64,000 nt of DNA from Dysgonomonas sp. HDW5A (lineage in GTDB: Bacteria; Bacteroidota; Bacteroidia; Bacteroidales; Dysgonomonadaceae). The notes under the pieces are model-generated. The model saw nothing but the letters and a program-made list of their open reading frames with translations. It did no database searches and was not told where the DNA came from. Location: positions 1,426,001 to 1,490,000 of the forward strand of contig NZ_CP049857.1 of NCBI RefSeq assembly GCF_011299555.1, given 5' to 3'. Made by a program: the position numbers and the translations under genes. The number at the start of each line of letters is the position of its first letter. Position 1 is the stretch's first letter. Positions 1 to 64,000 of the stretch are shown here, one piece after another.

Positions 1-1500
1 CCCACAAGTACATTGTATTTTGAGAATCTTTACAAACCATCGCCGGTCAGCAGCCTCGATACTGTATGCACTCCTCTGACTATGGAGACTAAAGACGGAT
101 TATATTTGAGTATTCATGAAGCAAATCTGACGGATTATGCAGGACTGAATCTTACACCCGAAAATGGTACGACTACCCTTAAAGCTTATCTGACTCCTTG
201 GTCAACAGGTGAAAAGGTATTCGCAAAAGCACCATCGGTTACTCCTTGGAGAACGATGATTATTGCCGATAAAGCTGCCGATTTGCTTCTTTCACGTTTA
301 ATGCTGAATTTGAATGAGCCTTCGAAAATCAAAGATACTTCGTGGATTCGTCCCGGACGATATATCGGTATCTGGTGGGGTATGCACATGGAAGATTATT
401 CATGGGCACAAGGTCCAAAACATGGTGCTACAACCGAAAATACAATGCGTTATATTGATTTCGCAGCCAAACATAACTTCTCTGGGGTATTGGTTGAAGG
501 ATGGAATTTCGGTTGGGATGGTGACTGGACAAAAGAAGGTGATAAATTCAGCTTTACAAAAGCGTATCCCGATTTCGACCTGAAAAAGATAACCGAATAT
601 GCAGCTTCTAAAAATGTAAAACTGATAGGACATCACGAAACAGGCGGTGCTACTCAAAATTACGAAAATCAATTAGACAGTGCTTTTGCCCTGTATCAAA
701 AATATGGCGTGAGTGCAGTGAAAACAGGTTATGTAAGCCCCCTACTCGATCATAAGGAACGACACAGCAGCCAATACGGTGTGCGTCATTTCAGAAAAGT
801 GATCGAAGCAGCCGCCAAATATCATATAATGATAGACAATCACGAGCCTGCCATGCCGACGGGATTGCAACGCACATGGCCTAACCTGATGACTCAGGAA
901 GGATTCAGAGGACAAGAGTATGACGCATGGTCGAGAGACGGTGGAAACCCTCCTGAGCATACAACTATTCTACCTTTTACGAGAGGATTAGCTGGACCTA
1001 TGGACTTTACGCCGGGAACTTTCAACTTCACCAACAAGGTATTCCCTGCCACTCATGTTCAAACAACTTTAGCCAAACAACTAGCCTTATTTGTGGTATT
1101 GTTCAGTCCTTTACAGATGGCATCGGATATGATCGAAAATTACGAGAATAATTCTGCCTTCGATTTTGTAACCTCTTGCCCTACTTCCTGGTCTAAGACT
1201 ATAGTACCCGAAGCCAAGATAGGCGAGTATTTAACCATAGTACGCAAAGACCGTGATTCTGAGAACTGGTTTGTTGGAGGCATAACCAATGCCAACAGCA
1301 GAGACCTTAGTTTACCTCTCAACTTTTTAGATAAAGGAGCAAAATACAAAGCGACAATATTTAAAGACGGCGAAGGAGCAGATTACAAGAGCAATCCGTA
1401 TCCCGTAGAAATTCAGGAAATGGAGGTCACAGCCGAAACTGTTTTAAATGCAAAGCTGGCAACAAGTGGCGGAGTAGCCATTCGATTAATTAAGCTATAA
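1..1500 (+). CDS. GH97 family glycosidase, 5' end outside the window
   Basis: This is the 3' part of a glycoside hydrolase family 97 gene. The frame is open to the first base, so the start lies upstream and the TTG at 13 is not a real start. The family acts in the periplasm on alpha-glucosides (SusB type) or alpha-galactosides. Visible landmarks are the barrel segment GRYIGIWWGMHMEDYSWAQG, then HHETGG, NHEPAMPTG and RGQEYDAW, with glutamate codons at 637, 844 and 916. The glutamate-rich pattern resembles the inverting, calcium-dependent SusB branch rather than the retaining branch, which uses an aspartate nucleophile; this subgroup call is my inference. A C-terminal beta domain of about 100 residues ends the protein. 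A strong hairpin terminator follows. The upstream genes that would reveal its substrate are not in the window. Confidence 0.93.
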   Translation, partial: PTSTLYFENLYKPSPVSSLDTVCTPLTMETKDGLYLSIHEANLTDYAGLNLTPENGTTTLKAYLTPWSTGEKVFAKAPSVTPWRTMIIADKAADLLLSRLMLNLNEPSKIKDTSWIRPGRYIGIWWGMHMEDYSWAQGPKHGATTENTMRYIDFAAKHNFSGVLVEGWNFGWDGDWTKEGDKFSFTKAYPDFDLKKITEYAASKNVKLIGHHETGGATQNYENQLDSAFALYQKYGVSAVKTGYVSPLLDHKERHSSQYGVRHFRKVIEAAAKYHIMIDNHEPAMPTGLQRTWPNLMTQEGFRGQEYDAWSRDGGNPPEHTTILPFTRGLAGPMDFTPGTFNFTNKVFPATHVQTTLAKQLALFVVLFSPLQMASDMIENYENNSAFDFVTSCPTSWSKTIVPEAKIGEYLTIVRKDRDSENWFVGGITNANSRDLSLPLNFLDKGAKYKATIFKDGEGADYKSNPYPVEIQEMEVTAETVLNAKLATSGGVAIRLIKL

Positions 1501-1551
1501 TCAATCTATGTTCCGTAAAATTTAGGTCAGAGAAATAGCAGGTAAACGAAA

Positions 1552-1580
1552 AAGCCCATGATTTGAGTCATGGGCTTCTT
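1552..1580 (+). terminator. Rho-independent terminator after the GH97 gene
   Basis: A perfect 10-bp stem (AAGCCCATGA / TCATGGGCTT) with a 6-nt loop is followed by a short pyrimidine-rich tract. It lies 52 bases after the GH97 stop. Confidence 0.8.
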
Positions 1581-1581
1581 T

Positions 1582-1618
1582 AAGGTCACAGACCTTTTTA
1601 TTGCTTTGGCAAGTATAA
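1582..1618 (+). repeat. Dispersed hairpin repeat, copy A
   Basis: The hairpin AAGGTC-aca-GACCTT is followed by TTTTATTGCTTTGGCAAGTA. The same layout recurs at 42934, 43118, 45096 (minus strand) and 61685, with paired changes in the stem. Confidence 0.6.
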
Positions 1619-1690
1619 CAAATACAGATTGTTATGACTATAAAATACACCAATAAATTTTATTCTTTACTTATATCTAAATCTGACATC

Positions 1691-2116
1691 TTATTTCTTG
1701 TCCATCAGCATCTTCTCCAGCAAGCTGATCTTTTCCTTTTCATTGGCAAGCATTCGCTCGTATAACTCTACTTTTTCATTACACAATTTGATCACCTCTT
1801 CTAGAGGATTATAGTTATTCTGAATTATAGCTACAGCATGATCTGAAAATGTACTATTTTCAATATAATAATTGAAACACGCATCTTCTTCTAAATTCTT
1901 AAGAGTATCAACTGGTACTTCCAATGCTTTGGCAAAGCGTTGCAACATTTCCTCATCGATAACTCTTTTATCCTCGTACCTCGAAATGGTCTGCTGAGAC
2001 AAATTAACCAACGGTTCTAAGCCCTGTTGACTTATTCCTTTTGATTCCCGAATACGTTTCACATTATGTCCCTGATGTACATTGGGTCTATCTAAAGTTT
2101 CTGCTTGAGCTTCCAT
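1691..2116 (-). CDS. XRE-family helix-turn-helix regulator
   Basis: This 141-residue protein is a small DNA-binding regulator. Residues about 17-75 form a Cro/C1-type helix-turn-helix, with the typical run ISQQGLEPLVNLSQQTISRY and the following helix with FAKALEVPVDTL. The C-terminal 35 residues (from about NPLEEVIKL to the lysine-rich end) are charged with a heptad-like leucine pattern, suggesting a coiled coil for dimerisation. The ATG at 2116 is chosen because a TATATTTG box lies 60 bases upstream. It is a single gene without an obvious partner. The 627-bp region between it and the DUF4954 gene on the other strand may contain its targets. No ligand domain is visible, so its target is unknown. 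Confidence 0.85.
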   Translation of the reverse strand: MEAQAETLDRPNVHQGHNVKRIRESKGISQQGLEPLVNLSQQTISRYEDKRVIDEEMLQRFAKALEVPVDTLKNLEEDACFNYYIENSTFSDHAVAIIQNNYNPLEEVIKLCNEKVELYERMLANEKEKISLLEKMLMDKK

Positions 2117-2176
2117 GAATGACGAATTAATAGTTTACGATATAACGGATTGGTATTTGAAATGTTGACACCTCTA

Positions 2177-2184
2177 CAAATATA
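2177..2184 (-). promoter_or_regulatory. Candidate -7 box of the XRE regulator gene
   Basis: On the minus strand the sequence reads TATATTTG, matching the Bacteroidetes TAnnTTTG -7 element. No convincing TTTG -33 element is seen at the expected distance. Confidence 0.4.
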
Positions 2185-2418
2185 TATAAAAATAGAATGG
2201 AACCGAGTGGGTGAATAAATAATTTGTGAAAATCGAGTGGATTACTCTTGCGCTTATCCTGTAAATTTAAGTTTTTTGTATCACAATAATTTTATCTATA
2301 AATAGAGAAAACATCCTTACTAAACGATCTTTGAATATATTGAACAGAACTATAACCCATACGATTAATTAATCTGTATTGCCATTCGGCATTGTAAACA
2401 TGTGTCTGTGAGAAGAGA

Positions 2419-2450
2419 GAAGAAAGGCTTTTGGATATGAGCCTTTCTTC
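2419..2450. other. Perfect 11-bp inverted repeat in a 627-bp gene-free region
   Basis: The arms GAAGAAAGGCT (2419-2429) and AGCCTTTCTTC (2440-2450) enclose a 10-nt loop. There is no T-run, so it is not a standard terminator. It lies more than 300 bases from both flanking genes. The rest of 2117-2743 shows AT-rich sequence, the regulator promoter and the second hairpin at 2558, with no convincing coding frame. Confidence 0.5.
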
Positions 2451-2557
2451 AATCTTTGAAAATAGACTTTCGAATTAAAACCGACCTACATTCATTTAAC
2501 TGATTATAGTAAACAACCTCAGCACCTCAGCACTCTTTTACAACTGCTACACTAGTT

Positions 2558-2593
2558 CAACGCCTGATAAAGTACTCTTCTTTATGGGCGTTG
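2558..2593. other. Two-tier hairpin in the same gene-free region
   Basis: The outer arms CAACGCC (2558-2564) and GGCGTTG (2587-2593) enclose inner arms ATAAAG and CTTTAT around a 7-nt loop. That gives 13 base pairs interrupted by a small bulge. It sits 150 bases before the DUF4954 start and could be an untranslated leader structure or the end of an unannotated small RNA. Confidence 0.5.
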
Positions 2594-2743
2594 ATCATTT
2601 ATTTCAAAAAGAAAGAAAATCACAACTTTCTATAATATAATTCTAGAATTATCGTTTAATATGTAAAATAAATACTTATTAAAACAATAATAAGAGGCTT
2701 TTGACAGGTTATCTAAACGAAAGCTACAAAAAGAATACATACT

Positions 2744-4729
2744 ATGGAGTATAGAAAATTAACTGAATCTGAAATCTTAGCACTACAAAGTCAAGGGTGT
2801 GCTTGCGACAATTGGGACAATGTATCTGTTCATCACCAATTCAACACAACCTATATCTGTCAGGTAAATTTTTCGGGAGAAATAAAACTTGGGGTTTACG
2901 AAAAAGAATTCACCCTTCCGGGAGGAATCAAGAAACATTCGGGAATCAAAAATGTCACGCTTCACAATTGTGAGATAGGCAATAATACCTTTATTTCGGA
3001 CGTAAACAATTACATTGCAAATTATAAGATTGGAGATAATGTATTTATCCACAACTTAGAATTAATGTATGTCGATCATAATTCGTCTTTCGGCAATGGA
3101 ATAGAAGTTACGGTTCTGAACGAAACAGGAGGGCGGGAAGTTATTATTCACGACAATCTGAGTGCTTCATTTGCCTATATTATGTCATTTTACCGACATC
3201 GTCCGGTATTGATTCATAAGATGCAGGAAATCGTAAAACTACATACACAAAATAACTCTTCTTCGATTGGAACCATCGGCAACAATGTGAAGATAATAAA
3301 TACAGGCACGATCAAGAATGTGCGCATACACGATTATGCTACCATCGAAAGTACCTGCCATCTCGAAAACGGAACTATCAACAGTAACGAATACGACCCT
3401 GTACATATCGGATATAATGTAATGGCAAAAGATTTCATCATCAGCTCAGGTTCGCATGTCGAAGATGGAACGATGCTTACCCGTTGTTTTGTGGGTCAGG
3501 CGTGTCAATTGGGACATACGTATTCGGCTAGTGATTCGCTTTTCTTCAGTAATTGTCAGGGTGAAAACGGTGAAGCATGTGCTATCTTCGCTGGGCCATA
3601 TACCGTTACGCACCATAAGTCTACTTTGCTGATTTCGGGAATGTATTCGTTTATGAATGCCGGTTCGGGTTCGAATCAAAGTAACCATATGTATAAATTG
3701 GGTCCTATCCATCAGGGGGTAATGGAGAGAGGCGGTAAAACTGCCAGTGATTCATACATTCTTTGGCCTGCCAAAATAGGGGCTTTCTCGTTGGTTATGG
3801 GACGTCATTACAGAAATTCGGATACATCCAAAATGCCGTTCTCATACCTAATAGAGCATGACGACGAAACAGTATTGGTACCCGGAGTCAACCTGCGTAG
3901 TGTAGGTACAATACGTGATGCACAGAAATTCCCGAAACGCGACAAGAGAAAAGATCCGCATAAACTCGATCAAATCAACTTTAATCTTCTCAGTCCTTAT
4001 ACTGTGCAGAAGATGTTTCAGGGAATCGAAGTTCTGAATGAACTGTTAAGCACTTGTGGTGAAGCATCGGTTCATTATACGTATCGCGGATGCCGTATCA
4101 AAGGCTCTTCGTTACGCAGTGGCTTGAAGTATTATGATATCGCTATCACTAAATTTTTGGGTAACTCTATTATATCCCGTCTAAGCAACTGCCCATGTAG
4201 CAACGATGAGGAAATCAGAGAATATCTGAAACCCGATAGTGATGCTGGATTAGATAAATGGCGCGACTTAGCAGGGCTTTTAGCTCCAAGTACCGAAATA
4301 GATAAACTTATTGATGATATAGAATCCGATAGACTGACCTGTATTAAGGATATAAATGCTGTTTTTGAAAGACTTCACAAAGATTACTATTCTCTGGAGT
4401 GGACTTGGGCATGGGATAAGATTCAGGAGTACTTTAATCTTTCTTTAGAGACAATTACAGCTAAAGACATTATCTCTATCGTTGAGAGATGGAAAGAGGC
4501 AGTCGTAAAACTCGATTGGATGATTTATGAGGATGCCCGTAAAGAATTCTCTTTGCCTACTCATACCAGTTTCGGGATGGATGGCGATAAAAAAGATCAA
4601 AAGATAGACTTCGAGCAAGTAAGGGGCATTTTCGAGAAAAACTCTTTTGTTGAAGCGGTTTTGGAGCATATCAAAGTGAAATCGAAGCTCGGTGAAGATA
4701 TGATAGAACGGTTGTCGAAGAGTATCTAA
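2744..4729 (+). CDS. DUF4954 family hexapeptide-repeat protein
   Basis: This 661-residue protein resembles the Bacteroidetes DUF4954 family. The first roughly 400 residues carry many imperfect hexapeptide turns such as IGNNTF, IGDNVF, IGNNVK and IGYNVM, the signature of a left-handed beta-helix as found in sugar nucleotidyl- and acyltransferases. The C-terminal 200 residues are predicted mostly helical and charged. There is no signal peptide, so it should be cytoplasmic. No nucleotidyltransferase domain is present, and the biochemical activity is not known to me. The start at 2744 follows an AT-rich leader. It is apparently transcribed alone; the next gene has its own promoter box and lies 97 bases downstream. 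Confidence 0.85.
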   Translation: MEYRKLTESEILALQSQGCACDNWDNVSVHHQFNTTYICQVNFSGEIKLGVYEKEFTLPGGIKKHSGIKNVTLHNCEIGNNTFISDVNNYIANYKIGDNVFIHNLELMYVDHNSSFGNGIEVTVLNETGGREVIIHDNLSASFAYIMSFYRHRPVLIHKMQEIVKLHTQNNSSSIGTIGNNVKIINTGTIKNVRIHDYATIESTCHLENGTINSNEYDPVHIGYNVMAKDFIISSGSHVEDGTMLTRCFVGQACQLGHTYSASDSLFFSNCQGENGEACAIFAGPYTVTHHKSTLLISGMYSFMNAGSGSNQSNHMYKLGPIHQGVMERGGKTASDSYILWPAKIGAFSLVMGRHYRNSDTSKMPFSYLIEHDDETVLVPGVNLRSVGTIRDAQKFPKRDKRKDPHKLDQINFNLLSPYTVQKMFQGIEVLNELLSTCGEASVHYTYRGCRIKGSSLRSGLKYYDIAITKFLGNSIISRLSNCPCSNDEEIREYLKPDSDAGLDKWRDLAGLLAPSTEIDKLIDDIESDRLTCIKDINAVFERLHKDYYSLEWTWAWDKIQEYFNLSLETITAKDIISIVERWKEAVVKLDWMIYEDARKEFSLPTHTSFGMDGDKKDQKIDFEQVRGIFEKNSFVEAVLEHIKVKSKLGEDMIERLSKSI

Positions 4730-4765
4730 AACAGATCGGATAAATAGATTCCCCGATTTTCATAA

Positions 4766-4796
4766 GTTGTCAGATTAATTTGAATTTGTATCTTTG
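4766..4796 (+). promoter_or_regulatory. Bacteroidetes-type promoter of the lipoprotein gene
   Basis: A GTTG element at 4766-4769 and a TATCTTTG element at 4789-4796 are separated by 19 bases, matching the -33/-7 consensus spacing. The downstream ATG is at 4827. Confidence 0.7.
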
Positions 4797-4826
4797 CAGG
4801 ACTAAATGCATATCTAACAACACATT

Positions 4827-5756
4827 ATGAAATTTATCTATTTTGTCGCGACCCTATTACTCTTAACAGCCTGTGATCCATCGAGTAAAGCCCCATCTAA
4901 ACAATTTTGGATGGACAACCCTACTGATAAGACAATTCAGGTTAAAATTGATTCGGTAGTTTATGATCTTCCGGCTAACTCAGGATTAACTGTAGAATTA
5001 CTTGCAGGCAAACACTCCTTGGCATACAATGGCGAATCGGTTCAGTTTTTCGTAAAGCCTAACGATCAGGGATGCGTTATCAACCCGACATTAAGCAACT
5101 ATGTTTTCTTCCACGAAATTTATATAGTAGAAGGCAAAGAGAAAGAAGGCAATGCAGAATATGAAAAAATGAGAGCGATCTATATGCACCCGTTCGAAAT
5201 ACAACCGGGAGATACAATAGATGTTCCTTTCCAAGTAATCAGCGACCAATTGTTTATTGAGCAATACGAATATTTCTGGCATCTGGGAATAACTGAGTCC
5301 TATAAAAATAATGCTAAAACCAGTGCGGACTTATCACGTGCATCGACTGCACCTCAGTCGAAACTATTCAGGGAAAATGACTTCTACAACTATGTCGGAC
5401 GTGAGAATCTGCCCGAAGGTTTCGCTCTTAAACAAAGCAACTATAAATTAAGCGACTTAAAGCCTTTTGTATTTGTTGCGGATACTATAACTATTGACTG
5501 CGAACCTGCTCAAAAATATTTAGACCTGTATCGTAGCCGTTTCAAAGAGCTACTGAACAGTGATGCTGAACATTATCAGGCAAAATACGATACGATACGC
5601 TATTATACTAAGTTCCCTACAGAAGTAGAAAAAGAGTGTAGCCCACGTTACAACAAAGACAGAGTTAGCAGCGACAATGATATTGACAAGGCATCTGTTC
5701 GCATTGGTAAAAACCTAGAGAAACTAGGCGAGAAGAATGCTATTGTAATCAATTGA
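4827..5756 (+). CDS. Lipoprotein of unknown function
   Basis: This 309-residue protein begins with a short hydrophobic signal ending in a lipobox (LLTAC, Cys16), so it should be anchored in a membrane facing the periplasm or the surface. I do not recognise the rest. The segment after the lipobox (about residues 30-75) reads as a beta-rich domain (NPTDKTIQVKIDS, then VYDLPANSGLTVELLAGKHS). The C-terminal half is charged and mixed alpha/beta. It has its own promoter and shares a bidirectional terminator with the convergent pentapeptide-repeat gene. No function is proposed. Confidence 0.8.
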   Translation: MKFIYFVATLLLLTACDPSSKAPSKQFWMDNPTDKTIQVKIDSVVYDLPANSGLTVELLAGKHSLAYNGESVQFFVKPNDQGCVINPTLSNYVFFHEIYIVEGKEKEGNAEYEKMRAIYMHPFEIQPGDTIDVPFQVISDQLFIEQYEYFWHLGITESYKNNAKTSADLSRASTAPQSKLFRENDFYNYVGRENLPEGFALKQSNYKLSDLKPFVFVADTITIDCEPAQKYLDLYRSRFKELLNSDAEHYQAKYDTIRYYTKFPTEVEKECSPRYNKDRVSSDNDIDKASVRIGKNLEKLGEKNAIVIN

Positions 5757-5779
5757 TTCTATACAAAACCATATAATAC

Positions 5780-5816
5780 AAAAAAGGTAGAGACTCATCA
5801 AATCTCTACCTTTTTT
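5780..5816. terminator. Bidirectional terminator
   Basis: A 14-bp perfect stem starts with six A and ends with six T (arms 5780-5793 and 5803-5816, 9-nt loop). It lies between the convergent lipoprotein and pentapeptide-repeat genes, so it can serve both strands. Confidence 0.9.
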
Positions 5817-5822
5817 ATATTA

Positions 5823-6839
5823 TCAACTTTTAGTTATAGTACCCGATTGTGCTTTAATTTCATCCAAAGAGTATCCGCCTAATTTGGTATTTTCAAAATT
5901 CACGGCGTCTTCCATGTCGGCATCTTTAAAGTCTATATTATCCAGCAAGGTATCTTTAAAACTCACATGATGAAAGACTACATTCCAAAAATCGGAATGA
6001 GAAATACGCCCCTTAGAGAAAGAGGTATTCTTAATATGTGAGAGATCAAAAACCGTTTTATCGAAACTGCTTCCACTAAAATCGACTTCGTCAATAAAGG
6101 CATCCTCTAAATAACACGAAACAAAAGTCGCATTCTTAAAGCTCGATTTAATAAATTTTGTCCGCGAGAAATCGACATTGGCAATATACGACTCATCCAG
6201 ATTAATGCCTTCCAAAACACAATCCGACAAATCGGTCATTAAATTACTATATACCTGCTTGTCATTTTTAAACAGAACCTTTACAATGGTTTGAATGACA
6301 ATAGTAGGCTTTTTGTTGATTCTCCACGCTTTGCCATTTTCTTCATTCTGAATGGTATCGGTATTTTCGCGTACATAGGCACACAAAATATCCTGTATGA
6401 TATTTACATACCCTCTCTGTCCTTTATCTCCTATTGAAGTCTCGAGTGCTATTTGATGCAAAGCATAAATTCCTGATAAAATAGAACTTACACTATCGCT
6501 CCCCAACAATGTTGCAGCATCCTTAAAACGGGTGTTAATCTGACCTCTTTCGTTAATATTATTCTGACGGGTCTGTTCGGCTACCCTCCTGTTATTAATC
6601 CACAAACCCAAAAGTACCAATGCACCTCCAAGTACGGTTGCTACTGTTCTGACATACTCACCCAAGGCAGTAGTTGTATCGCCAAAGAGTACAATATGGG
6701 CACCGAGTTTATAAAAAATAATCCCCAGAAGAATTGTTCCGAATATAATAATCAGAAAGATATACTTATAATAAAACTTCGAGATAGCTTTCTTATTCGT
6801 TTCTAATAGTGCTGCAAATGTTTTCGCTTTTTTCGACAT
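5823..6839 (-). CDS. Membrane-anchored pentapeptide-repeat protein
   Basis: This 338-residue protein has two N-terminal membrane segments (about residues 27-50 and 66-83). A soluble region with a conserved-looking RFKDAATLLGSD stretch and a helical part follows. From about residue 205 to 320 it carries A(D/N)LXX-like pentapeptide repeats, seen as runs such as NVDFSRTKF, EVDFSGSSF, HVSFKDTLL and NIDFKDADM. The repeats fold as a right-handed quadrilateral beta-helix in known members. The orientation of the two helices suggests that the repeats face the cytoplasm. Similar proteins are widespread with no assigned reaction. It lies alone between two terminators with its own -7 box, so it is likely monocistronic. 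Confidence 0.85.
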   Translation of the reverse strand: MSKKAKTFAALLETNKKAISKFYYKYIFLIIIFGTILLGIIFYKLGAHIVLFGDTTTALGEYVRTVATVLGGALVLLGLWINNRRVAEQTRQNNINERGQINTRFKDAATLLGSDSVSSILSGIYALHQIALETSIGDKGQRGYVNIIQDILCAYVRENTDTIQNEENGKAWRINKKPTIVIQTIVKVLFKNDKQVYSNLMTDLSDCVLEGINLDESYIANVDFSRTKFIKSSFKNATFVSCYLEDAFIDEVDFSGSSFDKTVFDLSHIKNTSFSKGRISHSDFWNVVFHHVSFKDTLLDNIDFKDADMEDAVNFENTKLGGYSLDEIKAQSGTITKS

Positions 6840-6861
6840 GACTTTTATACAATCTTTATTA

Positions 6862-6869
6862 CAAAGATA
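6862..6869 (-). promoter_or_regulatory. -7 box of the pentapeptide-repeat gene
   Basis: The minus strand reads TATCTTTG 23 bases upstream of the start codon, an exact TAnnTTTG match. The -33 element is not clear. Confidence 0.5.
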
Positions 6870-6945
6870 AATATATTAAGGACACAGACCTATTTACCTG
6901 TTTTCCCAGTAAAACAACTATAGCCATTTATAAGTTTGAAAAGAA

Positions 6946-6985
6946 TCAAAAAAGCAGACTACCTATCAGATAATCTGCCTTTTTA
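6946..6985 (-). terminator. Terminator of the lutABC operon
   Basis: GCAGA at 6954-6958 pairs with TCTGC at 6974-6978, and flanking A and T tracts extend the stem. On the minus strand the hairpin is followed by a T-run. It lies just after the lutC stop. Confidence 0.65.
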
Positions 6986-7000
6986 TATATAAAAAACGTG

Positions 7001-7579
7001 TTACCTCAACAACACAATCACTCCTTTGGCACCATGAGCACCTACAACAAGCGACTGTTCAATATCCGCTGTTTTTGATGGACCCGAAATAAATACACCA
7101 AAACCGTAGTCATTAAACTTGATCTGCTCATAAGCTTCGTGCATATTATTTACAATTTTACTCTTATCCAGCAAGATAACCAGATATTCGGAAATGAAAT
7201 AAACAACTTTTTCTTTTACATTCTGGGGTATCCATACACAAGCATTCTCGGCAACACCTAATTCTCCCTGAATAATAGCCAAATCGGTTCCATTTAAATT
7301 ATGGGCATCGCCTACCTTATCAGGATTAACAGTTGCAATACTTATTTCGGGAAGATTAGAAGCTATTACTTTTGCATCAGGGTACAAAGAACGTATCAAC
7401 GCATTGATATCTTCGCCGTCCTTTACAACCATGGCATCACCACCGACAGCCTTGCACATCTGTGAGAACTTTTCTTGCTTATCGGGATATTGGATCGCAG
7501 CAATATCTAAATCGGGCATATCGTACTGAACTTTGATATGTCGTTTTACATTGGATAATATATCGTTTTTACTACTCAT
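7001..7579 (-). CDS. lutC: Lactate utilization protein C (LUD domain)
   Basis: This 192-residue protein is the LUD-domain subunit of the LutABC complex, which oxidises L-lactate to pyruvate in the cytoplasm without the classical flavoprotein dehydrogenase. The C-terminal half shows the family pattern, including GVAENACVWI and the ending VVGAHGAKGVIVLL. It is the last gene of the operon and starts three bases after the lutB stop, so translation is likely coupled. A terminator follows directly. The identification rests on sequence features and on the complete lutA-lutB-lutC order with a lactate permease upstream. Confidence 0.9.
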   Translation of the reverse strand: MSSKNDILSNVKRHIKVQYDMPDLDIAAIQYPDKQEKFSQMCKAVGGDAMVVKDGEDINALIRSLYPDAKVIASNLPEISIATVNPDKVGDAHNLNGTDLAIIQGELGVAENACVWIPQNVKEKVVYFISEYLVILLDKSKIVNNMHEAYEQIKFNDYGFGVFISGPSKTADIEQSLVVGAHGAKGVIVLLR

Positions 7580-7582
7580 AGC

Positions 7583-8962
7583 TTAATTCTTTTTGTTTTG
7601 TACCTTACCTTTCTTCCACATCGAAGTAAAAGATTCTGACGCAAACTTAGGCAGTTCTCGTCCTTTACCCCAATCGTTCAATCCATTGTAAATAAGGAAC
7701 CGGGGCATATGATTGATGATAGGAGCCATTCTCAGTCCGGCTTTGTATAAAGCGGGATGTGTAAATAGAAACTTCATTCCTCCCGACATCATTTTCTTCA
7801 TCTTGTCTGCTTTACCTAACGAGTTTAAGTCCTGCCTCCATCTGTAAATCTGATCTGCCAGATCAATCTTCGCAGGACAAACATTATTACACGAATAGCA
7901 AAGCGAACATGCCGATACATTATCGAAATATTCTTCGGGGTTCTTTAGCATACCCAGATTAATACCGATAGGACCCGGTATGAAATAAGTATAGGAGTAT
8001 CCACCACTACGACGGTAAACAGGACAGGTATTCATACAAGCTCCACAACGGATACATTTCAGTGTTTGGATATGTTCATCATTACCCAATATATCGCTTC
8101 TTCCATTATCTACAATGATAACGTGCATTTCTCCACCCTCACGTGGCTTACGGAAGTGTGACATGTACGAGGTCACAGGCTGACCCGTTGCCGAACGGGC
8201 TAAAAGACGAGAGTATACCGCCAACGATTTATGATTGGGAATGAGTTTTTCCAATCCCATCGATACAATATGTATTTTGGGCAAAGATGTTCCCATATCG
8301 GCATTACCTTCGTTGGTACACACGACTACATCACCTGTATTTGCTACAGCAAAGTTACATCCTGTCATTCCCACATCTGCCGTAAGAAATTCGTTTCGAA
8401 GATGTTGACGGGCAGCACGTGTTAAATAGGTAGGATCACTGTTATCTTTTTCGGTATGCAATTTTTCTTCGAACAATTTACCTACTTCCTGTCTTTTTAG
8501 GTGAATGGCGGGCATTACAATATGACTGGGCGGTTCGTCCATCAATTGAAGAATACGCTCTCCCAGATCACTTTCAACCACATCAATACCTTTTTCAATT
8601 AGATAAGGATTCATGTGGCACTCTTCGGTAAGCATCGATTTACTTTTCACCAGTTTCTTGGCTTCATGCCTCGACAGGATACTGTATACTATCTCGTTAT
8701 GCTCTTTGGAATCTTTTGCCCAATGAACTATAACGCCATTTGCTTCGGCATTTCGGGTAAATTCTTCTGCATATTTATCGAGATGGGTAATCGTATGCAT
8801 TTTTATTTTACTCGACAGCTCTCTCAGTTCCTCCCATTCGGGAACATCCATAGCCATTTTGTCTCTTTTCTCACGAACAAACCAAAGAGTCTCGTTGTGC
8901 CATGTCTCTTGTTCTTTATTTGCTATGAAGCGGTTTGCAGCTTCTGTATGTTTTGTACTCAT
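7583..8962 (-). CDS. lutB: Lactate utilization iron-sulfur protein B
   Basis: This is the iron-sulfur subunit of the LutABC lactate oxidation complex. The N-terminal 280 residues are a LUD-like domain (for example LTADVGMTGCNFAVANTG). Two ferredoxin-type clusters follow near residues 300 and 350, with CIRCGACMNTCP and CSLCYSCNNVCP. A C-terminal region of about 90 residues ends with MWKKGKVQNKKN. I place the start at the ATG at 8962, giving 459 residues. A longer frame to 9049 would overlap lutA by 90 bases, whereas ATG 8962 gives the classical ATGA overlap with the lutA stop. Operon position and sequence agree on the call. Confidence 0.93.
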   Translation of the reverse strand: MSTKHTEAANRFIANKEQETWHNETLWFVREKRDKMAMDVPEWEELRELSSKIKMHTITHLDKYAEEFTRNAEANGVIVHWAKDSKEHNEIVYSILSRHEAKKLVKSKSMLTEECHMNPYLIEKGIDVVESDLGERILQLMDEPPSHIVMPAIHLKRQEVGKLFEEKLHTEKDNSDPTYLTRAARQHLRNEFLTADVGMTGCNFAVANTGDVVVCTNEGNADMGTSLPKIHIVSMGLEKLIPNHKSLAVYSRLLARSATGQPVTSYMSHFRKPREGGEMHVIIVDNGRSDILGNDEHIQTLKCIRCGACMNTCPVYRRSGGYSYTYFIPGPIGINLGMLKNPEEYFDNVSACSLCYSCNNVCPAKIDLADQIYRWRQDLNSLGKADKMKKMMSGGMKFLFTHPALYKAGLRMAPIINHMPRFLIYNGLNDWGKGRELPKFASESFTSMWKKGKVQNKKN

Positions 8963-9699
8963 AGTCCGGCAGCTAAAATTTGAACAACATGAATAAACTT
9001 GATAGGCAGTTTTTCTCTGTTTACTACCCCTTGCATATGCATCAAGCATGAGCTGTCAGCACCCGTAATATATTCAGCACCCGTAGCCATATGGTTCTTC
9101 ACTTTATCTTGTCCCATACATACCGATACAGAAGGCTCTTCGATAGAAAACATTCCACCGAATCCACAACACTCATCCACTTTTTGCGGTTCGAACACCT
9201 CAATACCTTCCACTTTGTCCAATAAATCTTTGATCTTTGAATAGCGTGGAATGTTCAGCTCACTGGCCGATGACAGATGCAATTCGCGTACTCCGTGACA
9301 ACTGTTGTGCACACTTACTTTATGAGGAAATTTTCCGGGAAGTTTGTCAACTTTCAACACATCGTGCAGAAACTCACACAAATCATAGATTTTACCACTG
9401 GTCTGGCAAAGATGCCCTTCTTTTTCTAACAATCGGGGATAATTTTCTTTTACAAATACAGCGCAACTCGCCGATGGAGCTACAATGTATTCATACTTAT
9501 CAAATAACTTCTCGAATTGCTGAGCCAAAGGAATGGCCTCATTCTCGAAACCTGCATTGGCCATAGGTTGACCGCAACATGTTTGATCGATCGGATAATC
9601 TACCTCTACTCCCAAATGATCGAGCAACTTATATGCTGCCACGCCTACTTCGGGAAATACGGCGTTTACATAACATGGAATAAATAGTCCGACTTTCAT
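8959..9699 (-). CDS. lutA: Lactate utilization protein A (cysteine-rich CCG domains)
   Basis: This 246-residue protein is the LutA subunit of lactate oxidation, related to the cysteine-rich subunits of glycolate oxidase and heterodisulfide reductase. Two CCG domains are visible. The first has a TCCGQP motif near residue 40, and the second has an SCHGVREL segment and an ECCGFGG motif near residue 175, typical for non-cubane or 4Fe-4S cluster binding. The next gene overlaps its stop by four bases. It is the first gene of lutABC. A 410-bp spacer separates it from the permease gene upstream on the same strand and holds repeated motifs that may be operators. Confidence 0.93.
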   Translation of the reverse strand: MKVGLFIPCYVNAVFPEVGVAAYKLLDHLGVEVDYPIDQTCCGQPMANAGFENEAIPLAQQFEKLFDKYEYIVAPSASCAVFVKENYPRLLEKEGHLCQTSGKIYDLCEFLHDVLKVDKLPGKFPHKVSVHNSCHGVRELHLSSASELNIPRYSKIKDLLDKVEGIEVFEPQKVDECCGFGGMFSIEEPSVSVCMGQDKVKNHMATGAEYITGADSSCLMHMQGVVNREKLPIKFIHVVQILAAGL

Positions 9700-9763
9700 T
9701 TCTATTATAATTTTTAGGTTGATCTGATTTTATTAATTCAGGATATCAGGCTTTGCTATCAGT

Positions 9764-9938
9764 TTAAGATGACACTGTTGTACAGAGTACACAAAAAGAT
9801 GACAAAACTTGTACAAAAATGGCACTTTTATGAAAACATGCAAACATCTATAAAACAGAGAATAAGGGTGAAAAACATTACAAAAGTGACAAAAGTGACA
9901 CCTTCCCATAGGTTTGCTAATTCTCTTGTACTGTCACC
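9764..9938. promoter_or_regulatory. Repeated motifs upstream of lutABC, possible operators
   Basis: AGATGACA followed by TTGTAC occurs twice, at 9767-9783 and 9797-9814, about 30 bases or three helical turns apart. A tandem AAAAGTGAC repeat lies at 9882-9899. An inverted relative, TTGTACTGTCACC, lies at 9926-9938. The arrangement resembles a multi-site regulator region, but no matching regulator gene is nearby. The rest of the 410-bp spacer 9700-10109 has hairpins and no convincing gene. Confidence 0.4.
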
Positions 9939-9967
9939 TTATTTTTTCAAAGATCAATATTTCTGTT

Positions 9968-10062
9968 ATAGAGGCAGATACAACCAAGCCATCTTGCGGC
10001 AACTTTGTTATTTGTGCCGAAGGATTCGATCCGCCTCTATGATCTTAGCCCATTTTGGCTAA
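9968..10062. other. Nested inverted repeats after the permease gene
   Basis: ATAGAGGC (9968-9975) pairs with GCCTCTAT (10033-10040), enclosing CGGCA/TGCCG. Next to it TTAGCC pairs with GGCTAA across CATTTT. On the minus strand these are just downstream of lctP and could form its 3' end or a leader of lutABC. No T-run follows. Confidence 0.4.
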
Positions 10063-10109
10063 TTGAAGAGCCGTAATTTCGCACTCTTTCATAGATAAAA
10101 AATTATTGC

Positions 10110-11714
10110 TTAGAACATTAGAGTACCCATCAATTTAGGTACAAAATATACCATAAGCCCTGCTACAACTATATATCCTAAAGCAAAAGGCATAGCTTTC
10201 TTCATTATTTCGCCCTCACGTCCCTGCAAGCCGCAAGCCGAAGTGGCAACTGCTATACTTTGAGGCGAAATAATCTTTCCGCCTGTTGCACCTGCCGTAT
10301 TTGCTGCTGCCAGCCAACTCGGATCTACTCCGATAGTATGCCCTACCGATGCTTGAAGTTTACCAAACAAGATATTCGACGATGTATCGCTACCTGTAAG
10401 GAATGTTCCCAGACATCCGATTGTAGGTGCAAATAACGGATATAGAGAACCTGTTGTTATTGCCAAAGCTAAACCAAGTTGGGCAATCATACCCGAAAAA
10501 TCCATAGTAGATGAAAGTGCAATAAGACAACAAACGGTAACAATAGTCTTACGTTGTTGTTTTATAACCTTACCCAATAACTTAAGCAGGTCAATTATCT
10601 TAGCTCCCTGAATAAGACCTCCCATAATAGAACCTAAAAATAAAAGTACTCCGGCATCTATAAGCCACGAGATCTTAACAGACCGTACAATCTCGGCTTG
10701 GGCAACTGTATCGAATATATTAAAGCTGAATGTAGTACTTAAGATAGGAGCCAATACCGCTCTTAATGGTAACAACGGACTGGTTAATATTACCAACAAA
10801 AGAATTAATCCGTAAACACTCCAAGCACTGACTATTTCGGAAGTCGAACGTTTGGGAAACTGTGCCTTCAGCTCTCTATCTTCGTCTGTTGCTGTGATTT
10901 TAGCATACAATATAATAGCAATAATTGAAGCAATACTTCCTAATATAGCAGGAGTTTCTGCCCCCATATATCGAGCGGCAATGTATTGTGTTACTAATGA
11001 GACTAATCCCACAATAACACTTAATAAAATATGTTTGGGTAATGATTTAATTCGGGGATCGGTCATAAAAACCAATACGAATGGTATAAGTATCATTAAA
11101 GGTGATAATTGCAATACAACCTGTGTACTTAAAACCTGTATGTTGTCTACACCTGCCTGTTCAGCCAACACCTTTACAGGAGTACCTACCGCTCCAAATC
11201 CTGTAGCAACACTATTGGCTATAAGACTGGCTACTGCCGAGAAAATCGGCTTAAAGCCTAAACTTATCAGTATGGCTGCAGGAATAGCAACCGCCGTTCC
11301 AAAACCTGCCATTCCTTCCAATAATCCTCCAAATCCCCAGGTCAACAAAAGAACCTGAATACACTTGTCGGACGATATGGATGAAAATTGTTCTTTCAGA
11401 ACCTCCATTTTACCGGTATGTACCAATACATTATAACTAAATATAGCCATGATGATGATAATAAGAATCGGGAATATGGCTTTTAACACTCCATAGATAA
11501 TAGACAGACCCGTATCAGCCGCCGGAAGATGAAAAGCAAACAAAGCTATCAGAACTGTAGTTGCCAATGTTATGAGTGCACTCTTGTCTCCCGACATTTT
11601 CAAAAAACCCATCAGGATGATGAGCAAAACTACTGGTGTCGCGGCAAACAGAACCGACATCCAATTGAGGTCAACTACTAAATTAGAGGCTTGAAGAATT
11701 ACGTTTAAAATCAT
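10110..11714 (-). CDS. lctP: L-lactate permease, LctP family
   Basis: This 534-residue integral membrane protein belongs to the lactate permease family (LctP/LldP), which imports lactate, and often glycolate, with protons. It shows about a dozen hydrophobic segments. Family-typical stretches include WGFGGLLEGMAGFGTAVAIP and TGSDTSSNILFGKLQ, followed by AANTAGATGGKIISPQSIAV. The length is normal for the family. It is encoded on the same strand and directly upstream of lutABC, which oxidise the imported lactate. The 410-bp spacer suggests that lutABC can be transcribed separately. Confidence 0.94.
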   Translation of the reverse strand: MILNVILQASNLVVDLNWMSVLFAATPVVLLIILMGFLKMSGDKSALITLATTVLIALFAFHLPAADTGLSIIYGVLKAIFPILIIIIMAIFSYNVLVHTGKMEVLKEQFSSISSDKCIQVLLLTWGFGGLLEGMAGFGTAVAIPAAILISLGFKPIFSAVASLIANSVATGFGAVGTPVKVLAEQAGVDNIQVLSTQVVLQLSPLMILIPFVLVFMTDPRIKSLPKHILLSVIVGLVSLVTQYIAARYMGAETPAILGSIASIIAIILYAKITATDEDRELKAQFPKRSTSEIVSAWSVYGLILLLVILTSPLLPLRAVLAPILSTTFSFNIFDTVAQAEIVRSVKISWLIDAGVLLFLGSIMGGLIQGAKIIDLLKLLGKVIKQQRKTIVTVCCLIALSSTMDFSGMIAQLGLALAITTGSLYPLFAPTIGCLGTFLTGSDTSSNILFGKLQASVGHTIGVDPSWLAAANTAGATGGKIISPQSIAVATSACGLQGREGEIMKKAMPFALGYIVVAGLMVYFVPKLMGTLMF

Positions 11715-11924
11715 GGTTGCGGTGATTAGTTTGTTTCTAAATTTGGGTTAACTATGTATCGACAACGCAAATTATATTTTTTTTCCCAGAAATCTACTAT
11801 GGTTTTATATGTTATATTGCATAATTGTTTAAGAATTCTAAAATCCGAAATAATATAGAAGATATAAGCTATAAAACACATAATTCGAGAAGATACAAAG
11901 ACTGGTTTCTTTCTTATATATTAT

Positions 11925-11932
11925 TATCTTTG
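11925..11932 (+). promoter_or_regulatory. -7 box that fixes the start of the DUF4026 gene
   Basis: TATCTTTG matches TAnnTTTG exactly and lies 24 bases before the ATG at 11957. It makes the in-frame TTG at 11825 an unlikely start. Confidence 0.6.
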
Positions 11933-11956
11933 AATATAATTTTACTTGACATAAAT

Positions 11957-13312
11957 ATGGAAAACGACGACAAATACAAGATATTGAGCGAAGGTGTAAC
12001 TTTTAAACCTTCGGTGATGGGTGTAATATCTTCCAGACAAGACTATTCTTTTACTTTTAATAATATCAACAATAAACTTAAAGAAAATACTCATTTCAAT
12101 CTTTTGTCTTTCGAGTTATCAAAGGCTACCGACCATATCGAAAAAGAATACATTGCTACAATTGAGTACTTATCGGAAATTTACAGACTAAATATATCGG
12201 AGTCATCCGTAGAAGACCTCCGTCTTGAAGAATTTGGTCTGGCAAATATGATTAATGAAGATGACTTTAATACAGCCTTATCTCAAGCAAAGTACCTCAA
12301 TATTGCTGTAAATTTTGGAAAAAAGCCTCTTGATTCATTTCATTTTCAGTTGAAAGTATTAAACGCAATAGTACCCGAAGCTAGTTTAGTTATTGATTTT
12401 ATGTCTTTCCGACTGCTTTCAGGAAAGTGGCTAAATCTCACAGCTGCTTCATATACTCCACCATCTCCTGATTATCTATATGCTTTGCATGCTGTATACG
12501 ATGAAAAAGAGGAGCAAACCCAATATTGGTTTCATACACACGGATTACTCCGATGCGGACTTGTAGAGCTTGAAATACTTAACACATCCACCGGAGCGCA
12601 ACAAATGCACGATCTGGTCAACCATATTGTGAAAAGGTTTCTTTTCGATCCATCCAAAGAACATGAGAAATTCACTGCCGGATTCGACGGATTGGATATA
12701 AATTTAACATGGATTCGCTGGGAAGAAGCCTTAAAAGATTTTCCCGCATCTATTCTAGGAGGTTTTCAGGATAGGGAAGGAGACAATAATGCTCATAGCG
12801 AGCCATCGGGAGTATTATTTGCAATTGAAGACGGTCATCTTATTTCTCCCGAAATTTATGCTTCTACATTATCCAATAACCCGATTCTGTTTGTTTCTAC
12901 AGAAGAGACTATAAGGATGAGCCGATTAGCAAAAGAACGCTATTCTTATTTTCTTAATACTTTCGAGAAGTATATCAATCAGCCTAAAAAATCATTCTTT
13001 CAGAAAATCTTCAGAAAAAATGAGCCCAATCACAATCAATGGTGCTTTATCATTAAATTCGGATTGGTTGTTGACGATGCAAACAATGATACGGAAAGGG
13101 AGCACCTGTGGTTTAGTGTTATATCTGCCAATGAAAAGTCTGTTGAAGGAAAACTTCTAAATCAACCCTATTGGATAGCTTCTCTCAAGGAGGGAGATAT
13201 AAAATCCTACCCCATAGACATTCTCACAGACTGGATCATTTACGATCCGGATGGCAATCAATATACACCTGATTCGATATATCAGTTGATTGAAAACGAC
13301 GATGAATACTAA
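11957..13312 (+). CDS. DUF4026/DUF2314-like cytoplasmic protein
   Basis: This 451-residue protein has no signal peptide or membrane segment. The sequence resembles the DUF4026 family. Its C-terminal hundred residues carry a pattern like DUF2314 (EHLWFSV, then a GKLLNQPYWI segment and an acidic DWIIYD stretch). The middle holds a HAVYDE...YWFHTHGLLRCGL segment. The function is unknown; such proteins are often encoded near other small housekeeping genes. I chose the ATG at 11957 because a TATCTTTG promoter box lies between it and the upstream TTG. A strong bidirectional terminator follows. The family name is given from memory and should be treated as tentative. Confidence 0.75.
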   Translation: MENDDKYKILSEGVTFKPSVMGVISSRQDYSFTFNNINNKLKENTHFNLLSFELSKATDHIEKEYIATIEYLSEIYRLNISESSVEDLRLEEFGLANMINEDDFNTALSQAKYLNIAVNFGKKPLDSFHFQLKVLNAIVPEASLVIDFMSFRLLSGKWLNLTAASYTPPSPDYLYALHAVYDEKEEQTQYWFHTHGLLRCGLVELEILNTSTGAQQMHDLVNHIVKRFLFDPSKEHEKFTAGFDGLDINLTWIRWEEALKDFPASILGGFQDREGDNNAHSEPSGVLFAIEDGHLISPEIYASTLSNNPILFVSTEETIRMSRLAKERYSYFLNTFEKYINQPKKSFFQKIFRKNEPNHNQWCFIIKFGLVVDDANNDTEREHLWFSVISANEKSVEGKLLNQPYWIASLKEGDIKSYPIDILTDWIIYDPDGNQYTPDSIYQLIENDDEY

Positions 13313-13324
13313 GTAAAAAATAAA

Positions 13325-13362
13325 AATAAGCCCTATAAACTCGTAAGTTTATAGGGCTTATT
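13325..13362. terminator. Bidirectional terminator
   Basis: A 17-bp perfect stem with the 4-nt loop CGTA begins with AATAAGCCC and ends with GGGCTTATT. It separates the convergent DUF4026 and dehydrogenase genes. Confidence 0.9.
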
Positions 13363-13421
13363 GTATAATCATTTATTAGAGTGTACCTCTCTATTTACTG
13401 CAATAAGAATAGTCGATAAAC

Positions 13422-14375
13422 TTAATTAACTTTCGAAATCGGCTTACCGGCATAAAAATTAATTATATTTTCTGCAACTTCGCGCTGCATATCGTATCGA
13501 CCCTCGATAGTCTGAGTTCCGGCATGGGGAGTCAGTACTACATTATCCAACTTGAAAAATTCAGGATTAATACGAGGTTCTGTTTCATAAACATCCAGTC
13601 CGGCTCCAAAAATTCTATTATTTTTCAATGCTTCTATCAGAGCAGCCTCATCAACTGTAGATCCACGCGATGTATTAATAAGTACTGCGTTTGATTTCAT
13701 CTTATCAATAGCCGCTTCGTCTATAATATGATAGGTTTCGGGAGTAGCAGGAGCATTTATCGAAATAAAATCCGATTGAGACAGCAATTCATCAAAGCTG
13801 ACGTATCTGGCATTGTATTTCTCTTCCATCTCTTTTGCTACAGGTCTTCTATTATGATAAATAATATTCATCCCGCAAGCAATAGCACGTCGGGCAATAG
13901 CCTGACCTATTCTGCCAAAACCATATATTCCTAAAGTCTTTCCATAAATAGCAATTCCGGGATTATCATATAATCCCCAACTTACTCCTTCGGGTGTACG
14001 CAATTTATTATTATAGAAACCAATTCGACGGGCAACCGCATGAATCAGTCCAAAGCAAAGCTCTGCTGTAGGTTCTAAAACCGAATTAGGGGTATTAGTT
14101 ACAACAATACCTTTCCGAGCGGCATACTCTACATCAATGTTGTTATATCCAACACCAAAGTTAGCGATGAGCTTCAGATTCTTTGCCTTATCAATAATCT
14201 CTTTATCGGTATAGAAACTGAAATTTGGAATAAAAACTTCATATTCTCCTATAATATCAAGTATTTGGTCTTTCTTAAAATATCCGGATGGAGGATAAGT
14301 TAGATCAAATTGTTCATTTAATACCTGAAAAGGTTCACGATGAAAATTATGTCCTGATAAGATTTTCTTCTTCAT
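13422..14375 (-). CDS. NAD-dependent D-2-hydroxyacid dehydrogenase family protein
   Basis: This 317-residue cytoplasmic enzyme belongs to the D-isomer-specific 2-hydroxyacid dehydrogenases, which interconvert 2-oxoacids and D-2-hydroxyacids with NAD(P)H. The nucleotide-binding motif GIYGFGRIGQAIARRA lies near residue 150. The catalytic trio is visible as Arg in INTSRGSTVDEAAL, Glu in LDVYETEP and His in VVLTPHAGTQT. The exact substrate cannot be read from the sequence; glyoxylate/hydroxypyruvate-type or D-lactate-type activity is possible. It is followed on the strand by the terminator at 13325 and preceded by the DUF3127 gene 65 bases upstream. Confidence 0.9.
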   Translation of the reverse strand: MKKKILSGHNFHREPFQVLNEQFDLTYPPSGYFKKDQILDIIGEYEVFIPNFSFYTDKEIIDKAKNLKLIANFGVGYNNIDVEYAARKGIVVTNTPNSVLEPTAELCFGLIHAVARRIGFYNNKLRTPEGVSWGLYDNPGIAIYGKTLGIYGFGRIGQAIARRAIACGMNIIYHNRRPVAKEMEEKYNARYVSFDELLSQSDFISINAPATPETYHIIDEAAIDKMKSNAVLINTSRGSTVDEAALIEALKNNRIFGAGLDVYETEPRINPEFFKLDNVVLTPHAGTQTIEGRYDMQREVAENIINFYAGKPISKVN

Positions 14376-14440
14376 AATTATACTCTTTTAGGATTCAAAC
14401 ACAACCTGATGAGACTAAAGCATCAGTAATAACTAAGTCC

Positions 14441-14812
14441 TTAGAAAGGCAGGTCATCTGCACTGTCACCTCCAAAATCAGCAGGTGCAGGTGGTGGAGT
14501 TTGTTGTGCATATTCGGGCATTCCCTGAGCAGCTCCTCCGGCAGAAGGCATAGCTAAATCTACTTTCCAAGCTTTTACATCAGTATACCAGCGTCCGTTA
14601 TATTCGCGGCTTTCTACGTCAAACGATATATCCAGCATATTTCCTATTTGAAGTACCGACTCACTTGCTTTGTCGCCCCATATAGATATACATACTTTTT
14701 TAGGATATTGTCCATCTGTCTCCACAACTACATCTTGCTTTCTCCACTCTCCGTTTTTACCCATTCCTGTTTGGAGTGGCAATACTTGTATTAATTTAGC
14801 TATTAATTGCAT
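14441..14812 (-). CDS. DUF3127 OB-fold-like protein with an SSB-type acidic tip
   Basis: This 123-residue protein matches the Bacteroidetes DUF3127 family. The first 85 residues have the beta-rich pattern of an OB-fold (KVCISIWGDKAS, DISFDVESREYNGRWYTDVK). A flexible linker rich in Gly, Pro, Ala and Gln follows. The last residues are DSADDLPF, which copies the acidic-hydrophobic tip (DDIPF) that single-stranded DNA-binding protein uses to recruit repair and replication enzymes. Nucleic-acid binding is therefore plausible but not shown. It has a TACCTTTG box 29 bases upstream of its start. Confidence 0.85.
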   Translation of the reverse strand: MQLIAKLIQVLPLQTGMGKNGEWRKQDVVVETDGQYPKKVCISIWGDKASESVLQIGNMLDISFDVESREYNGRWYTDVKAWKVDLAMPSAGGAAQGMPEYAQQTPPPAPADFGGDSADDLPF

Positions 14813-14840
14813 AATTCAATCTTAATTTTTTTATTAATCA

Positions 14841-14848
14841 CAAAGGTA
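14841..14848 (-). promoter_or_regulatory. -7 box of the DUF3127 gene
   Basis: The minus strand reads TACCTTTG, an exact TAnnTTTG match. It sits in the 43-base gap after the AI-2E family gene stop, so the DUF3127 gene probably has its own promoter. Confidence 0.5.
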
Positions 14849-14855
14849 CAAAAAA

Positions 14856-15992
14856 CTACTCATTTGAGAGTTCCTTATCTGATTTTTCAGCTTCAAGAGT
14901 ATGCTCCTCCTTTTCTTCGGCATCTATAAACTGCTGATAATAGGACAATAGCAAAGTAGTAAGAGGTATCGCAATAATCATTCCTGCAATTCCCATTAAC
15001 GACCCCCATATAGAAAGAGATAACAGTATTATAGCCGGATTGAGTCCCATGGCTTTACCCATAATACGAGGAACCAATATTATATCTATAATACATTGGA
15101 TAACCAGATATAATAAGAATACCAAGCCGATAAGCGCCCAAAAACTTTCGCCTGTCTGAGATACTTTTAGCCAGCATAACAATGTCGCGGGAACTATACT
15201 TATAATATGCATATACGGTATCATGTGCAAAAAGCCAATCAAGATACCCAGGACAATAGCCAGAGGCAAACCTATAATCTGGAAACCGGTAGCAAATAAA
15301 ATAGCTACAATCACACAAATGAGTGCCTGATGACGAAAATAGGTATTCATACTTCTTTCGACATCGATTGTTACTCTACTAACAAAAGCTCTATGTCTGT
15401 GGGGAATAAGATCCATCCACAGTTTATTTATTTTATCATAATCCAGCAAAATAAATATCAAATAAAGGATGATGATAAATACGACCGTAAAACCGAAGAT
15501 AAAAGAGATACTGTTCGAAACTATATTTTCAAGTGTGGGTATCAAATATCGAATCGTTTCGGAGGCACTTTCTTTAGACAATACATTACGAATAGAATCG
15601 AAATCGATGTTCTTAGCTATAAAATCATGTACACTGAGAGGTATACCATTTACCGTAAAAGATTGTAAATCGTATGTTGCAATCAGATTATTAATCTGAT
15701 ACACCTCATTCTCTATCAATGGTGTTATACCAATAAACAATAAAGTAAGCAATCCGATAAGTAAAGCAAAAGTAATAAGTACGGCAACAAATCGCTTCTT
15801 GAGCCGCAAGCGGTCTTGAATAAAACGCACAATCGGATTTAGTAAATAGGCGATCAGCCAAGCCACCAGAAAGGGAAGCAAGACACCTCTCAGGATGTAT
15901 ATCATATATATACCTGTACCAATCAGCAAGACACTGATAGATAAACGAATTACCCGATCGAAAGTAAAAGGTTTATCAAAACTGTTCCTCAT
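14856..15992 (-). CDS. AI-2E family transporter (PerM-like)
   Basis: This 378-residue inner-membrane protein has the family layout. Paired N-terminal helices (about residues 14-50) are followed by a third helix near 65-87, then a soluble segment, then the C-terminal helix cluster. That cluster includes GFLHMIPYMHIISIVP and a segment ending in the conserved-looking AMGLNPAIILLSLSIWGSLMG. Members were named for autoinducer-2 export, but several act as sodium or proton antiporters or have unknown substrates, so no substrate is assigned. The C-terminal 25 residues are strongly charged. A TATCTTTG box lies 36 bases upstream of the start. Confidence 0.9.
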   Translation of the reverse strand: MRNSFDKPFTFDRVIRLSISVLLIGTGIYMIYILRGVLLPFLVAWLIAYLLNPIVRFIQDRLRLKKRFVAVLITFALLIGLLTLLFIGITPLIENEVYQINNLIATYDLQSFTVNGIPLSVHDFIAKNIDFDSIRNVLSKESASETIRYLIPTLENIVSNSISFIFGFTVVFIIILYLIFILLDYDKINKLWMDLIPHRHRAFVSRVTIDVERSMNTYFRHQALICVIVAILFATGFQIIGLPLAIVLGILIGFLHMIPYMHIISIVPATLLCWLKVSQTGESFWALIGLVFLLYLVIQCIIDIILVPRIMGKAMGLNPAIILLSLSIWGSLMGIAGMIIAIPLTTLLLSYYQQFIDAEEKEEHTLEAEKSDKELSNE

Positions 15993-16019
15993 GAAATTTT
16001 TCTTATTTTTCGATTTGTT

Positions 16020-16035
16020 TATCTTTACAAAGATA
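16020..16035 (-). promoter_or_regulatory. -7 box in a palindrome upstream of the AI-2E family gene
   Basis: The palindrome TATCTTTACAAAGATA contains TATCTTTG on the minus strand (16035-16028), which fits the -7 consensus for the permease gene. The plus-strand arm reads TATCTTTA and could serve the divergent D,D-carboxypeptidase gene. Confidence 0.45.
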
Positions 16036-16084
16036 TTTCTTTTTCAGAAACAATAGTTCTCATAAACACAAGAATAGTCATCAC

Positions 16085-17518
16085 ATGAAATATTATTTGC
16101 TTCTATTATTAAATCTCTGTGCTATAAGCACCTTTAGTCAAATAAATCCCAGTATTGAAAAATTCATTAAAACATCGGGATTCGAAAATGCATCTATAGG
16201 AATTTCAATAAAAGACCTCTCGGGAAATGATATTGCATATTATAATAAATCGGCGTCTCTGATTCCTGCCTCCACATTAAAGATATTAACTACCGCAACG
16301 GCCATCGAATTATTGGGAGATGATTATCAATTTGTAACGCAACTATCTACTGACAAGAATAACCCTCAGCATCTCATTATACATGGGTATGGTGACCCCA
16401 CTTTAGGCAGCGAATACCTATTCGATAACCAATCAGCATTTCTAAATAACTGGACTGAACATATAAAAAAGAATTTTAAAATATCATCTCCCATTGATAT
16501 TACCATTGTGGATGACTTCTTCGGCTATAATGGTATATCATCCAAATGGCTTAAAGAAGACATGGGAAATTACTTTGCAGCCGGAGCTTATGGCATAAGT
16601 GTATTTGACAATACTTACCGACTATACCTCAATAGCATGAGGACTGATACATGTCCTCTGATATTAAAAACGGTGCCTTACATGAGGGATATTATATTCT
16701 CGAATAACCTCACCGTGAATTACGAAAATCAAGATAATGGATATATAAACGGAGAACCATTCTCTAATTCCAGAAGATTAGTAGGTAATATTCCGGCTAA
16801 GAGAACATCTTTTGTTATTAAAGGTGATTTTCCCAATCCAGGGATAATTTTAGGAGAAACTCTAGCAAATATATTGGCACAAAACCGTTTCAAAATAAAC
16901 TCGATAGAAACTTCCCGCCAAAAATACTTTCAACAGATGTATTCTCCTTATAGAGCTGTTTATGAAGAAACTCCTTTTTACAAACAACTATCTCCTACGC
17001 TGAAAGATATTATTCGTGTAATTAATGAAAAAAGCAACAATCACTACTCGGAGCATTTGATGCGAACTATCGGACGCAAGGCAAATACCGACATATACAG
17101 TGATCCTTTAACCGAAGGAATAAACAGAACAACTAATTTTTGGGCTTCAAAAGGTCTCAATACCGATGGAATACGTATCTATGACGGATGTGGACTGGCT
17201 CCATCAAATAGTATCAACCCCGAAATACTTTGCGACATATTGATATATATGCAAACAAAAAGCAAGTATAGAGATGCATTCTTCGCGTCCTTACCCAAAG
17301 CAGGACTTGAAGGCACAGTTAGAAACGTATTAAAGGGGACACGACTGCAGGGAAAGGTTTTTGTAAAGAGCGGAAGCATAGCAAATGTGCAATGCTTTGC
17401 AGGATATTATATTAATGGGGATAAGAAATATGCATTCAGCATTATGGTAAATAACTACAATAGCCCTCGCAAAGATGTTGTGAGGGCTATCGAAAGTTTA
17501 TTGTTAGGAATATTCTAG
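16085..17518 (+). CDS. dacB: D-alanyl-D-alanine carboxypeptidase/endopeptidase, PBP4 (S13) type
   Basis: This 477-residue periplasmic enzyme trims or cuts D-Ala peptide bonds in peptidoglycan. A signal peptide of about 19 residues precedes the catalytic domain. The three penicillin-binding motifs are visible: SxxK at Ser63 (STLK), SxN as SNN in the segment EKSNNHYSEHLMR, and KTG replaced by KSG in VFVKSGSIANVQCFAGY. The long insert between the first and second motifs is typical for the S13 class. The stop at 17518 is two bases from the end of the convergent FKBP gene, so the two transcripts must overlap. Confidence 0.92.
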   Translation: MKYYLLLLLNLCAISTFSQINPSIEKFIKTSGFENASIGISIKDLSGNDIAYYNKSASLIPASTLKILTTATAIELLGDDYQFVTQLSTDKNNPQHLIIHGYGDPTLGSEYLFDNQSAFLNNWTEHIKKNFKISSPIDITIVDDFFGYNGISSKWLKEDMGNYFAAGAYGISVFDNTYRLYLNSMRTDTCPLILKTVPYMRDIIFSNNLTVNYENQDNGYINGEPFSNSRRLVGNIPAKRTSFVIKGDFPNPGIILGETLANILAQNRFKINSIETSRQKYFQQMYSPYRAVYEETPFYKQLSPTLKDIIRVINEKSNNHYSEHLMRTIGRKANTDIYSDPLTEGINRTTNFWASKGLNTDGIRIYDGCGLAPSNSINPEILCDILIYMQTKSKYRDAFFASLPKAGLEGTVRNVLKGTRLQGKVFVKSGSIANVQCFAGYYINGDKKYAFSIMVNNYNSPRKDVVRAIESLLLGIF

Positions 17519-17520
17519 AC

Positions 17521-18222
17521 TTATTTTAAACCTTTCATAGGTATAATCTCATACAATTTGATTCTGAACCAAAGTGTGGTATAAGCAGGGATCAGTGTAA
17601 ACGTAGGAGAACTAGTTGTTGGTGCATAAGTTGAAGCATTACTTCCGTATCCCAGTTGTTGTGGCATACAAACAACACGCTCGTCGTTAACTCTCATATC
17701 CTGTAAAAGTATCGAGCAACCTTCAATTATACCTCCAATATAATTATTTGCCTTACTTGCCGAAGTCGCCGGATTAATAGCAAAAGTTGCTTTATTATAA
17801 TTAGGTTCAGGACTGGATGCCTTACCGTATGTATAATCGAGCCTGCTTCGCAAAGAAGGATTCTCGGTAGAGTCAAAAATCACTTTCTCTCCTGCTCTAT
17901 CAAAATACCATCCTTCGTAGCGTATAACTACTGTATCTGTAAACTCAGGTTTTCCATCAACTGTTATTCTGACAGAATTTCCGTTATCAACATCAGTTAT
18001 TTCCGTAGATGTTTGCCAGTATACTTTACCATTACCCGATTGAGACGATAAAGCATTAAACAGATTATCACTCGCTATTTTGGCAAATCTGGTTTCATTT
18101 AAAGCTTTCCACTCTTCATCAATATCTTCTTCATTGTTGTTATTGCTATTCAAACAAGAGGTCGTAGCAAGCATAAAGAATCCTAAAAGGAATAAAGGGA
18201 AAAGATAAAACTTTTTTCTCAT
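17521..18222 (-). CDS. FKBP-type peptidyl-prolyl isomerase lipoprotein
   Basis: This 233-residue lipoprotein carries a lipobox (ATTSC, Cys23 from the chosen start) and a C-terminal FKBP domain. That domain shows TVVIRYEGWYFD, the SGGIIEGC-like GGIIEGCSILLQDMRVNDER and the LGYGS flap, ending with LWFRIKLYEI. It should assist folding of envelope proteins in the periplasm. I chose ATG 18222 over the ATG at 18249. The longer form would start inside the TATTTTTG promoter box and would place nine charged residues before the signal peptide. The asparagine-rich stretch after the cysteine is a typical flexible lipoprotein linker. Confidence 0.88.
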   Translation of the reverse strand: MRKKFYLFPLFLLGFFMLATTSCLNSNNNNEEDIDEEWKALNETRFAKIASDNLFNALSSQSGNGKVYWQTSTEITDVDNGNSVRITVDGKPEFTDTVVIRYEGWYFDRAGEKVIFDSTENPSLRSRLDYTYGKASSPEPNYNKATFAINPATSASKANNYIGGIIEGCSILLQDMRVNDERVVCMPQQLGYGSNASTYAPTTSSPTFTLIPAYTTLWFRIKLYEIIPMKGLK

Positions 18223-18246
18223 CTGACTAATTTTCAATTTATGTGG

Positions 18247-18254
18247 CAAAAATA
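18247..18254 (-). promoter_or_regulatory. -7 box of the FKBP gene
   Basis: The minus strand reads TATTTTTG, matching TAnnTTTG, 24 bases before the chosen start. Confidence 0.45.
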
Positions 18255-18317
18255 GAGTTTTTAAATAGAAGTCTTACATAAAAAATGTGAATATCAACAT
18301 TTGCTCTAAAAATAAAT

Positions 18318-18345
18318 GTGAGAATGACTTAAAAATCACTCCCAC
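18318..18345 (-). terminator. Terminator of the glycyl-tRNA synthetase gene
   Basis: On the minus strand GTGGGAGTGA pairs with TCATTCTCAC over 10 pairs, two of them G-U. It is followed by an AT-rich tract containing a run of five T. The pairing is complete only in minus-strand RNA. Confidence 0.6.
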
Positions 18346-18383
18346 ACTCTAATATATTTTAGCTAAGCTCTCTTTTGGGCTCT

Positions 18384-19925
18384 TTACACTAAGCTTTTAA
18401 GAAGACTCTTCATACTTACTTTATCAGTAACAATCTCTGATAATTGACTTATAGCAACTCGCTCTTGCTCCATAGTATCACGATAGCGGATAGTAACAGT
18501 ATTGTCTTCTAACGTCTGATGATCTACTGTCACACAAAAGGGTGTACCAATAGCATCATGGCGACGATAACGTTTACCGATACTGTCTTTTTCATCATAT
18601 TGGCATTTAAAATCGAATTTCAATGCATCAATAATCTCCATTGCTTTTTCAGGTAAACCGTCTTTTTTAACTAATGGACATACACCTAATTTTATAGGAG
18701 CCAATGGAGCTGGTAATCTAAGCACAACACGAGTTTCGCCATTCTCTAAAGTCTCTTCGCAATACGAAGCTGACATAGTAGACAGGAACATACGATCAAC
18801 ACCGATAGATGTTTCAACAACATACGGTGTATATGATTTATTTAATTCAGCATCGAAGTATTGAATTTTCTTTCCTGAGAATTTCTCATGACTACTCAAG
18901 TCAAAATCGGTACGAGAATGAATCCCTTCTACTTCTTTAAAGCCAAATGGCATTTCGAACTCTATATCTGTTGCTGCATTCGCATAGTGAGCTAATTTAT
19001 CATGATCGTGGAAACGATATTTAGCATCTCCATATCCTAAGGCCTTATGCCACTTCATACGGGTTTCTTTCCATTTCTTGAACCATTCAAGTTCTTCTCC
19101 GGGACGAACGAAGAACTGCATCTCCATTTGTTCGAATTCACGCATACGGAAAATAAACTGACGGGCTACAATCTCGTTACGGAATGCTTTACCTATTTGT
19201 GCTATACCGAATGGAATCTTCATACGTCCTGTTTTTTGTACATTCAGGAAGTTTACAAAAATACCTTGAGCTGTTTCGGGACGCAAATATACCTTCATTG
19301 CACCATCAGCTGTAGAACCCATTTCAGTTGCAAACATCAGATTAAACTGACGTACCTCTGTCCAATTACGAGTACCGCTTATGGGGCAAACTATTTCACA
19401 GTCGATAATAATATTGCGCAATTCTTCTAAATCAGAATCATTTAAAGCTTTTGCAAAACGAGCATGTACTTCGTCACGTTTAGCTTGATTCTCTAATACT
19501 CGCGGATTTGTCTCACGGTACATGGCTGCATCAAAGCTATCGCCAAATTTCTTGGCAGCTTTTTCTACTTCCTTATTTATTTTATCGTCTATCTTAGCCA
19601 GATAATCTTCAACCAATACATCTGCACGATAACGTTTTTTGCTGTCTTTATTGTCAATCAACGGATCATTAAAAGCATCAACGTGTCCCGACGCTTTCCA
19701 GATAGTAGGGTGCATAAATATAGCAGAGTCGATACCTACTACATTGTCGTTTAGCAATACCATACTGTCCCACCAGTATTTTTTAAGGTTGTTTTTTAAT
19801 TCAACCCCATTTTGACCATAGTCATATACTGCTCCCAACCCATCATAAATTTCGCTGGATTGAAATACAAATCCGTACTCTTTACAATGCGAAACAATCT
19901 TCTTAAAAACGTCTTCTTGTGCCAT
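18384..19925 (-). CDS. glyS: Glycyl-tRNA synthetase, single-chain dimeric type
   Basis: This 513-residue class II aminoacyl-tRNA synthetase charges tRNA-Gly. It is the alpha2 form, not the two-subunit bacterial form. Visible elements are the N-terminal GLGAVYDYGQNGVELKNN, the motif 2 region around GIAQIGKAFRNEI and RMREFEQMEMQFF, motif 3 around ETSIGVDRMFL, and a C-terminal anticodon-binding domain from about residue 410 (LGVCPLVKKDG, KRYRRHDAIGTPFCVTVDH). The length is as expected for the family. The gene is alone on its strand, with a terminator after it. Confidence 0.96.
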   Translation of the reverse strand: MAQEDVFKKIVSHCKEYGFVFQSSEIYDGLGAVYDYGQNGVELKNNLKKYWWDSMVLLNDNVVGIDSAIFMHPTIWKASGHVDAFNDPLIDNKDSKKRYRADVLVEDYLAKIDDKINKEVEKAAKKFGDSFDAAMYRETNPRVLENQAKRDEVHARFAKALNDSDLEELRNIIIDCEIVCPISGTRNWTEVRQFNLMFATEMGSTADGAMKVYLRPETAQGIFVNFLNVQKTGRMKIPFGIAQIGKAFRNEIVARQFIFRMREFEQMEMQFFVRPGEELEWFKKWKETRMKWHKALGYGDAKYRFHDHDKLAHYANAATDIEFEMPFGFKEVEGIHSRTDFDLSSHEKFSGKKIQYFDAELNKSYTPYVVETSIGVDRMFLSTMSASYCEETLENGETRVVLRLPAPLAPIKLGVCPLVKKDGLPEKAMEIIDALKFDFKCQYDEKDSIGKRYRRHDAIGTPFCVTVDHQTLEDNTVTIRYRDTMEQERVAISQLSEIVTDKVSMKSLLKSLV

Positions 19926-20205
19926 AATATATGTAATCTTTCATTATTCTTTTTCGGATGGACAAAGTAAATACTTTTTTTGCATAAAAACCAGAGTTCG
20001 AAGCGCTAGCTAGAGTCATTAAATGAGCTATTTAATAATATAGACCGGTTTTGATTCCCGCATCACATAATTTGCCCCTCAATTTATTGAAGCTCTTTTT
20101 TCAATAGTGGCAATTTTAAGCATTTTTTCATGCACATCTAAGTATATTCATCTTTATTTCTTATTTTTACAAAACGCACTACAATTTGATCGAGAATAAA
20201 ATAAA

Positions 20206-20219
20206 ATTCGATGTCGAAT
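20206..20219. other. Short palindrome in the 313-bp gap before the small membrane protein gene
   Basis: ATTCGA and TCGAAT are separated by TG, 20 bases upstream of the ATG at 20239. It may be a regulator site. Nothing else in 19926-20238 stands out beyond AT-rich promoter-like sequence. Confidence 0.25.
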
Positions 20220-20238
20220 CTAATTAAAATTACAAATT

Positions 20239-20475
20239 ATGAGATTGCTGATAGGTATACTTACTTCAATGATTGTCTTAACAGGAGCAACTCTTACAGT
20301 GCTGGCTCTTTGGGGAATTCAACCCATCTCTTGGCAAATAGTCTGGAAATCGGGGGTCACTATAGCCATTGTGTGCGGAACAGGACTTTTGATCTATCTT
20401 TTTTATTACATCTTCTTCAAAGATTATTCATACAATAAAAATAAAGGTAACGAAAAGAGAAATCTATTTAATTAA
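20239..20475 (+). CDS. Small two-helix membrane protein
   Basis: This 78-residue protein of unknown function has two membrane segments, about residues 3-26 and 38-60, then a charged tail rich in Lys, Asn and Arg. By the positive-inside rule the tail should be cytoplasmic. The reading frame is favoured over the overlapping +1 frame (20211-20438) because it gives a clean hydrophobic pattern, an ATG start and a stop directly before a terminator. It stands alone between the divergent glycyl-tRNA synthetase gene and the convergent DUF4965 gene. No function can be assigned. Confidence 0.65.
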   Translation: MRLLIGILTSMIVLTGATLTVLALWGIQPISWQIVWKSGVTIAIVCGTGLLIYLFYYIFFKDYSYNKNKGNEKRNLFN

Positions 20476-20537
20476 GGCTTCAAACTTTTTTATCAAGGCA
20501 AGTGTAGACTACTCAAGACTATATAACGGTTACTATA

Positions 20538-20568
20538 AAGAAACTCCTGAATATTTCAGGAGTTTCTT
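20538..20568. terminator. Bidirectional terminator
   Basis: A 14-bp perfect stem (arms 20538-20551 and 20555-20568) has a 3-nt loop, AAGAAACTCC pairing with GGAGTTTCTT. It lies between the convergent small membrane protein gene and the DUF4965 gene. Confidence 0.85.
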
Positions 20569-20630
20569 CTATTTAAGGTCTCATTTCACAGATTTAAGTA
20601 AACAGAACTATTATTAATAAATCTGAAACC

Positions 20631-23132
20631 TTATTTCTTTTGATTCAACTTAGTTTCTAACATTTTGATAAAGTATCCGCCAACTACCGATCGAGCCTGG
20701 AAGCCTCGTTGGTTAGGTCTGTCCGTAAATACCCAATCCGACATAGGTACACGATCTGTAGTTTCATTCATAAACAAATGTACCGGAGCGATAAACTTCT
20801 CAAAGGTTGCTTGATCATCGGCCAATGTAGCAGTCCATATGATCCAATCGGTTTTTGTATAAGTTTCGCGATTATCAAGAGGCAATCCATATTTATTCTG
20901 TTTAGTCAAATAGTAGGCAACTTCTTTCTGAGCAACCTCAGGTGGGAATATACCCATTTTCATTAGCTTATCCCATACCAGATTATATTTTTGACTCCAT
21001 GTTCCCGATTGATCAAATGTCAGACGATAATGATCTCCGTCATCAGCCATCTTCACCCATTCGGCAGCCATATCTTTTGCTATTTTAGTATACTTCTCAG
21101 CTACATCTTTTTTACCCAGCATATCGGCCAATTTGCCATAAGAGGCAATTCCCAATATTGCTTTGATCGAAAGATTGGTATTATGCGCAAAGTGCCCTGC
21201 AAAATCATCTGTACACAATTGGTTCTCGGGATCAAGCCCGTTTTCTACCAGATAATCAGTCCAAATGGTTAATACATCCCAGTGTTTTTTCGCAAAATCG
21301 GCATTACCTTCTACCTCGGCTATTGCCCCTGCAAGAATAATCATGTTACCCGATTCTTCCACCGGCATATCGCCGCCATAAGTTTGTCCGTTAGCCAGTG
21401 GGTAAGTACCAACATCATGAGCTGCAAAAGGTTTTGTCCATTTACCGCTTTCACTGTAATAGAAGATGTGATTTTGTAATGCCTTTGCCAATTCTACATT
21501 ATAATACAGAAATAAGGGTGACGACGGATAAGTTATATCCACAGTACCTATAGAACCATTACTAAAGTTTTCTTTCGATAAAAATACCAGGTCTCCATTA
21601 GGTGCTTGAACCAACTTATGAGCAGAAACTGCCTGACGATAAGCTATAGCACATAATTCGGCATACTTCTTACCTCCCGATGCAGTTGCATCAGTCATTA
21701 AGCTTTCGTCAAACTTATAGCATTTGCTCAACAATTGGCTGTATTCTTCTTTTGCTTTATGAAATTCATCCAGAATATTTTTCTTTCCGTCTGCATTCCA
21801 ATAAGGTCTTAAGTTTTCACCAAAATATTGTATCGAATACAAATCATCATATCCAAGCAGGAATTTACCTGATGCTTTATTTACTGAGCCTAGAGAACGA
21901 GTGAAAGCTAATTTCTCATTCGTTCCGATTCTCTTTTCAACAGAGCCTTTTTGTACATTATTAGCAAAATTAGCTCTAAGCTCTTTTCCATCCCCTATAC
22001 TCGATGTTGTGGCTTTATCTTTTTCGGTAGCCAGATAAAAATAGCCCCAGTCGATACGAAGATCATCTCCCTGCTTAGCCAGAATTTTCTGTGTAGAACT
22101 TCCGGTTTTTAAGAACATCATATCTCCATTATCAAAACCTTCGCTTTCCGACTCCTGATAAGGTCTATCCAATGCCCAATTAGAAGAAGCCTCAAGATAT
22201 AGCTGTACATCATGCGATTTGCTATCAGTCGATAACACTTCATACGAAATGTAATTGACAGGACGAGACATCAGTTTCAAATCATCCATGAACAAAGGTG
22301 CTGTAAATGTTAATTTCAGATCTACATTACCACAACTAAATACATAATGAGTTTGAGTAGCTTGCACATCGACCGATTTTTGTGTAGCTGTTTTATTAAA
22401 GAAAGTTGTATTTTCTTTTTCAACAAACAAACCATAATCAAGCAATCCGTTGCCAACTCTGTTATAACAGTATCCGGCTATTAGATTTGTACCTTTTGCC
22501 AAAGAATTTACTACATTTTCAGGAAGCTTAATCAATACGTTTTTCTTAGCTGCATTTCCTGTATTTACAACTTCGATACCATTCACATAAATAATAGCAT
22601 CATCATCGTGAGAATATTCCAGATAAACATTTTTACCTTTCAGATCCTCTTCGATATTCACAACCCGTCTTGTCCAGATGTATTCACTACCCCACTGAGT
22701 TTTGGCAGTTACCTCATTTTCCTTTGTGCCAAATGCAGCAGGACCTTCTTTCCATTTCGAATCATCAAAATCATTTTGCATCCATGTATCAGCAGGCTTG
22801 TCGGTTACGTACTTTCCTGTCCAATCACCGTATTCCGAAGTTTTAGCAATTGCATTTAACTCCAGATCTTCGGTTCCCATAAAACGATACACTTCGTTAT
22901 CTACCTTTATGGCTCCAATTAAGGGAAAGTCTTTACCTGTCCAGTGTTTTACAGAACTATCATACAAATTGTCGGTAAAAGACCATCCGCTTGTATACGG
23001 GTCGATAGTTATAAGCGGATAAGCCGGTGGACGGATATCATTCTTTATAACATTGAAAGTAGGACTGTTATTTTCCGAACAACTTAGCATAGCACCGGTT
23101 ATTAGAAAGCCTAATAAAAGATTTTTTTTCAT
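20631..23132 (-). CDS. DUF4965/DUF5127/DUF1793 lipoprotein (glutaminase A-like fold)
   Basis: This 833-residue lipoprotein (lipobox MLSC, Cys18) has the layout of the family often labelled glutaminase A-like. An N-terminal DUF4964-like start (PPAYPLITIDPYTSGWS) precedes an all-beta region, then a six-hairpin (alpha/alpha) domain with YRQAVSAHKLV, DVGTYPLANGQTYGGDMPVEE and a TDDFAGHFAHNTNLS segment. Residues of about 105-235 form a sugar-binding-like beta-sandwich insert (EYIWTRRVVNIEEDL, HDDDAIIYVNG). Location at the end of a mannan-type utilization locus argues for a glycan-active role rather than glutamine hydrolysis, but no substrate is established here. It is separated from the upstream gene by a GC-rich island and may have its own promoter. 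Confidence 0.88.
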   Translation of the reverse strand: MKKNLLLGFLITGAMLSCSENNSPTFNVIKNDIRPPAYPLITIDPYTSGWSFTDNLYDSSVKHWTGKDFPLIGAIKVDNEVYRFMGTEDLELNAIAKTSEYGDWTGKYVTDKPADTWMQNDFDDSKWKEGPAAFGTKENEVTAKTQWGSEYIWTRRVVNIEEDLKGKNVYLEYSHDDDAIIYVNGIEVVNTGNAAKKNVLIKLPENVVNSLAKGTNLIAGYCYNRVGNGLLDYGLFVEKENTTFFNKTATQKSVDVQATQTHYVFSCGNVDLKLTFTAPLFMDDLKLMSRPVNYISYEVLSTDSKSHDVQLYLEASSNWALDRPYQESESEGFDNGDMMFLKTGSSTQKILAKQGDDLRIDWGYFYLATEKDKATTSSIGDGKELRANFANNVQKGSVEKRIGTNEKLAFTRSLGSVNKASGKFLLGYDDLYSIQYFGENLRPYWNADGKKNILDEFHKAKEEYSQLLSKCYKFDESLMTDATASGGKKYAELCAIAYRQAVSAHKLVQAPNGDLVFLSKENFSNGSIGTVDITYPSSPLFLYYNVELAKALQNHIFYYSESGKWTKPFAAHDVGTYPLANGQTYGGDMPVEESGNMIILAGAIAEVEGNADFAKKHWDVLTIWTDYLVENGLDPENQLCTDDFAGHFAHNTNLSIKAILGIASYGKLADMLGKKDVAEKYTKIAKDMAAEWVKMADDGDHYRLTFDQSGTWSQKYNLVWDKLMKMGIFPPEVAQKEVAYYLTKQNKYGLPLDNRETYTKTDWIIWTATLADDQATFEKFIAPVHLFMNETTDRVPMSDWVFTDRPNQRGFQARSVVGGYFIKMLETKLNQKK

Positions 23133-23215
23133 GTAATTTATTTTAGTTAAGAGTTATATTATTATTATAATTCATCGGTTTAATTTTACTAATGCACCCT
23201 CTCGCGTTTATTTTT

Positions 23216-23480
23216 TAACATCTTCATTCGCCTGCGAGTACCCCGTACAACCGGCAAGGTCAGGAACCTAACGGATGACAAGCTTTTGCGTGCGTCAGCC
23301 CAAGTGCATTAGTGGTGTAGCCGTTTGGCTGACAAGCGAAGCAGGCGTAAAACTAAACGTGCCGATAGGCAGTAGGTTTAGTTTAGACTGCAAGCTTAAG
23401 TCAGGCAGGCGAGCCACGCAGCACAAAGACTTTTTGATTCCTTTTGCGGCTTTGGGCAAAAGGAATGCAAGTAATCTTTG
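23216..23480. repeat. GC-rich, strongly folded intergenic island, probable dispersed element
   Basis: This stretch is clearly richer in G and C than its AT-rich neighbours. It carries three successive inverted repeats: GTCAGCC/GGCTGAC (23294-23343), AAACTAAAC/GTTTAGTTT (23360-23394), and ATTCCTTTTGC/GCAAAAGGAAT (23437-23466). The last is further flanked by CAAAGA/TCTTTG (23424-23480). Short frames of 68-69 codons exist on both strands but lack start signals and are not called. The look is that of a dispersed non-coding repeat or structured RNA. It fills most of the gap between the two flanking genes. Confidence 0.55.
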
Positions 23481-23528
23481 ATTACGCGCAGATAAATCAA
23501 CCACTGATCGACATTAATAATCCAATTA

Positions 23529-25715
23529 TCACCACGCAAGAGATACTTTTACTCCATCAGGATTATTCTCGAAAGTTAAGAAACAGGTTTTACTGTATTC
23601 ATCCCATGACCATTGAGTATCTTTCAGTTCAGTTCCGTCGGGTGCTGTTATCGGACATTTATTAGGTTTTGCAGGTAGTAAAACTCGCATCGAATTTGTT
23701 GTATTTACAGGGCTTTTAGCTACGAAAGAATAGGTTGATTTACTTATCTTTTCGTCATATATACGAGATGCGGAAGCCAATACCTGAGGTTTTGATTTAT
23801 CTTTCACACGTCCTACATTGTATAGAAAAGCTTGCTCACCGGGTAATACGACTTTCTCTTTTAAAACAGGTAGCTGCGGATCGAATAAATCAATCAATAT
23901 ACCTTGGAAAGTATACGGAGTTGTATTTTTGTTTTCGTCTAGTACTGCAATCAAATCATACTGACCTCTTGCAAGGTAGAAACTATTTTTAAACTCTAAC
24001 TTACCTGCTTTTGCTTTCTGTTCATACATTCGTTTGACAATATCGACAAGCTTAGTGTCCTGCCCTGCTTGCATGGCAAACTCTTTCGGGTCGTTACGTA
24101 AAACGTACACTGTTCCTTTTCCATAAGCATATTCTCCTTCTTGTGGATTAGTACCTATATTCATTATTTCGAACAAGTGATCCGAAGCCACATTGTATTT
24201 CATGTCTCCTTGGTTCCACCATTCCTGAACCGATTGAAACGGATCATTATCTTGACCGCTATACACCAAAACACCTCCTTTTTTTACCCACTCGGCAAGA
24301 AGCTTATGTGCTTCTGCTGTCTGAGGTTTCATGTTCGAATAAGACATCAACAAGACTTTTGTATCCTTTAAAGTTTCAGGATACGACAAGTTCTCTATGT
24401 GAACAGTCTTAACAGGTACTCCACGCTTCAAGAAAGGTAGTGCTTGTCCGTAAAAATTCGACAATTGAGGGTCTTCGTATCCTGCATGGGTAGGGAAACG
24501 CTGAAACATCAGCGAATTAGCCATAAGAACACTGATACCTGTTGAGCCTGTTACCTTATTATCCGACAAAGGCATCGAATTCAAAGCATTTATCATCACC
24601 TGCATTTGTGTTGAGTAATGACGGGGAATAGTTGCCCTTTCTTCACTGTTGGCACTTTTTCGGTACAATCCCTCGTAAATACGCTCCGGCCAAGGCATCA
24701 CTTCATAATCGGCAATCTGAGGATATAGTAGCTGAGCTGTAAATGTCGCTTCGTAATTTTTCTTGAAATCGACCCAATCGCGAGGTAAATCTTCAATAGG
24801 ATCGGTCAGGAAAAACATTTTACGCCCTGTTGGAGCCGTCATAGATTCCATAGAACCGTATTCCAAGAAAGCTGTTTCGAAAACACGTTCTTTTGCTTTA
24901 CCGTTAAAATAGTTTGGTTCGCGGGATGTTCCCGTCCAAACCTGTGCAATATACCCATCTACACAAGGAAGCGAAGCCAGACTCGCCTCCGGGCTTACAA
25001 TCTGCCATTGCGAATAATTTACCAGTGAGTGAGTAGGTACATAACAGCGAACATCCATTCCCTTGCTTTTTCCATATTCTTTAGCATAGGTAAATACTTC
25101 ATTGAGGGCATTATAGTATAGCTGATATTTCAGTTTATTCGACAAGTATGTGTTTTCGGGTGATTCGTGTTGTGGTCTCCAGTCGAACCCGTAATACTTT
25201 TTCCATTCTCTTTTAAAAGCATCACTATATCCGGCACGTGCCCAAAATTCGGGTTCTTCCAGATATATGGCATCAATACCGGCATCTATCACCCGTTTGA
25301 TTTGAGCCTCCTTCATGTATTTAATGAAATTTTCGGTGGGTACGATATAAGGTATCAAGTGTCCATGCCAGATGGTATCACCTTGCCGAGTAACCTGACC
25401 TTCATCGAGATGCCATTTGCCATCCCATTTACCTGTAAAGTAATCCTGATACTCACCCCAGGCTATCCCCGTCATGAAATGGGTTTTATACCCCCGGTCT
25501 TGCCACGATTTTACACGTTCTTCAAAGGATACTCTTTTTGATTTGTCCGATGGATTTCCTCCAACACCATATACAATAGCTGCATCTGCTCTATTGTCAA
25601 TGGACGGCTTCCACGGGTGGGAAGTCTGGAAAACTGTTTTAACATCATCTTTTGTTTGAGCTCCGAGTTGGATCGCCAGACAAAAAAGACTTAAAATTAG
25701 TATGTTCTTTTTCAT
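23529..25715 (-). CDS. Secreted TIM-barrel glycosidase-like protein, family unassigned
   Basis: This 728-residue protein has a signal peptide ending after QLGAQ and no lipobox, so it should be periplasmic. I cannot place it in a named family. The first 380 residues read like a beta/alpha barrel, with VIDAGIDAIYLEEPEFWARA giving possible catalytic acidic residues at a strand end. The region around residues 420-510 (LPFLKRGVPVKTVHIENL, VLLMSYSNMKP, EWVKKGGVLVYSGQDN) resembles the amidotransferase-like domain that follows the barrel in GH42 enzymes. A C-terminal beta domain ends the chain. It follows the DUF3823 gene in a mannan-type locus, so action on a glycan side chain is a reasonable inference. 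Confidence 0.8.
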   Translation of the reverse strand: MKKNILILSLFCLAIQLGAQTKDDVKTVFQTSHPWKPSIDNRADAAIVYGVGGNPSDKSKRVSFEERVKSWQDRGYKTHFMTGIAWGEYQDYFTGKWDGKWHLDEGQVTRQGDTIWHGHLIPYIVPTENFIKYMKEAQIKRVIDAGIDAIYLEEPEFWARAGYSDAFKREWKKYYGFDWRPQHESPENTYLSNKLKYQLYYNALNEVFTYAKEYGKSKGMDVRCYVPTHSLVNYSQWQIVSPEASLASLPCVDGYIAQVWTGTSREPNYFNGKAKERVFETAFLEYGSMESMTAPTGRKMFFLTDPIEDLPRDWVDFKKNYEATFTAQLLYPQIADYEVMPWPERIYEGLYRKSANSEERATIPRHYSTQMQVMINALNSMPLSDNKVTGSTGISVLMANSLMFQRFPTHAGYEDPQLSNFYGQALPFLKRGVPVKTVHIENLSYPETLKDTKVLLMSYSNMKPQTAEAHKLLAEWVKKGGVLVYSGQDNDPFQSVQEWWNQGDMKYNVASDHLFEIMNIGTNPQEGEYAYGKGTVYVLRNDPKEFAMQAGQDTKLVDIVKRMYEQKAKAGKLEFKNSFYLARGQYDLIAVLDENKNTTPYTFQGILIDLFDPQLPVLKEKVVLPGEQAFLYNVGRVKDKSKPQVLASASRIYDEKISKSTYSFVAKSPVNTTNSMRVLLPAKPNKCPITAPDGTELKDTQWSWDEYSKTCFLTFENNPDGVKVSLAW

Positions 25716-25830
25716 ATTAAATTTTCTAGTATTGAGTAGTTTCGATAAAAATATTCCAAAGAATAGTTTAAGGTTTAAAGCTAAACAAATAAACGCCTAG
25801 CTTTAAACCTGAACAATCAAATCTAAAACT

Positions 25831-26646
25831 TTATGGAACCATTACTTCTTTTGCTTCATTGTAATTCCAACGACGTGTACCACTGCCTTGCGGCGTATCG
25901 TAGTTTATACGGGCTGCTGCACGAATAAATACACTTCGTCCTCCGGGAATAGCATCTTTGGATTGAATTGTAATAGTTTCTCCGAACAAGGTATTAAATG
26001 CCGAGCCCGAATATTCGATCTTGTTTGACCATCGTGAATCTTGAGCACGATAACCAACACTGGATGAATAACTAACAAACAACTGTATATCAGTCATGTT
26101 AAGGAAACTATTATTATACCCTCCCATTGGTTCGATTTTGGAACGAAAATCCTCCTCCGATACACCGCGTGTAACACGTACTTTTGCGGTGATTTTCCCA
26201 TTCGTTAATGTAGGTTCGCCTACCCATTCTATTTTAAGAAAAGGTTGTACTTCGAACTTCACTTTAGTTACCCCCTTAATGTCTAATGTTTTACTTTCAT
26301 CAGCCAAAGGCACTCCGCGTGGGTCTTCACGAACCAGAGGAATAAACGGACCATCGATACGAACATTGTAGTTACCTTTAAACAGTTTTGTATTTTGGAA
26401 AGTACCGTTAGACATACAATAAAAATCGGGATTGTGGGTGGCATTCGGTCCCCAGCTTAGTTCGGTCAGACGCACACGGATACCTTCACTTCCCTGATCG
26501 GTTAATACAGGTTCTCCGGTAGCTACATCCACTACTTCACCTTGCAATGTTTCGGCAGGCGCATCGTAGTTGTCCATTTTGAACAGATCACAGGAACTGA
26601 ACGAAAACAACACACATAATAAAGTATAAAATGCTATTTTTTTCAT
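25831..26646 (-). CDS. DUF3823 lipoprotein of the SusCD locus
   Basis: This 271-residue lipoprotein (lipobox FSSC, Cys19) follows the SusD gene by 33 bases. The sequence matches the DUF3823 pattern: an N-terminal carboxypeptidase-regulatory-like domain (ETLQGEVVDVATGEPV, then a NTKLFKGNYNVRIDGPF stretch), followed by a second beta domain ending in RWNYNEAKEVMVP. Such proteins are encoded after SusD in many utilization loci and probably sit on the cell surface to bind glycan. The binding target is not known. Confidence 0.87.
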   Translation of the reverse strand: MKKIAFYTLLCVLFSFSSCDLFKMDNYDAPAETLQGEVVDVATGEPVLTDQGSEGIRVRLTELSWGPNATHNPDFYCMSNGTFQNTKLFKGNYNVRIDGPFIPLVREDPRGVPLADESKTLDIKGVTKVKFEVQPFLKIEWVGEPTLTNGKITAKVRVTRGVSEEDFRSKIEPMGGYNNSFLNMTDIQLFVSYSSSVGYRAQDSRWSNKIEYSGSAFNTLFGETITIQSKDAIPGGRSVFIRAAARINYDTPQGSGTRRWNYNEAKEVMVP

Positions 26647-26679
26647 ATTCTATGTATTCTTATATTATCTAATTATTGA

Positions 26680-28737
26680 TTATCTGTTGGGCTGTTGATC
26701 GATCACAGGACTTTTAGACACTTCGTTACCCGGTATTCCGAAATAATAGTCGATCGGATTATACTCAAACGTTTTAAGGCTTACCCATTGGAAGTGTGCA
26801 TCGAAGAAATACTTCCCGCTTTCTGTAGAGAAGAATGGATATAAGCCTCGGAAACGGTAACGAGAATTATTACTGAATGTATTTTTATCTCTCTTTTCGC
26901 CCCAAAAGCCATCCCTGTTATCATAATGTTGTACACGCCAGCGTCTCAAATCCCATTTCACCTTATGCTCAAGAGCAAGCTCTTTGCGTCTCTCCTTACG
27001 CACAATGTTGCGTCCTGCCTCATCCGATGTAACACTACCAACCAGTAATGTAGCACCTGCCCGTTCACGTATGGCATTTACAGCTTCGGTAGCTACTTGC
27101 AGCATATTAGACCCATCAGGCGACTGTTCTCCCGCCAGTGACAACTCTACTCCTGCTTCTGCTGCATTTAGTAAAACCTCAGCATAGCGCATCAAGATAA
27201 ATGGCTGTGCCGATTTTCCCTCGCCGATTACAGCAGACGGATCGGGGTTAAGCCATTTACGTCCAAAGAGTCCGGTTATTGCCCCTTCTCCATTATTATA
27301 GAAAGGCCCGTTAGCTCCGGCTGCAGTCATTGGACTGCCATTGTAGGTAACCAACTCTTGGCTTTGTCCTTCCATAGGGCTAAGGTACAATGTCTTTGGC
27401 TTTTGGGTATACATACTCAAATTCTGATATTGATTATCTGCTGTTGCATAAGAATAATCGCTGAAAAAAGGTTTGATTGGTGTAGAGCCTGTGTATACTC
27501 CGGCACGTATCTCAATATTTTTTCCTTTAAACATATCGCCCGGAAAAATCACATAAGCACGTAAACGTGGCTCTGCATTTTTAAACAAATCCATCGGCTT
27601 ATCGTACAAAATATAATTCCCTTGATTATTGGCATTCCCTGTAGTAAGTTTTACCGTACCATCGGGATATCTGTCAAAACCTTCGAATAATTCCACGAAA
27701 TCGAGTGAAGGGCATGTTCCTGAAGATAGTGGTGAACGGAAAATAAATGGTGCACTATATGCATCATAACCGTGTGTTGAAGTAGGGTATATGTATTGTT
27801 TCACATAGATATTCTCAGGACTGCTCAAATCGCTGAACATATCTACCATATTCTGATATTGTGCATCGCGGTCTGAAGCCGACCATTTTTTCTTGTACAA
27901 AGAATATCCTCCATTAACCATTACTTCACGAGCTGCTTTATAGGCTTCCCTAAAGTACTTTTTAGAAGCTGCCTGCCATTTATCCTCAGCAAATCCCATT
28001 ACACGCACACCAGTTTTTTGTCCGAAACCTGTCAGACGACCGGGTACTGTTTCATTGTATTTGGCTACAGATCCGGCGTATAGCATAGCTTCAGATTTAA
28101 ATGATAAGGCTACATATTTATTGGAGTAGCCCACCTTAGGGCTGATTGGCTTCAGTAGCTCAATCGCTTTATCAAAATCGGCAAGTACCTGATCCCAAGT
28201 TTCTTCTTCGGTAGAACGTGGGACTTCCAATGCACTTTTATCGGCAGGATAAGCAATTACTTTAGTTACCAAAGGCACACCTCCAAAACGCCGTGCCATG
28301 GCATAAAATACAGTAGCCCGCACAAAATAGGCCTCGCCTAGATAATGATTATAGGTTGCTTCAGGATAGGAGCCTTGATATTGCGGCAACGTTTCCAACA
28401 AATAGTTTGCATCGCGTAATAAGGTGAAGGCTTTTTCCCAATAGGGAGTTCTTTCTCCTGTAAACGCAGCACAGATACCGTCACGAGTCAGCGCTTCACC
28501 GGTTCCTTCTATGCCCATAGCATTGAGCCATCCGTTGAATTCGACTCCCCATTGTGCCATATATTTGAAATCTTCAAACGGCATATTGCTATACATTCTC
28601 GCCATATAAATCTCCAGACCCGATTCGTTCGTCAAAAGATCTTCATCTGTAACGATATTTTTCGGTGGAACATCCAAATCTGCACAAGCAGAAAAGAATA
28701 ATAAACTGAGCAGAGATAATATAAATATCTTTTTCAT
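26680..28737 (-). CDS. SusD/RagB family glycan-binding lipoprotein
   Basis: This 685-residue surface lipoprotein (lipobox FSAC, Cys18) is the SusD partner of the TonB-dependent transporter encoded 41 bases upstream. It forms the lid of the transporter and captures oligosaccharides. TPR-like helices are visible (NHYLGEAYFVRATVFYAMAR, then DKALEVPR-type linkers) and the C-terminal hallmark block includes RYAEVLLNAAEAG and IVRKERRKELALEHKVKWDLRRW as separate stretches. The length is above the usual 500-600, with insertions in the second half. In this locus with GH92 and GH76 the ligand is probably alpha-mannan fragments. Confidence 0.95.
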   Translation of the reverse strand: MKKIFILSLLSLLFFSACADLDVPPKNIVTDEDLLTNESGLEIYMARMYSNMPFEDFKYMAQWGVEFNGWLNAMGIEGTGEALTRDGICAAFTGERTPYWEKAFTLLRDANYLLETLPQYQGSYPEATYNHYLGEAYFVRATVFYAMARRFGGVPLVTKVIAYPADKSALEVPRSTEEETWDQVLADFDKAIELLKPISPKVGYSNKYVALSFKSEAMLYAGSVAKYNETVPGRLTGFGQKTGVRVMGFAEDKWQAASKKYFREAYKAAREVMVNGGYSLYKKKWSASDRDAQYQNMVDMFSDLSSPENIYVKQYIYPTSTHGYDAYSAPFIFRSPLSSGTCPSLDFVELFEGFDRYPDGTVKLTTGNANNQGNYILYDKPMDLFKNAEPRLRAYVIFPGDMFKGKNIEIRAGVYTGSTPIKPFFSDYSYATADNQYQNLSMYTQKPKTLYLSPMEGQSQELVTYNGSPMTAAGANGPFYNNGEGAITGLFGRKWLNPDPSAVIGEGKSAQPFILMRYAEVLLNAAEAGVELSLAGEQSPDGSNMLQVATEAVNAIRERAGATLLVGSVTSDEAGRNIVRKERRKELALEHKVKWDLRRWRVQHYDNRDGFWGEKRDKNTFSNNSRYRFRGLYPFFSTESGKYFFDAHFQWVSLKTFEYNPIDYYFGIPGNEVSKSPVIDQQPNR

Positions 28738-28778
28738 ATATATCTAAATTATAATTCGTAACTTTTTAACACAAATTT

Positions 28779-31700
28779 CTAAAACGAGAGCGACATACCT
28801 AATGTATAAGTTCTGTTGAGTGGATACATACGTCCGTTTTCATCATCGGGATGTTCAGGATCCACAAATTTCACTTTCGTTATGGTAAACAAGTTAAAGG
28901 CATTGGCAAATACACGCAAGTTCATAGATGCTAAAGATTTTATGTGAGGCAATGTATACCCTACTTCTATACTCTTGAGACGCAAATACGCAGTACTTAC
29001 ACGGTTGAACTCCGAATTTGTTTTCGGGTAGTGTCCTGTATAACCATAGTAACCGCTTACCCATTCGGTAGAAGTATTATATGGATCTGCTTGTGGATCA
29101 ACAGGGTGCCAACGATCCAAATATTGTGTTAAAGTACCTCCCCCATTGTTACCCCATATACTATACAACGGCTCTTTATACTCCATAGAACCGAGTGCCG
29201 ATCCTTGAAAAAGGAAACTCGCATCAAAATTCTTGTATGAACCGTCAAAAGCCAAACTGTAATTGAACCATGGTGTTTGATCGTAAGCAAAAGGATGCTC
29301 GTCCAATCCGTCAATTTGTCCATCACCATTCCAATCTACGTATTTATAGTCACCGGGTAATACATCACGTTCGTGATACAACTGATACGAATGGATATCA
29401 TTCCAGTTTTGGAAACGTCCTGCTGATTCATACCCGAATTGCACTCCCTGATAACGATTTGTCAGATTATCATTTCTCCATTTATCGTATGAGTTACCAT
29501 ATGGCCCCTTTTCTACAGCGATCATATGCTGTTGGCGAGCAATTGTTCCAATAGCTTTTACTTTATACGTAAAATCATTGATTCGGTTTCGGTGTGTAAG
29601 TTCCAGGTCAATACCAAAGTTGCGGTCGCTGTTCAGATTTTCGAGAGGAGCTGTAGCACCTATGACTGTTGGAAATTCTCCTGTTTGTCGGGCGAAAAGA
29701 CCTTCTCGACGACGATCAAAATAGTCAAAAGAGAATCCAAATAAACCATCCCATCCTTCAAAATCGACACCGATATTAAACATATGCGATTCGTACCAAG
29801 AGATCAATTTGTTAGGCACAGGTTTTGTATCTACTCCATAGATGAACTGATCTCCAAATATATAACCCGGAGCATATTGGTTATAATACCCCGAAGCGGC
29901 ATTACTGTTCGAAGCCGGATAGTTATATCCTCCTGCCCATTCATAATTCCAGTCGTTAGCCAAATCATCTCCCAATATACCGTAACTACCTCTCAGTTTC
30001 AACTGGTTTACAAACGACATGGCTGTTATCGATTTAAAGAACGGCTCTTCGGATATACGCCAACCCGCAGAAGCTGAAGGGAAGAAACCCCACTGATGAC
30101 CGGGAGCAAATTTAGACGAACCATCGTAGCGGAATTGTGCCTCAAGCAAATAACGGTCGGCAAATGCATAGTTTACCCTACCAATTAATGCAGCATTGGT
30201 AGTTTCATAAAGGTCGTTGTTCCCTTTATTCATTCCTCCCAACTGATTGTCATCTATACCTGCAAAAAGGTAGTCCATTGCAAATGCAAGGTCGCGTTGT
30301 GCATAGAAGTTATCACCTATACGCCGTTGAGTTTCCCAACCTAGTAATCCGCTTACTTTATGAACGGTATTGAAAGTACGGTCGTAGTTCACAATAAACT
30401 GTCCCAAACGTTGTTGCTTATCATAAAATTCGCGTCGAAGCTGGGTAGGTGAACTTGAGTTATATAACTTAGAGAGATACGACTCACTGATAGGGTCATA
30501 CGCATATTGATAATATTCCTTACGGTATATTGTGTTATTATCTTGTCTGTAATCTAAGCTGGCCAGAACTTTTGCTTTTAATCCTTTCAATACAGGGTTC
30601 AGTGTCCCGAAGTCGTAATTAAGCGTTGCCGACGACTGGAAGTATTTCTGCTCATATTTACGGTAACCCGATATATCGGAAGACATTTTTGCGACTGTAT
30701 TTTCTTCCAGATCCAACCCTTCATAGTTAAGCATTGTATTTTCGGGATCGGCATATGCAGGATACAATACGCCTTGGCGCCAGTAGTTCCGGATAATATC
30801 CGTTGCATTGGCATATGGGTTGTTGCGTTGATCGGCAATTGCACTGAGGTTAATTCCAAAAGTTAAGCCTTTTACAATTTCGGTATTGATATTCGAACGG
30901 ATATTGTATTTATTGTAATTCAGGTCACCTGATTTAAAGAAACCTTCCTGATAAAAGTAACCCATACTCACAAAGAACTGAGTTTTTTCGGTTCCTCCCG
31001 TAATACTTACATCGTGTTGGGTTTGTGGTGAAACACTTGAAAATAACAATCCGTTCCAGTCTGTAGTTCTGCGTGTGCCGTTTCTGAAAGCCTCAAAGTC
31101 CGCTTCTTTATATACGATACTACCCCCATTTACGTTGTTCATCGATCTTTCGTTGTACAATGTCATGGTTTGAAAGGCATCGGCTAGTGCAGGCATTTTC
31201 GATACCTTTTGAAAGGTATACGAACCATTGTAACTTACTCTGGTTTTTCCTTCTTTTGTTCCGCTTTTGGTTGTTACAAGTAATACTCCATTGGCTGAAC
31301 GTACACCATAAATAGCTGCCGAAGCATCTTTCAGGACAGATACGTCTTCAATATCATTGGGATTGAGGCGTTGAAACTCTTCTGTTGAACGTGGAATACC
31401 ATCGATAACCACCAAAGGTGCTCCTAAACCACGAATATCGAAGTTACTGTTAAATGTTCCCGGCTCGGCACTTTTTTGCCATACACGTACACCGGCAATC
31501 CGTCCGGCAAGCATATTTTGAGGGTTTTCGTTCTGAGTCCGCAGCATTTCCCCCCCTTTTACTCCGGCTACGGCTCCGGTAAGAGAGGCTTTTTTCTGAG
31601 TACCATACCCTACAACTACTACATCGTCAAGGAGATTGGCATCTATCTGCATTACCGTATTGATTTGAGTGCGCCCATTCACTTTCTCTTCTCTGGTTGC

Positions 31701-31955
31701 ATATCCCAGATAGGAAAATACCAATGTAGAGTTTGCGGGAGCGTTAATGGTGTATTCACCATCAAGACCGGTTATTACCCCCACTGTAGTATTCTTTACT
31801 ACTACACTGGCCCCAATAATCGGTTCATTGTTATTATCGGTAACTATACCTGATACGGTACTATTTTGCGCCTGCATCGATAAAGGTGCAAAAACAACAA
31901 GCAGCATCATCAGATGCAAAAGTTGCATGGCTTTAGCATATCGTGTTTTTATCAT
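28779..31955 (-). CDS. SusC/RagA TonB-dependent outer-membrane transporter
   Basis: This 1058-residue outer-membrane receptor imports oligosaccharides using TonB energy. A signal peptide of about 29 residues is followed by a carboxypeptidase-regulatory domain (STVSGIVTDNNNEPIIGASV). Then come the TonB-box-like DDVVVVGYGTQKK, the plug (GRIAGVRVWQK, VLKDASAAIYGVRSANGV) and a beta-barrel ending in an aromatic residue (GMSLSF). It starts 24 bases after the GH76 stop and is followed by its SusD partner, so the set is one operon. There is no STN sensor domain, which agrees with control by a separate regulator rather than by a sigma/anti-sigma pair. Confidence 0.96.
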   Translation of the reverse strand: MIKTRYAKAMQLLHLMMLLVVFAPLSMQAQNSTVSGIVTDNNNEPIIGASVVVKNTTVGVITGLDGEYTINAPANSTLVFSYLGYATREEKVNGRTQINTVMQIDANLLDDVVVVGYGTQKKASLTGAVAGVKGGEMLRTQNENPQNMLAGRIAGVRVWQKSAEPGTFNSNFDIRGLGAPLVVIDGIPRSTEEFQRLNPNDIEDVSVLKDASAAIYGVRSANGVLLVTTKSGTKEGKTRVSYNGSYTFQKVSKMPALADAFQTMTLYNERSMNNVNGGSIVYKEADFEAFRNGTRRTTDWNGLLFSSVSPQTQHDVSITGGTEKTQFFVSMGYFYQEGFFKSGDLNYNKYNIRSNINTEIVKGLTFGINLSAIADQRNNPYANATDIIRNYWRQGVLYPAYADPENTMLNYEGLDLEENTVAKMSSDISGYRKYEQKYFQSSATLNYDFGTLNPVLKGLKAKVLASLDYRQDNNTIYRKEYYQYAYDPISESYLSKLYNSSSPTQLRREFYDKQQRLGQFIVNYDRTFNTVHKVSGLLGWETQRRIGDNFYAQRDLAFAMDYLFAGIDDNQLGGMNKGNNDLYETTNAALIGRVNYAFADRYLLEAQFRYDGSSKFAPGHQWGFFPSASAGWRISEEPFFKSITAMSFVNQLKLRGSYGILGDDLANDWNYEWAGGYNYPASNSNAASGYYNQYAPGYIFGDQFIYGVDTKPVPNKLISWYESHMFNIGVDFEGWDGLFGFSFDYFDRRREGLFARQTGEFPTVIGATAPLENLNSDRNFGIDLELTHRNRINDFTYKVKAIGTIARQQHMIAVEKGPYGNSYDKWRNDNLTNRYQGVQFGYESAGRFQNWNDIHSYQLYHERDVLPGDYKYVDWNGDGQIDGLDEHPFAYDQTPWFNYSLAFDGSYKNFDASFLFQGSALGSMEYKEPLYSIWGNNGGGTLTQYLDRWHPVDPQADPYNTSTEWVSGYYGYTGHYPKTNSEFNRVSTAYLRLKSIEVGYTLPHIKSLASMNLRVFANAFNLFTITKVKFVDPEHPDDENGRMYPLNRTYTLGMSLSF

Positions 31956-31979
31956 AACAATATTGATAATTAAGTTAAT

Positions 31980-33416
31980 TTATTTTTGGAGCTCATACTT
32001 TGCCAATACAGCATATTCGGCAGCAAAGGCAAACATGAACATTCCTTCCGTATTGTTCTTTCCCCTGTCGAGATTCCAACCAACCAGCAGATTGGTAGGA
32101 AGCATGTCTTTATAAAGGAAGTTGTCATACCCGTAATCAAGGTTCTTCTGAAAGCTATTGATACAAACATCAACAGTTTTATAGGATGGATACAGGTCTA
32201 CATAACCACGCATCAATACACCATTGAACCAATCTCTGAAACCACTGATGTCATAAGTATAATATCCGGGCTTGTTTACACCCAGTTTAGCAAAATAGCC
32301 AAAGCTTGCGGTTGACAGTTTTTGCCCATCTTCCAAATACATATTGTTACCTGTCGCACGAAATAGATCGGCTGCTCCCGAGAGCATTGTTCCACTATTG
32401 TAAGTGATTGCCGGTCCTACACGGTCAACACAAGTTCCTCCTTTACGATAAGGTACACCATCGATTATTTCTGTTTCAGGGCTTCCCGGAGTACATCCTC
32501 CCATCATATCATCATATACACCATCGGCACGCAATAAATTTTTCTTTTGCCAGTCATATATTTTTTTGGCAAAGTCCAAATAATAATCGCTTTTCTTCTG
32601 CATTTGTGTTTTTCGGGTTTTCTTGTCGGTAGCATCTATATACCGGTGCTCAATCATATCGGGTTTGCTTTTGTATAATTCGTGCAACCATACTAATGGA
32701 CTAACCATCGGTCCGTTACTACACGAATGCTTGGTTACGTAACCCGGTCCCCATGGAATACCTCCCACTTCATTTCCGTTGGCATCACGTGTGCAATCCC
32801 AACCATCGAGTACATATTCGGTTAAATATTCCGCCTTATTTAAATACTTCTGATCGTTGGTTAACTTATATGCTTCCAGCAACTCACGTACCAACCACAT
32901 CTGATCGTCGTATACATTTTCGATGCCTTCTACTTTAGCAGCACCTTTAGAGCCTCCCCTGTTAACTCCATACACTGTCCATTCTTTGGTTTGGGTATAA
33001 GAGGTTAATTCAAACGTACCTAAGTAATAATCGGCATTATCGTACAACTTAGCCAGCAAATCTACATAGCGATTGAAATGCTGATCGTATAGTGTTGAAC
33101 TGCCATGATCTTTTTGTGCCTTAAGTCCGTGAAGAATCGCATTAACTGCTTCAATAGAGCTGGTATACATCCATACACTACCTTTTTCTTCGGATCGGAT
33201 TTCTGTATACGGATTATAGTATCTTGCCATGGCCATACCATCTCCTGTAAAATAAAGAGAAATGGCCTGATCGGCTATTTGCATGGCTCGGGCAAGGTTT
33301 TGTTCAGAAAGAGTCGCCCCCCCCGACGGTTTATCGGGGGTATCGGTGGACGAACTTTCACTGCAAGCAACCGCAACCAGCAGAAAACAAGCAATTATTG
33401 TAAGAAATTTTTTCAT
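31980..33416 (-). CDS. GH76 endo-alpha-1,6-mannanase-type lipoprotein
   Basis: This 478-residue lipoprotein (lipobox AVAC, Cys18) belongs to glycoside hydrolase family 76, whose members cut the alpha-1,6-mannan backbone of yeast mannan and related glycans. The (alpha/alpha)-barrel motif with the paired catalytic aspartates is visible as NVYDDQMWLVRELLEA near residue 169. Later family landmarks include GWDCTRDANGNEVGGIPW and GGTCVDRVGPAITYNSGTML. As a lipoprotein in a SusCD operon it is probably on the cell surface and makes the oligosaccharides that the transporter imports. It lies 24 bases before SusC. Confidence 0.93.
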   Translation of the reverse strand: MKKFLTIIACFLLVAVACSESSSTDTPDKPSGGATLSEQNLARAMQIADQAISLYFTGDGMAMARYYNPYTEIRSEEKGSVWMYTSSIEAVNAILHGLKAQKDHGSSTLYDQHFNRYVDLLAKLYDNADYYLGTFELTSYTQTKEWTVYGVNRGGSKGAAKVEGIENVYDDQMWLVRELLEAYKLTNDQKYLNKAEYLTEYVLDGWDCTRDANGNEVGGIPWGPGYVTKHSCSNGPMVSPLVWLHELYKSKPDMIEHRYIDATDKKTRKTQMQKKSDYYLDFAKKIYDWQKKNLLRADGVYDDMMGGCTPGSPETEIIDGVPYRKGGTCVDRVGPAITYNSGTMLSGAADLFRATGNNMYLEDGQKLSTASFGYFAKLGVNKPGYYTYDISGFRDWFNGVLMRGYVDLYPSYKTVDVCINSFQKNLDYGYDNFLYKDMLPTNLLVGWNLDRGKNNTEGMFMFAFAAEYAVLAKYELQK

Positions 33417-33520
33417 TATATCAGTTTTTAAGTAAATCGGAGTATTTTAATGTATATCTCTTTAAGATAAAGCCGGATATAGCCGCTAAACTTATTCAAG
33501 CAATAAATAACTCCTGGATT

Positions 33521-35353
33521 TTATTTTAAATCAATCGAATAGAAAACCAATTTATTCTCGCCCGAATTGGCAACTCCATTGTATACTCCAAAGGCAAGTA
33601 CTACGTTATTACCATTAAACTGCGACAGATCATATACAAACGAAGCATAACCTTCGGGATTACCTGCTCCACCGTCTCCATGTTTAAATTTCCAACAGCC
33701 ATTACTTGCCGAGGATGCTTCCTGAGCTGTATTGGATTTAGGTGCTATATGGGTCACAGTACCATCTTCTTTAATAGCTGTCAATTTAAAGTATGTAGGG
33801 TTACTTCCGAAGTTTCGGGTTTTCAATGTCAACTGATTACTTCCTGAAGCAATGGCAAATTTGGCATAGTAATACGATTCGGGAACTTCGGTACTTACTT
33901 CGGATGTATTACGGGTTTTGATTAAGTAACCTTCAGAGGGGAATACTTCGGGGTCTTTCTTCAAAGGAACAAACGACCATTCGTGTCCGATGTGTGAAAC
34001 TGCACGCCATGCCTGATAAGCTGCCGGATATCCGGTTTGCATATTCACATCCCTTCCTGCACTGATAGGACTTATACCTGTAAAATGCTTTTTCGTCTGG
34101 GGCATAGTAGAACGTACTGTTTCTTGTGTAAGTTTCCATCCGTCTATTACTTCGTTACCCGGTAACCAATCCCAGCCTTCAACCTTTCTGTCGGCAAAAC
34201 GAACTGCACGAAGAACAAGTTGTTTCCAGTAATCTCCTGTTTCTTTGCGATAGATACCAATAGCAACAATTACTTCTTTGCCAACGTATGCACTCAGGTC
34301 GAAAGTAAAGTCGGTGTAATTACCTGATCCGTATTGCTTAGTTTCTCCTATTTGTACTGCTTGAGGTTCGGCTGCCGAAAGGTCAACTACCTGTACACCA
34401 AAGTAAGCCGGTGATGCTTCATCAGCATTATGTGTACGTAGTCTCACCGAAAGGATTTTGTTATCTGCCGTAATCTTTTTGCTGCCGTATGTATACGAGT
34501 CAAACACTTCCAAGTCGGCAGGATTAGTGCGGTCACCCGGATCATTACGGATTTGCAATGTTGTACCTTCCCATTGTTCTTCCCACTTACCTTTAAAGGT
34601 CATCGAGCTGAAATAGTTACAAGCCCAATCCCAATGAGGGTAAGCATCGGCATTACCTCCACCACGGTATTCATTATAATACCATTTATCGGCAGTTAAC
34701 AAATCGGCTAAGGTTAAACCACGTAGAAGTTCTGCTCCTCCCATTACTACATCCAATGTTACCATTCCGTCAACAAAATCGGCTTTGCTCACTTTTTTTG
34801 TCTGGGTTACATAATTGGCTTTAATAAATGTTACGACATAATCATCGGCAATGAGGTTTTCGAGGCTATATTTACCATCTGCCTCAGTAGTGGCCGATAC
34901 TGCTGGAGTTATACTGACTGTTACTCCGGAAAGTGGTGCTCCTCCGTTCTTTCCATCGGTAATGATACCGGAAATTTTCGCTGAAGCATTTACCATTGCC
35001 ACTGTGGTGGTAGCAACTTTATTACCATCAAATTTATCGGCTGTAACCGTCAGACTGACTGTTTGATATCCCGTTTTTGAGAAGGTAACGGAATGCGACT
35101 CGATAGAAACATTTTCGAATGTGTATTTTCCGTCGGTTCCGGTATTTATTGTTGCCTCGGTTCCGCCCATTCCTCCCATTGTAACGGTAACTCCGTCAAT
35201 GGGTACTCCTGCTTCATCAAGCACAACACCGGTAATTGTACCTATACCTTTACTGACCGGATCATCGTCATTATTACAGGAGCTTACTACACACACTATA
35301 GTTCCTAGCAAGACCATGAACATAAAAGTTCGTAAAATCTTTAATAATTTCAT
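33521..35353 (-). CDS. Surface lipoprotein with carboxypeptidase-regulatory and duplicated jelly-roll domains
   Basis: This 610-residue lipoprotein (lipobox VVSSC, Cys26) has an N-terminal pair of carboxypeptidase-regulatory-like domains (GTITGVVLDEAGVPIDGVTV and AKISGIITDGKNGGAPLSGV, about residues 38-205). Two similar beta modules follow. The first contains FDLSAYVGKEVIVAIGIY and the second contains YDLSQFNGNNVVLAFGVY, which points to an internal duplication of a carbohydrate-binding-like fold. No catalytic motif is seen. Its place between GH92 and GH76 suggests a surface glycan-binding protein, comparable in role to SusE/SusF, that holds mannan near the mannanase. Confidence 0.85.
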   Translation of the reverse strand: MKLLKILRTFMFMVLLGTIVCVVSSCNNDDDPVSKGIGTITGVVLDEAGVPIDGVTVTMGGMGGTEATINTGTDGKYTFENVSIESHSVTFSKTGYQTVSLTVTADKFDGNKVATTTVAMVNASAKISGIITDGKNGGAPLSGVTVSITPAVSATTEADGKYSLENLIADDYVVTFIKANYVTQTKKVSKADFVDGMVTLDVVMGGAELLRGLTLADLLTADKWYYNEYRGGGNADAYPHWDWACNYFSSMTFKGKWEEQWEGTTLQIRNDPGDRTNPADLEVFDSYTYGSKKITADNKILSVRLRTHNADEASPAYFGVQVVDLSAAEPQAVQIGETKQYGSGNYTDFTFDLSAYVGKEVIVAIGIYRKETGDYWKQLVLRAVRFADRKVEGWDWLPGNEVIDGWKLTQETVRSTMPQTKKHFTGISPISAGRDVNMQTGYPAAYQAWRAVSHIGHEWSFVPLKKDPEVFPSEGYLIKTRNTSEVSTEVPESYYYAKFAIASGSNQLTLKTRNFGSNPTYFKLTAIKEDGTVTHIAPKSNTAQEASSASNGCWKFKHGDGGAGNPEGYASFVYDLSQFNGNNVVLAFGVYNGVANSGENKLVFYSIDLK

Positions 35354-35608
35354 GTTAGTAATTAAATAAAAAGTTAAGGGTTGAATTCTAATAGAACTAT
35401 TAGATAATACTTATTAAAATTCAACCCACTGTTAACAGTTTTGTATTTTCCTCTGATATTCTTTAATAGATTTAAATCATATATTGGAAATAGAAGGCTA
35501 ATTAATTGACCAGAATAAAGGATACGATTTCAAACCGAAGAATCATAATAGAGATTCTCGAGTCCTTTTTTTCTCATGGGTTTACTGATTTTTTTTTAAG
35601 GTTTATAC

Positions 35609-37918
35609 TTACTTCTTTTTTCTAGATATAGTTGTTGTTTTTAATTCATTTGAAAACGAGTAAGGAAAATCGGCAGCATTGATTCCTCTTTGCTTATTTG
35701 GGGTCGGAGACATTTTGAAGTCAATTGCAGCACCTTTCAACAATTCATCATAAGTCAGATAGTTTTTGGTATAAGGTTGCCCGTCTACTGATAATGACGA
35801 AATATATCTGTTTACTTTTCCGTTGTTTTCGGCTTTAATGCGAACTTGCTTTCCATTTTCCAGATTAAGTTTTACACTCTTAAATAAAGGAGATCCTATT
35901 ATATATTGGTCTGCTCCGGGGCAAACTGGATAAAAGCCTAAAGCTGAAAACACATACCAGGCTGAAGTTTGTCCGTTATCTTCATCACCGCAATATCCGT
36001 CGGGATTAGGTGTATATAACTTATCCATTACTTCTCTCACCCAATATTGAGCCTTCCAGGGTTCTCCTGAATAATTGTATAAATAAATCATGTGCTGAAC
36101 GGGTTGATTTCCATGTGCATAATTACCCATATTCATTATCTGCATCTCTCTGATTTCGTGAATCACACCTCCGTAATAACTATCGTCAAATAAAGGGGGT
36201 ACATTGAATACCGAATCGAGCATCTGGTTGAAACCGTTCTGTCCTCCCATCAAGTTAATCAATCCCTGAGGGTCATGGAATACCGACCAAGTGTAATGCC
36301 AGCTATTGCCTTCGGTGAAAGCATCTCCCCATTTCAAAGGATTAAACGGTGATTGGAAAGTTCCATCTTCGTTACGTCCTCTCATAAGTTTGTGCTCGGG
36401 ATCGAACAGATTCTTATAATTCATCGCTCTTTTGGCGTATATCGCGATTTCTTTCTCGGGTTTATTCAGTGCCTTTCCCAGTTTATAGATAGTCCAGTCG
36501 TCATATGCATACTCTAATGTACGAGCTGCACTTTCATTGATGCCTACATTGTATGGCACATATCCTAGCTTGTTGTAATATTGATATCCTAGACGGCCGG
36601 TTGAACTTACCGTGGGATGTACACTGTTGGCTCCGCTGACAACTGCTTCCCAAAGAGTTTCGATGTCATATCCTCTCAGTCCTTTGAGATAAGCATCTGC
36701 TACTACGGATGCGGAATTGTTACCAACCATACAGCCTCTGTGACCGGGACTAGCCCACTCGGGTAAAAATCCGCTTTCTTTGTATGTGTTGGCCAAACCT
36801 TCCTGCATCTTCGCATTCATAGATGGATACATCAGATTCAGGAACGGAAACAGAGAGCGGAATGTATCCCAAAATCCGGTATCGGTAAACATATATCCGG
36901 GCAATACTTCTCCGTTATAAGGACTGTAATGTACAGGCTTTCCTTCGGAATTAATTTCATAGAAACTACGGGGAAACAGCACCGAACGATACAGGCATGA
37001 ATAGAATGTGCGAAGGTTATCAATATTATCGTCTTCGACTTCAATACGTCCTAATACTTTATTCCACTCATTTCGACCTTTGGCTGTTATCTGGTCAAAA
37101 GTATCATTACCCAATTCTTTCAGATTTAATTCTGCCTGATCGTAGCTGATAAACGAAGATGCTACTTTAGCATGTACAACTTCTCCTTTTTTAGTGGAGA
37201 AACCGATGATTGCTCCGGCATGATTTTCTTTTGCTTCCAATACACCTTTTTGTATTGTATTGTTGACTGAAGAAGCGGTGTGAGTGAATGGTTTATCAAA
37301 TACGATGACAAAATAATTCTTGAAATTATCGGGTACTCCTCCACTGTTTTTTGTGGTATAACCGATAATCTTATTTTGTTCAGGAATGATCTTCACATAC
37401 GATCCGTTATCGAATGCATCTACGATTACTGACGAATTATCATTCTCAGGAAAGGTAAACCGAAACATAGCTGCACGTTCGGTAGGTGTAATTTCGGTAA
37501 CCACATCATGATCGGCTAGATAAACACGATAATAATAAGGTTTGGCAACTTCTGCTTTATGAGAGAACCAACTGGCACGCTCATCCTGATCAAAAACAAC
37601 TTTGCCTGTAATGGGCATAATTGCAAATTGCCCGTAATCGTTTATCCAAGGGCTGGGTTGATGGGTTTGCTTAAAACCTCTGATTTTGTCGGCATCATAG
37701 GTATATGCCCAACCATCGCCCATTTTGCCGGTTTGCGGCATCCAGAAGTTCATACCCCATGGCATAGCTATTGCCGGATAGGTATTACCTGTAGACAGCG
37801 AATGTTTAGATTGTGTGCCAACCAACGTACTCACATAATCGACAGGAGTAGTCTGGGCATTCAGTTTAATAGAAAAAAAAGAAATGATTAATAAAAATAA
37901 GACAGTAAGATTTCGCAT
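35609..37918 (-). CDS. GH92 alpha-mannosidase
   Basis: This 769-residue enzyme has a signal peptide (ending near LNAQ) and no lipobox, so it is periplasmic. Family 92 members are calcium-dependent exo-alpha-mannosidases. The beta-sandwich N-terminal domain begins with VDYVSTLVGT, and the (alpha/alpha)6 domain carries the expected general acid Glu536 in EGNSWHYTWSVF. The acidic base region reads D645-E646-D647 in GDEDNGQTSAWYVFSALGFY. The GH92 at the right edge has NDD at the same place, so the two may differ in linkage preference. It is the first gene after a promoter with repeated TTAACC motifs and opens the locus. A hairpin of unclear role lies at 35539-35558. Confidence 0.95.
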   Translation of the reverse strand: MRNLTVLFLLIISFFSIKLNAQTTPVDYVSTLVGTQSKHSLSTGNTYPAIAMPWGMNFWMPQTGKMGDGWAYTYDADKIRGFKQTHQPSPWINDYGQFAIMPITGKVVFDQDERASWFSHKAEVAKPYYYRVYLADHDVVTEITPTERAAMFRFTFPENDNSSVIVDAFDNGSYVKIIPEQNKIIGYTTKNSGGVPDNFKNYFVIVFDKPFTHTASSVNNTIQKGVLEAKENHAGAIIGFSTKKGEVVHAKVASSFISYDQAELNLKELGNDTFDQITAKGRNEWNKVLGRIEVEDDNIDNLRTFYSCLYRSVLFPRSFYEINSEGKPVHYSPYNGEVLPGYMFTDTGFWDTFRSLFPFLNLMYPSMNAKMQEGLANTYKESGFLPEWASPGHRGCMVGNNSASVVADAYLKGLRGYDIETLWEAVVSGANSVHPTVSSTGRLGYQYYNKLGYVPYNVGINESAARTLEYAYDDWTIYKLGKALNKPEKEIAIYAKRAMNYKNLFDPEHKLMRGRNEDGTFQSPFNPLKWGDAFTEGNSWHYTWSVFHDPQGLINLMGGQNGFNQMLDSVFNVPPLFDDSYYGGVIHEIREMQIMNMGNYAHGNQPVQHMIYLYNYSGEPWKAQYWVREVMDKLYTPNPDGYCGDEDNGQTSAWYVFSALGFYPVCPGADQYIIGSPLFKSVKLNLENGKQVRIKAENNGKVNRYISSLSVDGQPYTKNYLTYDELLKGAAIDFKMSPTPNKQRGINAADFPYSFSNELKTTTISRKKK

Positions 37919-38081
37919 AAGGTTTATATATAAGTTAACATCTTAAATTGCGGTAGAAACATTTGTACAGGCATAAAGAGCCTTTGTATTTCAAAAGTTG
38001 CTTACATGATATATTCAAACAGGATTTGAAAAATTTAATATCCGTTACAGGTTAATGGTATTTCCGATCAGCTAACGGGGT

Positions 38082-38146
38082 CAAATGTATGCGGGCATGG
38101 TTAACTATTGGGTTAATTTGCGATTAAAAAAGGGTTAGAAGGTTAA
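38082..38146 (-). promoter_or_regulatory. Candidate promoter and direct-repeat operator of the mannan locus
   Basis: On the minus strand a TACATTTG -7 box lies at 38089-38082, with no TTTG element at -33. Just upstream, TTAACC-like hexamers occur at 38099, 38111, 38122 (TTAATC), 38133 (CTAACC) and 38141, at steps of 12, 11, 11 and 8 bases. The nearest hexamer ends nine bases from the -7 box. A further CCATTAACC lies at 38047-38055 inside the leader. Direct repeats one helical turn apart near the -10/-7 element are the known binding layout of SARP regulators, and the gene just upstream encodes a SARP-like DNA-binding domain. The rest of 37919-38281 shows no gene. Confidence 0.55.
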
Positions 38147-38281
38147 CTTATTTTATTAATCTGCATACATTTAATCAATATGTGTAAAAAAAGAAGAATA
38201 TTACACAATACCTATACACACAAGACGAATCAGCCTACAAGTACTTGTGCAGACGCAATTCTCTCTCTCCAGTAAGTCTAA

Positions 38282-40804
38282 TTATGCTTTGTTGTCATTC
38301 AACAGAGAGGTAAAACCGATAGAATAATTTTCATTCATTACCTTCTTATATTCTGCAGAGAATAATAGATATTTATTTTTTGCCTGATCGGGCATTTTCA
38401 ATTTTATAAGAGAATGTATTTGATAATACAAGGCTTCCTCGTTGAGTGAATCAATATTAAAAAGAGTATCAACAAGCAGTAAGGTTGTTTGATAATCTTG
38501 CTGAGCATATCTGCTTTCTATTTCCATTTGTAAAATAGATTCCGCTTTATTTTCAATTTCCAGTTTAAAAGAATCGAACATTTCGTCTTCGGTATTTTTC
38601 AGAAATTTACCTCTTATCAGAATCTCAATCAGCTCTTTGTTATTAACTATATTCTCCCCTTTGATTATTTCAAAAAACCGCTTGTAATCACAATAACATC
38701 CATCGGATAATACAATCTTGAAGAATCCTTTATCGTGAATAAGTTCTACATTATTAAGCTCAGCTAAGGCTTTACGTATATGGTTAAGTGTTACACCTTT
38801 CAGATTCTTTGCTTTATTTTCAGATTTATCAGGCCAAAGAATATCACTCAATTGCTGTGACGAGATACCGTCTTCGAGACTATATTGAAGAATCAGCAGA
38901 AAAGTTTGTTTCAGCTTTGTACTGAACATGTAGGTAATGTCTTTATTATTTCGATCCCTTACCGTAAATTCACCAAAGAGATAGATTGAATTGGGCTGAT
39001 CTTTTCTTTCAAAAGATTCCTGAGACATTTCATCCTGACGCTCTAAAACACTCAGAGCTTCGTGAGTATCAGTATTTGTTTTTTTCGCTCTTCGCTTTAC
39101 ATAAAATACACACACACCTCCTACAACAAACACCCCAATAATAACACCCCAAATGTAGAGCATCGATTCATCTTTGCCCATTCCCGAAAGTTCTTCAAGA
39201 CTTATGGGTGGAAAAGATAAAGAGTACACACGGGCTACTGACGATATATCGCTGGCATCGAATTCCTGAACGGTGCAGTATAACTCATTCAACTTTTCAT
39301 TATAATATAAATTGGCATTTGTCGTAATTTTATCGGAACGAATAGGAATTGAATCTCCAAGAATATCGAAACTCCCGTCTTTAACAGAAAAACGGTACAG
39401 TTTCAACGATGTATTCGAAAAATGTTCAGGATAACATAAAGTATAGAAACATGAATCGTCGAGCATTATCATACTACGCACGGGAACTACATTATCTCCA
39501 TGCCAAGGTATTTCCCATAATTTAGTGATCTTCTTTTCATTGAGGTCAACTTTATATAAATCATAATAATAACGACGACCAATAGTTTGATCTCCCGAAT
39601 CATTTCCCATACCTCCAAAAACGTATAAGGAGTTTTCTTCCTTTTTATAGCACATCGAGGAGAAGTATCGGGGAGTTATCCTATCTCCTTCGAATGATAG
39701 TCGGCTCCATTTTTTTTCGATCAAGTCATACGAATAAAATTCTTTGTTATAATGCTGACTTCCAAATCCGCCAAATACGAGATAGCGGTGATTAGCTGCA
39801 TCATAATAACTGTTGTGATGATGCAGTTGAGTCGGTAACCTGTCTACACTCTCTGTTGTCCACATTAAAGTATTGAGATCAAGATAAGCAGAGGTAGCGA
39901 CCTCAGCCGCTTCTTCAGAATATACCTCGTATGCATATAAACGATTGTCTGCCTTATCCACAAAACTCATACCGAGCTTGAGCTTTACAGGTAATTCGTT
40001 TTCATATTTTTTAGATGATACAGCATTAGAACGGACATTGAAAAATGTGATCGAATCTTTATCAAAAAAGTATATATCCTGAGTCTGGCTATTAAAATTC
40101 AAGCCTGCTACATTTTTTGATTTGAAAGAAGCTCTTGGTGCCCAGTAGTAGGCATTATTTATCAACCAAACAGGACTGGAAACGTGACCTCTGGCCTTAC
40201 CTTTCGAGTCATGCACAAACTCTCCCTCATTTTCATTTAAATGAAAAAAATATTCCTGCTGTGTATCTTTAATAATCACGTTTTTAATGGCAAATGAGGG
40301 TATATCGACAACATGCTCACTTTTACCGAAATAGATAACAGGATTCCATTTTTCAAGAAGATTCAATCCTCCTATTCTTGTTTCTTTATCATTAATCTTC
40401 AAAGTCATGGAGTCTTGTTGGAGATCAAATGATAAGCTGATACTCACCCACTGGCAATTAGAGAGTTCTTCTTTCTTGAAAATACTGGTAATTAAATTGT
40501 TTCGCCCCTCTTCATTAAATTTAAAGACGGTATTTTCACGCCCTTCATTATCATACATCAAATTATAAGTTGTATTGAGGTTAGTATCTTTCAATCTGAA
40601 AATATAACCGACATTAGAGGGTGGCAGCAACGATAATTCGAAATTAATAACCAGCTTTTCAGTAAAAGCCGGAGATCCATTTTCAAATACAGAATATGAA
40701 GTTCTCTCATTAATTACACTTTCATTTCCATGAAATCGTAATCCTTGAGAAAAAATATTTAGGGGAAAAAGTAATAGTAAAACGAAATGCACAACTAGTT
40801 TCAT
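38282..40804 (-). CDS. Membrane-spanning kelch/SARP-like transcription regulator
   Basis: This 840-residue protein combines an extracytoplasmic sensor with a cytoplasmic DNA-binding domain. Residues 1-19 are a signal peptide. Residues about 20-190 look like a concanavalin/LamG-type beta domain, and residues about 220-530 carry kelch-type repeats (YLVFGGFGS, LYVFGGMGN). A single membrane helix lies near 549-569 (YIWGVIIGVFVVGGVCVFYV). After a linker, residues about 606-705 match an OmpR/SARP winged helix (YLFGEFTVRDR, SSQQLSDILWPD, LNHIRKALAEL), followed by a helical region like the bacterial transcriptional activator domain. No kinase or receiver domain is present. It is encoded directly upstream of the mannan locus on the same strand and probably activates it. 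The architecture differs from HTCS, SusR and sigma/anti-sigma regulators. Confidence 0.8.
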   Translation of the reverse strand: MKLVVHFVLLLLFPLNIFSQGLRFHGNESVINERTSYSVFENGSPAFTEKLVINFELSLLPPSNVGYIFRLKDTNLNTTYNLMYDNEGRENTVFKFNEEGRNNLITSIFKKEELSNCQWVSISLSFDLQQDSMTLKINDKETRIGGLNLLEKWNPVIYFGKSEHVVDIPSFAIKNVIIKDTQQEYFFHLNENEGEFVHDSKGKARGHVSSPVWLINNAYYWAPRASFKSKNVAGLNFNSQTQDIYFFDKDSITFFNVRSNAVSSKKYENELPVKLKLGMSFVDKADNRLYAYEVYSEEAAEVATSAYLDLNTLMWTTESVDRLPTQLHHHNSYYDAANHRYLVFGGFGSQHYNKEFYSYDLIEKKWSRLSFEGDRITPRYFSSMCYKKEENSLYVFGGMGNDSGDQTIGRRYYYDLYKVDLNEKKITKLWEIPWHGDNVVPVRSMIMLDDSCFYTLCYPEHFSNTSLKLYRFSVKDGSFDILGDSIPIRSDKITTNANLYYNEKLNELYCTVQEFDASDISSVARVYSLSFPPISLEELSGMGKDESMLYIWGVIIGVFVVGGVCVFYVKRRAKKTNTDTHEALSVLERQDEMSQESFERKDQPNSIYLFGEFTVRDRNNKDITYMFSTKLKQTFLLILQYSLEDGISSQQLSDILWPDKSENKAKNLKGVTLNHIRKALAELNNVELIHDKGFFKIVLSDGCYCDYKRFFEIIKGENIVNNKELIEILIRGKFLKNTEDEMFDSFKLEIENKAESILQMEIESRYAQQDYQTTLLLVDTLFNIDSLNEEALYYQIHSLIKLKMPDQAKNKYLLFSAEYKKVMNENYSIGFTSLLNDNKA

Positions 40805-40827
40805 AATAAAAAAGACTTTATTATCTA

Positions 40828-40835
40828 CAAATATA
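40828..40835 (-). promoter_or_regulatory. -7 box of the kelch/SARP regulator gene
   Basis: The minus strand reads TATATTTG 23 bases upstream of the start codon, matching TAnnTTTG. Confidence 0.45.
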
Positions 40836-40987
40836 GAAAATTAGCTTGTTAATTTCAGAAATTACTTTTTACATGGTTTTCAGATACTCAAAAAACGCCC
40901 ATGTATTTTTAAATGTTAATCTCTGTCAACAAATGACAATCTACTATAATTCAACCCTGAAGAAAATCATCGGGAGGTGAAAACAAA

Positions 40988-41018
40988 AAAGCAGTTGCAA
41001 ATAACTTGCAACTGCTTT
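40988..41018 (-). terminator. Terminator of the O-acetyltransferase gene
   Basis: A 13-bp perfect stem (AAAGCAGTTGCAA / TTGCAACTGCTTT) has a 5-nt loop. On the minus strand it is followed by a T-run (TTTGTTTT). Confidence 0.85.
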
Positions 41019-41053
41019 CTTATCTGTATTTCAAATTTAGAAAAAAATCAGAA

Positions 41054-41638
41054 TCAAGAGCTTATTACTTTCGACAAATCTTCTCCCTTATTCAATTTGC
41101 GGATCACCTTTGCCGGATTACCAACCGCTAATGAATCAGACGGAATATCTTTAGTTACTACCGATCCTGCTCCGATAACACATCTGTCGCCAATGGTTAC
41201 TCCGGGGCAAATAGTCGAATGTCCACCAATCCAGCAACGTTTACCTATTGTTACGGGTTTACAGTCTTCCCACACATCTCGCTCGTCGGCATCTAAAGGG
41301 TGTTGAGCCGTATAAATATGTACTCCGGGAGCTATCAATGTGCCATCTCCAATGGTAACCTTTGCTCCATCCAAAATAACTGCTCCGAAATTGATAAATA
41401 CTTTATCGCCTGCATATATATGATCTCCGTAATCGCAATAAAAGGGTGGCTCTGTATAAAAATTCTTTGCCGAGTTGGGAAACAGTTCCCTCATTACATC
41501 ACGGAATTTATCGGTATGGTATTCGGTCACATTCAGTTTATGGAGTAGCTTTTTTACTTCGGAACGTATAGCTGTCATTTCTTCGCTATGTGCCCAATAA
41601 GGTTCTCCGGCAAACATTTTTTCTTTTTCAGTTATCAT
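41054..41638 (-). CDS. Sugar O-acetyltransferase, maltose acetyltransferase type
   Basis: This 194-residue cytoplasmic enzyme transfers acetyl from acetyl-CoA to sugar hydroxyls. The N-terminal Mac domain (EKEKMFAGEPYWAHSEEMTA) is followed by hexapeptide repeats of a left-handed beta-helix. The active-site histidine lies in YTAQHPLDADER, and the typical IGKRCWIGGHSTICPGVTIG and VIGAGSVVTKDIP segments are present. The ATG at 41638 is chosen. The frame extends upstream to 41719, but that part runs across the palindromic repeat at 41670 and has no protein-like character. It follows the epimerase gene at some distance, so a role in the same pathway is uncertain. Confidence 0.92.
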   Translation of the reverse strand: MITEKEKMFAGEPYWAHSEEMTAIRSEVKKLLHKLNVTEYHTDKFRDVMRELFPNSAKNFYTEPPFYCDYGDHIYAGDKVFINFGAVILDGAKVTIGDGTLIAPGVHIYTAQHPLDADERDVWEDCKPVTIGKRCWIGGHSTICPGVTIGDRCVIGAGSVVTKDIPSDSLAVGNPAKVIRKLNKGEDLSKVISS

Positions 41639-41669
41639 TCTGATATTTAATTGTGTTGCGTTTTCATTT

Positions 41670-41725
41670 GTAGGGGCAGACCTATGTGCCTGCCCTCTGT
41701 GGGGAACACATAGGTTCACCCCTAC
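41670..41725. repeat. Palindromic repeat element, copy 1
   Basis: This 56-base element begins with GTAGGGGCAGACCTATGTG and ends with CACATAGGTTCACCCCTAC, so its ends pair almost completely. The first 19 bases occur exactly, in inverted orientation, at the outer end of copy 2 (43187-43205). Confidence 0.8.
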
Positions 41726-41736
41726 AGCTCATTAAT

Positions 41737-41764
41737 AAAAGACCTGAGACCTTTTATTTCTTTG
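41737..41764. repeat. Hairpin repeat relative, copy F
   Basis: AAAAGACCTGAGACCTTTTATTTCTTTG resembles the dispersed hairpin family but with imperfect pairing. It overlaps the stop codon of the epimerase gene and lies 12 bases from the palindromic repeat. Confidence 0.35.
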
Positions 41765-42908
41765 TCGAAAACTTATAAATACAAGTTTGTGTATATTCTT
41801 CTCCCGGATTTAATCGGGTAGATGGAAATTGAGGTTGATTGGGTGTATCAGGATACTTTTGAGTTTCCAAAGCCACCGCTTCTCTGAATTTATGAGCCTT
41901 ACCGTATTTACCTATAACTTTTCCATCGAAGAAATTACCGCTATAAAATTGTATACCGGGCTGGTCTGACCATACTTCCATTACTCTACCACTAGTGGGT
42001 TCATATAGGCTTGCTATAAGCTCTACGTCTTTTTCAGTTTTGCGGTCTACTACCCAGTTGTGATCGTATCCTAAACCATTTTTCAGTTGTTCGTCATCAG
42101 CATCTATTCTTGCTCCGATAGCTGTTGGTGTTCTAAAATCAAATGGAGTTCCTTCGACCAACGTAATTTTACCGGTTGGTATCAAAACAGTATCCACAGG
42201 AGTAATTGCACTTGCATTTAGAGTCAATATGTGATCGGTAATCGCACCATTTCCGACTCCCTTTAAATTAAATAACGAATGATGCGATAGGTTTACATGT
42301 GTAGGCTTATCAGTTGTAGCACTATAAGTTATCTTAAATTCATTTTCAGGAGTAAGGGTATATGTCATTGTCACTTTTACAGTTCCCGGAAATCCCTCCT
42401 CACCATCGGGAGAAATATAAGACAATTGAATCTGATTTTTGCTGACACTATCTACGTTCCAAACTTTCATATCGAAACTATCGGGTCCACCATGTAAAGT
42501 CTGTCCATTGTTATTAACAGGTAATTGATATTTTACTCCGTCAAGTGTGAACTTTCCTTTGGCAATACGATTGGCAAATCGACCGACAACGGGACCCAAG
42601 AAGCGTTCGCCTTCGTAGTTTATGTATTCGTTGATGTTGTTATGTCCCAAAACAATATCCTCATACTTTCCATCCTTATCGGGAGTCCAAAGAGAAATAA
42701 CTCTTCCTCCGAAATTAGATACCTGCATGGTTATCCCATTTCCCGAATCGAGTGTGTAAAGTTTGATTTCTTTGCCATCTACTGTTTTTGTAAATGCAGA
42801 ATCTGCCATTAAGGTAATTTGGGAGCCTTCTACTTGTGGTGGTGTAGTTGGTTTATTATTACATGAGAACAAACAAAGGGCAATCCCTAAATAAAAAATC
42901 TTTTTCAT
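41754..42908 (-). CDS. galM: Aldose 1-epimerase (galactose mutarotase) lipoprotein
   Basis: This 384-residue lipoprotein (lipobox LFSC, Cys16) belongs to the aldose 1-epimerases, which interconvert alpha and beta anomers of galactose, glucose and arabinose. Family motifs seen are NNNGQTLHGG, the histidine in THVNLSHHSLFNL, and the catalytic glutamate near FREAVALETQKYPD. The lipobox places it in the periplasm or on the surface rather than the cytoplasm. It lies downstream of the arabinose operon but is separated by 374 bases rich in repeats. Both of its flanks carry copies of a palindromic repeat in inverted orientation. Confidence 0.93.
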   Translation of the reverse strand: MKKIFYLGIALCLFSCNNKPTTPPQVEGSQITLMADSAFTKTVDGKEIKLYTLDSGNGITMQVSNFGGRVISLWTPDKDGKYEDIVLGHNNINEYINYEGERFLGPVVGRFANRIAKGKFTLDGVKYQLPVNNNGQTLHGGPDSFDMKVWNVDSVSKNQIQLSYISPDGEEGFPGTVKVTMTYTLTPENEFKITYSATTDKPTHVNLSHHSLFNLKGVGNGAITDHILTLNASAITPVDTVLIPTGKITLVEGTPFDFRTPTAIGARIDADDEQLKNGLGYDHNWVVDRKTEKDVELIASLYEPTSGRVMEVWSDQPGIQFYSGNFFDGKVIGKYGKAHKFREAVALETQKYPDTPNQPQFPSTRLNPGEEYTQTCIYKFSTKK

Positions 42909-42933
42909 ATATGTATAAGTTTTGGTTGTTTAT

Positions 42934-42971
42934 AAAGCTCTCAGAGCTTTTTATTGCTTTGATAAGCATAA
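42934..42971. repeat. Dispersed hairpin repeat, copy B
   Basis: AAGCTC-tca-GAGCTT is followed by TTTATTGCTTTGATAAGCAT. Compared with copy A the stem pair changed from GGTC/GACC to GCTC/GAGC, so pairing is preserved. It lies 26 bases before the epimerase start. Confidence 0.6.
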
Positions 42972-43056
42972 TCTCTAAAGGCAGTTAGAATTATAAAATA
43001 TAACTGTCACTATTTGTTGTTTATCAAAATAAGATTCAAGACTTTAAAGATAGAAA

Positions 43057-43091
43057 ATTCTCACTGCTCTTTAGTTGCTAACAGTGAGAAT
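43057..43091. other. 10-bp perfect hairpin between transporter and epimerase genes
   Basis: ATTCTCACTG (43057-43066) and CAGTGAGAAT (43082-43091) enclose a 15-nt loop. It could end the arabinose operon transcript or regulate the epimerase gene. No T-run is present. The gap 42909-43282 holds this hairpin and three repeat copies, with no gene. Confidence 0.45.
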
Positions 43092-43117
43092 AATCAAGAA
43101 ATACAAAATAACTAGAT

Positions 43118-43147
43118 AAGCTCTCAGAGCTTTTTATTGTTTGGGTT
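43118..43147. repeat. Dispersed hairpin repeat, copy C
   Basis: AAGCTCTCAGAGCTT followed by TTTATTGTTTGGGTT directly abuts the palindromic repeat at 43148. The stem is identical to copy B. Confidence 0.6.
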
Positions 43148-43205
43148 GTAGGGTGTGAATCTCTCTGTTCACCTGAAGTTTACAGACACATAGGTCTGCC
43201 CCTAC
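43148..43205. repeat. Palindromic repeat element, copy 2, inverted
   Basis: The right end reads CACATAGGTCTGCCCCTAC, the exact inverse of the left end of copy 1. The left end (GTAGGGTGTGAAT) is degenerate. Together the two copies bracket 1,536 bases containing the epimerase gene. Confidence 0.75.
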
Positions 43206-43282
43206 CAATAAAGATATCTCATTAAATATTTAACGCTACTTTATATATATTGTCTCTTATTTTACTTAAAGAATACATCTTC

Positions 43283-45028
43283 TTACCAGAAATACCAATA
43301 GAATAATCCACAAAGGGCGACTACACCAAGGGATGCAATAACATCCCACTTGTTCCAGCTCTTTCCGATAATTTTCTTATAGTCATCGGTGAAAGTGATA
43401 GCTTCTATCTGTTGAGCAGTTGGCTTTGGAGTGAAAAACGACACTACAACCATCATCAGCATGATGAAGACAAGCAACCATACTTCGAAGATAAGCCAGT
43501 TGGTCTGCCAAAACCAAGTTGTACACTCCCAGTACCAACCCGTCATTACGTCTTTACCCGTATTGGTAAAGATATTGGTCAGCAAGCGAGCCATACCGAT
43601 AATAAAACCGACTATCATACCTGCTTCTCCTGCTTTCGGAGTGATTCTTTTAGAAAATATACCCAATGCGAATACTGCTACCATGGCAGGTGCAAGCAGC
43701 GATTGAATACCTTGCAGATAATCGTAAAGGCTACCGAGGCTCATCATAATAGGTATCCATATAATACCAAGTATTACTACAACAATTGTTGCAACACGAC
43801 CTACCATAACGTAGGTAGCTTCACTCTTCTCTTTGAACTTCGGTTTATAAAAATCTTCCGTAAACAGCGTAGCACAAGAGTTGAAGAATGCCGCCAAAGA
43901 AGCAACCAATGCAGATATAAAACCGATGGTAACAATACCTTTTACACCGGCAGGTAATACAAATTTAACCATTGACCCAAAGGCGGTATCAGGGTGATCC
44001 AATGTGAATCCACTGTCGGGACGTGCTGCCAATGCAGCAGCTACCATACCCGGTATAAGGAACATAAATACAGGCAACAACTTGAAATAGCCGGCAGCGA
44101 TTGTACCTCTGCGTGCACGTTTCATCACAACATCGTTATCCTCTCCTTTGCGTTGTCCGAGCACACGCTGAACGATATGCTGATCGGTACACCAATACCA
44201 AAAACCGATAATGGATGCTCCGATAAATACCCAGAAGCCGGGATAATCGTCATACAACGGATCGCCCGTATTGAAGTGGAACATGTGATTTGTACCGTGT
44301 GCAACTCCGTCGGGTCCAACGTTTAGTGTTTTAGAATAGTCAATCATCGCAGTCCATCCATCAGCAATACTTCCGTATCCGAGTGCTGATAATCCTAAGA
44401 AAAGCACGAGAAACGAGCCAATGATAAGTATAGGTGTTTGAATTGCAGAGAGGGTCATTACACCTTTCATTCCTCCCAAAACCGTAAATATACCCGTTAA
44501 GACTATCAAACCGATTGCCCCATACCAGAAAGGCAAGCCCAGAAGGCTCTCCATAAAAATACCACCGGTGAAGGCTGTTACACTTACTTTGGTCAATACA
44601 TACGCAATAAGGGTAATGATAGACAACCACGAACCTGTAGCAGGCGTATAACGGTATTTAAGGAAGTCGGGCATGGTGATAATTTTGCCCATCTTATTAT
44701 TCATCAACTGATAGAAAGGTACAAAGAGCCACCCCAAGAGGAGTATCATCCAGCCTTGCATTTCCCAGTGTGCCATACCCACACCTGCTTTTGCTCCTGT
44801 TCCGGCAAGCCCGACAAGGTGTTCCGAACCGATATTTGCAGCAAAAATAGCTGCTCCAATGATATACCATGGCTCGCCTTTACCAAACAGGTAGTCCTCG
44901 CTATTGGCTCCCTGCTGCAAACGTTTGTCTTTTTGTACCGAACGCCAAACAGCCCATGTTACTGCCAGGATACCTACGGCAATAATCAACCAGTCCAGCC
45001 AAATAAACTCATGTGAATTCCAATTCAT
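43283..45028 (-). CDS. Sodium:solute symporter (SSS/SLC5 family), probable arabinose transporter
   Basis: This 581-residue inner-membrane protein belongs to the sodium/solute symporters. About 14 hydrophobic segments are seen. The conserved core includes FAANIGSEHLVGLAGTGAKAG (first part), FLKYRYTPATGSWLS and GGMKGVMTLSAIQTPIL, with the sodium-site helix near FISALVASLAAFFNSCATLF. The C-terminal helix WDVIASLGVVALCGLFYWYFW is typical of sugar members. It lies 103 bases after araB on the same strand. By operon position it should import L-arabinose, as seen for similar loci in Bacteroides; the sugar specificity cannot be read from sequence alone. Confidence 0.9.
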   Translation of the reverse strand: MNWNSHEFIWLDWLIIAVGILAVTWAVWRSVQKDKRLQQGANSEDYLFGKGEPWYIIGAAIFAANIGSEHLVGLAGTGAKAGVGMAHWEMQGWMILLLGWLFVPFYQLMNNKMGKIITMPDFLKYRYTPATGSWLSIITLIAYVLTKVSVTAFTGGIFMESLLGLPFWYGAIGLIVLTGIFTVLGGMKGVMTLSAIQTPILIIGSFLVLFLGLSALGYGSIADGWTAMIDYSKTLNVGPDGVAHGTNHMFHFNTGDPLYDDYPGFWVFIGASIIGFWYWCTDQHIVQRVLGQRKGEDNDVVMKRARRGTIAAGYFKLLPVFMFLIPGMVAAALAARPDSGFTLDHPDTAFGSMVKFVLPAGVKGIVTIGFISALVASLAAFFNSCATLFTEDFYKPKFKEKSEATYVMVGRVATIVVVILGIIWIPIMMSLGSLYDYLQGIQSLLAPAMVAVFALGIFSKRITPKAGEAGMIVGFIIGMARLLTNIFTNTGKDVMTGWYWECTTWFWQTNWLIFEVWLLVFIMLMMVVVSFFTPKPTAQQIEAITFTDDYKKIIGKSWNKWDVIASLGVVALCGLFYWYFW

Positions 45029-45095
45029 ATGTATAAGATCATTTAAGTAATTTCAACTATTTAGTACTCCATTTTATAGCCATAACTACCTTTTT

Positions 45096-45133
45096 GGTTC
45101 TACCTGCCAAGGCAATAAAAACTCTAAAAGGTT
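45096..45133 (-). repeat. Dispersed hairpin repeat, copy D
   Basis: The minus strand reads TTTTTATTGCCTTGGCAGGT after a poorly paired stem. It lies between araB and the transporter gene and touches the araB stop codon. The tail matches copy A at nearly every base. Confidence 0.5.
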
Positions 45134-46799
45134 ATGAAAATAATTCTGTTTCAGTAAATTTTCCAAGCTTCCGGTACTTTTCGTATACCAACATATAAAT
45201 ACGGTGATTATCCATATTCGGCTGATATTCGAAAGCAAAACCTTGCCCCATGGCGGCTTGTGCTTCTTTTATCGTAGGATGTACGCCGGCTGCTACTGCG
45301 GCAAACATGGCTGCACCAAAGGCACAGGCTTGTTCGGATTTAGCTACTTTAATAGGCATACCCAATACATCTGCCAGTGTTTGCATAACAAGGGGCGATT
45401 TCAATGAAATACCTCCTATTCCTATTACACTTTCTATTTCGATGCCATTTTCGAGGAAACGATCTACAATCGCTTTTGACCCGAACGCCGTTGCTTCTAC
45501 TAATGCTTTAAAAATGATAGGTGCATTACTAGCCAGATTCAGTCCTGTGATTGTACCCTTTACCAATTGATTAGCATCGGGCGTTCTGCGTCCGTTCATC
45601 CAGTCAATTGCTAAAACGCCACTTTCTGATGCCGGTATTTTTGCTGCCTCTTTCGATAAGGCTGGAATCATTTTGTCTAAAGCTTCTGCTATTAATTTAT
45701 CTTTTGTTGCCTGATCTATTAAAGACGATTCTTTAATCAGATTTTCGATTGGCCAAGCCAATACCGATTTGAACCAAGCGTATATATCCCCGAATCCCGA
45801 CTGTCCTGCTTCTAAGCCGATCATTCCGGGAACTACCGAACCGTCAACCTGTCCGCATATTCCGGGGATTAGCTTTCCATGCATATCTTCGTATGGAACA
45901 ATCATTATATCGCAGGTAGATGTTCCGATTACGCGCACAAAAGTTTTAGGTCCGATTTCCGCACCTACTGCTCCCATGTGACAATCGAATGCACCGACTC
46001 CAACAGCTACATTGGTAGTAAGACCTAATCTGTCTGCCCATTCCTGAGTAAGATTACCGACTTTAACATCACTTGTGTATGTGTCTTTAAACAGTCTGTC
46101 TCTGTAACCCTTAAGCAAGGGTTCTACTTCGGTCAAAAAATCGTCTGTTGGCAGTCCGTCCCATTCTTTGAGCCACATAGCTTTGTGTCCCGCCGAACAA
46201 CGGCTTCTTATAATATCAGATGGTTTTGTAGTATTGGTTATCAAGGCCGGCATCCAATCGCAATGTTCTATCCAGCAATAAGCTGCATCACGAATTGTTT
46301 CATCTACTTTTAAAACATGTGCCATTTTTGCCCATACCCATTCGCTCGAATAGATACCCCCTTCGTAAGCTGTATAATCAATAGGCCACCTTTTAGCTAC
46401 TTCATTGATCTTTGCGGCTTCCTTCACTGCTGTGTGATCTTTCCAAAGAACAAACATGGCATTTGGATTCTCGGCAAATTCGGGTCTCAATGCCAGTACT
46501 TGCCCCTCTTTATCGATAAGTGCAGGTGTTGAGCCTGTTGTATCAAATGATATCCCGACAACATTTTCGGCTGTACCTTTAGGTGATTTGCTTAAAGCTT
46601 CTTTTACAGATTCTTCAAGGCTTTCGATATAATCAAGGGGATGTTGTCTGTATTGATTTTTGTGTGGGTCACAGTATTTACCTTCTGCCCAACGCTTGTA
46701 GTATTTTACGGACGAAGCTATCTCTTTTCCGGTTTCGGCATCTATGATAACAGCCCGACAAGAATCTGAGCCATAATCCAGTCCAATTGTATATTTCAT
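45132..46799 (-). CDS. araB: L-ribulokinase
   Basis: This 555-residue FGGY-family kinase phosphorylates L-ribulose to L-ribulose-5-phosphate with ATP in the cytoplasm. The N-terminal IGLDYGSDSCRAVIID phosphate-binding strand, the central RSRCSAGHKAMWLKEWDG, the GVGAFDCHMGAVGAEIG segment and the C-terminal GIGGISLKSPLVMQTLADVL match ribulokinase. The length fits the family. It is third in the order araD-araA-araB-transporter, 101 bases after araA. Control is expected from the Nudix-type AraR through the operators upstream of araD. Confidence 0.96.
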   Translation of the reverse strand: MKYTIGLDYGSDSCRAVIIDAETGKEIASSVKYYKRWAEGKYCDPHKNQYRQHPLDYIESLEESVKEALSKSPKGTAENVVGISFDTTGSTPALIDKEGQVLALRPEFAENPNAMFVLWKDHTAVKEAAKINEVAKRWPIDYTAYEGGIYSSEWVWAKMAHVLKVDETIRDAAYCWIEHCDWMPALITNTTKPSDIIRSRCSAGHKAMWLKEWDGLPTDDFLTEVEPLLKGYRDRLFKDTYTSDVKVGNLTQEWADRLGLTTNVAVGVGAFDCHMGAVGAEIGPKTFVRVIGTSTCDIMIVPYEDMHGKLIPGICGQVDGSVVPGMIGLEAGQSGFGDIYAWFKSVLAWPIENLIKESSLIDQATKDKLIAEALDKMIPALSKEAAKIPASESGVLAIDWMNGRRTPDANQLVKGTITGLNLASNAPIIFKALVEATAFGSKAIVDRFLENGIEIESVIGIGGISLKSPLVMQTLADVLGMPIKVAKSEQACAFGAAMFAAVAAGVHPTIKEAQAAMGQGFAFEYQPNMDNHRIYMLVYEKYRKLGKFTETELFS

Positions 46800-46900
46800 A
46801 TTCTATTCAAATTCAGATTAATAAAACAGTTATCTAAGTTGAGACCTAAAGCCCCGAGGATCAAAGCATCCCCAAGGCTATCGGTCAAACCTTAACTAAC

Positions 46901-48406
46901 TTACTGTAATGCTTTATTTAGCAAATAGAACACTTCGTTTACTTTCAATTCGAATTTGAACTTGTTGATAGTTGTGTCTTTATCAATAGTTATCAATTCG
47001 ATTCCGGCTATATCGGCATAGTCTTCCAAAAACTCATTGGTCAATGCATATGAGAATGATGTATGATGAGTACCTCCGGCTAATATCCAAGCTGCTGCAC
47101 CTATTTCAAGATTGGGTTGTGGTATCCACAAAGCACTTGCAACGGGTAATTTGGGTAATGCGGCTTTAGGCTCGATAACATCTACATTATTTACAATCAT
47201 ACGGAAACGATTACCCATATCTACGATGGTTGCTGCAACTCCTGTTCCTGCATGAGCTGTGAAAACCAAACGTGCAGGATCGGCTTTACCGCCAATACCT
47301 AAGGGATGAACTTCCAATCGTGGTTTTTGAGTTGTAATTTCGGGAGATACTTCCAACATATGAGATTGAAGAATTGCACTTTGCTCTCCATCGAAATGAT
47401 ATGTATAATCTTCCAGGAATGAGGTTCCTCCGGGTAATCCTTTCGCCATCACCCACATAGTTCTAAGCAAGGCAGCTGTTTTCCAGTCACCTTCTGCACC
47501 AAAACCGTAACCTTCTGCCATCAATCGTTGGCAAGCCAGACCGGGTAATTGATTCAAACCATGCAAGGCATTGAAATTGGTTGTAAATGCTTTCGCTCCT
47601 TTGTCTTTCAAGAAGCGGCGAAGAGCTATTTCTTCACGGGCAGCCTCACGTACTTGTCCGTGATTTTTTGCTCCTTTTTTGCAATCGTCTGCAAATATGT
47701 ATTCTTTTTCGTATTCTGCAACTAAGGCATCTACGTCTGATTCTGTTACTTTATCTTGGAAAGCGACTAAATCACCTACTCCATAGTAATCGTTGTGATA
47801 ACCTAGTCTCAATTCAGCTTCTAATTTGTCGCCATCGGTTACAGCCACATTATTCATATTGTCACCAAAACGAACAATAATCATTCCCTGAGCATCTGCC
47901 CAAGCTGCTGCAACACGTTGCCAAACGGCTATTTTAGCCTGAACTTTGGCATCAGACCAATGTCCTACAACTACTTTTCGGTTTTTACGCATACGGCTTA
48001 CCATGTGACCAAATTCACGGTCGCCATGTGCCGATTGATTCAGGTTCATGAAATCCATATCGATTTCTGACCATGGAATTTCTTTATTAAATTGAGTATG
48101 AAGATGTAAAAGTGGTTTTTTATAATCCTTTAAGCCTTGAATCCACATTTTTGCAGGCGAGAAGGTATGCATCCATGTAATAATACCGATACATTTGGGG
48201 TCATTATTTGCTTCCGAGAAGGTTTTCGATACTTCGGCAGAAGAGTTTACAGTTCCTTTAAATACTACTTTAACAGGCAGTGTACCTGCTGCATTCAAGC
48301 CTTTTACTATTTCAGTAGAATGTGCATTCACTGCTACAACAGCATCTCCACCATACAATAATTGTGCTCCGGTTACAAACCAAACTTCTAAATCTTTGAA
48401 TTCCAT
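46901..48406 (-). CDS. araA: L-arabinose isomerase
   Basis: This 501-residue cytoplasmic enzyme converts L-arabinose to L-ribulose and needs a divalent metal such as Mn2+. Family blocks are WFVTGAQLLYGGD at the N-terminus, then WMHTFSPAKMWIQGL, NFNALHGLNQLPGLACQRLM with the following EGYGFGAEGDWKTAA, and HHTSFSYAL near the end, which contribute the metal-binding Glu and His residues. The length equals the usual 500. It lies 66 bases after araD in the arabinose operon. Confidence 0.97.
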   Translation of the reverse strand: MEFKDLEVWFVTGAQLLYGGDAVVAVNAHSTEIVKGLNAAGTLPVKVVFKGTVNSSAEVSKTFSEANNDPKCIGIITWMHTFSPAKMWIQGLKDYKKPLLHLHTQFNKEIPWSEIDMDFMNLNQSAHGDREFGHMVSRMRKNRKVVVGHWSDAKVQAKIAVWQRVAAAWADAQGMIIVRFGDNMNNVAVTDGDKLEAELRLGYHNDYYGVGDLVAFQDKVTESDVDALVAEYEKEYIFADDCKKGAKNHGQVREAAREEIALRRFLKDKGAKAFTTNFNALHGLNQLPGLACQRLMAEGYGFGAEGDWKTAALLRTMWVMAKGLPGGTSFLEDYTYHFDGEQSAILQSHMLEVSPEITTQKPRLEVHPLGIGGKADPARLVFTAHAGTGVAATIVDMGNRFRMIVNNVDVIEPKAALPKLPVASALWIPQPNLEIGAAAWILAGGTHHTSFSYALTNEFLEDYADIAGIELITIDKDTTINKFKFELKVNEVFYLLNKALQ

Positions 48407-48472
48407 GATATATAAATTTTTGGGATTAATCTTATAGTTATACTTAATTAGTTACGAGTTACGAGAGAAAGT

Positions 48473-49156
48473 TTATTGACCGTAATAAGCATCGGGTCCG
48501 TGTTTTCTGAAAAAATGTTTCTTGATAAGGTCATCATTCATTTTCAATTGTGGATTTACAGCGAATGATATGGATGCCATCTTAGCAACCTGCTCCAATA
48601 CAACAGCATTATGTACCGCATTATGTGCATTCTTTCCCCACGAAAATGGTCCGTGATTATTTACTAAAACTCCGGGAGTATATTCTGCATTTAAATCTTT
48701 GAAGCGTTCTACAATTACATTACCTGTTTCCAGTTCGTATTTATTTTCGATTTCGTCAGAGGTCATTTGTCGGGTGCATGGTATGGCATCCTTAAAGTAA
48801 TCGGCATGCGTAGTTCCAATATTAGGAATATCGCAACCGGCTTGTGCCCAAGCTGTAGCATAGGTAGAATGGGTATGAACTATTCCTCCGATTGCAGGAA
48901 ATGCTCTGTATAAAACAAGATGTGTAGCGGTGTCTGAAGATGGTTTCAGCTTTCCTTCGATCACATTACCATCCAAATCTACCACCACCATATCGTCGGC
49001 TGTCATTACATCGTATGATACTCCCGATGGTTTAATGACTACCAATTGAGAATTTTGGTCTATTGCACTGACGTTTCCCCAGGTAAATAGTACCAATCCG
49101 TGCTTTACCAGATCAAGGTTAGCTTCAAAAACTTCTTTCTTTAATGTTTCTAACAT
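48473..49156 (-). CDS. araD: L-ribulose-5-phosphate 4-epimerase
   Basis: This 227-residue class II aldolase-type enzyme converts L-ribulose-5-phosphate to D-xylulose-5-phosphate, feeding the pentose phosphate pathway. The zinc-binding histidines are visible in [16 protein letters not shown], with the serine/glycine-rich phosphate site in KPSGVSYD and SSDTATH, and the second His in [13 protein letters not shown]. It is the first gene of the arabinose operon; two palindromic operator candidates lie within 80 bases upstream. In Bacteroidetes AraD this gene-first order next to araR is common. Confidence 0.96.
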
Positions 49157-49181
49157 ACCATTACAAGGTTAAATGCAAAAT

Positions 49182-49234
49182 AAGTGTTTTCGTTACACTT
49201 GCAATATTAGCAATAAGTGTACAAAACAACACTT
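49182..49234 (-). promoter_or_regulatory. Two AraR operator candidates upstream of araD
   Basis: AAGTGT-N7-ACACTT lies at 49182-49200 and AAGTGT-N8-ACACTT (extended to ATAAGTGT/ACACTTAT) at 49213-49236. Their centres are about 33 bases apart, near three helical turns. They lie 26 to 80 bases before the araD start, where a repressor would block transcription. Confidence 0.75.
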
Positions 49235-49273
49235 ATCGACCATGTGTTATAAAACATATTAGAAATAAAAAAA

Positions 49274-49314
49274 GTCTCACAATAGATTATCGAAGCAATA
49301 ATCTATTATAAGAC
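49274..49314 (-). terminator. Terminator of araR
   Basis: A 10-bp perfect stem (AATAGATTAT / ATAATCTATT, 7-nt loop) is extended by GTCT/AGAC. On the minus strand it is followed by GACTTTTTTTATTT. It separates araR from araDAB. Confidence 0.85.
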
Positions 49315-49340
49315 AAGTAATTATTCGTTATAAAAATATT

Positions 49341-50033
49341 TCAGAGGGAGAAAAAATAGCCCTTTTGAAGTAATTGATCGTATTTCTCTTTATTAAACTT
49401 ATAATAATAAGCTCCTCTTTTCGAACTGGATTTATCTTTATCTTCCTGTTTTTCAAGAATATTCATCTCCAGAATCTTCTTTCTGAAATTGCGTTTATCC
49501 AGTTCCGTCTGATAAATTGCTTCATACAGACTTTGCAGTTGAGGTAGTGTAAATTTCTCTGGCAACAGATTAAATCCGAGTGGTTTGGTAGCTGCTTTAT
49601 TTCTTAGGATTTCAATTGTATCATTGAGTATTTGATTATGGTCAAATATCAGATTACCAACTTTATCTAACTCCTGCCAACGTGCATTATGCACCTTACA
49701 CAACTGTTCGTCAAAAGATTGTATGTCGATCAATGCATAATAAGCCAGAGATACCACACGCTCGCCAATGTCACGACCAATTTCACCGTATGCTCCAACC
49801 TGCTCCATAAAAACATCCTGAATGCCCGTATATTCAAATACTACGCGCGAAACAGTCTGGGAAAGGCTCTCATTGGATCGTACGAATCCTCCCATCAAAG
49901 AATCTTGTCCTTTTAATGGCTCAAATTTACGCTTTGAGATGAGAAGATACAGCTTATCATTCTTAAATCCGAGAATAAGACAGTCAACAGACACATAGAA
50001 TTTTTCCTGATCTTTATAAAATAGTGAAGTCAT
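49341..50033 (-). CDS. araR: Nudix-related arabinose regulator AraR (NrtR family)
   Basis: This 230-residue regulator has an N-terminal Nudix-like domain and a C-terminal winged helix (from about residue 150: LLPEKFTLPQLQSLYEAIYQ, LDKRNFRKKILEMNIL, SSKRGAYYYKFNKEKYDQL). This family replaces AraC in arabinose control in Bacteroides and binds arabinose as effector. The Nudix box GGFVRSNESLSQTVSRVVFE lacks two of the catalytic glutamates (REUxEE reads RVVFEY), so it should sense a ligand rather than hydrolyse nucleotides. It is transcribed alone ahead of araDAB, with its own terminator. Confidence 0.94.
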   Translation of the reverse strand: MTSLFYKDQEKFYVSVDCLILGFKNDKLYLLISKRKFEPLKGQDSLMGGFVRSNESLSQTVSRVVFEYTGIQDVFMEQVGAYGEIGRDIGERVVSLAYYALIDIQSFDEQLCKVHNARWQELDKVGNLIFDHNQILNDTIEILRNKAATKPLGFNLLPEKFTLPQLQSLYEAIYQTELDKRNFRKKILEMNILEKQEDKDKSSSKRGAYYYKFNKEKYDQLLQKGYFFSL

Positions 50034-50079
50034 ATGGGGTCATGTAATATAACTAATGAATGCTTTGAGTAAAAGAGTG

Positions 50080-50102
50080 CAAATATAGTATTTATTTAGT
50101 GT
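50080..50102 (-). promoter_or_regulatory. araR promoter region
   Basis: The minus strand reads TATATTTG at 50087-50080, and an AGTGT half-site lies at 50098-50102. This fits autoregulation. A second TATATTTG is at 50161-50154. The remainder of 50034-50426 is AT-rich, with a short AAGGTTTAAGACCTT palindrome at 50254 and no gene. Confidence 0.45.
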
Positions 50103-50426
50103 AAAACATACAATTATTCTATTACCACATAGCGAAGATAATCATAACAAAGACAAATATACGACTCTCGCAAATAACAAATTTAAAAATTGAAGCAAAA
50201 CTTATCAATTATTCCTTACCGAACATAGATCGCCTCACAAACCTAAGTTGCAAAAGGTTTAAGACCTTGATTTAGCTCTATTTTGGTTAAATACTTTCTA
50301 TCATTCGTTCACCCTTTTTATCACTACATACCAGAACTCGCTCCTATTAACAATATCTTAACAGCAATGAAATTGGTATTTAACCTCATTCTGTTTATTT
50401 TGTGGAAAATTTAAGCAAAATTGAAC

Positions 50427-51461
50427 ATGACGAAAATTTATTACCTTAGTTCGATCTTATTTCTTACAATATTTTTTCATTCTCATTCACTATTAGCACA
50501 AGATTCTCTTGAGTTTAAGCCTACAGGAACAATTATTGCTAAAGGCTTTCTCGATTACAGTACAGGACTAGGTAATGCCGAACACACATCAGGGTTCGAT
50601 ATAACACGTGCATTCTTAGGTTACAACTATAAATTCACACGTACATTGCAGGCTCAGTTAGTAGTCGACGGAGCATCAGGTAAGGTTTCCAGCGGTTCAC
50701 TCGAAGTATATGTACGTAATGCATTTGTCAATTGGAACGATAAAAATTTCAATATCAACGGGGGATTAATCGGACTCTTAGAGTATAATACTCAAGAGCT
50801 TTACTGGATGCACCGATATGTACTTAAATCGTATCAGGATCTGAATAAAATGGCTCCAAGTGTCGATCTGGGAGCTTCATTCGAATATACTTTCAATCCC
50901 TTTATTACTGCAGACTTGACATTCACAAACGGAGAAGGGTACAAGAAAGTAAAAAAAGACAATAGTGCACGCTATGCGGGAGGAATAAGCCTTCACCCCA
51001 TCAAAAATACGGTCTTCAGAATCTATGGGGATGTTTACAATCACAGTGAAGAATTAAGGGATGCTTTGCCTACAGGCTTAACCGGTGCAAACTACAAAGA
51101 CCAATATATCTTAGCCTTATTTGCAGGTTATATGGATAAGAACATCTCGTGCGGTATAGAATACAACCACTTGTACAATAAAGGATTTATAGAGAATAAA
51201 AATTATTATGGCTACTCCGTCTATTCTTCGGTAAAAGTTGCCCCTAAATTCAGAGTATATGGACGATATGACCTAACCGAATCAACTCAACCGGATAGCT
51301 TCAAAGAGCCATGGAACGATCTGGATGGACAATTAATGATTGTAGGTGTAGAGTTTCGCCCTGCAAAACAACTAAAGATTTCGCCCAACATCCGTAATTT
51401 AAATCCGACAAGAAATAAATCGGAACAGTACTTCTACATCAATATTGATTTCAACCTCTAA
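50427..51461 (+). CDS. Outer-membrane beta-barrel (porin-like) protein
   Basis: This 344-residue protein begins with a signal peptide ending near LLAQ. It then shows alternating beta strands with aromatic girdles (GTIIAKGFLDYSTGLG, AFLGYNYKFTRTLQAQLVVDG, SAGGISLHP-type turns) and a final ILNPTR...NIDFNL strand ending in an aromatic-aliphatic tip, typical of a porin or phosphate-selective-porin-like barrel. I choose ATG 50427 over the TTG at 50421. It is divergent from araR by 393 bases and lies 273 bases before the HTCS gene. Its substrate is unknown; general uptake is the most likely role. Confidence 0.82.
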   Translation: MTKIYYLSSILFLTIFFHSHSLLAQDSLEFKPTGTIIAKGFLDYSTGLGNAEHTSGFDITRAFLGYNYKFTRTLQAQLVVDGASGKVSSGSLEVYVRNAFVNWNDKNFNINGGLIGLLEYNTQELYWMHRYVLKSYQDLNKMAPSVDLGASFEYTFNPFITADLTFTNGEGYKKVKKDNSARYAGGISLHPIKNTVFRIYGDVYNHSEELRDALPTGLTGANYKDQYILALFAGYMDKNISCGIEYNHLYNKGFIENKNYYGYSVYSSVKVAPKFRVYGRYDLTESTQPDSFKEPWNDLDGQLMIVGVEFRPAKQLKISPNIRNLNPTRNKSEQYFYINIDFNL

Positions 51462-51734
51462 GACAGAATCTTAATAAGCAGTTCACCTTTACGTAATTAT
51501 ATTACTATGTCTCACTTAAAACGATCCGAATAGTACCGGATTTATTAAACCTAAGAATAATATTCTCAATACAAAACAGAAAAGCGATTTACTCTATTCT
51601 CAGAACTTTACTAAACAGCCAAATAATATATTTAGTTTTACAGGCTAATACCCTTGTTTTTCCATAGGTCTTTTGTATATTCAAAACATCGTAGTAGTAG
51701 TATTGTTAAACTAATTATAGGGGTCGTTATTTTT

Positions 51735-54700
51735 ATGATCAAATCTGTTCTGTTTTTTATTAAGGATAAATGTTTGAATTATAAAAGTCATTTTTTTACC
51801 AGACGGATATCTTTTCACCTTTTGTTCTTTCTCATCTTTTATTTCTGTTCCGTTACAACAGCTTTTTCTTCATACGGTCTGTACGAAAAAGACATCAATC
51901 TTTCGAACAATGCCATACTATCCATGCATCAGGATAAAACCGGATACATGTGGTTTGGAACTTACGATGGGTTAACTCTGTATGACAGCAAAAATGTACA
52001 AATATATAGATTTGAGATAGATAGCAAGTTAACGCTTTGCAGTAATATTATTCAGAAAATAACGGATGCTGACACCGGATATTTGTGGATATCGACCTCC
52101 TTAGGGCTTAATAAGTTTTCTTTGAAAGAAAAAAAAGTAATCGAATCCCATCCCGAATATTCCGAAGCCAGATTACTCGCTTGTGACAGTCTGGGAAATA
52201 CGGTTACAATTGTAAAAGAAAATTCCATTTCCTATTATTCGCCACAAAAAAGAACTTTTCAAGACTTTTACTCCAATAATATTTCACCTGACAAGATAAA
52301 AAGTCTGTTTTGGACTGTAACTCACAAACTATACGCATTAACTGATGATGCTAATCTTATTGAGATTAAACTAAAAGATATACATACACCCGAAAAAACC
52401 GGCTTATCCATAAATAAGGAAAGCATTCACGATAAAAAAATAGTTTATTCATTTTTCGACAACAACACTTTATATATTGTTGATTCTGATAAAAGACTGT
52501 ATCTGTATGATACAGATAATAGAAAGAAGATATTTATAAAAGACCTGTCAAGCTTGATAGACAAGTACGGATCCATATCGCAAATTGTCAATTTCCACAA
52601 AGATATTTTTATTGCCTTCAAAAGCAGTGGTCTAATTAAACTGAAAGCTTCCGAAGGCTTCAATAGTGAGCCTGTAACCTTAAAAATCGGAATTTTTTCG
52701 CTATTGAAAGATAAAAAGCAAGATATCCTCTGGGTTGGAACAGATGGTTTAGGGGTACAAATGTACTACGAGAAAGATAATCTATTTGAAAACATTACTC
52801 TCGACCAAATACCGCAAAACCTGCACAAGCCTGTCAGGGCAATATATACAGATGAGTACCATAATTTATGGATAGGTACAAAAGGGGATGGGATAATTCG
52901 TATTTCTGATTATGAGAACACGGTAAAAAATAACAACTATACGCATAACATCACACGGTTTACAAATAAAGATGGCTTATCGGATAATCAGGTCTTTTGT
53001 TTCTTACGAAGCCAGTACAAAAATATTATCTGGATTGGAACCGAAGGTCCCGGTTTGTCATACTATTCGTATGAAGACAATCAGATACATACAATTGAAG
53101 ACAAATCGGGCCAACAGATAAAAAAAGTACATTCGATCTGTGAGGTTGGCAACTCTACATTATGGATTGCAACAGCGGGCGAAGGATTATTGGAGATTCA
53201 GATAAAGGAGACAAAATCAGATATTGATATTGAATCAATCAAAAAGTACTCATTCGAAAAAAACAATAATATATGCAATGAGTTTCATTCTCTAAGCTAC
53301 AATGGAGGTACCGATCTATTCGTAGGTTGCCGGGGCGGATTTGGTGTTGTTCGACTAAACGTAATAAGTAAACAATACGAATTTATCCCGATGAATAATA
53401 CCGAACGCACTGCTATTGGTGATGTTCTGAGTGTTTATCAGACCAAAGACTCTACCATATATATCGGATCGAGCTCAGGGCTTACCAAACTTAAATTAAT
53501 GCCTCAAGGTCAAAATATAGTAAAACATTTCGATCGAAGATCAGGTATTGCCAATGACATGATACATGGTATCTTAGAAGATAAAAATGGCTATATCTGG
53601 TTAAGTACAAACAAAGGTTTAGTGCAGTATAATCCAAAAAATGATTTTTTCCATAATTATTATTCAGATCTGAAAGTTACTGAATTCTCTGACGATGCTT
53701 ATTGGTTTTGTCCACAATCGAAAAGGCTTTTCTGGGGTGGAACCAACGGTTTAGTATGGTTATATCCCGAAGAGTCGAAGAATACCAAATACAGACCGAA
53801 TTTAAATTTCCTCGATATAAAATTTCCGGGAAATAACTCAACTCAAACAAGATATCTAAACGAAAAATCAAATAAGTTGGAATTACCTGCTAAGATGAAT
53901 TCGTTTTCGATTTCTTTTATTGCAATAGACTATATAAATGGTTCTGATTATGAATACTCATACATTATAGAAGGCTACACTCCTTCGTGGAAAGAACTGC
54001 AAAATGATAATGAAGTGGTCTTCACCAATCTTCCGCCCGGAAATTATACTTTGAAAGTAAAGTTTAAGAATGATGTTCTGGATTCTGATTATTACAGTTT
54101 AAATATAACCATACTACCTCCTTGGTATTTAAGCATATGGGCTATTGCATGCTATATAATTGGAGCTATACTCTTATTATTAGGCACTGCATATTATTTA
54201 AAAATCAGAATACAGAGGAGACAACTGGCTATAGCCAATAAGATAAAAGAGGAGCAGAAAGAAAAACTATTGGAGACAAAACTCAATTTCTTTACCAATA
54301 TCACACACGAACTCTATACTCCTTTGACGCTGATAAACGGAGTTTGTGAGCAGATTCTGGAGTATTCGATACAGGATGATAAGTTGAGTAAATACACCAA
54401 TATATTGAATAACAATGTAAATAATCTGAATGAACTTATACAGGAAATTCTTGATTTCAGAAAAATCGAAAATTCAGAATTTAACTCGAAATCAATAAAA
54501 CGTACTCTCATATCGGAAATAATAAATAACCAATTAGTTTCATTTACACATGTTGCCAATCAGACAAGTATAAAATATACCGCAACGGTTCCTGACAATC
54601 TTTACTGGAATACGGATGAAGCGTATTTTAAGAAAATATTTACCAATTTAATCTCGAATGCGTTTAAATATACTTCCTCCGGAGGCCTTATCAAAATAGA

Positions 54701-55805
54701 AGCACTCATAAAGAATAACTCACTTATTATTAGCATATATAACACAGGACAAGGTATAGAGGAGTCGCAAAAGATGAAAATATTTGATCGTTATTATATT
54801 CTTGACAATATCGAAAAGAATGGATATGCTCAAATGACTTCAAGCAATGGACTAGGTCTTTTGATTTGTTACAGTCTTGTTAAACTGTTGGGAGGAGATA
54901 TAAAAGTAAATAGTGAGATAAATGAATATGCTGAGTTTGTTGTCACTTTGCCCTTTCTGGAAATCGACAACGAAATTCCAGAAACAACGACAACAGAGAC
55001 ATTATTGAATAAAACAGAGAGCCAGCCTTATGAAATTACAACACAGCCAACTATATTGGTTGTTGACGACAATAGGGAAATTGTATGGCTCATATCGCAG
55101 ATTTTATCTTCCGATTATATTATAAAAGAAGCAAACGATGCTTCGGAAGCTCTCAAAATGGTAGAGAATATTACACCCTCTCTCATAATACTTGATATTA
55201 TGATGCCGGAGATAGACGGATTGGAATTAACCAAACGCCTTAGAGCAAATAAGTTTACAAAACACATTCCGATATTAATCGTATCGGCAAAAGTTACGGC
55301 AAAAGAGCAGGCCGAAGCATATGATGCAGGAGCCAATACATATCTGACCAAACCTTTTTCTTCGGAGTTGCTCCGTTCTGTGGTACATCGCATGCTTACC
55401 TCCAAAGGAGAACTGAAAGAATACTATGATTCACCCGAGAGTGCTTATGAATATTCGGAAGGAAAACTGGTACATCAAGAGGACAAAAGTTTTATGGAAG
55501 ATATAATCTCTATTATAGAGGAGAATATCGAAAATGAAACCTTAAGACCCGAATTAATTGCCGGAAAACTGGGAATCAGCAGTCGCAGCTTGTACCGAAA
55601 AGTCAAGAAAATAACATTAATGCCTCCCAGCGATTTCATTAAAGACTATAAGCTGATCTATGCAGCCAAGCTACTGATTAATACAAACCTTACAGTCAAA
55701 GAAATTACCTACAAGGTTGGAATCTCCAATAAGTCTCATTTCTACAGAGAGTTTCTGAAGAAATATGAGATGACTCCGAACGATTACCGCAAACATAAGT
55801 CCTAA
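51735..55805 (+). CDS. Hybrid two-component regulator (HTCS)
   Basis: This 1356-residue sensor-regulator controls the following SusCD locus. An N-terminal hydrophobic segment (about residues 20-45) acts as signal or anchor. It is followed by two beta-propellers of regulator-type repeats (GYMWFGTYDGLTLYD, IWIGTEGPGLSYYS, GYIWLSTNKGLVQYN) and a Y_Y_Y domain near 715-790. One membrane helix lies at about 797-817. The kinase has His858 in THELYTPL, an N-box FTNLISNAFKYT and a G-box GLGLLICYSLVKLLGG. The receiver has phospho-acceptor Asp1154 in LIILDIMMPEIDG, and the C-terminus is an AraC-type helix-turn-helix. ATG 51735 is chosen; a TTG at 51654 would add a basic stretch. The ligand is an oligosaccharide not deducible here. 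Confidence 0.95.
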   Translation: MIKSVLFFIKDKCLNYKSHFFTRRISFHLLFFLIFYFCSVTTAFSSYGLYEKDINLSNNAILSMHQDKTGYMWFGTYDGLTLYDSKNVQIYRFEIDSKLTLCSNIIQKITDADTGYLWISTSLGLNKFSLKEKKVIESHPEYSEARLLACDSLGNTVTIVKENSISYYSPQKRTFQDFYSNNISPDKIKSLFWTVTHKLYALTDDANLIEIKLKDIHTPEKTGLSINKESIHDKKIVYSFFDNNTLYIVDSDKRLYLYDTDNRKKIFIKDLSSLIDKYGSISQIVNFHKDIFIAFKSSGLIKLKASEGFNSEPVTLKIGIFSLLKDKKQDILWVGTDGLGVQMYYEKDNLFENITLDQIPQNLHKPVRAIYTDEYHNLWIGTKGDGIIRISDYENTVKNNNYTHNITRFTNKDGLSDNQVFCFLRSQYKNIIWIGTEGPGLSYYSYEDNQIHTIEDKSGQQIKKVHSICEVGNSTLWIATAGEGLLEIQIKETKSDIDIESIKKYSFEKNNNICNEFHSLSYNGGTDLFVGCRGGFGVVRLNVISKQYEFIPMNNTERTAIGDVLSVYQTKDSTIYIGSSSGLTKLKLMPQGQNIVKHFDRRSGIANDMIHGILEDKNGYIWLSTNKGLVQYNPKNDFFHNYYSDLKVTEFSDDAYWFCPQSKRLFWGGTNGLVWLYPEESKNTKYRPNLNFLDIKFPGNNSTQTRYLNEKSNKLELPAKMNSFSISFIAIDYINGSDYEYSYIIEGYTPSWKELQNDNEVVFTNLPPGNYTLKVKFKNDVLDSDYYSLNITILPPWYLSIWAIACYIIGAILLLLGTAYYLKIRIQRRQLAIANKIKEEQKEKLLETKLNFFTNITHELYTPLTLINGVCEQILEYSIQDDKLSKYTNILNNNVNNLNELIQEILDFRKIENSEFNSKSIKRTLISEIINNQLVSFTHVANQTSIKYTATVPDNLYWNTDEAYFKKIFTNLISNAFKYTSSGGLIKIEALIKNNSLIISIYNTGQGIEESQKMKIFDRYYILDNIEKNGYAQMTSSNGLGLLICYSLVKLLGGDIKVNSEINEYAEFVVTLPFLEIDNEIPETTTTETLLNKTESQPYEITTQPTILVVDDNREIVWLISQILSSDYIIKEANDASEALKMVENITPSLIILDIMMPEIDGLELTKRLRANKFTKHIPILIVSAKVTAKEQAEAYDAGANTYLTKPFSSELLRSVVHRMLTSKGELKEYYDSPESAYEYSEGKLVHQEDKSFMEDIISIIEENIENETLRPELIAGKLGISSRSLYRKVKKITLMPPSDFIKDYKLIYAAKLLINTNLTVKEITYKVGISNKSHFYREFLKKYEMTPNDYRKHKS

Positions 55806-55827
55806 ACTTTACCTATATCATAAAATA

Positions 55828-55878
55828 CCTAATGAGTGTCATAGTTTACCATGTGCAAACTATGACACTCATTAGGTT
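55828..55878. terminator. 21-bp perfect hairpin after the HTCS gene
   Basis: The arms at 55828-55848 and 55858-55878 are perfectly complementary over 21 bases with a 9-nt loop (left arm starts ACCTAATGAGTGTCATAG). There is no T-run on the plus strand. It begins 22 bases after the HTCS stop and should stop or slow transcription, isolating regulator from transporter genes. Confidence 0.7.
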
Positions 55879-55915
55879 AATTAAGATGGGGGCATCAAAA
55901 GCTTATTAACTAATA

Positions 55916-55966
55916 TTGTGAAATCAACCTAAATAATGTAAATGCCGGTGTTGTGAAAACTAACCG
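55916..55966 (+). promoter_or_regulatory. Direct repeats upstream of the second SusC gene, candidate HTCS operator
   Basis: TTGTGAAATCAACC (from 55916) recurs as TTGTGAAAACTAACC (from 55951), 35 bases apart. They lie about 65-115 bases before the SusC start, which is a usual place for an activator site. Confidence 0.45.
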
Positions 55967-56029
55967 CAGTCGCATTATAAATCCCTCTCAGTGTTAACAC
56001 AATTGATAATTACCGTAAATTAAATTATT

Positions 56030-59000
56030 ATGAAACAAAAATCTATGCCTAAAACACCGGATGAATTCAAGACGAACCATCTCTCGCGGATTTTTCACTT
56101 ATTATTATTCCTGTTTATATTCTACTTACCCTCTTTCGCGTCAGCAGAATATAAAGAAGTTCAACAAAACGGAAAAACTGTAACCGGTCTTATAAAAGAT
56201 CAACAAGGCGAACCTCTGCCCGGAGTTGTTGTTGCAGTAAAAGGCACAACCATTGGAACTTATTCGGACGAGAACGGTAAATATTCTTTAAATGTACCAA
56301 ACTCAAACCTTACACTCACATTTTCATTTATAGGATACAATACGCAGGAAGTTGCTCTCAATGGTAAATCATCATTAAATATAACATTACAGGAGAATAC
56401 ACAGCAATTGGATGAAATTGTTGTGGTAGGTTATGGCTCACTGAAAAAATCGGAAATAGCAACCGCCGTCGTATCTATTAAACCCGACGATTTTAACTAC
56501 GGTGGAGCCAGAGATCCTATGTCATTGCTCGAAGGTAAAATTGCCGGATTAAATGTAACCCGTACAAGCGGCGTAAATCCAAACAGCAGTGCAGCCTTTC
56601 AGTTAAGGGGTGTAACCTCTCTCTCGGGAAGCCAGTCGCCGCTGATTGTAATAGATGGAATACCTGACGGTAATCTCGATTTGATTCAGCCTGACGATAT
56701 CGAATCGATGGAAATTCTGAAAGACGGATCGGCAGCCGCCATCTATGGTAGCCGTGCCAATGCAGGTGTAATACTTATCACTACAAAATCGGGAAAAAAA
56801 GGAGATCTACATTTCGAATATTCGACATTCATCACCAAGCATTATCTGGCAAGAACCCCCAGAGTGCTTACCGCCAATGAATACAGAGACCTTAGAAATG
56901 ATCCCAACAATCCGAAAGCCGGGCAAATGGTTGATTATGGTTCTTCTACCGATTTCTATCAGGCTCTAGCTGATAAAGATAATTTGACACATACACATAA
57001 TCTGGCAATAACCGGAGGTAATGATGCTGCAACATACAGAGCATCTCTGTTTTACAACGATTTTGATGGTATTGGTCTACAGAACGACCGCAAGAATTAC
57101 GGAGGACGTATGTCGTTACATGCCAGAGGATACGACAACATGCTTACAGGCCAAATTAATTTAGCGATTAATCACGATTATAGAAACCGACTCGGAGATT
57201 CGGAAGGATTATGGCAAGCTGCTACCACCATGAACCCCACATTAGGGTTACATGATGAAGTGGAGCAAAGGGTAAATCCGATTAACAGAATGAATGCACA
57301 TCGGTTAAAAAGAGACGGACAAAATACAATGGTCAGTGGTAAACTGGGACTGGAGCCTGTGAAAGATTTGATCTTCTCGGTGTTCGGTAGTTTACAAAGA
57401 GACAACTGGTTGGAAAGCGAATACATAAACGTAAATTCATGGGAGTCTAAACAATCGCATGAAGGACTCGGCTTTGCCAAAAAAGAATCGGAACAAGAAA
57501 TAAAAGGAGCAGTAGAACCTACCGTCGAATATTCGAAACTTTTCAATAGCAAACATAGCTTAAATGCTGTTGGAGGATATAGTTTTCAATATACATTATG
57601 GGAAAGAACCAAAATGGAAAACAAAGGTTTTCTGAATGATGTTACCCAAGACAATGATATGGGTGCAGGAAGCTGGCTGGCTGCGGGAAAAGCAAAAATG
57701 GAAAGTGAAAAACAGGAAGATAAACTGATTGCATTTTTTGGGCGTGTAAACTATGCCTATGACAGCAGATACGTAGCCCAGATATCGCTTCGCCACGAAG
57801 GATCTACCAAATTTGGAGCAAACCACAAGTGGGGTAACTTTCCATCGTATTCAGTAGCATGGAATGCTTCTAATGAAGAGTTTATGAAAGGCGTAAATTA
57901 TTTAAGCTTGCTCAAAATAAGATTGGGATATGGTGTTACGGGAAATTCTGGAATCGACCGCTATCAATCCATAATAACAATGGGAACAGGAGGCTTTTAT
58001 CTTAGTCCGGATGGACGTTGGGTTCAAACTTACGGACCTTCAACCAACCCGAATCCAAACTTAAAATGGGAAATGAAACAGGAATGGAATCTTGGATTTG
58101 ATTTTGGATTCCTGAAAAACCGAATCGGTGGATCGATAGATTTATATAAACGTACTACAAAAGATTTGTTAGGAAAATACGGTACACAACAACCTCCTTA
58201 CATTTTCAGCGATATTTTTATTAATGTCGGAGATATTGCAAGTAAAGGTGTTGAGCTTACTTTAAATACAATACCTGTATCGGGAAAAGAATTTATGTGG
58301 AAAGCCGACCTTGCCGCCAGTTATACCGATAATACACTGAAAAGCCTTTCTAACGACCTTTACGAACAACCGTATATTCTGGACGGAGATATAGGAGGCA
58401 TGGGTGATCTGGGAAGGGCTATCCGTGTATATCCGGGAGAGAGAATGGGTAATTTTTACGGAAAACGTTTTGCAGGATTTAACGAAGCGGGTAAATGGTT
58501 ATTCTATAACAAGGATGGAGAGAAAGTACTTGCCGATCAAATAAATGACGGAGATATGGGAGTAATAGGTAATGGTGTTCCTAAATTCTATCTGGGTATG
58601 TCACACTATTTCAAATACAAAGATTTTGACCTGAGCATTGTACTGAGAGGTAAATTCGGATTTGATGTTTTAAATATCACCGATATGCAATTTGGCAATA
58701 GGGTAGCTTTACCTGATAATATTCTGAAAAGGGCAATCACAACACACGCCGACTTGAATGATACTTATCAATATTCTGATTATTACCTCGAAAAAGGTGA
58801 TTTCGTGAAAATCGATAATATTACTATCGGCTATAACTTCATCAATAAATCAGGAAATAAAAAGATACCTCGCTTCAGAGTCTATTTCACAGGCAGGGAT
58901 CTTTTAACAATGACAGGTTATTCGGGTCTGGATCCGGAAGTAAGAGACACGGGTATAAATACAGGACTTGATAAACCCGATCGCTATCCTGTAACACGCA

Positions 59001-59032
59001 GTTTCACATTGGGGCTTAATATGACCTTTTAA
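56030..59032 (+). CDS. SusC/RagA TonB-dependent outer-membrane transporter, second locus
   Basis: This 1000-residue receptor has a long signal region (to about residue 40). A carboxypeptidase-regulatory domain follows (GKTVTGLIKDQQGEPLPGVV), then the TonB-box-like QLDEIVVVGYGSLKK. The plug (EGKIAGLNVTRTSGVNP, EILKDGSAAAIYGSRANAGV) leads to a beta-barrel that ends in GLNMTF. It pairs with the SusD homologue starting 66 bases downstream. The gene lies after the HTCS hairpin and the direct repeats, so induction by that regulator is likely. Confidence 0.96.
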   Translation: MKQKSMPKTPDEFKTNHLSRIFHLLLFLFIFYLPSFASAEYKEVQQNGKTVTGLIKDQQGEPLPGVVVAVKGTTIGTYSDENGKYSLNVPNSNLTLTFSFIGYNTQEVALNGKSSLNITLQENTQQLDEIVVVGYGSLKKSEIATAVVSIKPDDFNYGGARDPMSLLEGKIAGLNVTRTSGVNPNSSAAFQLRGVTSLSGSQSPLIVIDGIPDGNLDLIQPDDIESMEILKDGSAAAIYGSRANAGVILITTKSGKKGDLHFEYSTFITKHYLARTPRVLTANEYRDLRNDPNNPKAGQMVDYGSSTDFYQALADKDNLTHTHNLAITGGNDAATYRASLFYNDFDGIGLQNDRKNYGGRMSLHARGYDNMLTGQINLAINHDYRNRLGDSEGLWQAATTMNPTLGLHDEVEQRVNPINRMNAHRLKRDGQNTMVSGKLGLEPVKDLIFSVFGSLQRDNWLESEYINVNSWESKQSHEGLGFAKKESEQEIKGAVEPTVEYSKLFNSKHSLNAVGGYSFQYTLWERTKMENKGFLNDVTQDNDMGAGSWLAAGKAKMESEKQEDKLIAFFGRVNYAYDSRYVAQISLRHEGSTKFGANHKWGNFPSYSVAWNASNEEFMKGVNYLSLLKIRLGYGVTGNSGIDRYQSIITMGTGGFYLSPDGRWVQTYGPSTNPNPNLKWEMKQEWNLGFDFGFLKNRIGGSIDLYKRTTKDLLGKYGTQQPPYIFSDIFINVGDIASKGVELTLNTIPVSGKEFMWKADLAASYTDNTLKSLSNDLYEQPYILDGDIGGMGDLGRAIRVYPGERMGNFYGKRFAGFNEAGKWLFYNKDGEKVLADQINDGDMGVIGNGVPKFYLGMSHYFKYKDFDLSIVLRGKFGFDVLNITDMQFGNRVALPDNILKRAITTHADLNDTYQYSDYYLEKGDFVKIDNITIGYNFINKSGNKKIPRFRVYFTGRDLLTMTGYSGLDPEVRDTGINTGLDKPDRYPVTRSFTLGLNMTF

Positions 59033-59068
59033 AGAATAGATGAGTATTTACATATCAAAGTAACAAAT

Positions 59069-59081
59069 AGGTCTTAGACCT
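59069..59081. repeat. Short palindrome AGGTCTTAGACCT between SusC and SusD
   Basis: The palindrome resembles the stem of the dispersed hairpin family (AAGGTC...GACCTT) but lacks the TTTTTATTG tail. It lies 17 bases before the SusD start. Confidence 0.3.
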
Positions 59082-59098
59082 GAAAAGAAAGACATAAG

Positions 59099-60733
59099 AT
59101 GAAAAAATATAATATATTCTCATACCTGCTAGTAGCATTTGCTCTAGTGCTCACCGGCGGATCGTGTACCGATCTGGACGAAAAGTTATACAGTAAGATT
59201 GGTTCCGATAACTATTACAACAATAAAGATGAAGTGATTTCGGCCATATTAAGACCCTATACACATGCAAGAGCATGGATAGCACCCACCCAACAGAACA
59301 GTTACTGGCGGCTGAACGAATATGCAGCAGATCAGATTGCCTGGACGACCAAAGGACGTCACGGATATGATGGAGGCGACTGGATCAGATTACATTATCA
59401 TACATGGCACATTAGAGAAAGCACCATAACCAACTCCTGGAACTTAATGTATTCGGGTATGGGATATTGTAGCGATGCTGCCAATAATATAGCAAAACGT
59501 GATGCTGCACAAATGGGTATTACCCAACAGGAGAAAGACGAATTTGTGGCTGAGATGAAAGTACTTCGTGCATATCACTATCTTAAATTAATGGATTTAT
59601 TTGGCAATATTCCGGTAGTAACTGAAGTAGGAACACCTGTAAGTCCCTCTAATATGCCCCGTGCGGAAGTATTTAAGTTTATAGAAACCGAATTACTCGA
59701 AAATATAGATAATCTACCCTTGCTTTCGAGCAAAAATGTAGGACGGGCAACTCGTGCTGCGGGATATGCCATGTTAGCCGAGCTTTATCTGAATGCCGAA
59801 GTATGGACAGGAACTGCCCGTTGGGACGATTGTATCAAAGCCTGCGACTACATTATGCAAAACAAAGCGGGTTCACAAATCGGAACTTTAGGCTTAGACT
59901 CGGACTTAATAACAACCTTCAGCAATACCAACACAACCAATTCGAAAGAAAATCTGTTTGTTTTGACTTATGATTACCAAAGTTCACCCAACAAATGCGG
60001 TTGGAATGGCGACTTTTATCATTTTGCTCAAAAATATATCTATGGAGGTCTTTCAAACGGAAACAACGGTGCAGTCGTAATTCCTTCAGCTTATGATAAA
60101 TTTGCTGATAACGACTTGAGAAAATCTCAATGGATGCTTATCGGTCCTCAATTTTATTTCGATGATCCAACAAAGCCGGTTTTGGGAACAGAAGAATATA
60201 GCGGTCAGCAACTTACATTTGTAAATTACATATACAGAGCCAGCGAAGGTAAAACACAGTCGACTATGTACGATGGTGAAGAAAACAGCGGTGCTCGCTT
60301 TAATAAATACAAACCGGGTCCATCGTCCGACCCACATTATTGGAGCAACGACTGGGTATTGTATCGCCTTACCGAAATTAATTATTTCAAAGCCGAAGCT
60401 TTGATGCGTAAAAATGGAGGAAATGCCACACAGGAAGCTGTCGATTTAATAAACGCATGTCGCATCAGAGCCTTTTCCGATGCCGACTGGAACAGCAATA
60501 AATATACAACATCGACCCTTACATTAGATGAATTGATTGAAGAGAGGGGACGTGAATTTATATTTGAAGGCAAACGCAGAACGGATTTAATCCGATTCGG
60601 TAAATTTACCTCAACAGCCTGGTGGGATCATACCCCAACCGACAATAAAAATGTTGAAATATTTCCAATTCCTTACAACCAATTATCAACCAACGTTAAC
60701 CTGATTCAAAATCCAGGATACGCTTCTGAATAA
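59099..60733 (+). CDS. SusD/RagB family glycan-binding lipoprotein, second locus
   Basis: This 544-residue surface lipoprotein (lipobox TGGSC, Cys23) is the lid partner of the preceding transporter. Helical TPR-like segments are seen (FVAEMKVLRAYHYLKLMDLF, RATRAAGYAMLAELYLNAEV), and the C-terminal family block includes RLTEINYFKAEALMR and LIEERGREFIFEGKRRTDLI. The length is typical. It is followed by a strong hairpin and the metallopeptidase gene. Confidence 0.95.
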   Translation: MKKYNIFSYLLVAFALVLTGGSCTDLDEKLYSKIGSDNYYNNKDEVISAILRPYTHARAWIAPTQQNSYWRLNEYAADQIAWTTKGRHGYDGGDWIRLHYHTWHIRESTITNSWNLMYSGMGYCSDAANNIAKRDAAQMGITQQEKDEFVAEMKVLRAYHYLKLMDLFGNIPVVTEVGTPVSPSNMPRAEVFKFIETELLENIDNLPLLSSKNVGRATRAAGYAMLAELYLNAEVWTGTARWDDCIKACDYIMQNKAGSQIGTLGLDSDLITTFSNTNTTNSKENLFVLTYDYQSSPNKCGWNGDFYHFAQKYIYGGLSNGNNGAVVIPSAYDKFADNDLRKSQWMLIGPQFYFDDPTKPVLGTEEYSGQQLTFVNYIYRASEGKTQSTMYDGEENSGARFNKYKPGPSSDPHYWSNDWVLYRLTEINYFKAEALMRKNGGNATQEAVDLINACRIRAFSDADWNSNKYTTSTLTLDELIEERGREFIFEGKRRTDLIRFGKFTSTAWWDHTPTDNKNVEIFPIPYNQLSTNVNLIQNPGYASE

Positions 60734-60796
60734 CACAACTTTACTAAACTACAGATTCTTATTTATCAATCAATTACAGGATCTGTAAATTCCTGA

Positions 60797-60830
60797 TATT
60801 ACTGCTTTTCGATATCGAAAAGCAGTAATA
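60797..60830. terminator. 17-bp hairpin after the second SusD gene
   Basis: The palindrome has arms meeting at 60813/60814 (ATTACTGCTTTTCGAT and its complement), plus one more pair. It sits 64 bases after the SusD stop and just before a hairpin repeat. No long T-run follows, so it may act as an attenuator or protect the SusCD transcript's 3' end. Confidence 0.55.
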
Positions 60831-60833
60831 CTT

Positions 60834-60854
60834 AAGGTCTGAGACCTTTTTCGC
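60834..60854. repeat. Hairpin repeat relative, copy G
   Basis: AAGGTCTGAGACCTT is followed by TTTCGC. The stem matches copy A of the dispersed family with the tail shortened. Confidence 0.4.
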
Positions 60855-60924
60855 TATTTTAGGAGGTGCAGCAATTACAATAAATTATGACATTGAATTC
60901 TAACTTTTACTTGATATATACAAT

Positions 60925-61686
60925 ATGAAAAAGGCAATCGCAACGGTAATGTTAACAGTACTATCGTTATCGGCACTAGCACAGAAATGGGAAATACCCG
61001 ATTGGAAAAATTTCCGATATCCCACGATCCATTTTCTGGATAAGGCAAAAGGAACACAAGGGTCTAAAATTTACAATCGTATAGTACCCAACCCGAAAGC
61101 GTTTATTCAACAACATGCGCTATGGGTGGTACAAACATTATATTGGTCAACATCCGACTCAATCCCGAACGTAAAAGCGATAAAATATACACTCGAAGAT
61201 ATAGAGGGCATATCGGCAAAAGGAGGACAGCCTCCTGTTGTGAATATATTTTACAGTTCGCAATGGGTCGAAAAATCAGAATCGTCAGAAGGTGACGACA
61301 AAGTACTGTACGAAACACGAGGCGTATTGTATCACGAATTAACCCATGCTTATCAATTAGAACCACAAGGTATTGGAGGGTATCAACAAGGAACAGAATT
61401 CTGGGTATTCATCGAAGGGATGGCTGATGCGGTACGATTCCACAACGGATTCTTCCCTGTGAGTGATCGCAAACCCGGTGGAAACTGGATGGACGGATAC
61501 CGAAAAACAGGCTATTTTCTTGAATGGTTAACCTGCAAAGACCCCGATTTTTTACGTAAATTTAATCGCTCCACTCTCGAAATTATTCCATGGAGTTTCG
61601 ACAAAGCCATGCAGCATGTATTAGGCAAAAACGTTACAACTGATAGTTTATGGGCAGAATATCAAAAATTTCTGATTGATAATTAA
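60925..61686 (+). CDS. Basic secretory protein-like metallopeptidase
   Basis: This 253-residue secreted protein has a signal peptide ending near SALAQ. It belongs to the basic secretory protein family, a zinc peptidase-like group first named in plants. The zinc motif HELTH is visible in LYHELTHAYQ near residue 138. A downstream FIEGMADAVRF segment offers the third metal ligand region. Aromatic-rich stretches such as TEFWVF precede it. It lies between the SusD and GH92 genes, so it may trim protein backbones of mannoproteins or glycoproteins. No proof of activity comes from the sequence. Confidence 0.88.
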   Translation: MKKAIATVMLTVLSLSALAQKWEIPDWKNFRYPTIHFLDKAKGTQGSKIYNRIVPNPKAFIQQHALWVVQTLYWSTSDSIPNVKAIKYTLEDIEGISAKGGQPPVVNIFYSSQWVEKSESSEGDDKVLYETRGVLYHELTHAYQLEPQGIGGYQQGTEFWVFIEGMADAVRFHNGFFPVSDRKPGGNWMDGYRKTGYFLEWLTCKDPDFLRKFNRSTLEIIPWSFDKAMQHVLGKNVTTDSLWAEYQKFLIDN

Positions 61687-61720
61687 GGAATCATCCTTTT
61701 TATTGTTTTGATGGATAAAC
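61685..61720. repeat. Dispersed hairpin repeat, copy E
   Basis: AAGGA-atca-TCCTT is followed by TTTATTGTTTTGATGG. It begins at the peptidase stop codon and shows a third version of the paired stem. Confidence 0.5.
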
Positions 61721-61756
61721 CTATCCCAACTTACCGAAAAATAAAATACTATAGAT

Positions 61757-64000
61757 ATGAAATTAAGAATACTTACTATTCTCTTCTCTACTTTTTTAAT
61801 TAGCGGAACAGCAGTCAGTCAAGAGCTTACATCGTATGTAAATCCGATGATCGGAACTCTGAAAATGGGACACACCTTTCCCGGAGCCTGTGTACCGCAT
61901 GGTATCGTACAATTAAGCCCCGATACCGATACTATACCCCAAAATATAAACGGCAAATATGTAGCCGATGCTTACAAATATTGTGCAGGTTATCAGCACG
62001 ATGATAAAACCATTGTGGGGTTCAGTCATACACACCTCAGCGGAACAGGGCATTCAGACTTGGGAGATATTCTAGTGATGCCTGTAACGGGAAAATTAAA
62101 ATTGAATCCGGGTACAGCCGATAATCCCGACTCGGGCTATCGTTCACGTTTTTCTCACGATACAGAAATTGCACGTCCTGGATATTATGAAGTGAAATTA
62201 GACGATTATGGAATAAAAGCACAACTAACCGCCACCGAACGAACAGGTATACATAAATATACCTTTCCTGCAAACGAGAAAAAACAGATATTGATTGATC
62301 TGGCACAAGGTATCTATAACTACGACGGCAAAGTATTATGGGCAAACGTAAGGGTAGAAAATGATACTCTGATAACCGGATATCGCATTACAAACGGATG
62401 GGCAAGGGTAAACTATACCTACTTTGCCATTACATTTTCGGAACCCATAAAATCGTATGGCTATGAAGACAAAGAGAAACCTAAATATGTAGGCTTCTGG
62501 CGAAAATTCGATCTTCAACATAACTTCCCCGAAATAGGAGGACGCAAAATAATTACTTATTTCGATTTTGGAACAGATGCAAACCCAACTGTCGAAATGC
62601 GGGTAGCCTTATCAGCAGTCAGCACATTGGGAGCTATTCAGAATCTACAAGCGGAGACCGCAGGGAAATCATTTGACGATATCGTAGCCATTGCCAATGA
62701 TAAATGGAATAAAGAGTTGGACGTTATCGAAATAGAAGGTACAAAAGATCAGAAGACCATGTTCTATACATCGTTGTATCATACGATGATAAATCCTTCG
62801 GTATATATGGATGTTGACGGACAATACAGGGGTATAGACCATAATATCTATCAAGCTAAAGATTTTACCAATTACACCATATTCTCGGTTTGGGATACAT
62901 ACAGAGCATTGCACCCTCTGTTCAATATTATCAATAGAGACAGAAGCAAAGACATCGTAAACTCGATGCTTGCTCATTACGATCAAAGTGTACACAAGGC
63001 ATTACCCGTGTGGTCGCTTATGGGTAACGAAGGATGGTGTATGATAGGTTATCACTCGGTTTCGGTAGTGTCGGATGCTCTTTCCAAAGGAATAGATATT
63101 GATAAAAAACGAGCCTTAGAAGCGATGATAAGCAGTTCGAATGTACCATATTATGATGGTACTAAAGAATATCTCGAACTAGGATATGTACCTTATGATA
63201 AAAACTCGAATGGTTCATCTATCACTCTTGAATATGCTTATGATGACTGGACAATCTACAATACTGCTCTTAAGATGGGTAACACTTCGGTAGCCGAAGC
63301 CTATAAGAAAAGGGCAATGAATTATCACAATGTGTTCGACCCCCAAATAGGCTTTGTACGTGCCCGAAAAAGCGATGGTTCTTGGAAAGCCCCTTATAGT
63401 TTACTCAATACACACGGTGAAGGGTTTATTGAAGGAAATTCATGGAACTATTCTTTTTATGTGCCTCAGGACGTTAAAGGATTGATTGAACAGATGCACG
63501 GCGAAAAAGTATTTACTCAAAGACTTGATTCTCTTTTCACGATGCACCTACCCGACGAATTTTTCGAAAACACCGAAGATGTAACCAGAGAAGGCATCAT
63601 GGGTAATTATGTACATGGCAATGAACCGAGTCACCATATACCTTATCTATATGCATGGACTTCTCAACCGTGGAAATCGCAATACTGGATTCGTGAAATT
63701 ATGAATCGTATGTATCGCAACAGTATCGACGGTCTTTGTGGAAATGACGATTGCGGGCAAATGTCGGCATGGTATATATTTTCAGCAATGGGATTTTATC
63801 CCGTTTGCCCCGGATCGGATCAGTATGTCATAGGCGCTCCTTACCTACCCTATTTGAAAGTAAAAACAGCTCCTGATAAGAATCTGGTTATAAAAGCAAA
63901 CGGCGTCAGTGACAAGATGCGTTATGTAAAATCGGTAAAATTAAACGGCAAGCCATACACCAAAGCATACATCACATACGATGATATAAAAGACGGTGGT
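61757..64000 (+). CDS. GH92 alpha-mannosidase, 3' end outside the window
   Basis: This frame starts at the ATG at 61757 and stays open for 748 codons to the last base, so the stop lies outside. A signal peptide ends near GTAVSQ. The N-terminal beta-sandwich begins with LTSYVNPMIGTLKMGHTFPG. The catalytic domain shows FSVWDTYRALHPL, the acid Glu559 in IEGNSWNYSF, the base region with Asp664-Asp665 in CGNDDCGQMSAWYIFSAMGF, and CPGSDQYVIGAPY. Family 92 enzymes remove mannose from alpha-linked ends with calcium. At least one more locus gene could follow beyond the edge. Confidence 0.95.
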   Translation, partial: MKLRILTILFSTFLISGTAVSQELTSYVNPMIGTLKMGHTFPGACVPHGIVQLSPDTDTIPQNINGKYVADAYKYCAGYQHDDKTIVGFSHTHLSGTGHSDLGDILVMPVTGKLKLNPGTADNPDSGYRSRFSHDTEIARPGYYEVKLDDYGIKAQLTATERTGIHKYTFPANEKKQILIDLAQGIYNYDGKVLWANVRVENDTLITGYRITNGWARVNYTYFAITFSEPIKSYGYEDKEKPKYVGFWRKFDLQHNFPEIGGRKIITYFDFGTDANPTVEMRVALSAVSTLGAIQNLQAETAGKSFDDIVAIANDKWNKELDVIEIEGTKDQKTMFYTSLYHTMINPSVYMDVDGQYRGIDHNIYQAKDFTNYTIFSVWDTYRALHPLFNIINRDRSKDIVNSMLAHYDQSVHKALPVWSLMGNEGWCMIGYHSVSVVSDALSKGIDIDKKRALEAMISSSNVPYYDGTKEYLELGYVPYDKNSNGSSITLEYAYDDWTIYNTALKMGNTSVAEAYKKRAMNYHNVFDPQIGFVRARKSDGSWKAPYSLLNTHGEGFIEGNSWNYSFYVPQDVKGLIEQMHGEKVFTQRLDSLFTMHLPDEFFENTEDVTREGIMGNYVHGNEPSHHIPYLYAWTSQPWKSQYWIREIMNRMYRNSIDGLCGNDDCGQMSAWYIFSAMGFYPVCPGSDQYVIGAPYLPYLKVKTAPDKNLVIKANGVSDKMRYVKSVKLNGKPYTKAYITYDDIKDGG

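Follow-up and report, generated by a model that had tools for sequence, protein, structure and literature searches.

The locus

The window, that is, the whole stretch of DNA analysed here, comprises 64,000 nucleotides. It contains the gene of a putative regulator and, on the same strand, a PUL. The genes are the following, with the basis of each assignment in parentheses:

38282-40804 (-), regulator gene, 840 aa, ATG at 40804 and stop at 38282 (ORF and structure model)
35609-37918 (-), GH92, first gene behind the predicted operator (Pfam, NCBIfam)
33521-35353 (-), carboxypeptidase regulatory-like domain protein (Pfam)
31980-33416 (-), GH76 (Pfam)
28779-31955 (-), SusC (Pfam, NCBIfam)
26680-28737 (-), SusD (Pfam)
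25831-26646 (-), DUF3823 protein (Pfam)
23529-25715 (-), unknown 728-aa protein, called P728, conserved in the family's loci (homologue loci)
20631-23132 (-), GtaA-like protein, which closes the cluster behind a 396-bp gap, a shared transcript not being shown (Pfam)

The first-pass annotation of this DNA, made from the letters alone, had placed the regulator directly upstream of a mannan-type locus, and this is what is found, as it precedes GH92 through GtaA with all genes on one strand. The presence of GH92 and GH76 points to alpha-mannan as the substrate. For P728, no significant match was obtained in Pfam, NCBIfam or the PDB; relatives of it occur in 45/80 regulator loci, often behind DUF3823.

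Two neighbouring clusters can be mentioned here. Adjoining the mannan-type locus is an L-arabinose cluster (41754-50033, minus strand) with GalM, an SSF symporter, an FGGY kinase, AraA and a class II aldolase, within which a Nudix/NrtR-AraR-type regulator is located at 49341-50033. At 51654-60733 on the plus strand, a classical HTCS (51654-55805) is directly followed by a second SusC/SusD pair, so that a PUL of the conventional kind is found close to the SARP-linked one described below.

Architecture of the regulator

The regulator gene is present as a single copy in its own 4.3-Mb genome, and the following parts can be assigned to the protein:

40745-40804 (-), signal peptide, residues 1-20 (read from the sequence)
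40178-40741 (-), LamG-like beta domain, residues 22-209 (structure model; weak Laminin_G_2/3 in homologues)
39215-40141 (-), kelch propeller, residues 222-530 (Pfam, model, Foldseek)
39077-39169 (-), membrane helix, residues 546-576 (structure model and sequence)
38708-38989 (-), OmpR/SARP-type winged helix, residues 606-699 (model, Pfam of homologues, Foldseek, profile comparison)
38765-38821 (-), predicted recognition helix, residues 662-680 (structure model and homologue conservation)
38297-38689 (-), BTAD helical domain, residues 706-836 (model, Pfam of homologues, Foldseek, profile comparison)

Sequence and model together thus contain every part that had been read at first pass, namely a signal peptide, a beta domain, kelch repeats, one membrane helix, a winged helix and a BTAD-like end in one chain of 840 residues. 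The winged helix, expected at residues 606-705, appears in the predicted structure at 606-699, with helices at 629-642, 649-656 and 662-680 and a wing at 686-699. The model has a mean pLDDT of 90.4 at full length and of 95.4 when the cytoplasmic part is modelled alone. Because the identical domain order recurs in about 80 homologues, the architecture can be taken as real and chance can be excluded.

The kelch identity of residues 222-530 is certain, both by Pfam (PF24681 at 2.2e-20 and Kelch_3 at 1.6e-11 with the query sequence) and by fold, with Foldseek matches to the LZTR1/KLHDC2 kelch propellers at 3e-12. The beta domain in front of it is much less clear. Laminin_G_2/3 matches were obtained for a few of 41 members (best 5e-4), and LamG-like is a best guess from weak sequence matches. 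The motif KRRAKK near the end of the membrane helix indicates that the C-terminus is most likely cytoplasmic. In the predicted recognition helix, N667 and V671 are invariant among 59 homologues, while N674, L676 and R677 are conserved in at least 90%.

The cytoplasmic half as a SARP domain

With the query sequence alone, neither Pfam nor NCBIfam detects the winged helix or the BTAD. A domain search for kelch, Trans_reg_C and BTAD, as proposed in the first-pass annotation, does return all three, kelch in the query and the other two only via its homologues. Among the homologous cytoplasmic domains (n=58), BTAD (26/58, best 3.6e-6) and Trans_reg_C (9/58) are the top two Pfam families. A Foldseek search of the cytoplasmic model against the PDB gives six matches below E 0.001, all of them AfsR/EmbR (7.5e-6 to 8.7e-5) with alignments of about 240 columns; the match that ranks next has an E-value of 0.056. 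In an hhalign comparison, the family profile matches seven Bacteroidota BTAD proteins (SARPs) with E 8.5e-23 over 232 columns that span both domains, and a search with the same profile retrieves soluble, TPR-linked and receiver-linked BTAD proteins of other Bacteroidota.

Two features tested for a SARP are met by these results: an OmpR-type winged helix, by AF2, Foldseek and the Trans_reg_C matches, and a BTAD immediately behind it, by the BTAD matches in homologues and by hhalign. Judged by profile and by modelled fold, the cytoplasmic half of the regulator is a SARP domain, that is, a winged helix with a BTAD.

Distribution and genomic linkage

Full-length homologues with the same domain order were found in Dysgonomonas, Bacteroides, Draconibacterium, Mucilaginibacter, Parapedobacter, Belliella, Algoriphagus, Cesiribacter and others; Bacteroides fragilis and B. 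cellulosilyticus are among the species, and a homologue with 87% identity is present in Dysgonomonas alginatilytica (L023). These species come from a collection scan with an alignment of six close sequences, one of 15 sequences being too diverse for it. A family match was obtained in only 12/396 sampled genomes of the phylum. The family is hence broad in Bacteroidota and not common.

A genome survey for the same domain order, also suggested at first pass, with susCD as neighbour, yields about 80 homologues, most of them linked to PUL genes. In 63/80 loci, GH92, GH76, GtaA, DUF3823 or P728 lies within 10 kb, these labels being phmmer matches to the window's own proteins. GH92 alone occurs in 40/80 loci, whereas about 0.04 would be expected in a locus of 22.5 kb, as calculated from 258 GH92 genes in 25 of the family's genomes (about 141 Mb).

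It is important to point out that the signal sensed by the regulator could be something other than a mannan oligosaccharide, for example another sugar, a part of a glycoprotein or a peptide, with the rest of the proposal unchanged. The composition of the loci does vary (GH76 in 18/80, GtaA in 16/80, DUF3823 and P728 in 40-45/80), the markers are absent from 17/80, and some distant homologues adjoin, and would regulate, different genes, for example those of GH43 or of GLUG/T9SS surface proteins. The loci without markers and these distant homologues mean that mannan is not the family-wide signal. For the window itself, however, GH92 and GH76 point to alpha-mannan, and the alpha-mannan loci of B. 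thetaiotaomicron also pair mannosidases with SusCD (PMC3878776). A different ligand is a possibility to be taken seriously, although we do not consider it the probable case.

Some individual loci deserve mention. No PUL adjoins the distant homologues L129 and L126, whose neighbours are a surface protein of the GLUG/T9SS type or a Big_1 protein; the family thus extends beyond glycan loci. The 458-aa protein at L113:1486-2859 (-) has a signal-peptide-like start, a beta-helix region and a membrane helix followed by a similar winged helix, and is possibly another sensor fused to the same kind of output domain. The homologue at L118:1498-3432 (-) lacks a recognisable kelch propeller but has the beta domain, the membrane helix and the SARP domain, and a full-length copy is adjacent. 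L130, L131 and L134 contain two adjacent regulator-like ORFs each; the pair in L134 may be one gene interrupted by stops.

Predicted operator and promoter

The regulator and GH92 are separated by a gap of 363 bp, in which two elements are predicted:

38099-38138 (-), operator of four TTAACCC-like direct repeats with spacings of 11, 11 and 12 bp (motif score, genome pattern search)
38082-38089 (-), -7 box TACATTTG, 8 bp past the last repeat (promoter-geometry search)

The repeat was obtained from an unsupervised EM motif search of 43 dereplicated regions upstream of PUL genes adjacent to the regulator. Without having been given any SARP promoter rule beforehand, the search returned a tandem TTAACCC repeat with a log-likelihood of 398 at width 22, to be compared with 88-90 in shuffles. 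The sites of the family consist of three or four heptamers, spaced by 11 or 12 bp and directed towards the PUL gene. A score with flexible spacing reaches at least 16 in 54/63 regions upstream of regulator-adjacent PUL genes, all in one orientation, and in only 4/54 regions for non-adjacent PUL genes and 2/217 for other genes. The first of these figures includes the training sites, and many of the regions are from one genus (Mucilaginibacter). Upstream of the regulator itself, sites are present in 14/76 regions; the ten best were inspected and all point away from the regulator, several being the same site already counted for a divergent PUL gene.

The site in the window scores 28.1, while the next best tile in the 64 kb has 8.7 and none of 2000 shuffles reaches this value. 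The window region resembles L023 too closely and had been left out of the training, and no Dysgonomonas sites entered the half-site matrix, with the caveat that its sites were chosen with a matrix that had seen some of them. A strict three-repeat pattern is unique in the 4.3-Mb genome and occurs only at the window operator.

Two other ways of scoring were less useful. With a rigid-spacing matrix the window site is borderline (16.7, with maxima of up to 16.9 in 20 shuffled windows), because the spacing varies between 11 and 12 bp, which the flexible-spacing score resolves. A looser genome pattern, with TAAYM as third repeat, is matched by 43/61 relatives, but about equally often in the backward control, so that it does not discriminate. 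The specificity rests therefore on the scored sites, the fixed spacing to the -7 box and the strict pattern in the genome itself.

Beside several distant homologues (about 22-31% identity), a motif-blind repeat search finds TTAACCC-like triples. For L127, L129, L131 and L134 none of 60 shuffles is as good, for L125 one of 60 is, and L126 is weaker (9/60). L124 and L132 carry a related CTTAATA repeat, and this search gave nothing clear beside L128, L130 and L133.

In L131 a perfect TTAACCC triple is located between the two regulator-like ORFs, and further tandem TTAACCC-like sites exist away from the fetched regulator at G402:C128:2872-2910, G403:C55:3013-3051 and G412:C7:239640-239668, which are perhaps operators of paralogues or of second targets.

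One could object that the repeats belong to another regulator and that the kelch protein is merely encoded in the same cluster, as there are no binding data for them and roughly one or two looser forms of the repeat can be expected by chance in each genome. The repeats do, however, track the regulator gene, as the counts for adjacent and non-adjacent PUL genes show, they do so in co-directional and divergent arrangements as well as beside homologues outside PULs, and their architecture is that of a SARP operator. We find this objection scarcely tenable. The direct repeats of published SARP promoters have a period of 11 or 22 bp, and their 3' copy is 8 bp away from the -10 element (PMC10936776); the site bound by PimR comprises three heptamers separated by 4-bp spacers (PMC5930380). 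The predicted operator meets the first of these rules, direct repeats at 11 bp, from which the 12-bp variant departs slightly.

The second rule is met as well. A TAnnHTTG box is found at a fixed place after the last heptamer in 37/53 sites, at 8 bp in 14 and at 9 bp in 23, with a shuffled control of 0.07 per offset, and the distance in the window is 8 bp. The strict box is missing at the expected place in the other 16/53 sites, some of which have near variants. Scanning the region for sigma-70 promoters in general gave chance level only. The Bacteroidota promoter consensus has elements at -33 and -7, and the -33 TTG was found in 0/37 of the promoters with a -7 box, which is as expected if an activator is needed.

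These observations bear on the direction of control. Since the operator abuts the promoter box, the protein could in principle sit on the repeats in the absence of glycan and block the promoter. The lack of the -33 TTG fits instead with activator dependence, and SARPs with such an operator placement are activators (PMC10936776). Repression is accordingly very improbable, and activation is inferred from the operator placement and the missing -33 box.

Proposed mechanism

On the basis of the computed architecture, SARP homology, linkage, conserved operator and promoter geometry, we propose that the protein is a membrane-anchored one-component SARP activator of the adjacent PUL. We hold this with high confidence, bearing in mind that protein-operator binding, activation, the ligand and the choice between tethered and released action are inferred. 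The LamG-like domain and the kelch propeller would be located in the periplasm and would sense a product of the glycan degraded by the adjacent locus. One predicted helix would span the inner membrane and link this sensor to the cytoplasmic SARP domain, which would occupy the tandem repeats (38099-38138) side by side along the same face of the DNA. Placed 8 bp from the -7 box, the bound domain would replace the missing -33 contact, and, as with AfsR, RNA polymerase would be recruited to the GH92-GH76-SusCD operon. Given the location of the operator in the gap, the most likely targets of the regulator are GH92 and the genes that follow it, as far as SusCD and further.

It is also possible, but in our view unlikely, that a regulator of the same SARP type signals by regulated proteolysis, in which cleavage would free the cytoplasmic domain from the membrane to act as a soluble protein. 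Behind the membrane helix, at about residues 574-600, the model (pLDDT <50) predicts a disordered linker that is long enough for a cleavage site. It is, on the other hand, short and poorly conserved, and no protease gene is seen next to the regulator in the window. ToxR and CadC act while tethered to the membrane. Tethered action has also been reported for the membrane protein SusR (PMC3878776).

The suggestion at first pass that the protein is a membrane-anchored one-component regulator of the locus is thus supported by the domain anatomy, the conserved linkage to PULs and the predicted SARP-type operator that precedes the adjacent operon. Its likeness to ToxR and CadC, suggested at the same time, holds for the mode of action only, as the sensor is N-terminal and outside and the DNA-binding domain C-terminal and inside.

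Comparison with known systems

ToxR and CadC share with the regulator an OmpR-type winged helix, one membrane helix and a periplasmic sensor. Their order, with an N-terminal cytoplasmic winged helix and a C-terminal periplasmic sensor, is reversed in the present protein, and to our knowledge they have no BTAD.

The dedicated PUL regulators in the literature are of three kinds, HTCS, SusR-like and ECF/anti-sigma, of which HTCS are the kind that serves the alpha-mannan PULs of B. thetaiotaomicron (PMC3878776). The regulator resembles an HTCS in combining a large periplasmic sensor and a DNA-binding domain in one chain beside the PUL that is controlled; Pfam and NCBIfam find no histidine kinase, receiver or AraC domain in it. 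The same searches find no sigma or anti-sigma domain. With SusR it shares being a membrane protein with a periplasmic sensor, a cytoplasmic DNA-binding domain and PUL activation, the last being inferred for the regulator, while the DNA-binding domain of SusR is described as unlike other known ones (PMC3878776). A full-text literature search, limited to open-access papers, found no published description of a SARP or kelch PUL regulator. Pfam sees only kelch in the family, and NCBIfam leaves it unnamed.

The closest relation is to the SARP family (AfsR, EmbR, PimR; Trans_reg_C and BTAD), with which the regulator shares the DNA-binding half in fold, profile and order. Tandem direct repeats about one helical turn apart and 8-9 bp from the promoter box characterise the SARP operators and are the same in the predicted operators of the regulator's loci. 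The SARPs studied so far are soluble and mostly actinobacterial, with an N-terminal SARP domain, whereas the one described here is C-terminal, is preceded by a periplasmic kelch sensor and a membrane helix, and occurs beside PULs of Bacteroidota. On the features tested the regulator is filed as a SARP, and what is new is the C-terminal position, the membrane tether, the periplasmic kelch sensor and the association with Bacteroidota PULs.

We consider it probable that a Bacteroidota-wide family of transmembrane SARPs with LamG-kelch sensors activates SARP-type promoters from the membrane and constitutes a fourth kind of PUL regulator, next to the three known ones. If this is true, a family known to Pfam only as kelch acquires a role and an operator, and its regulons can be predicted from sequence in Bacteroidota of gut and soil, among them Bacteroides fragilis and B. 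cellulosilyticus. SARPs would then extend from soluble activators of antibiotic clusters to the sensing of glycans at the membrane.
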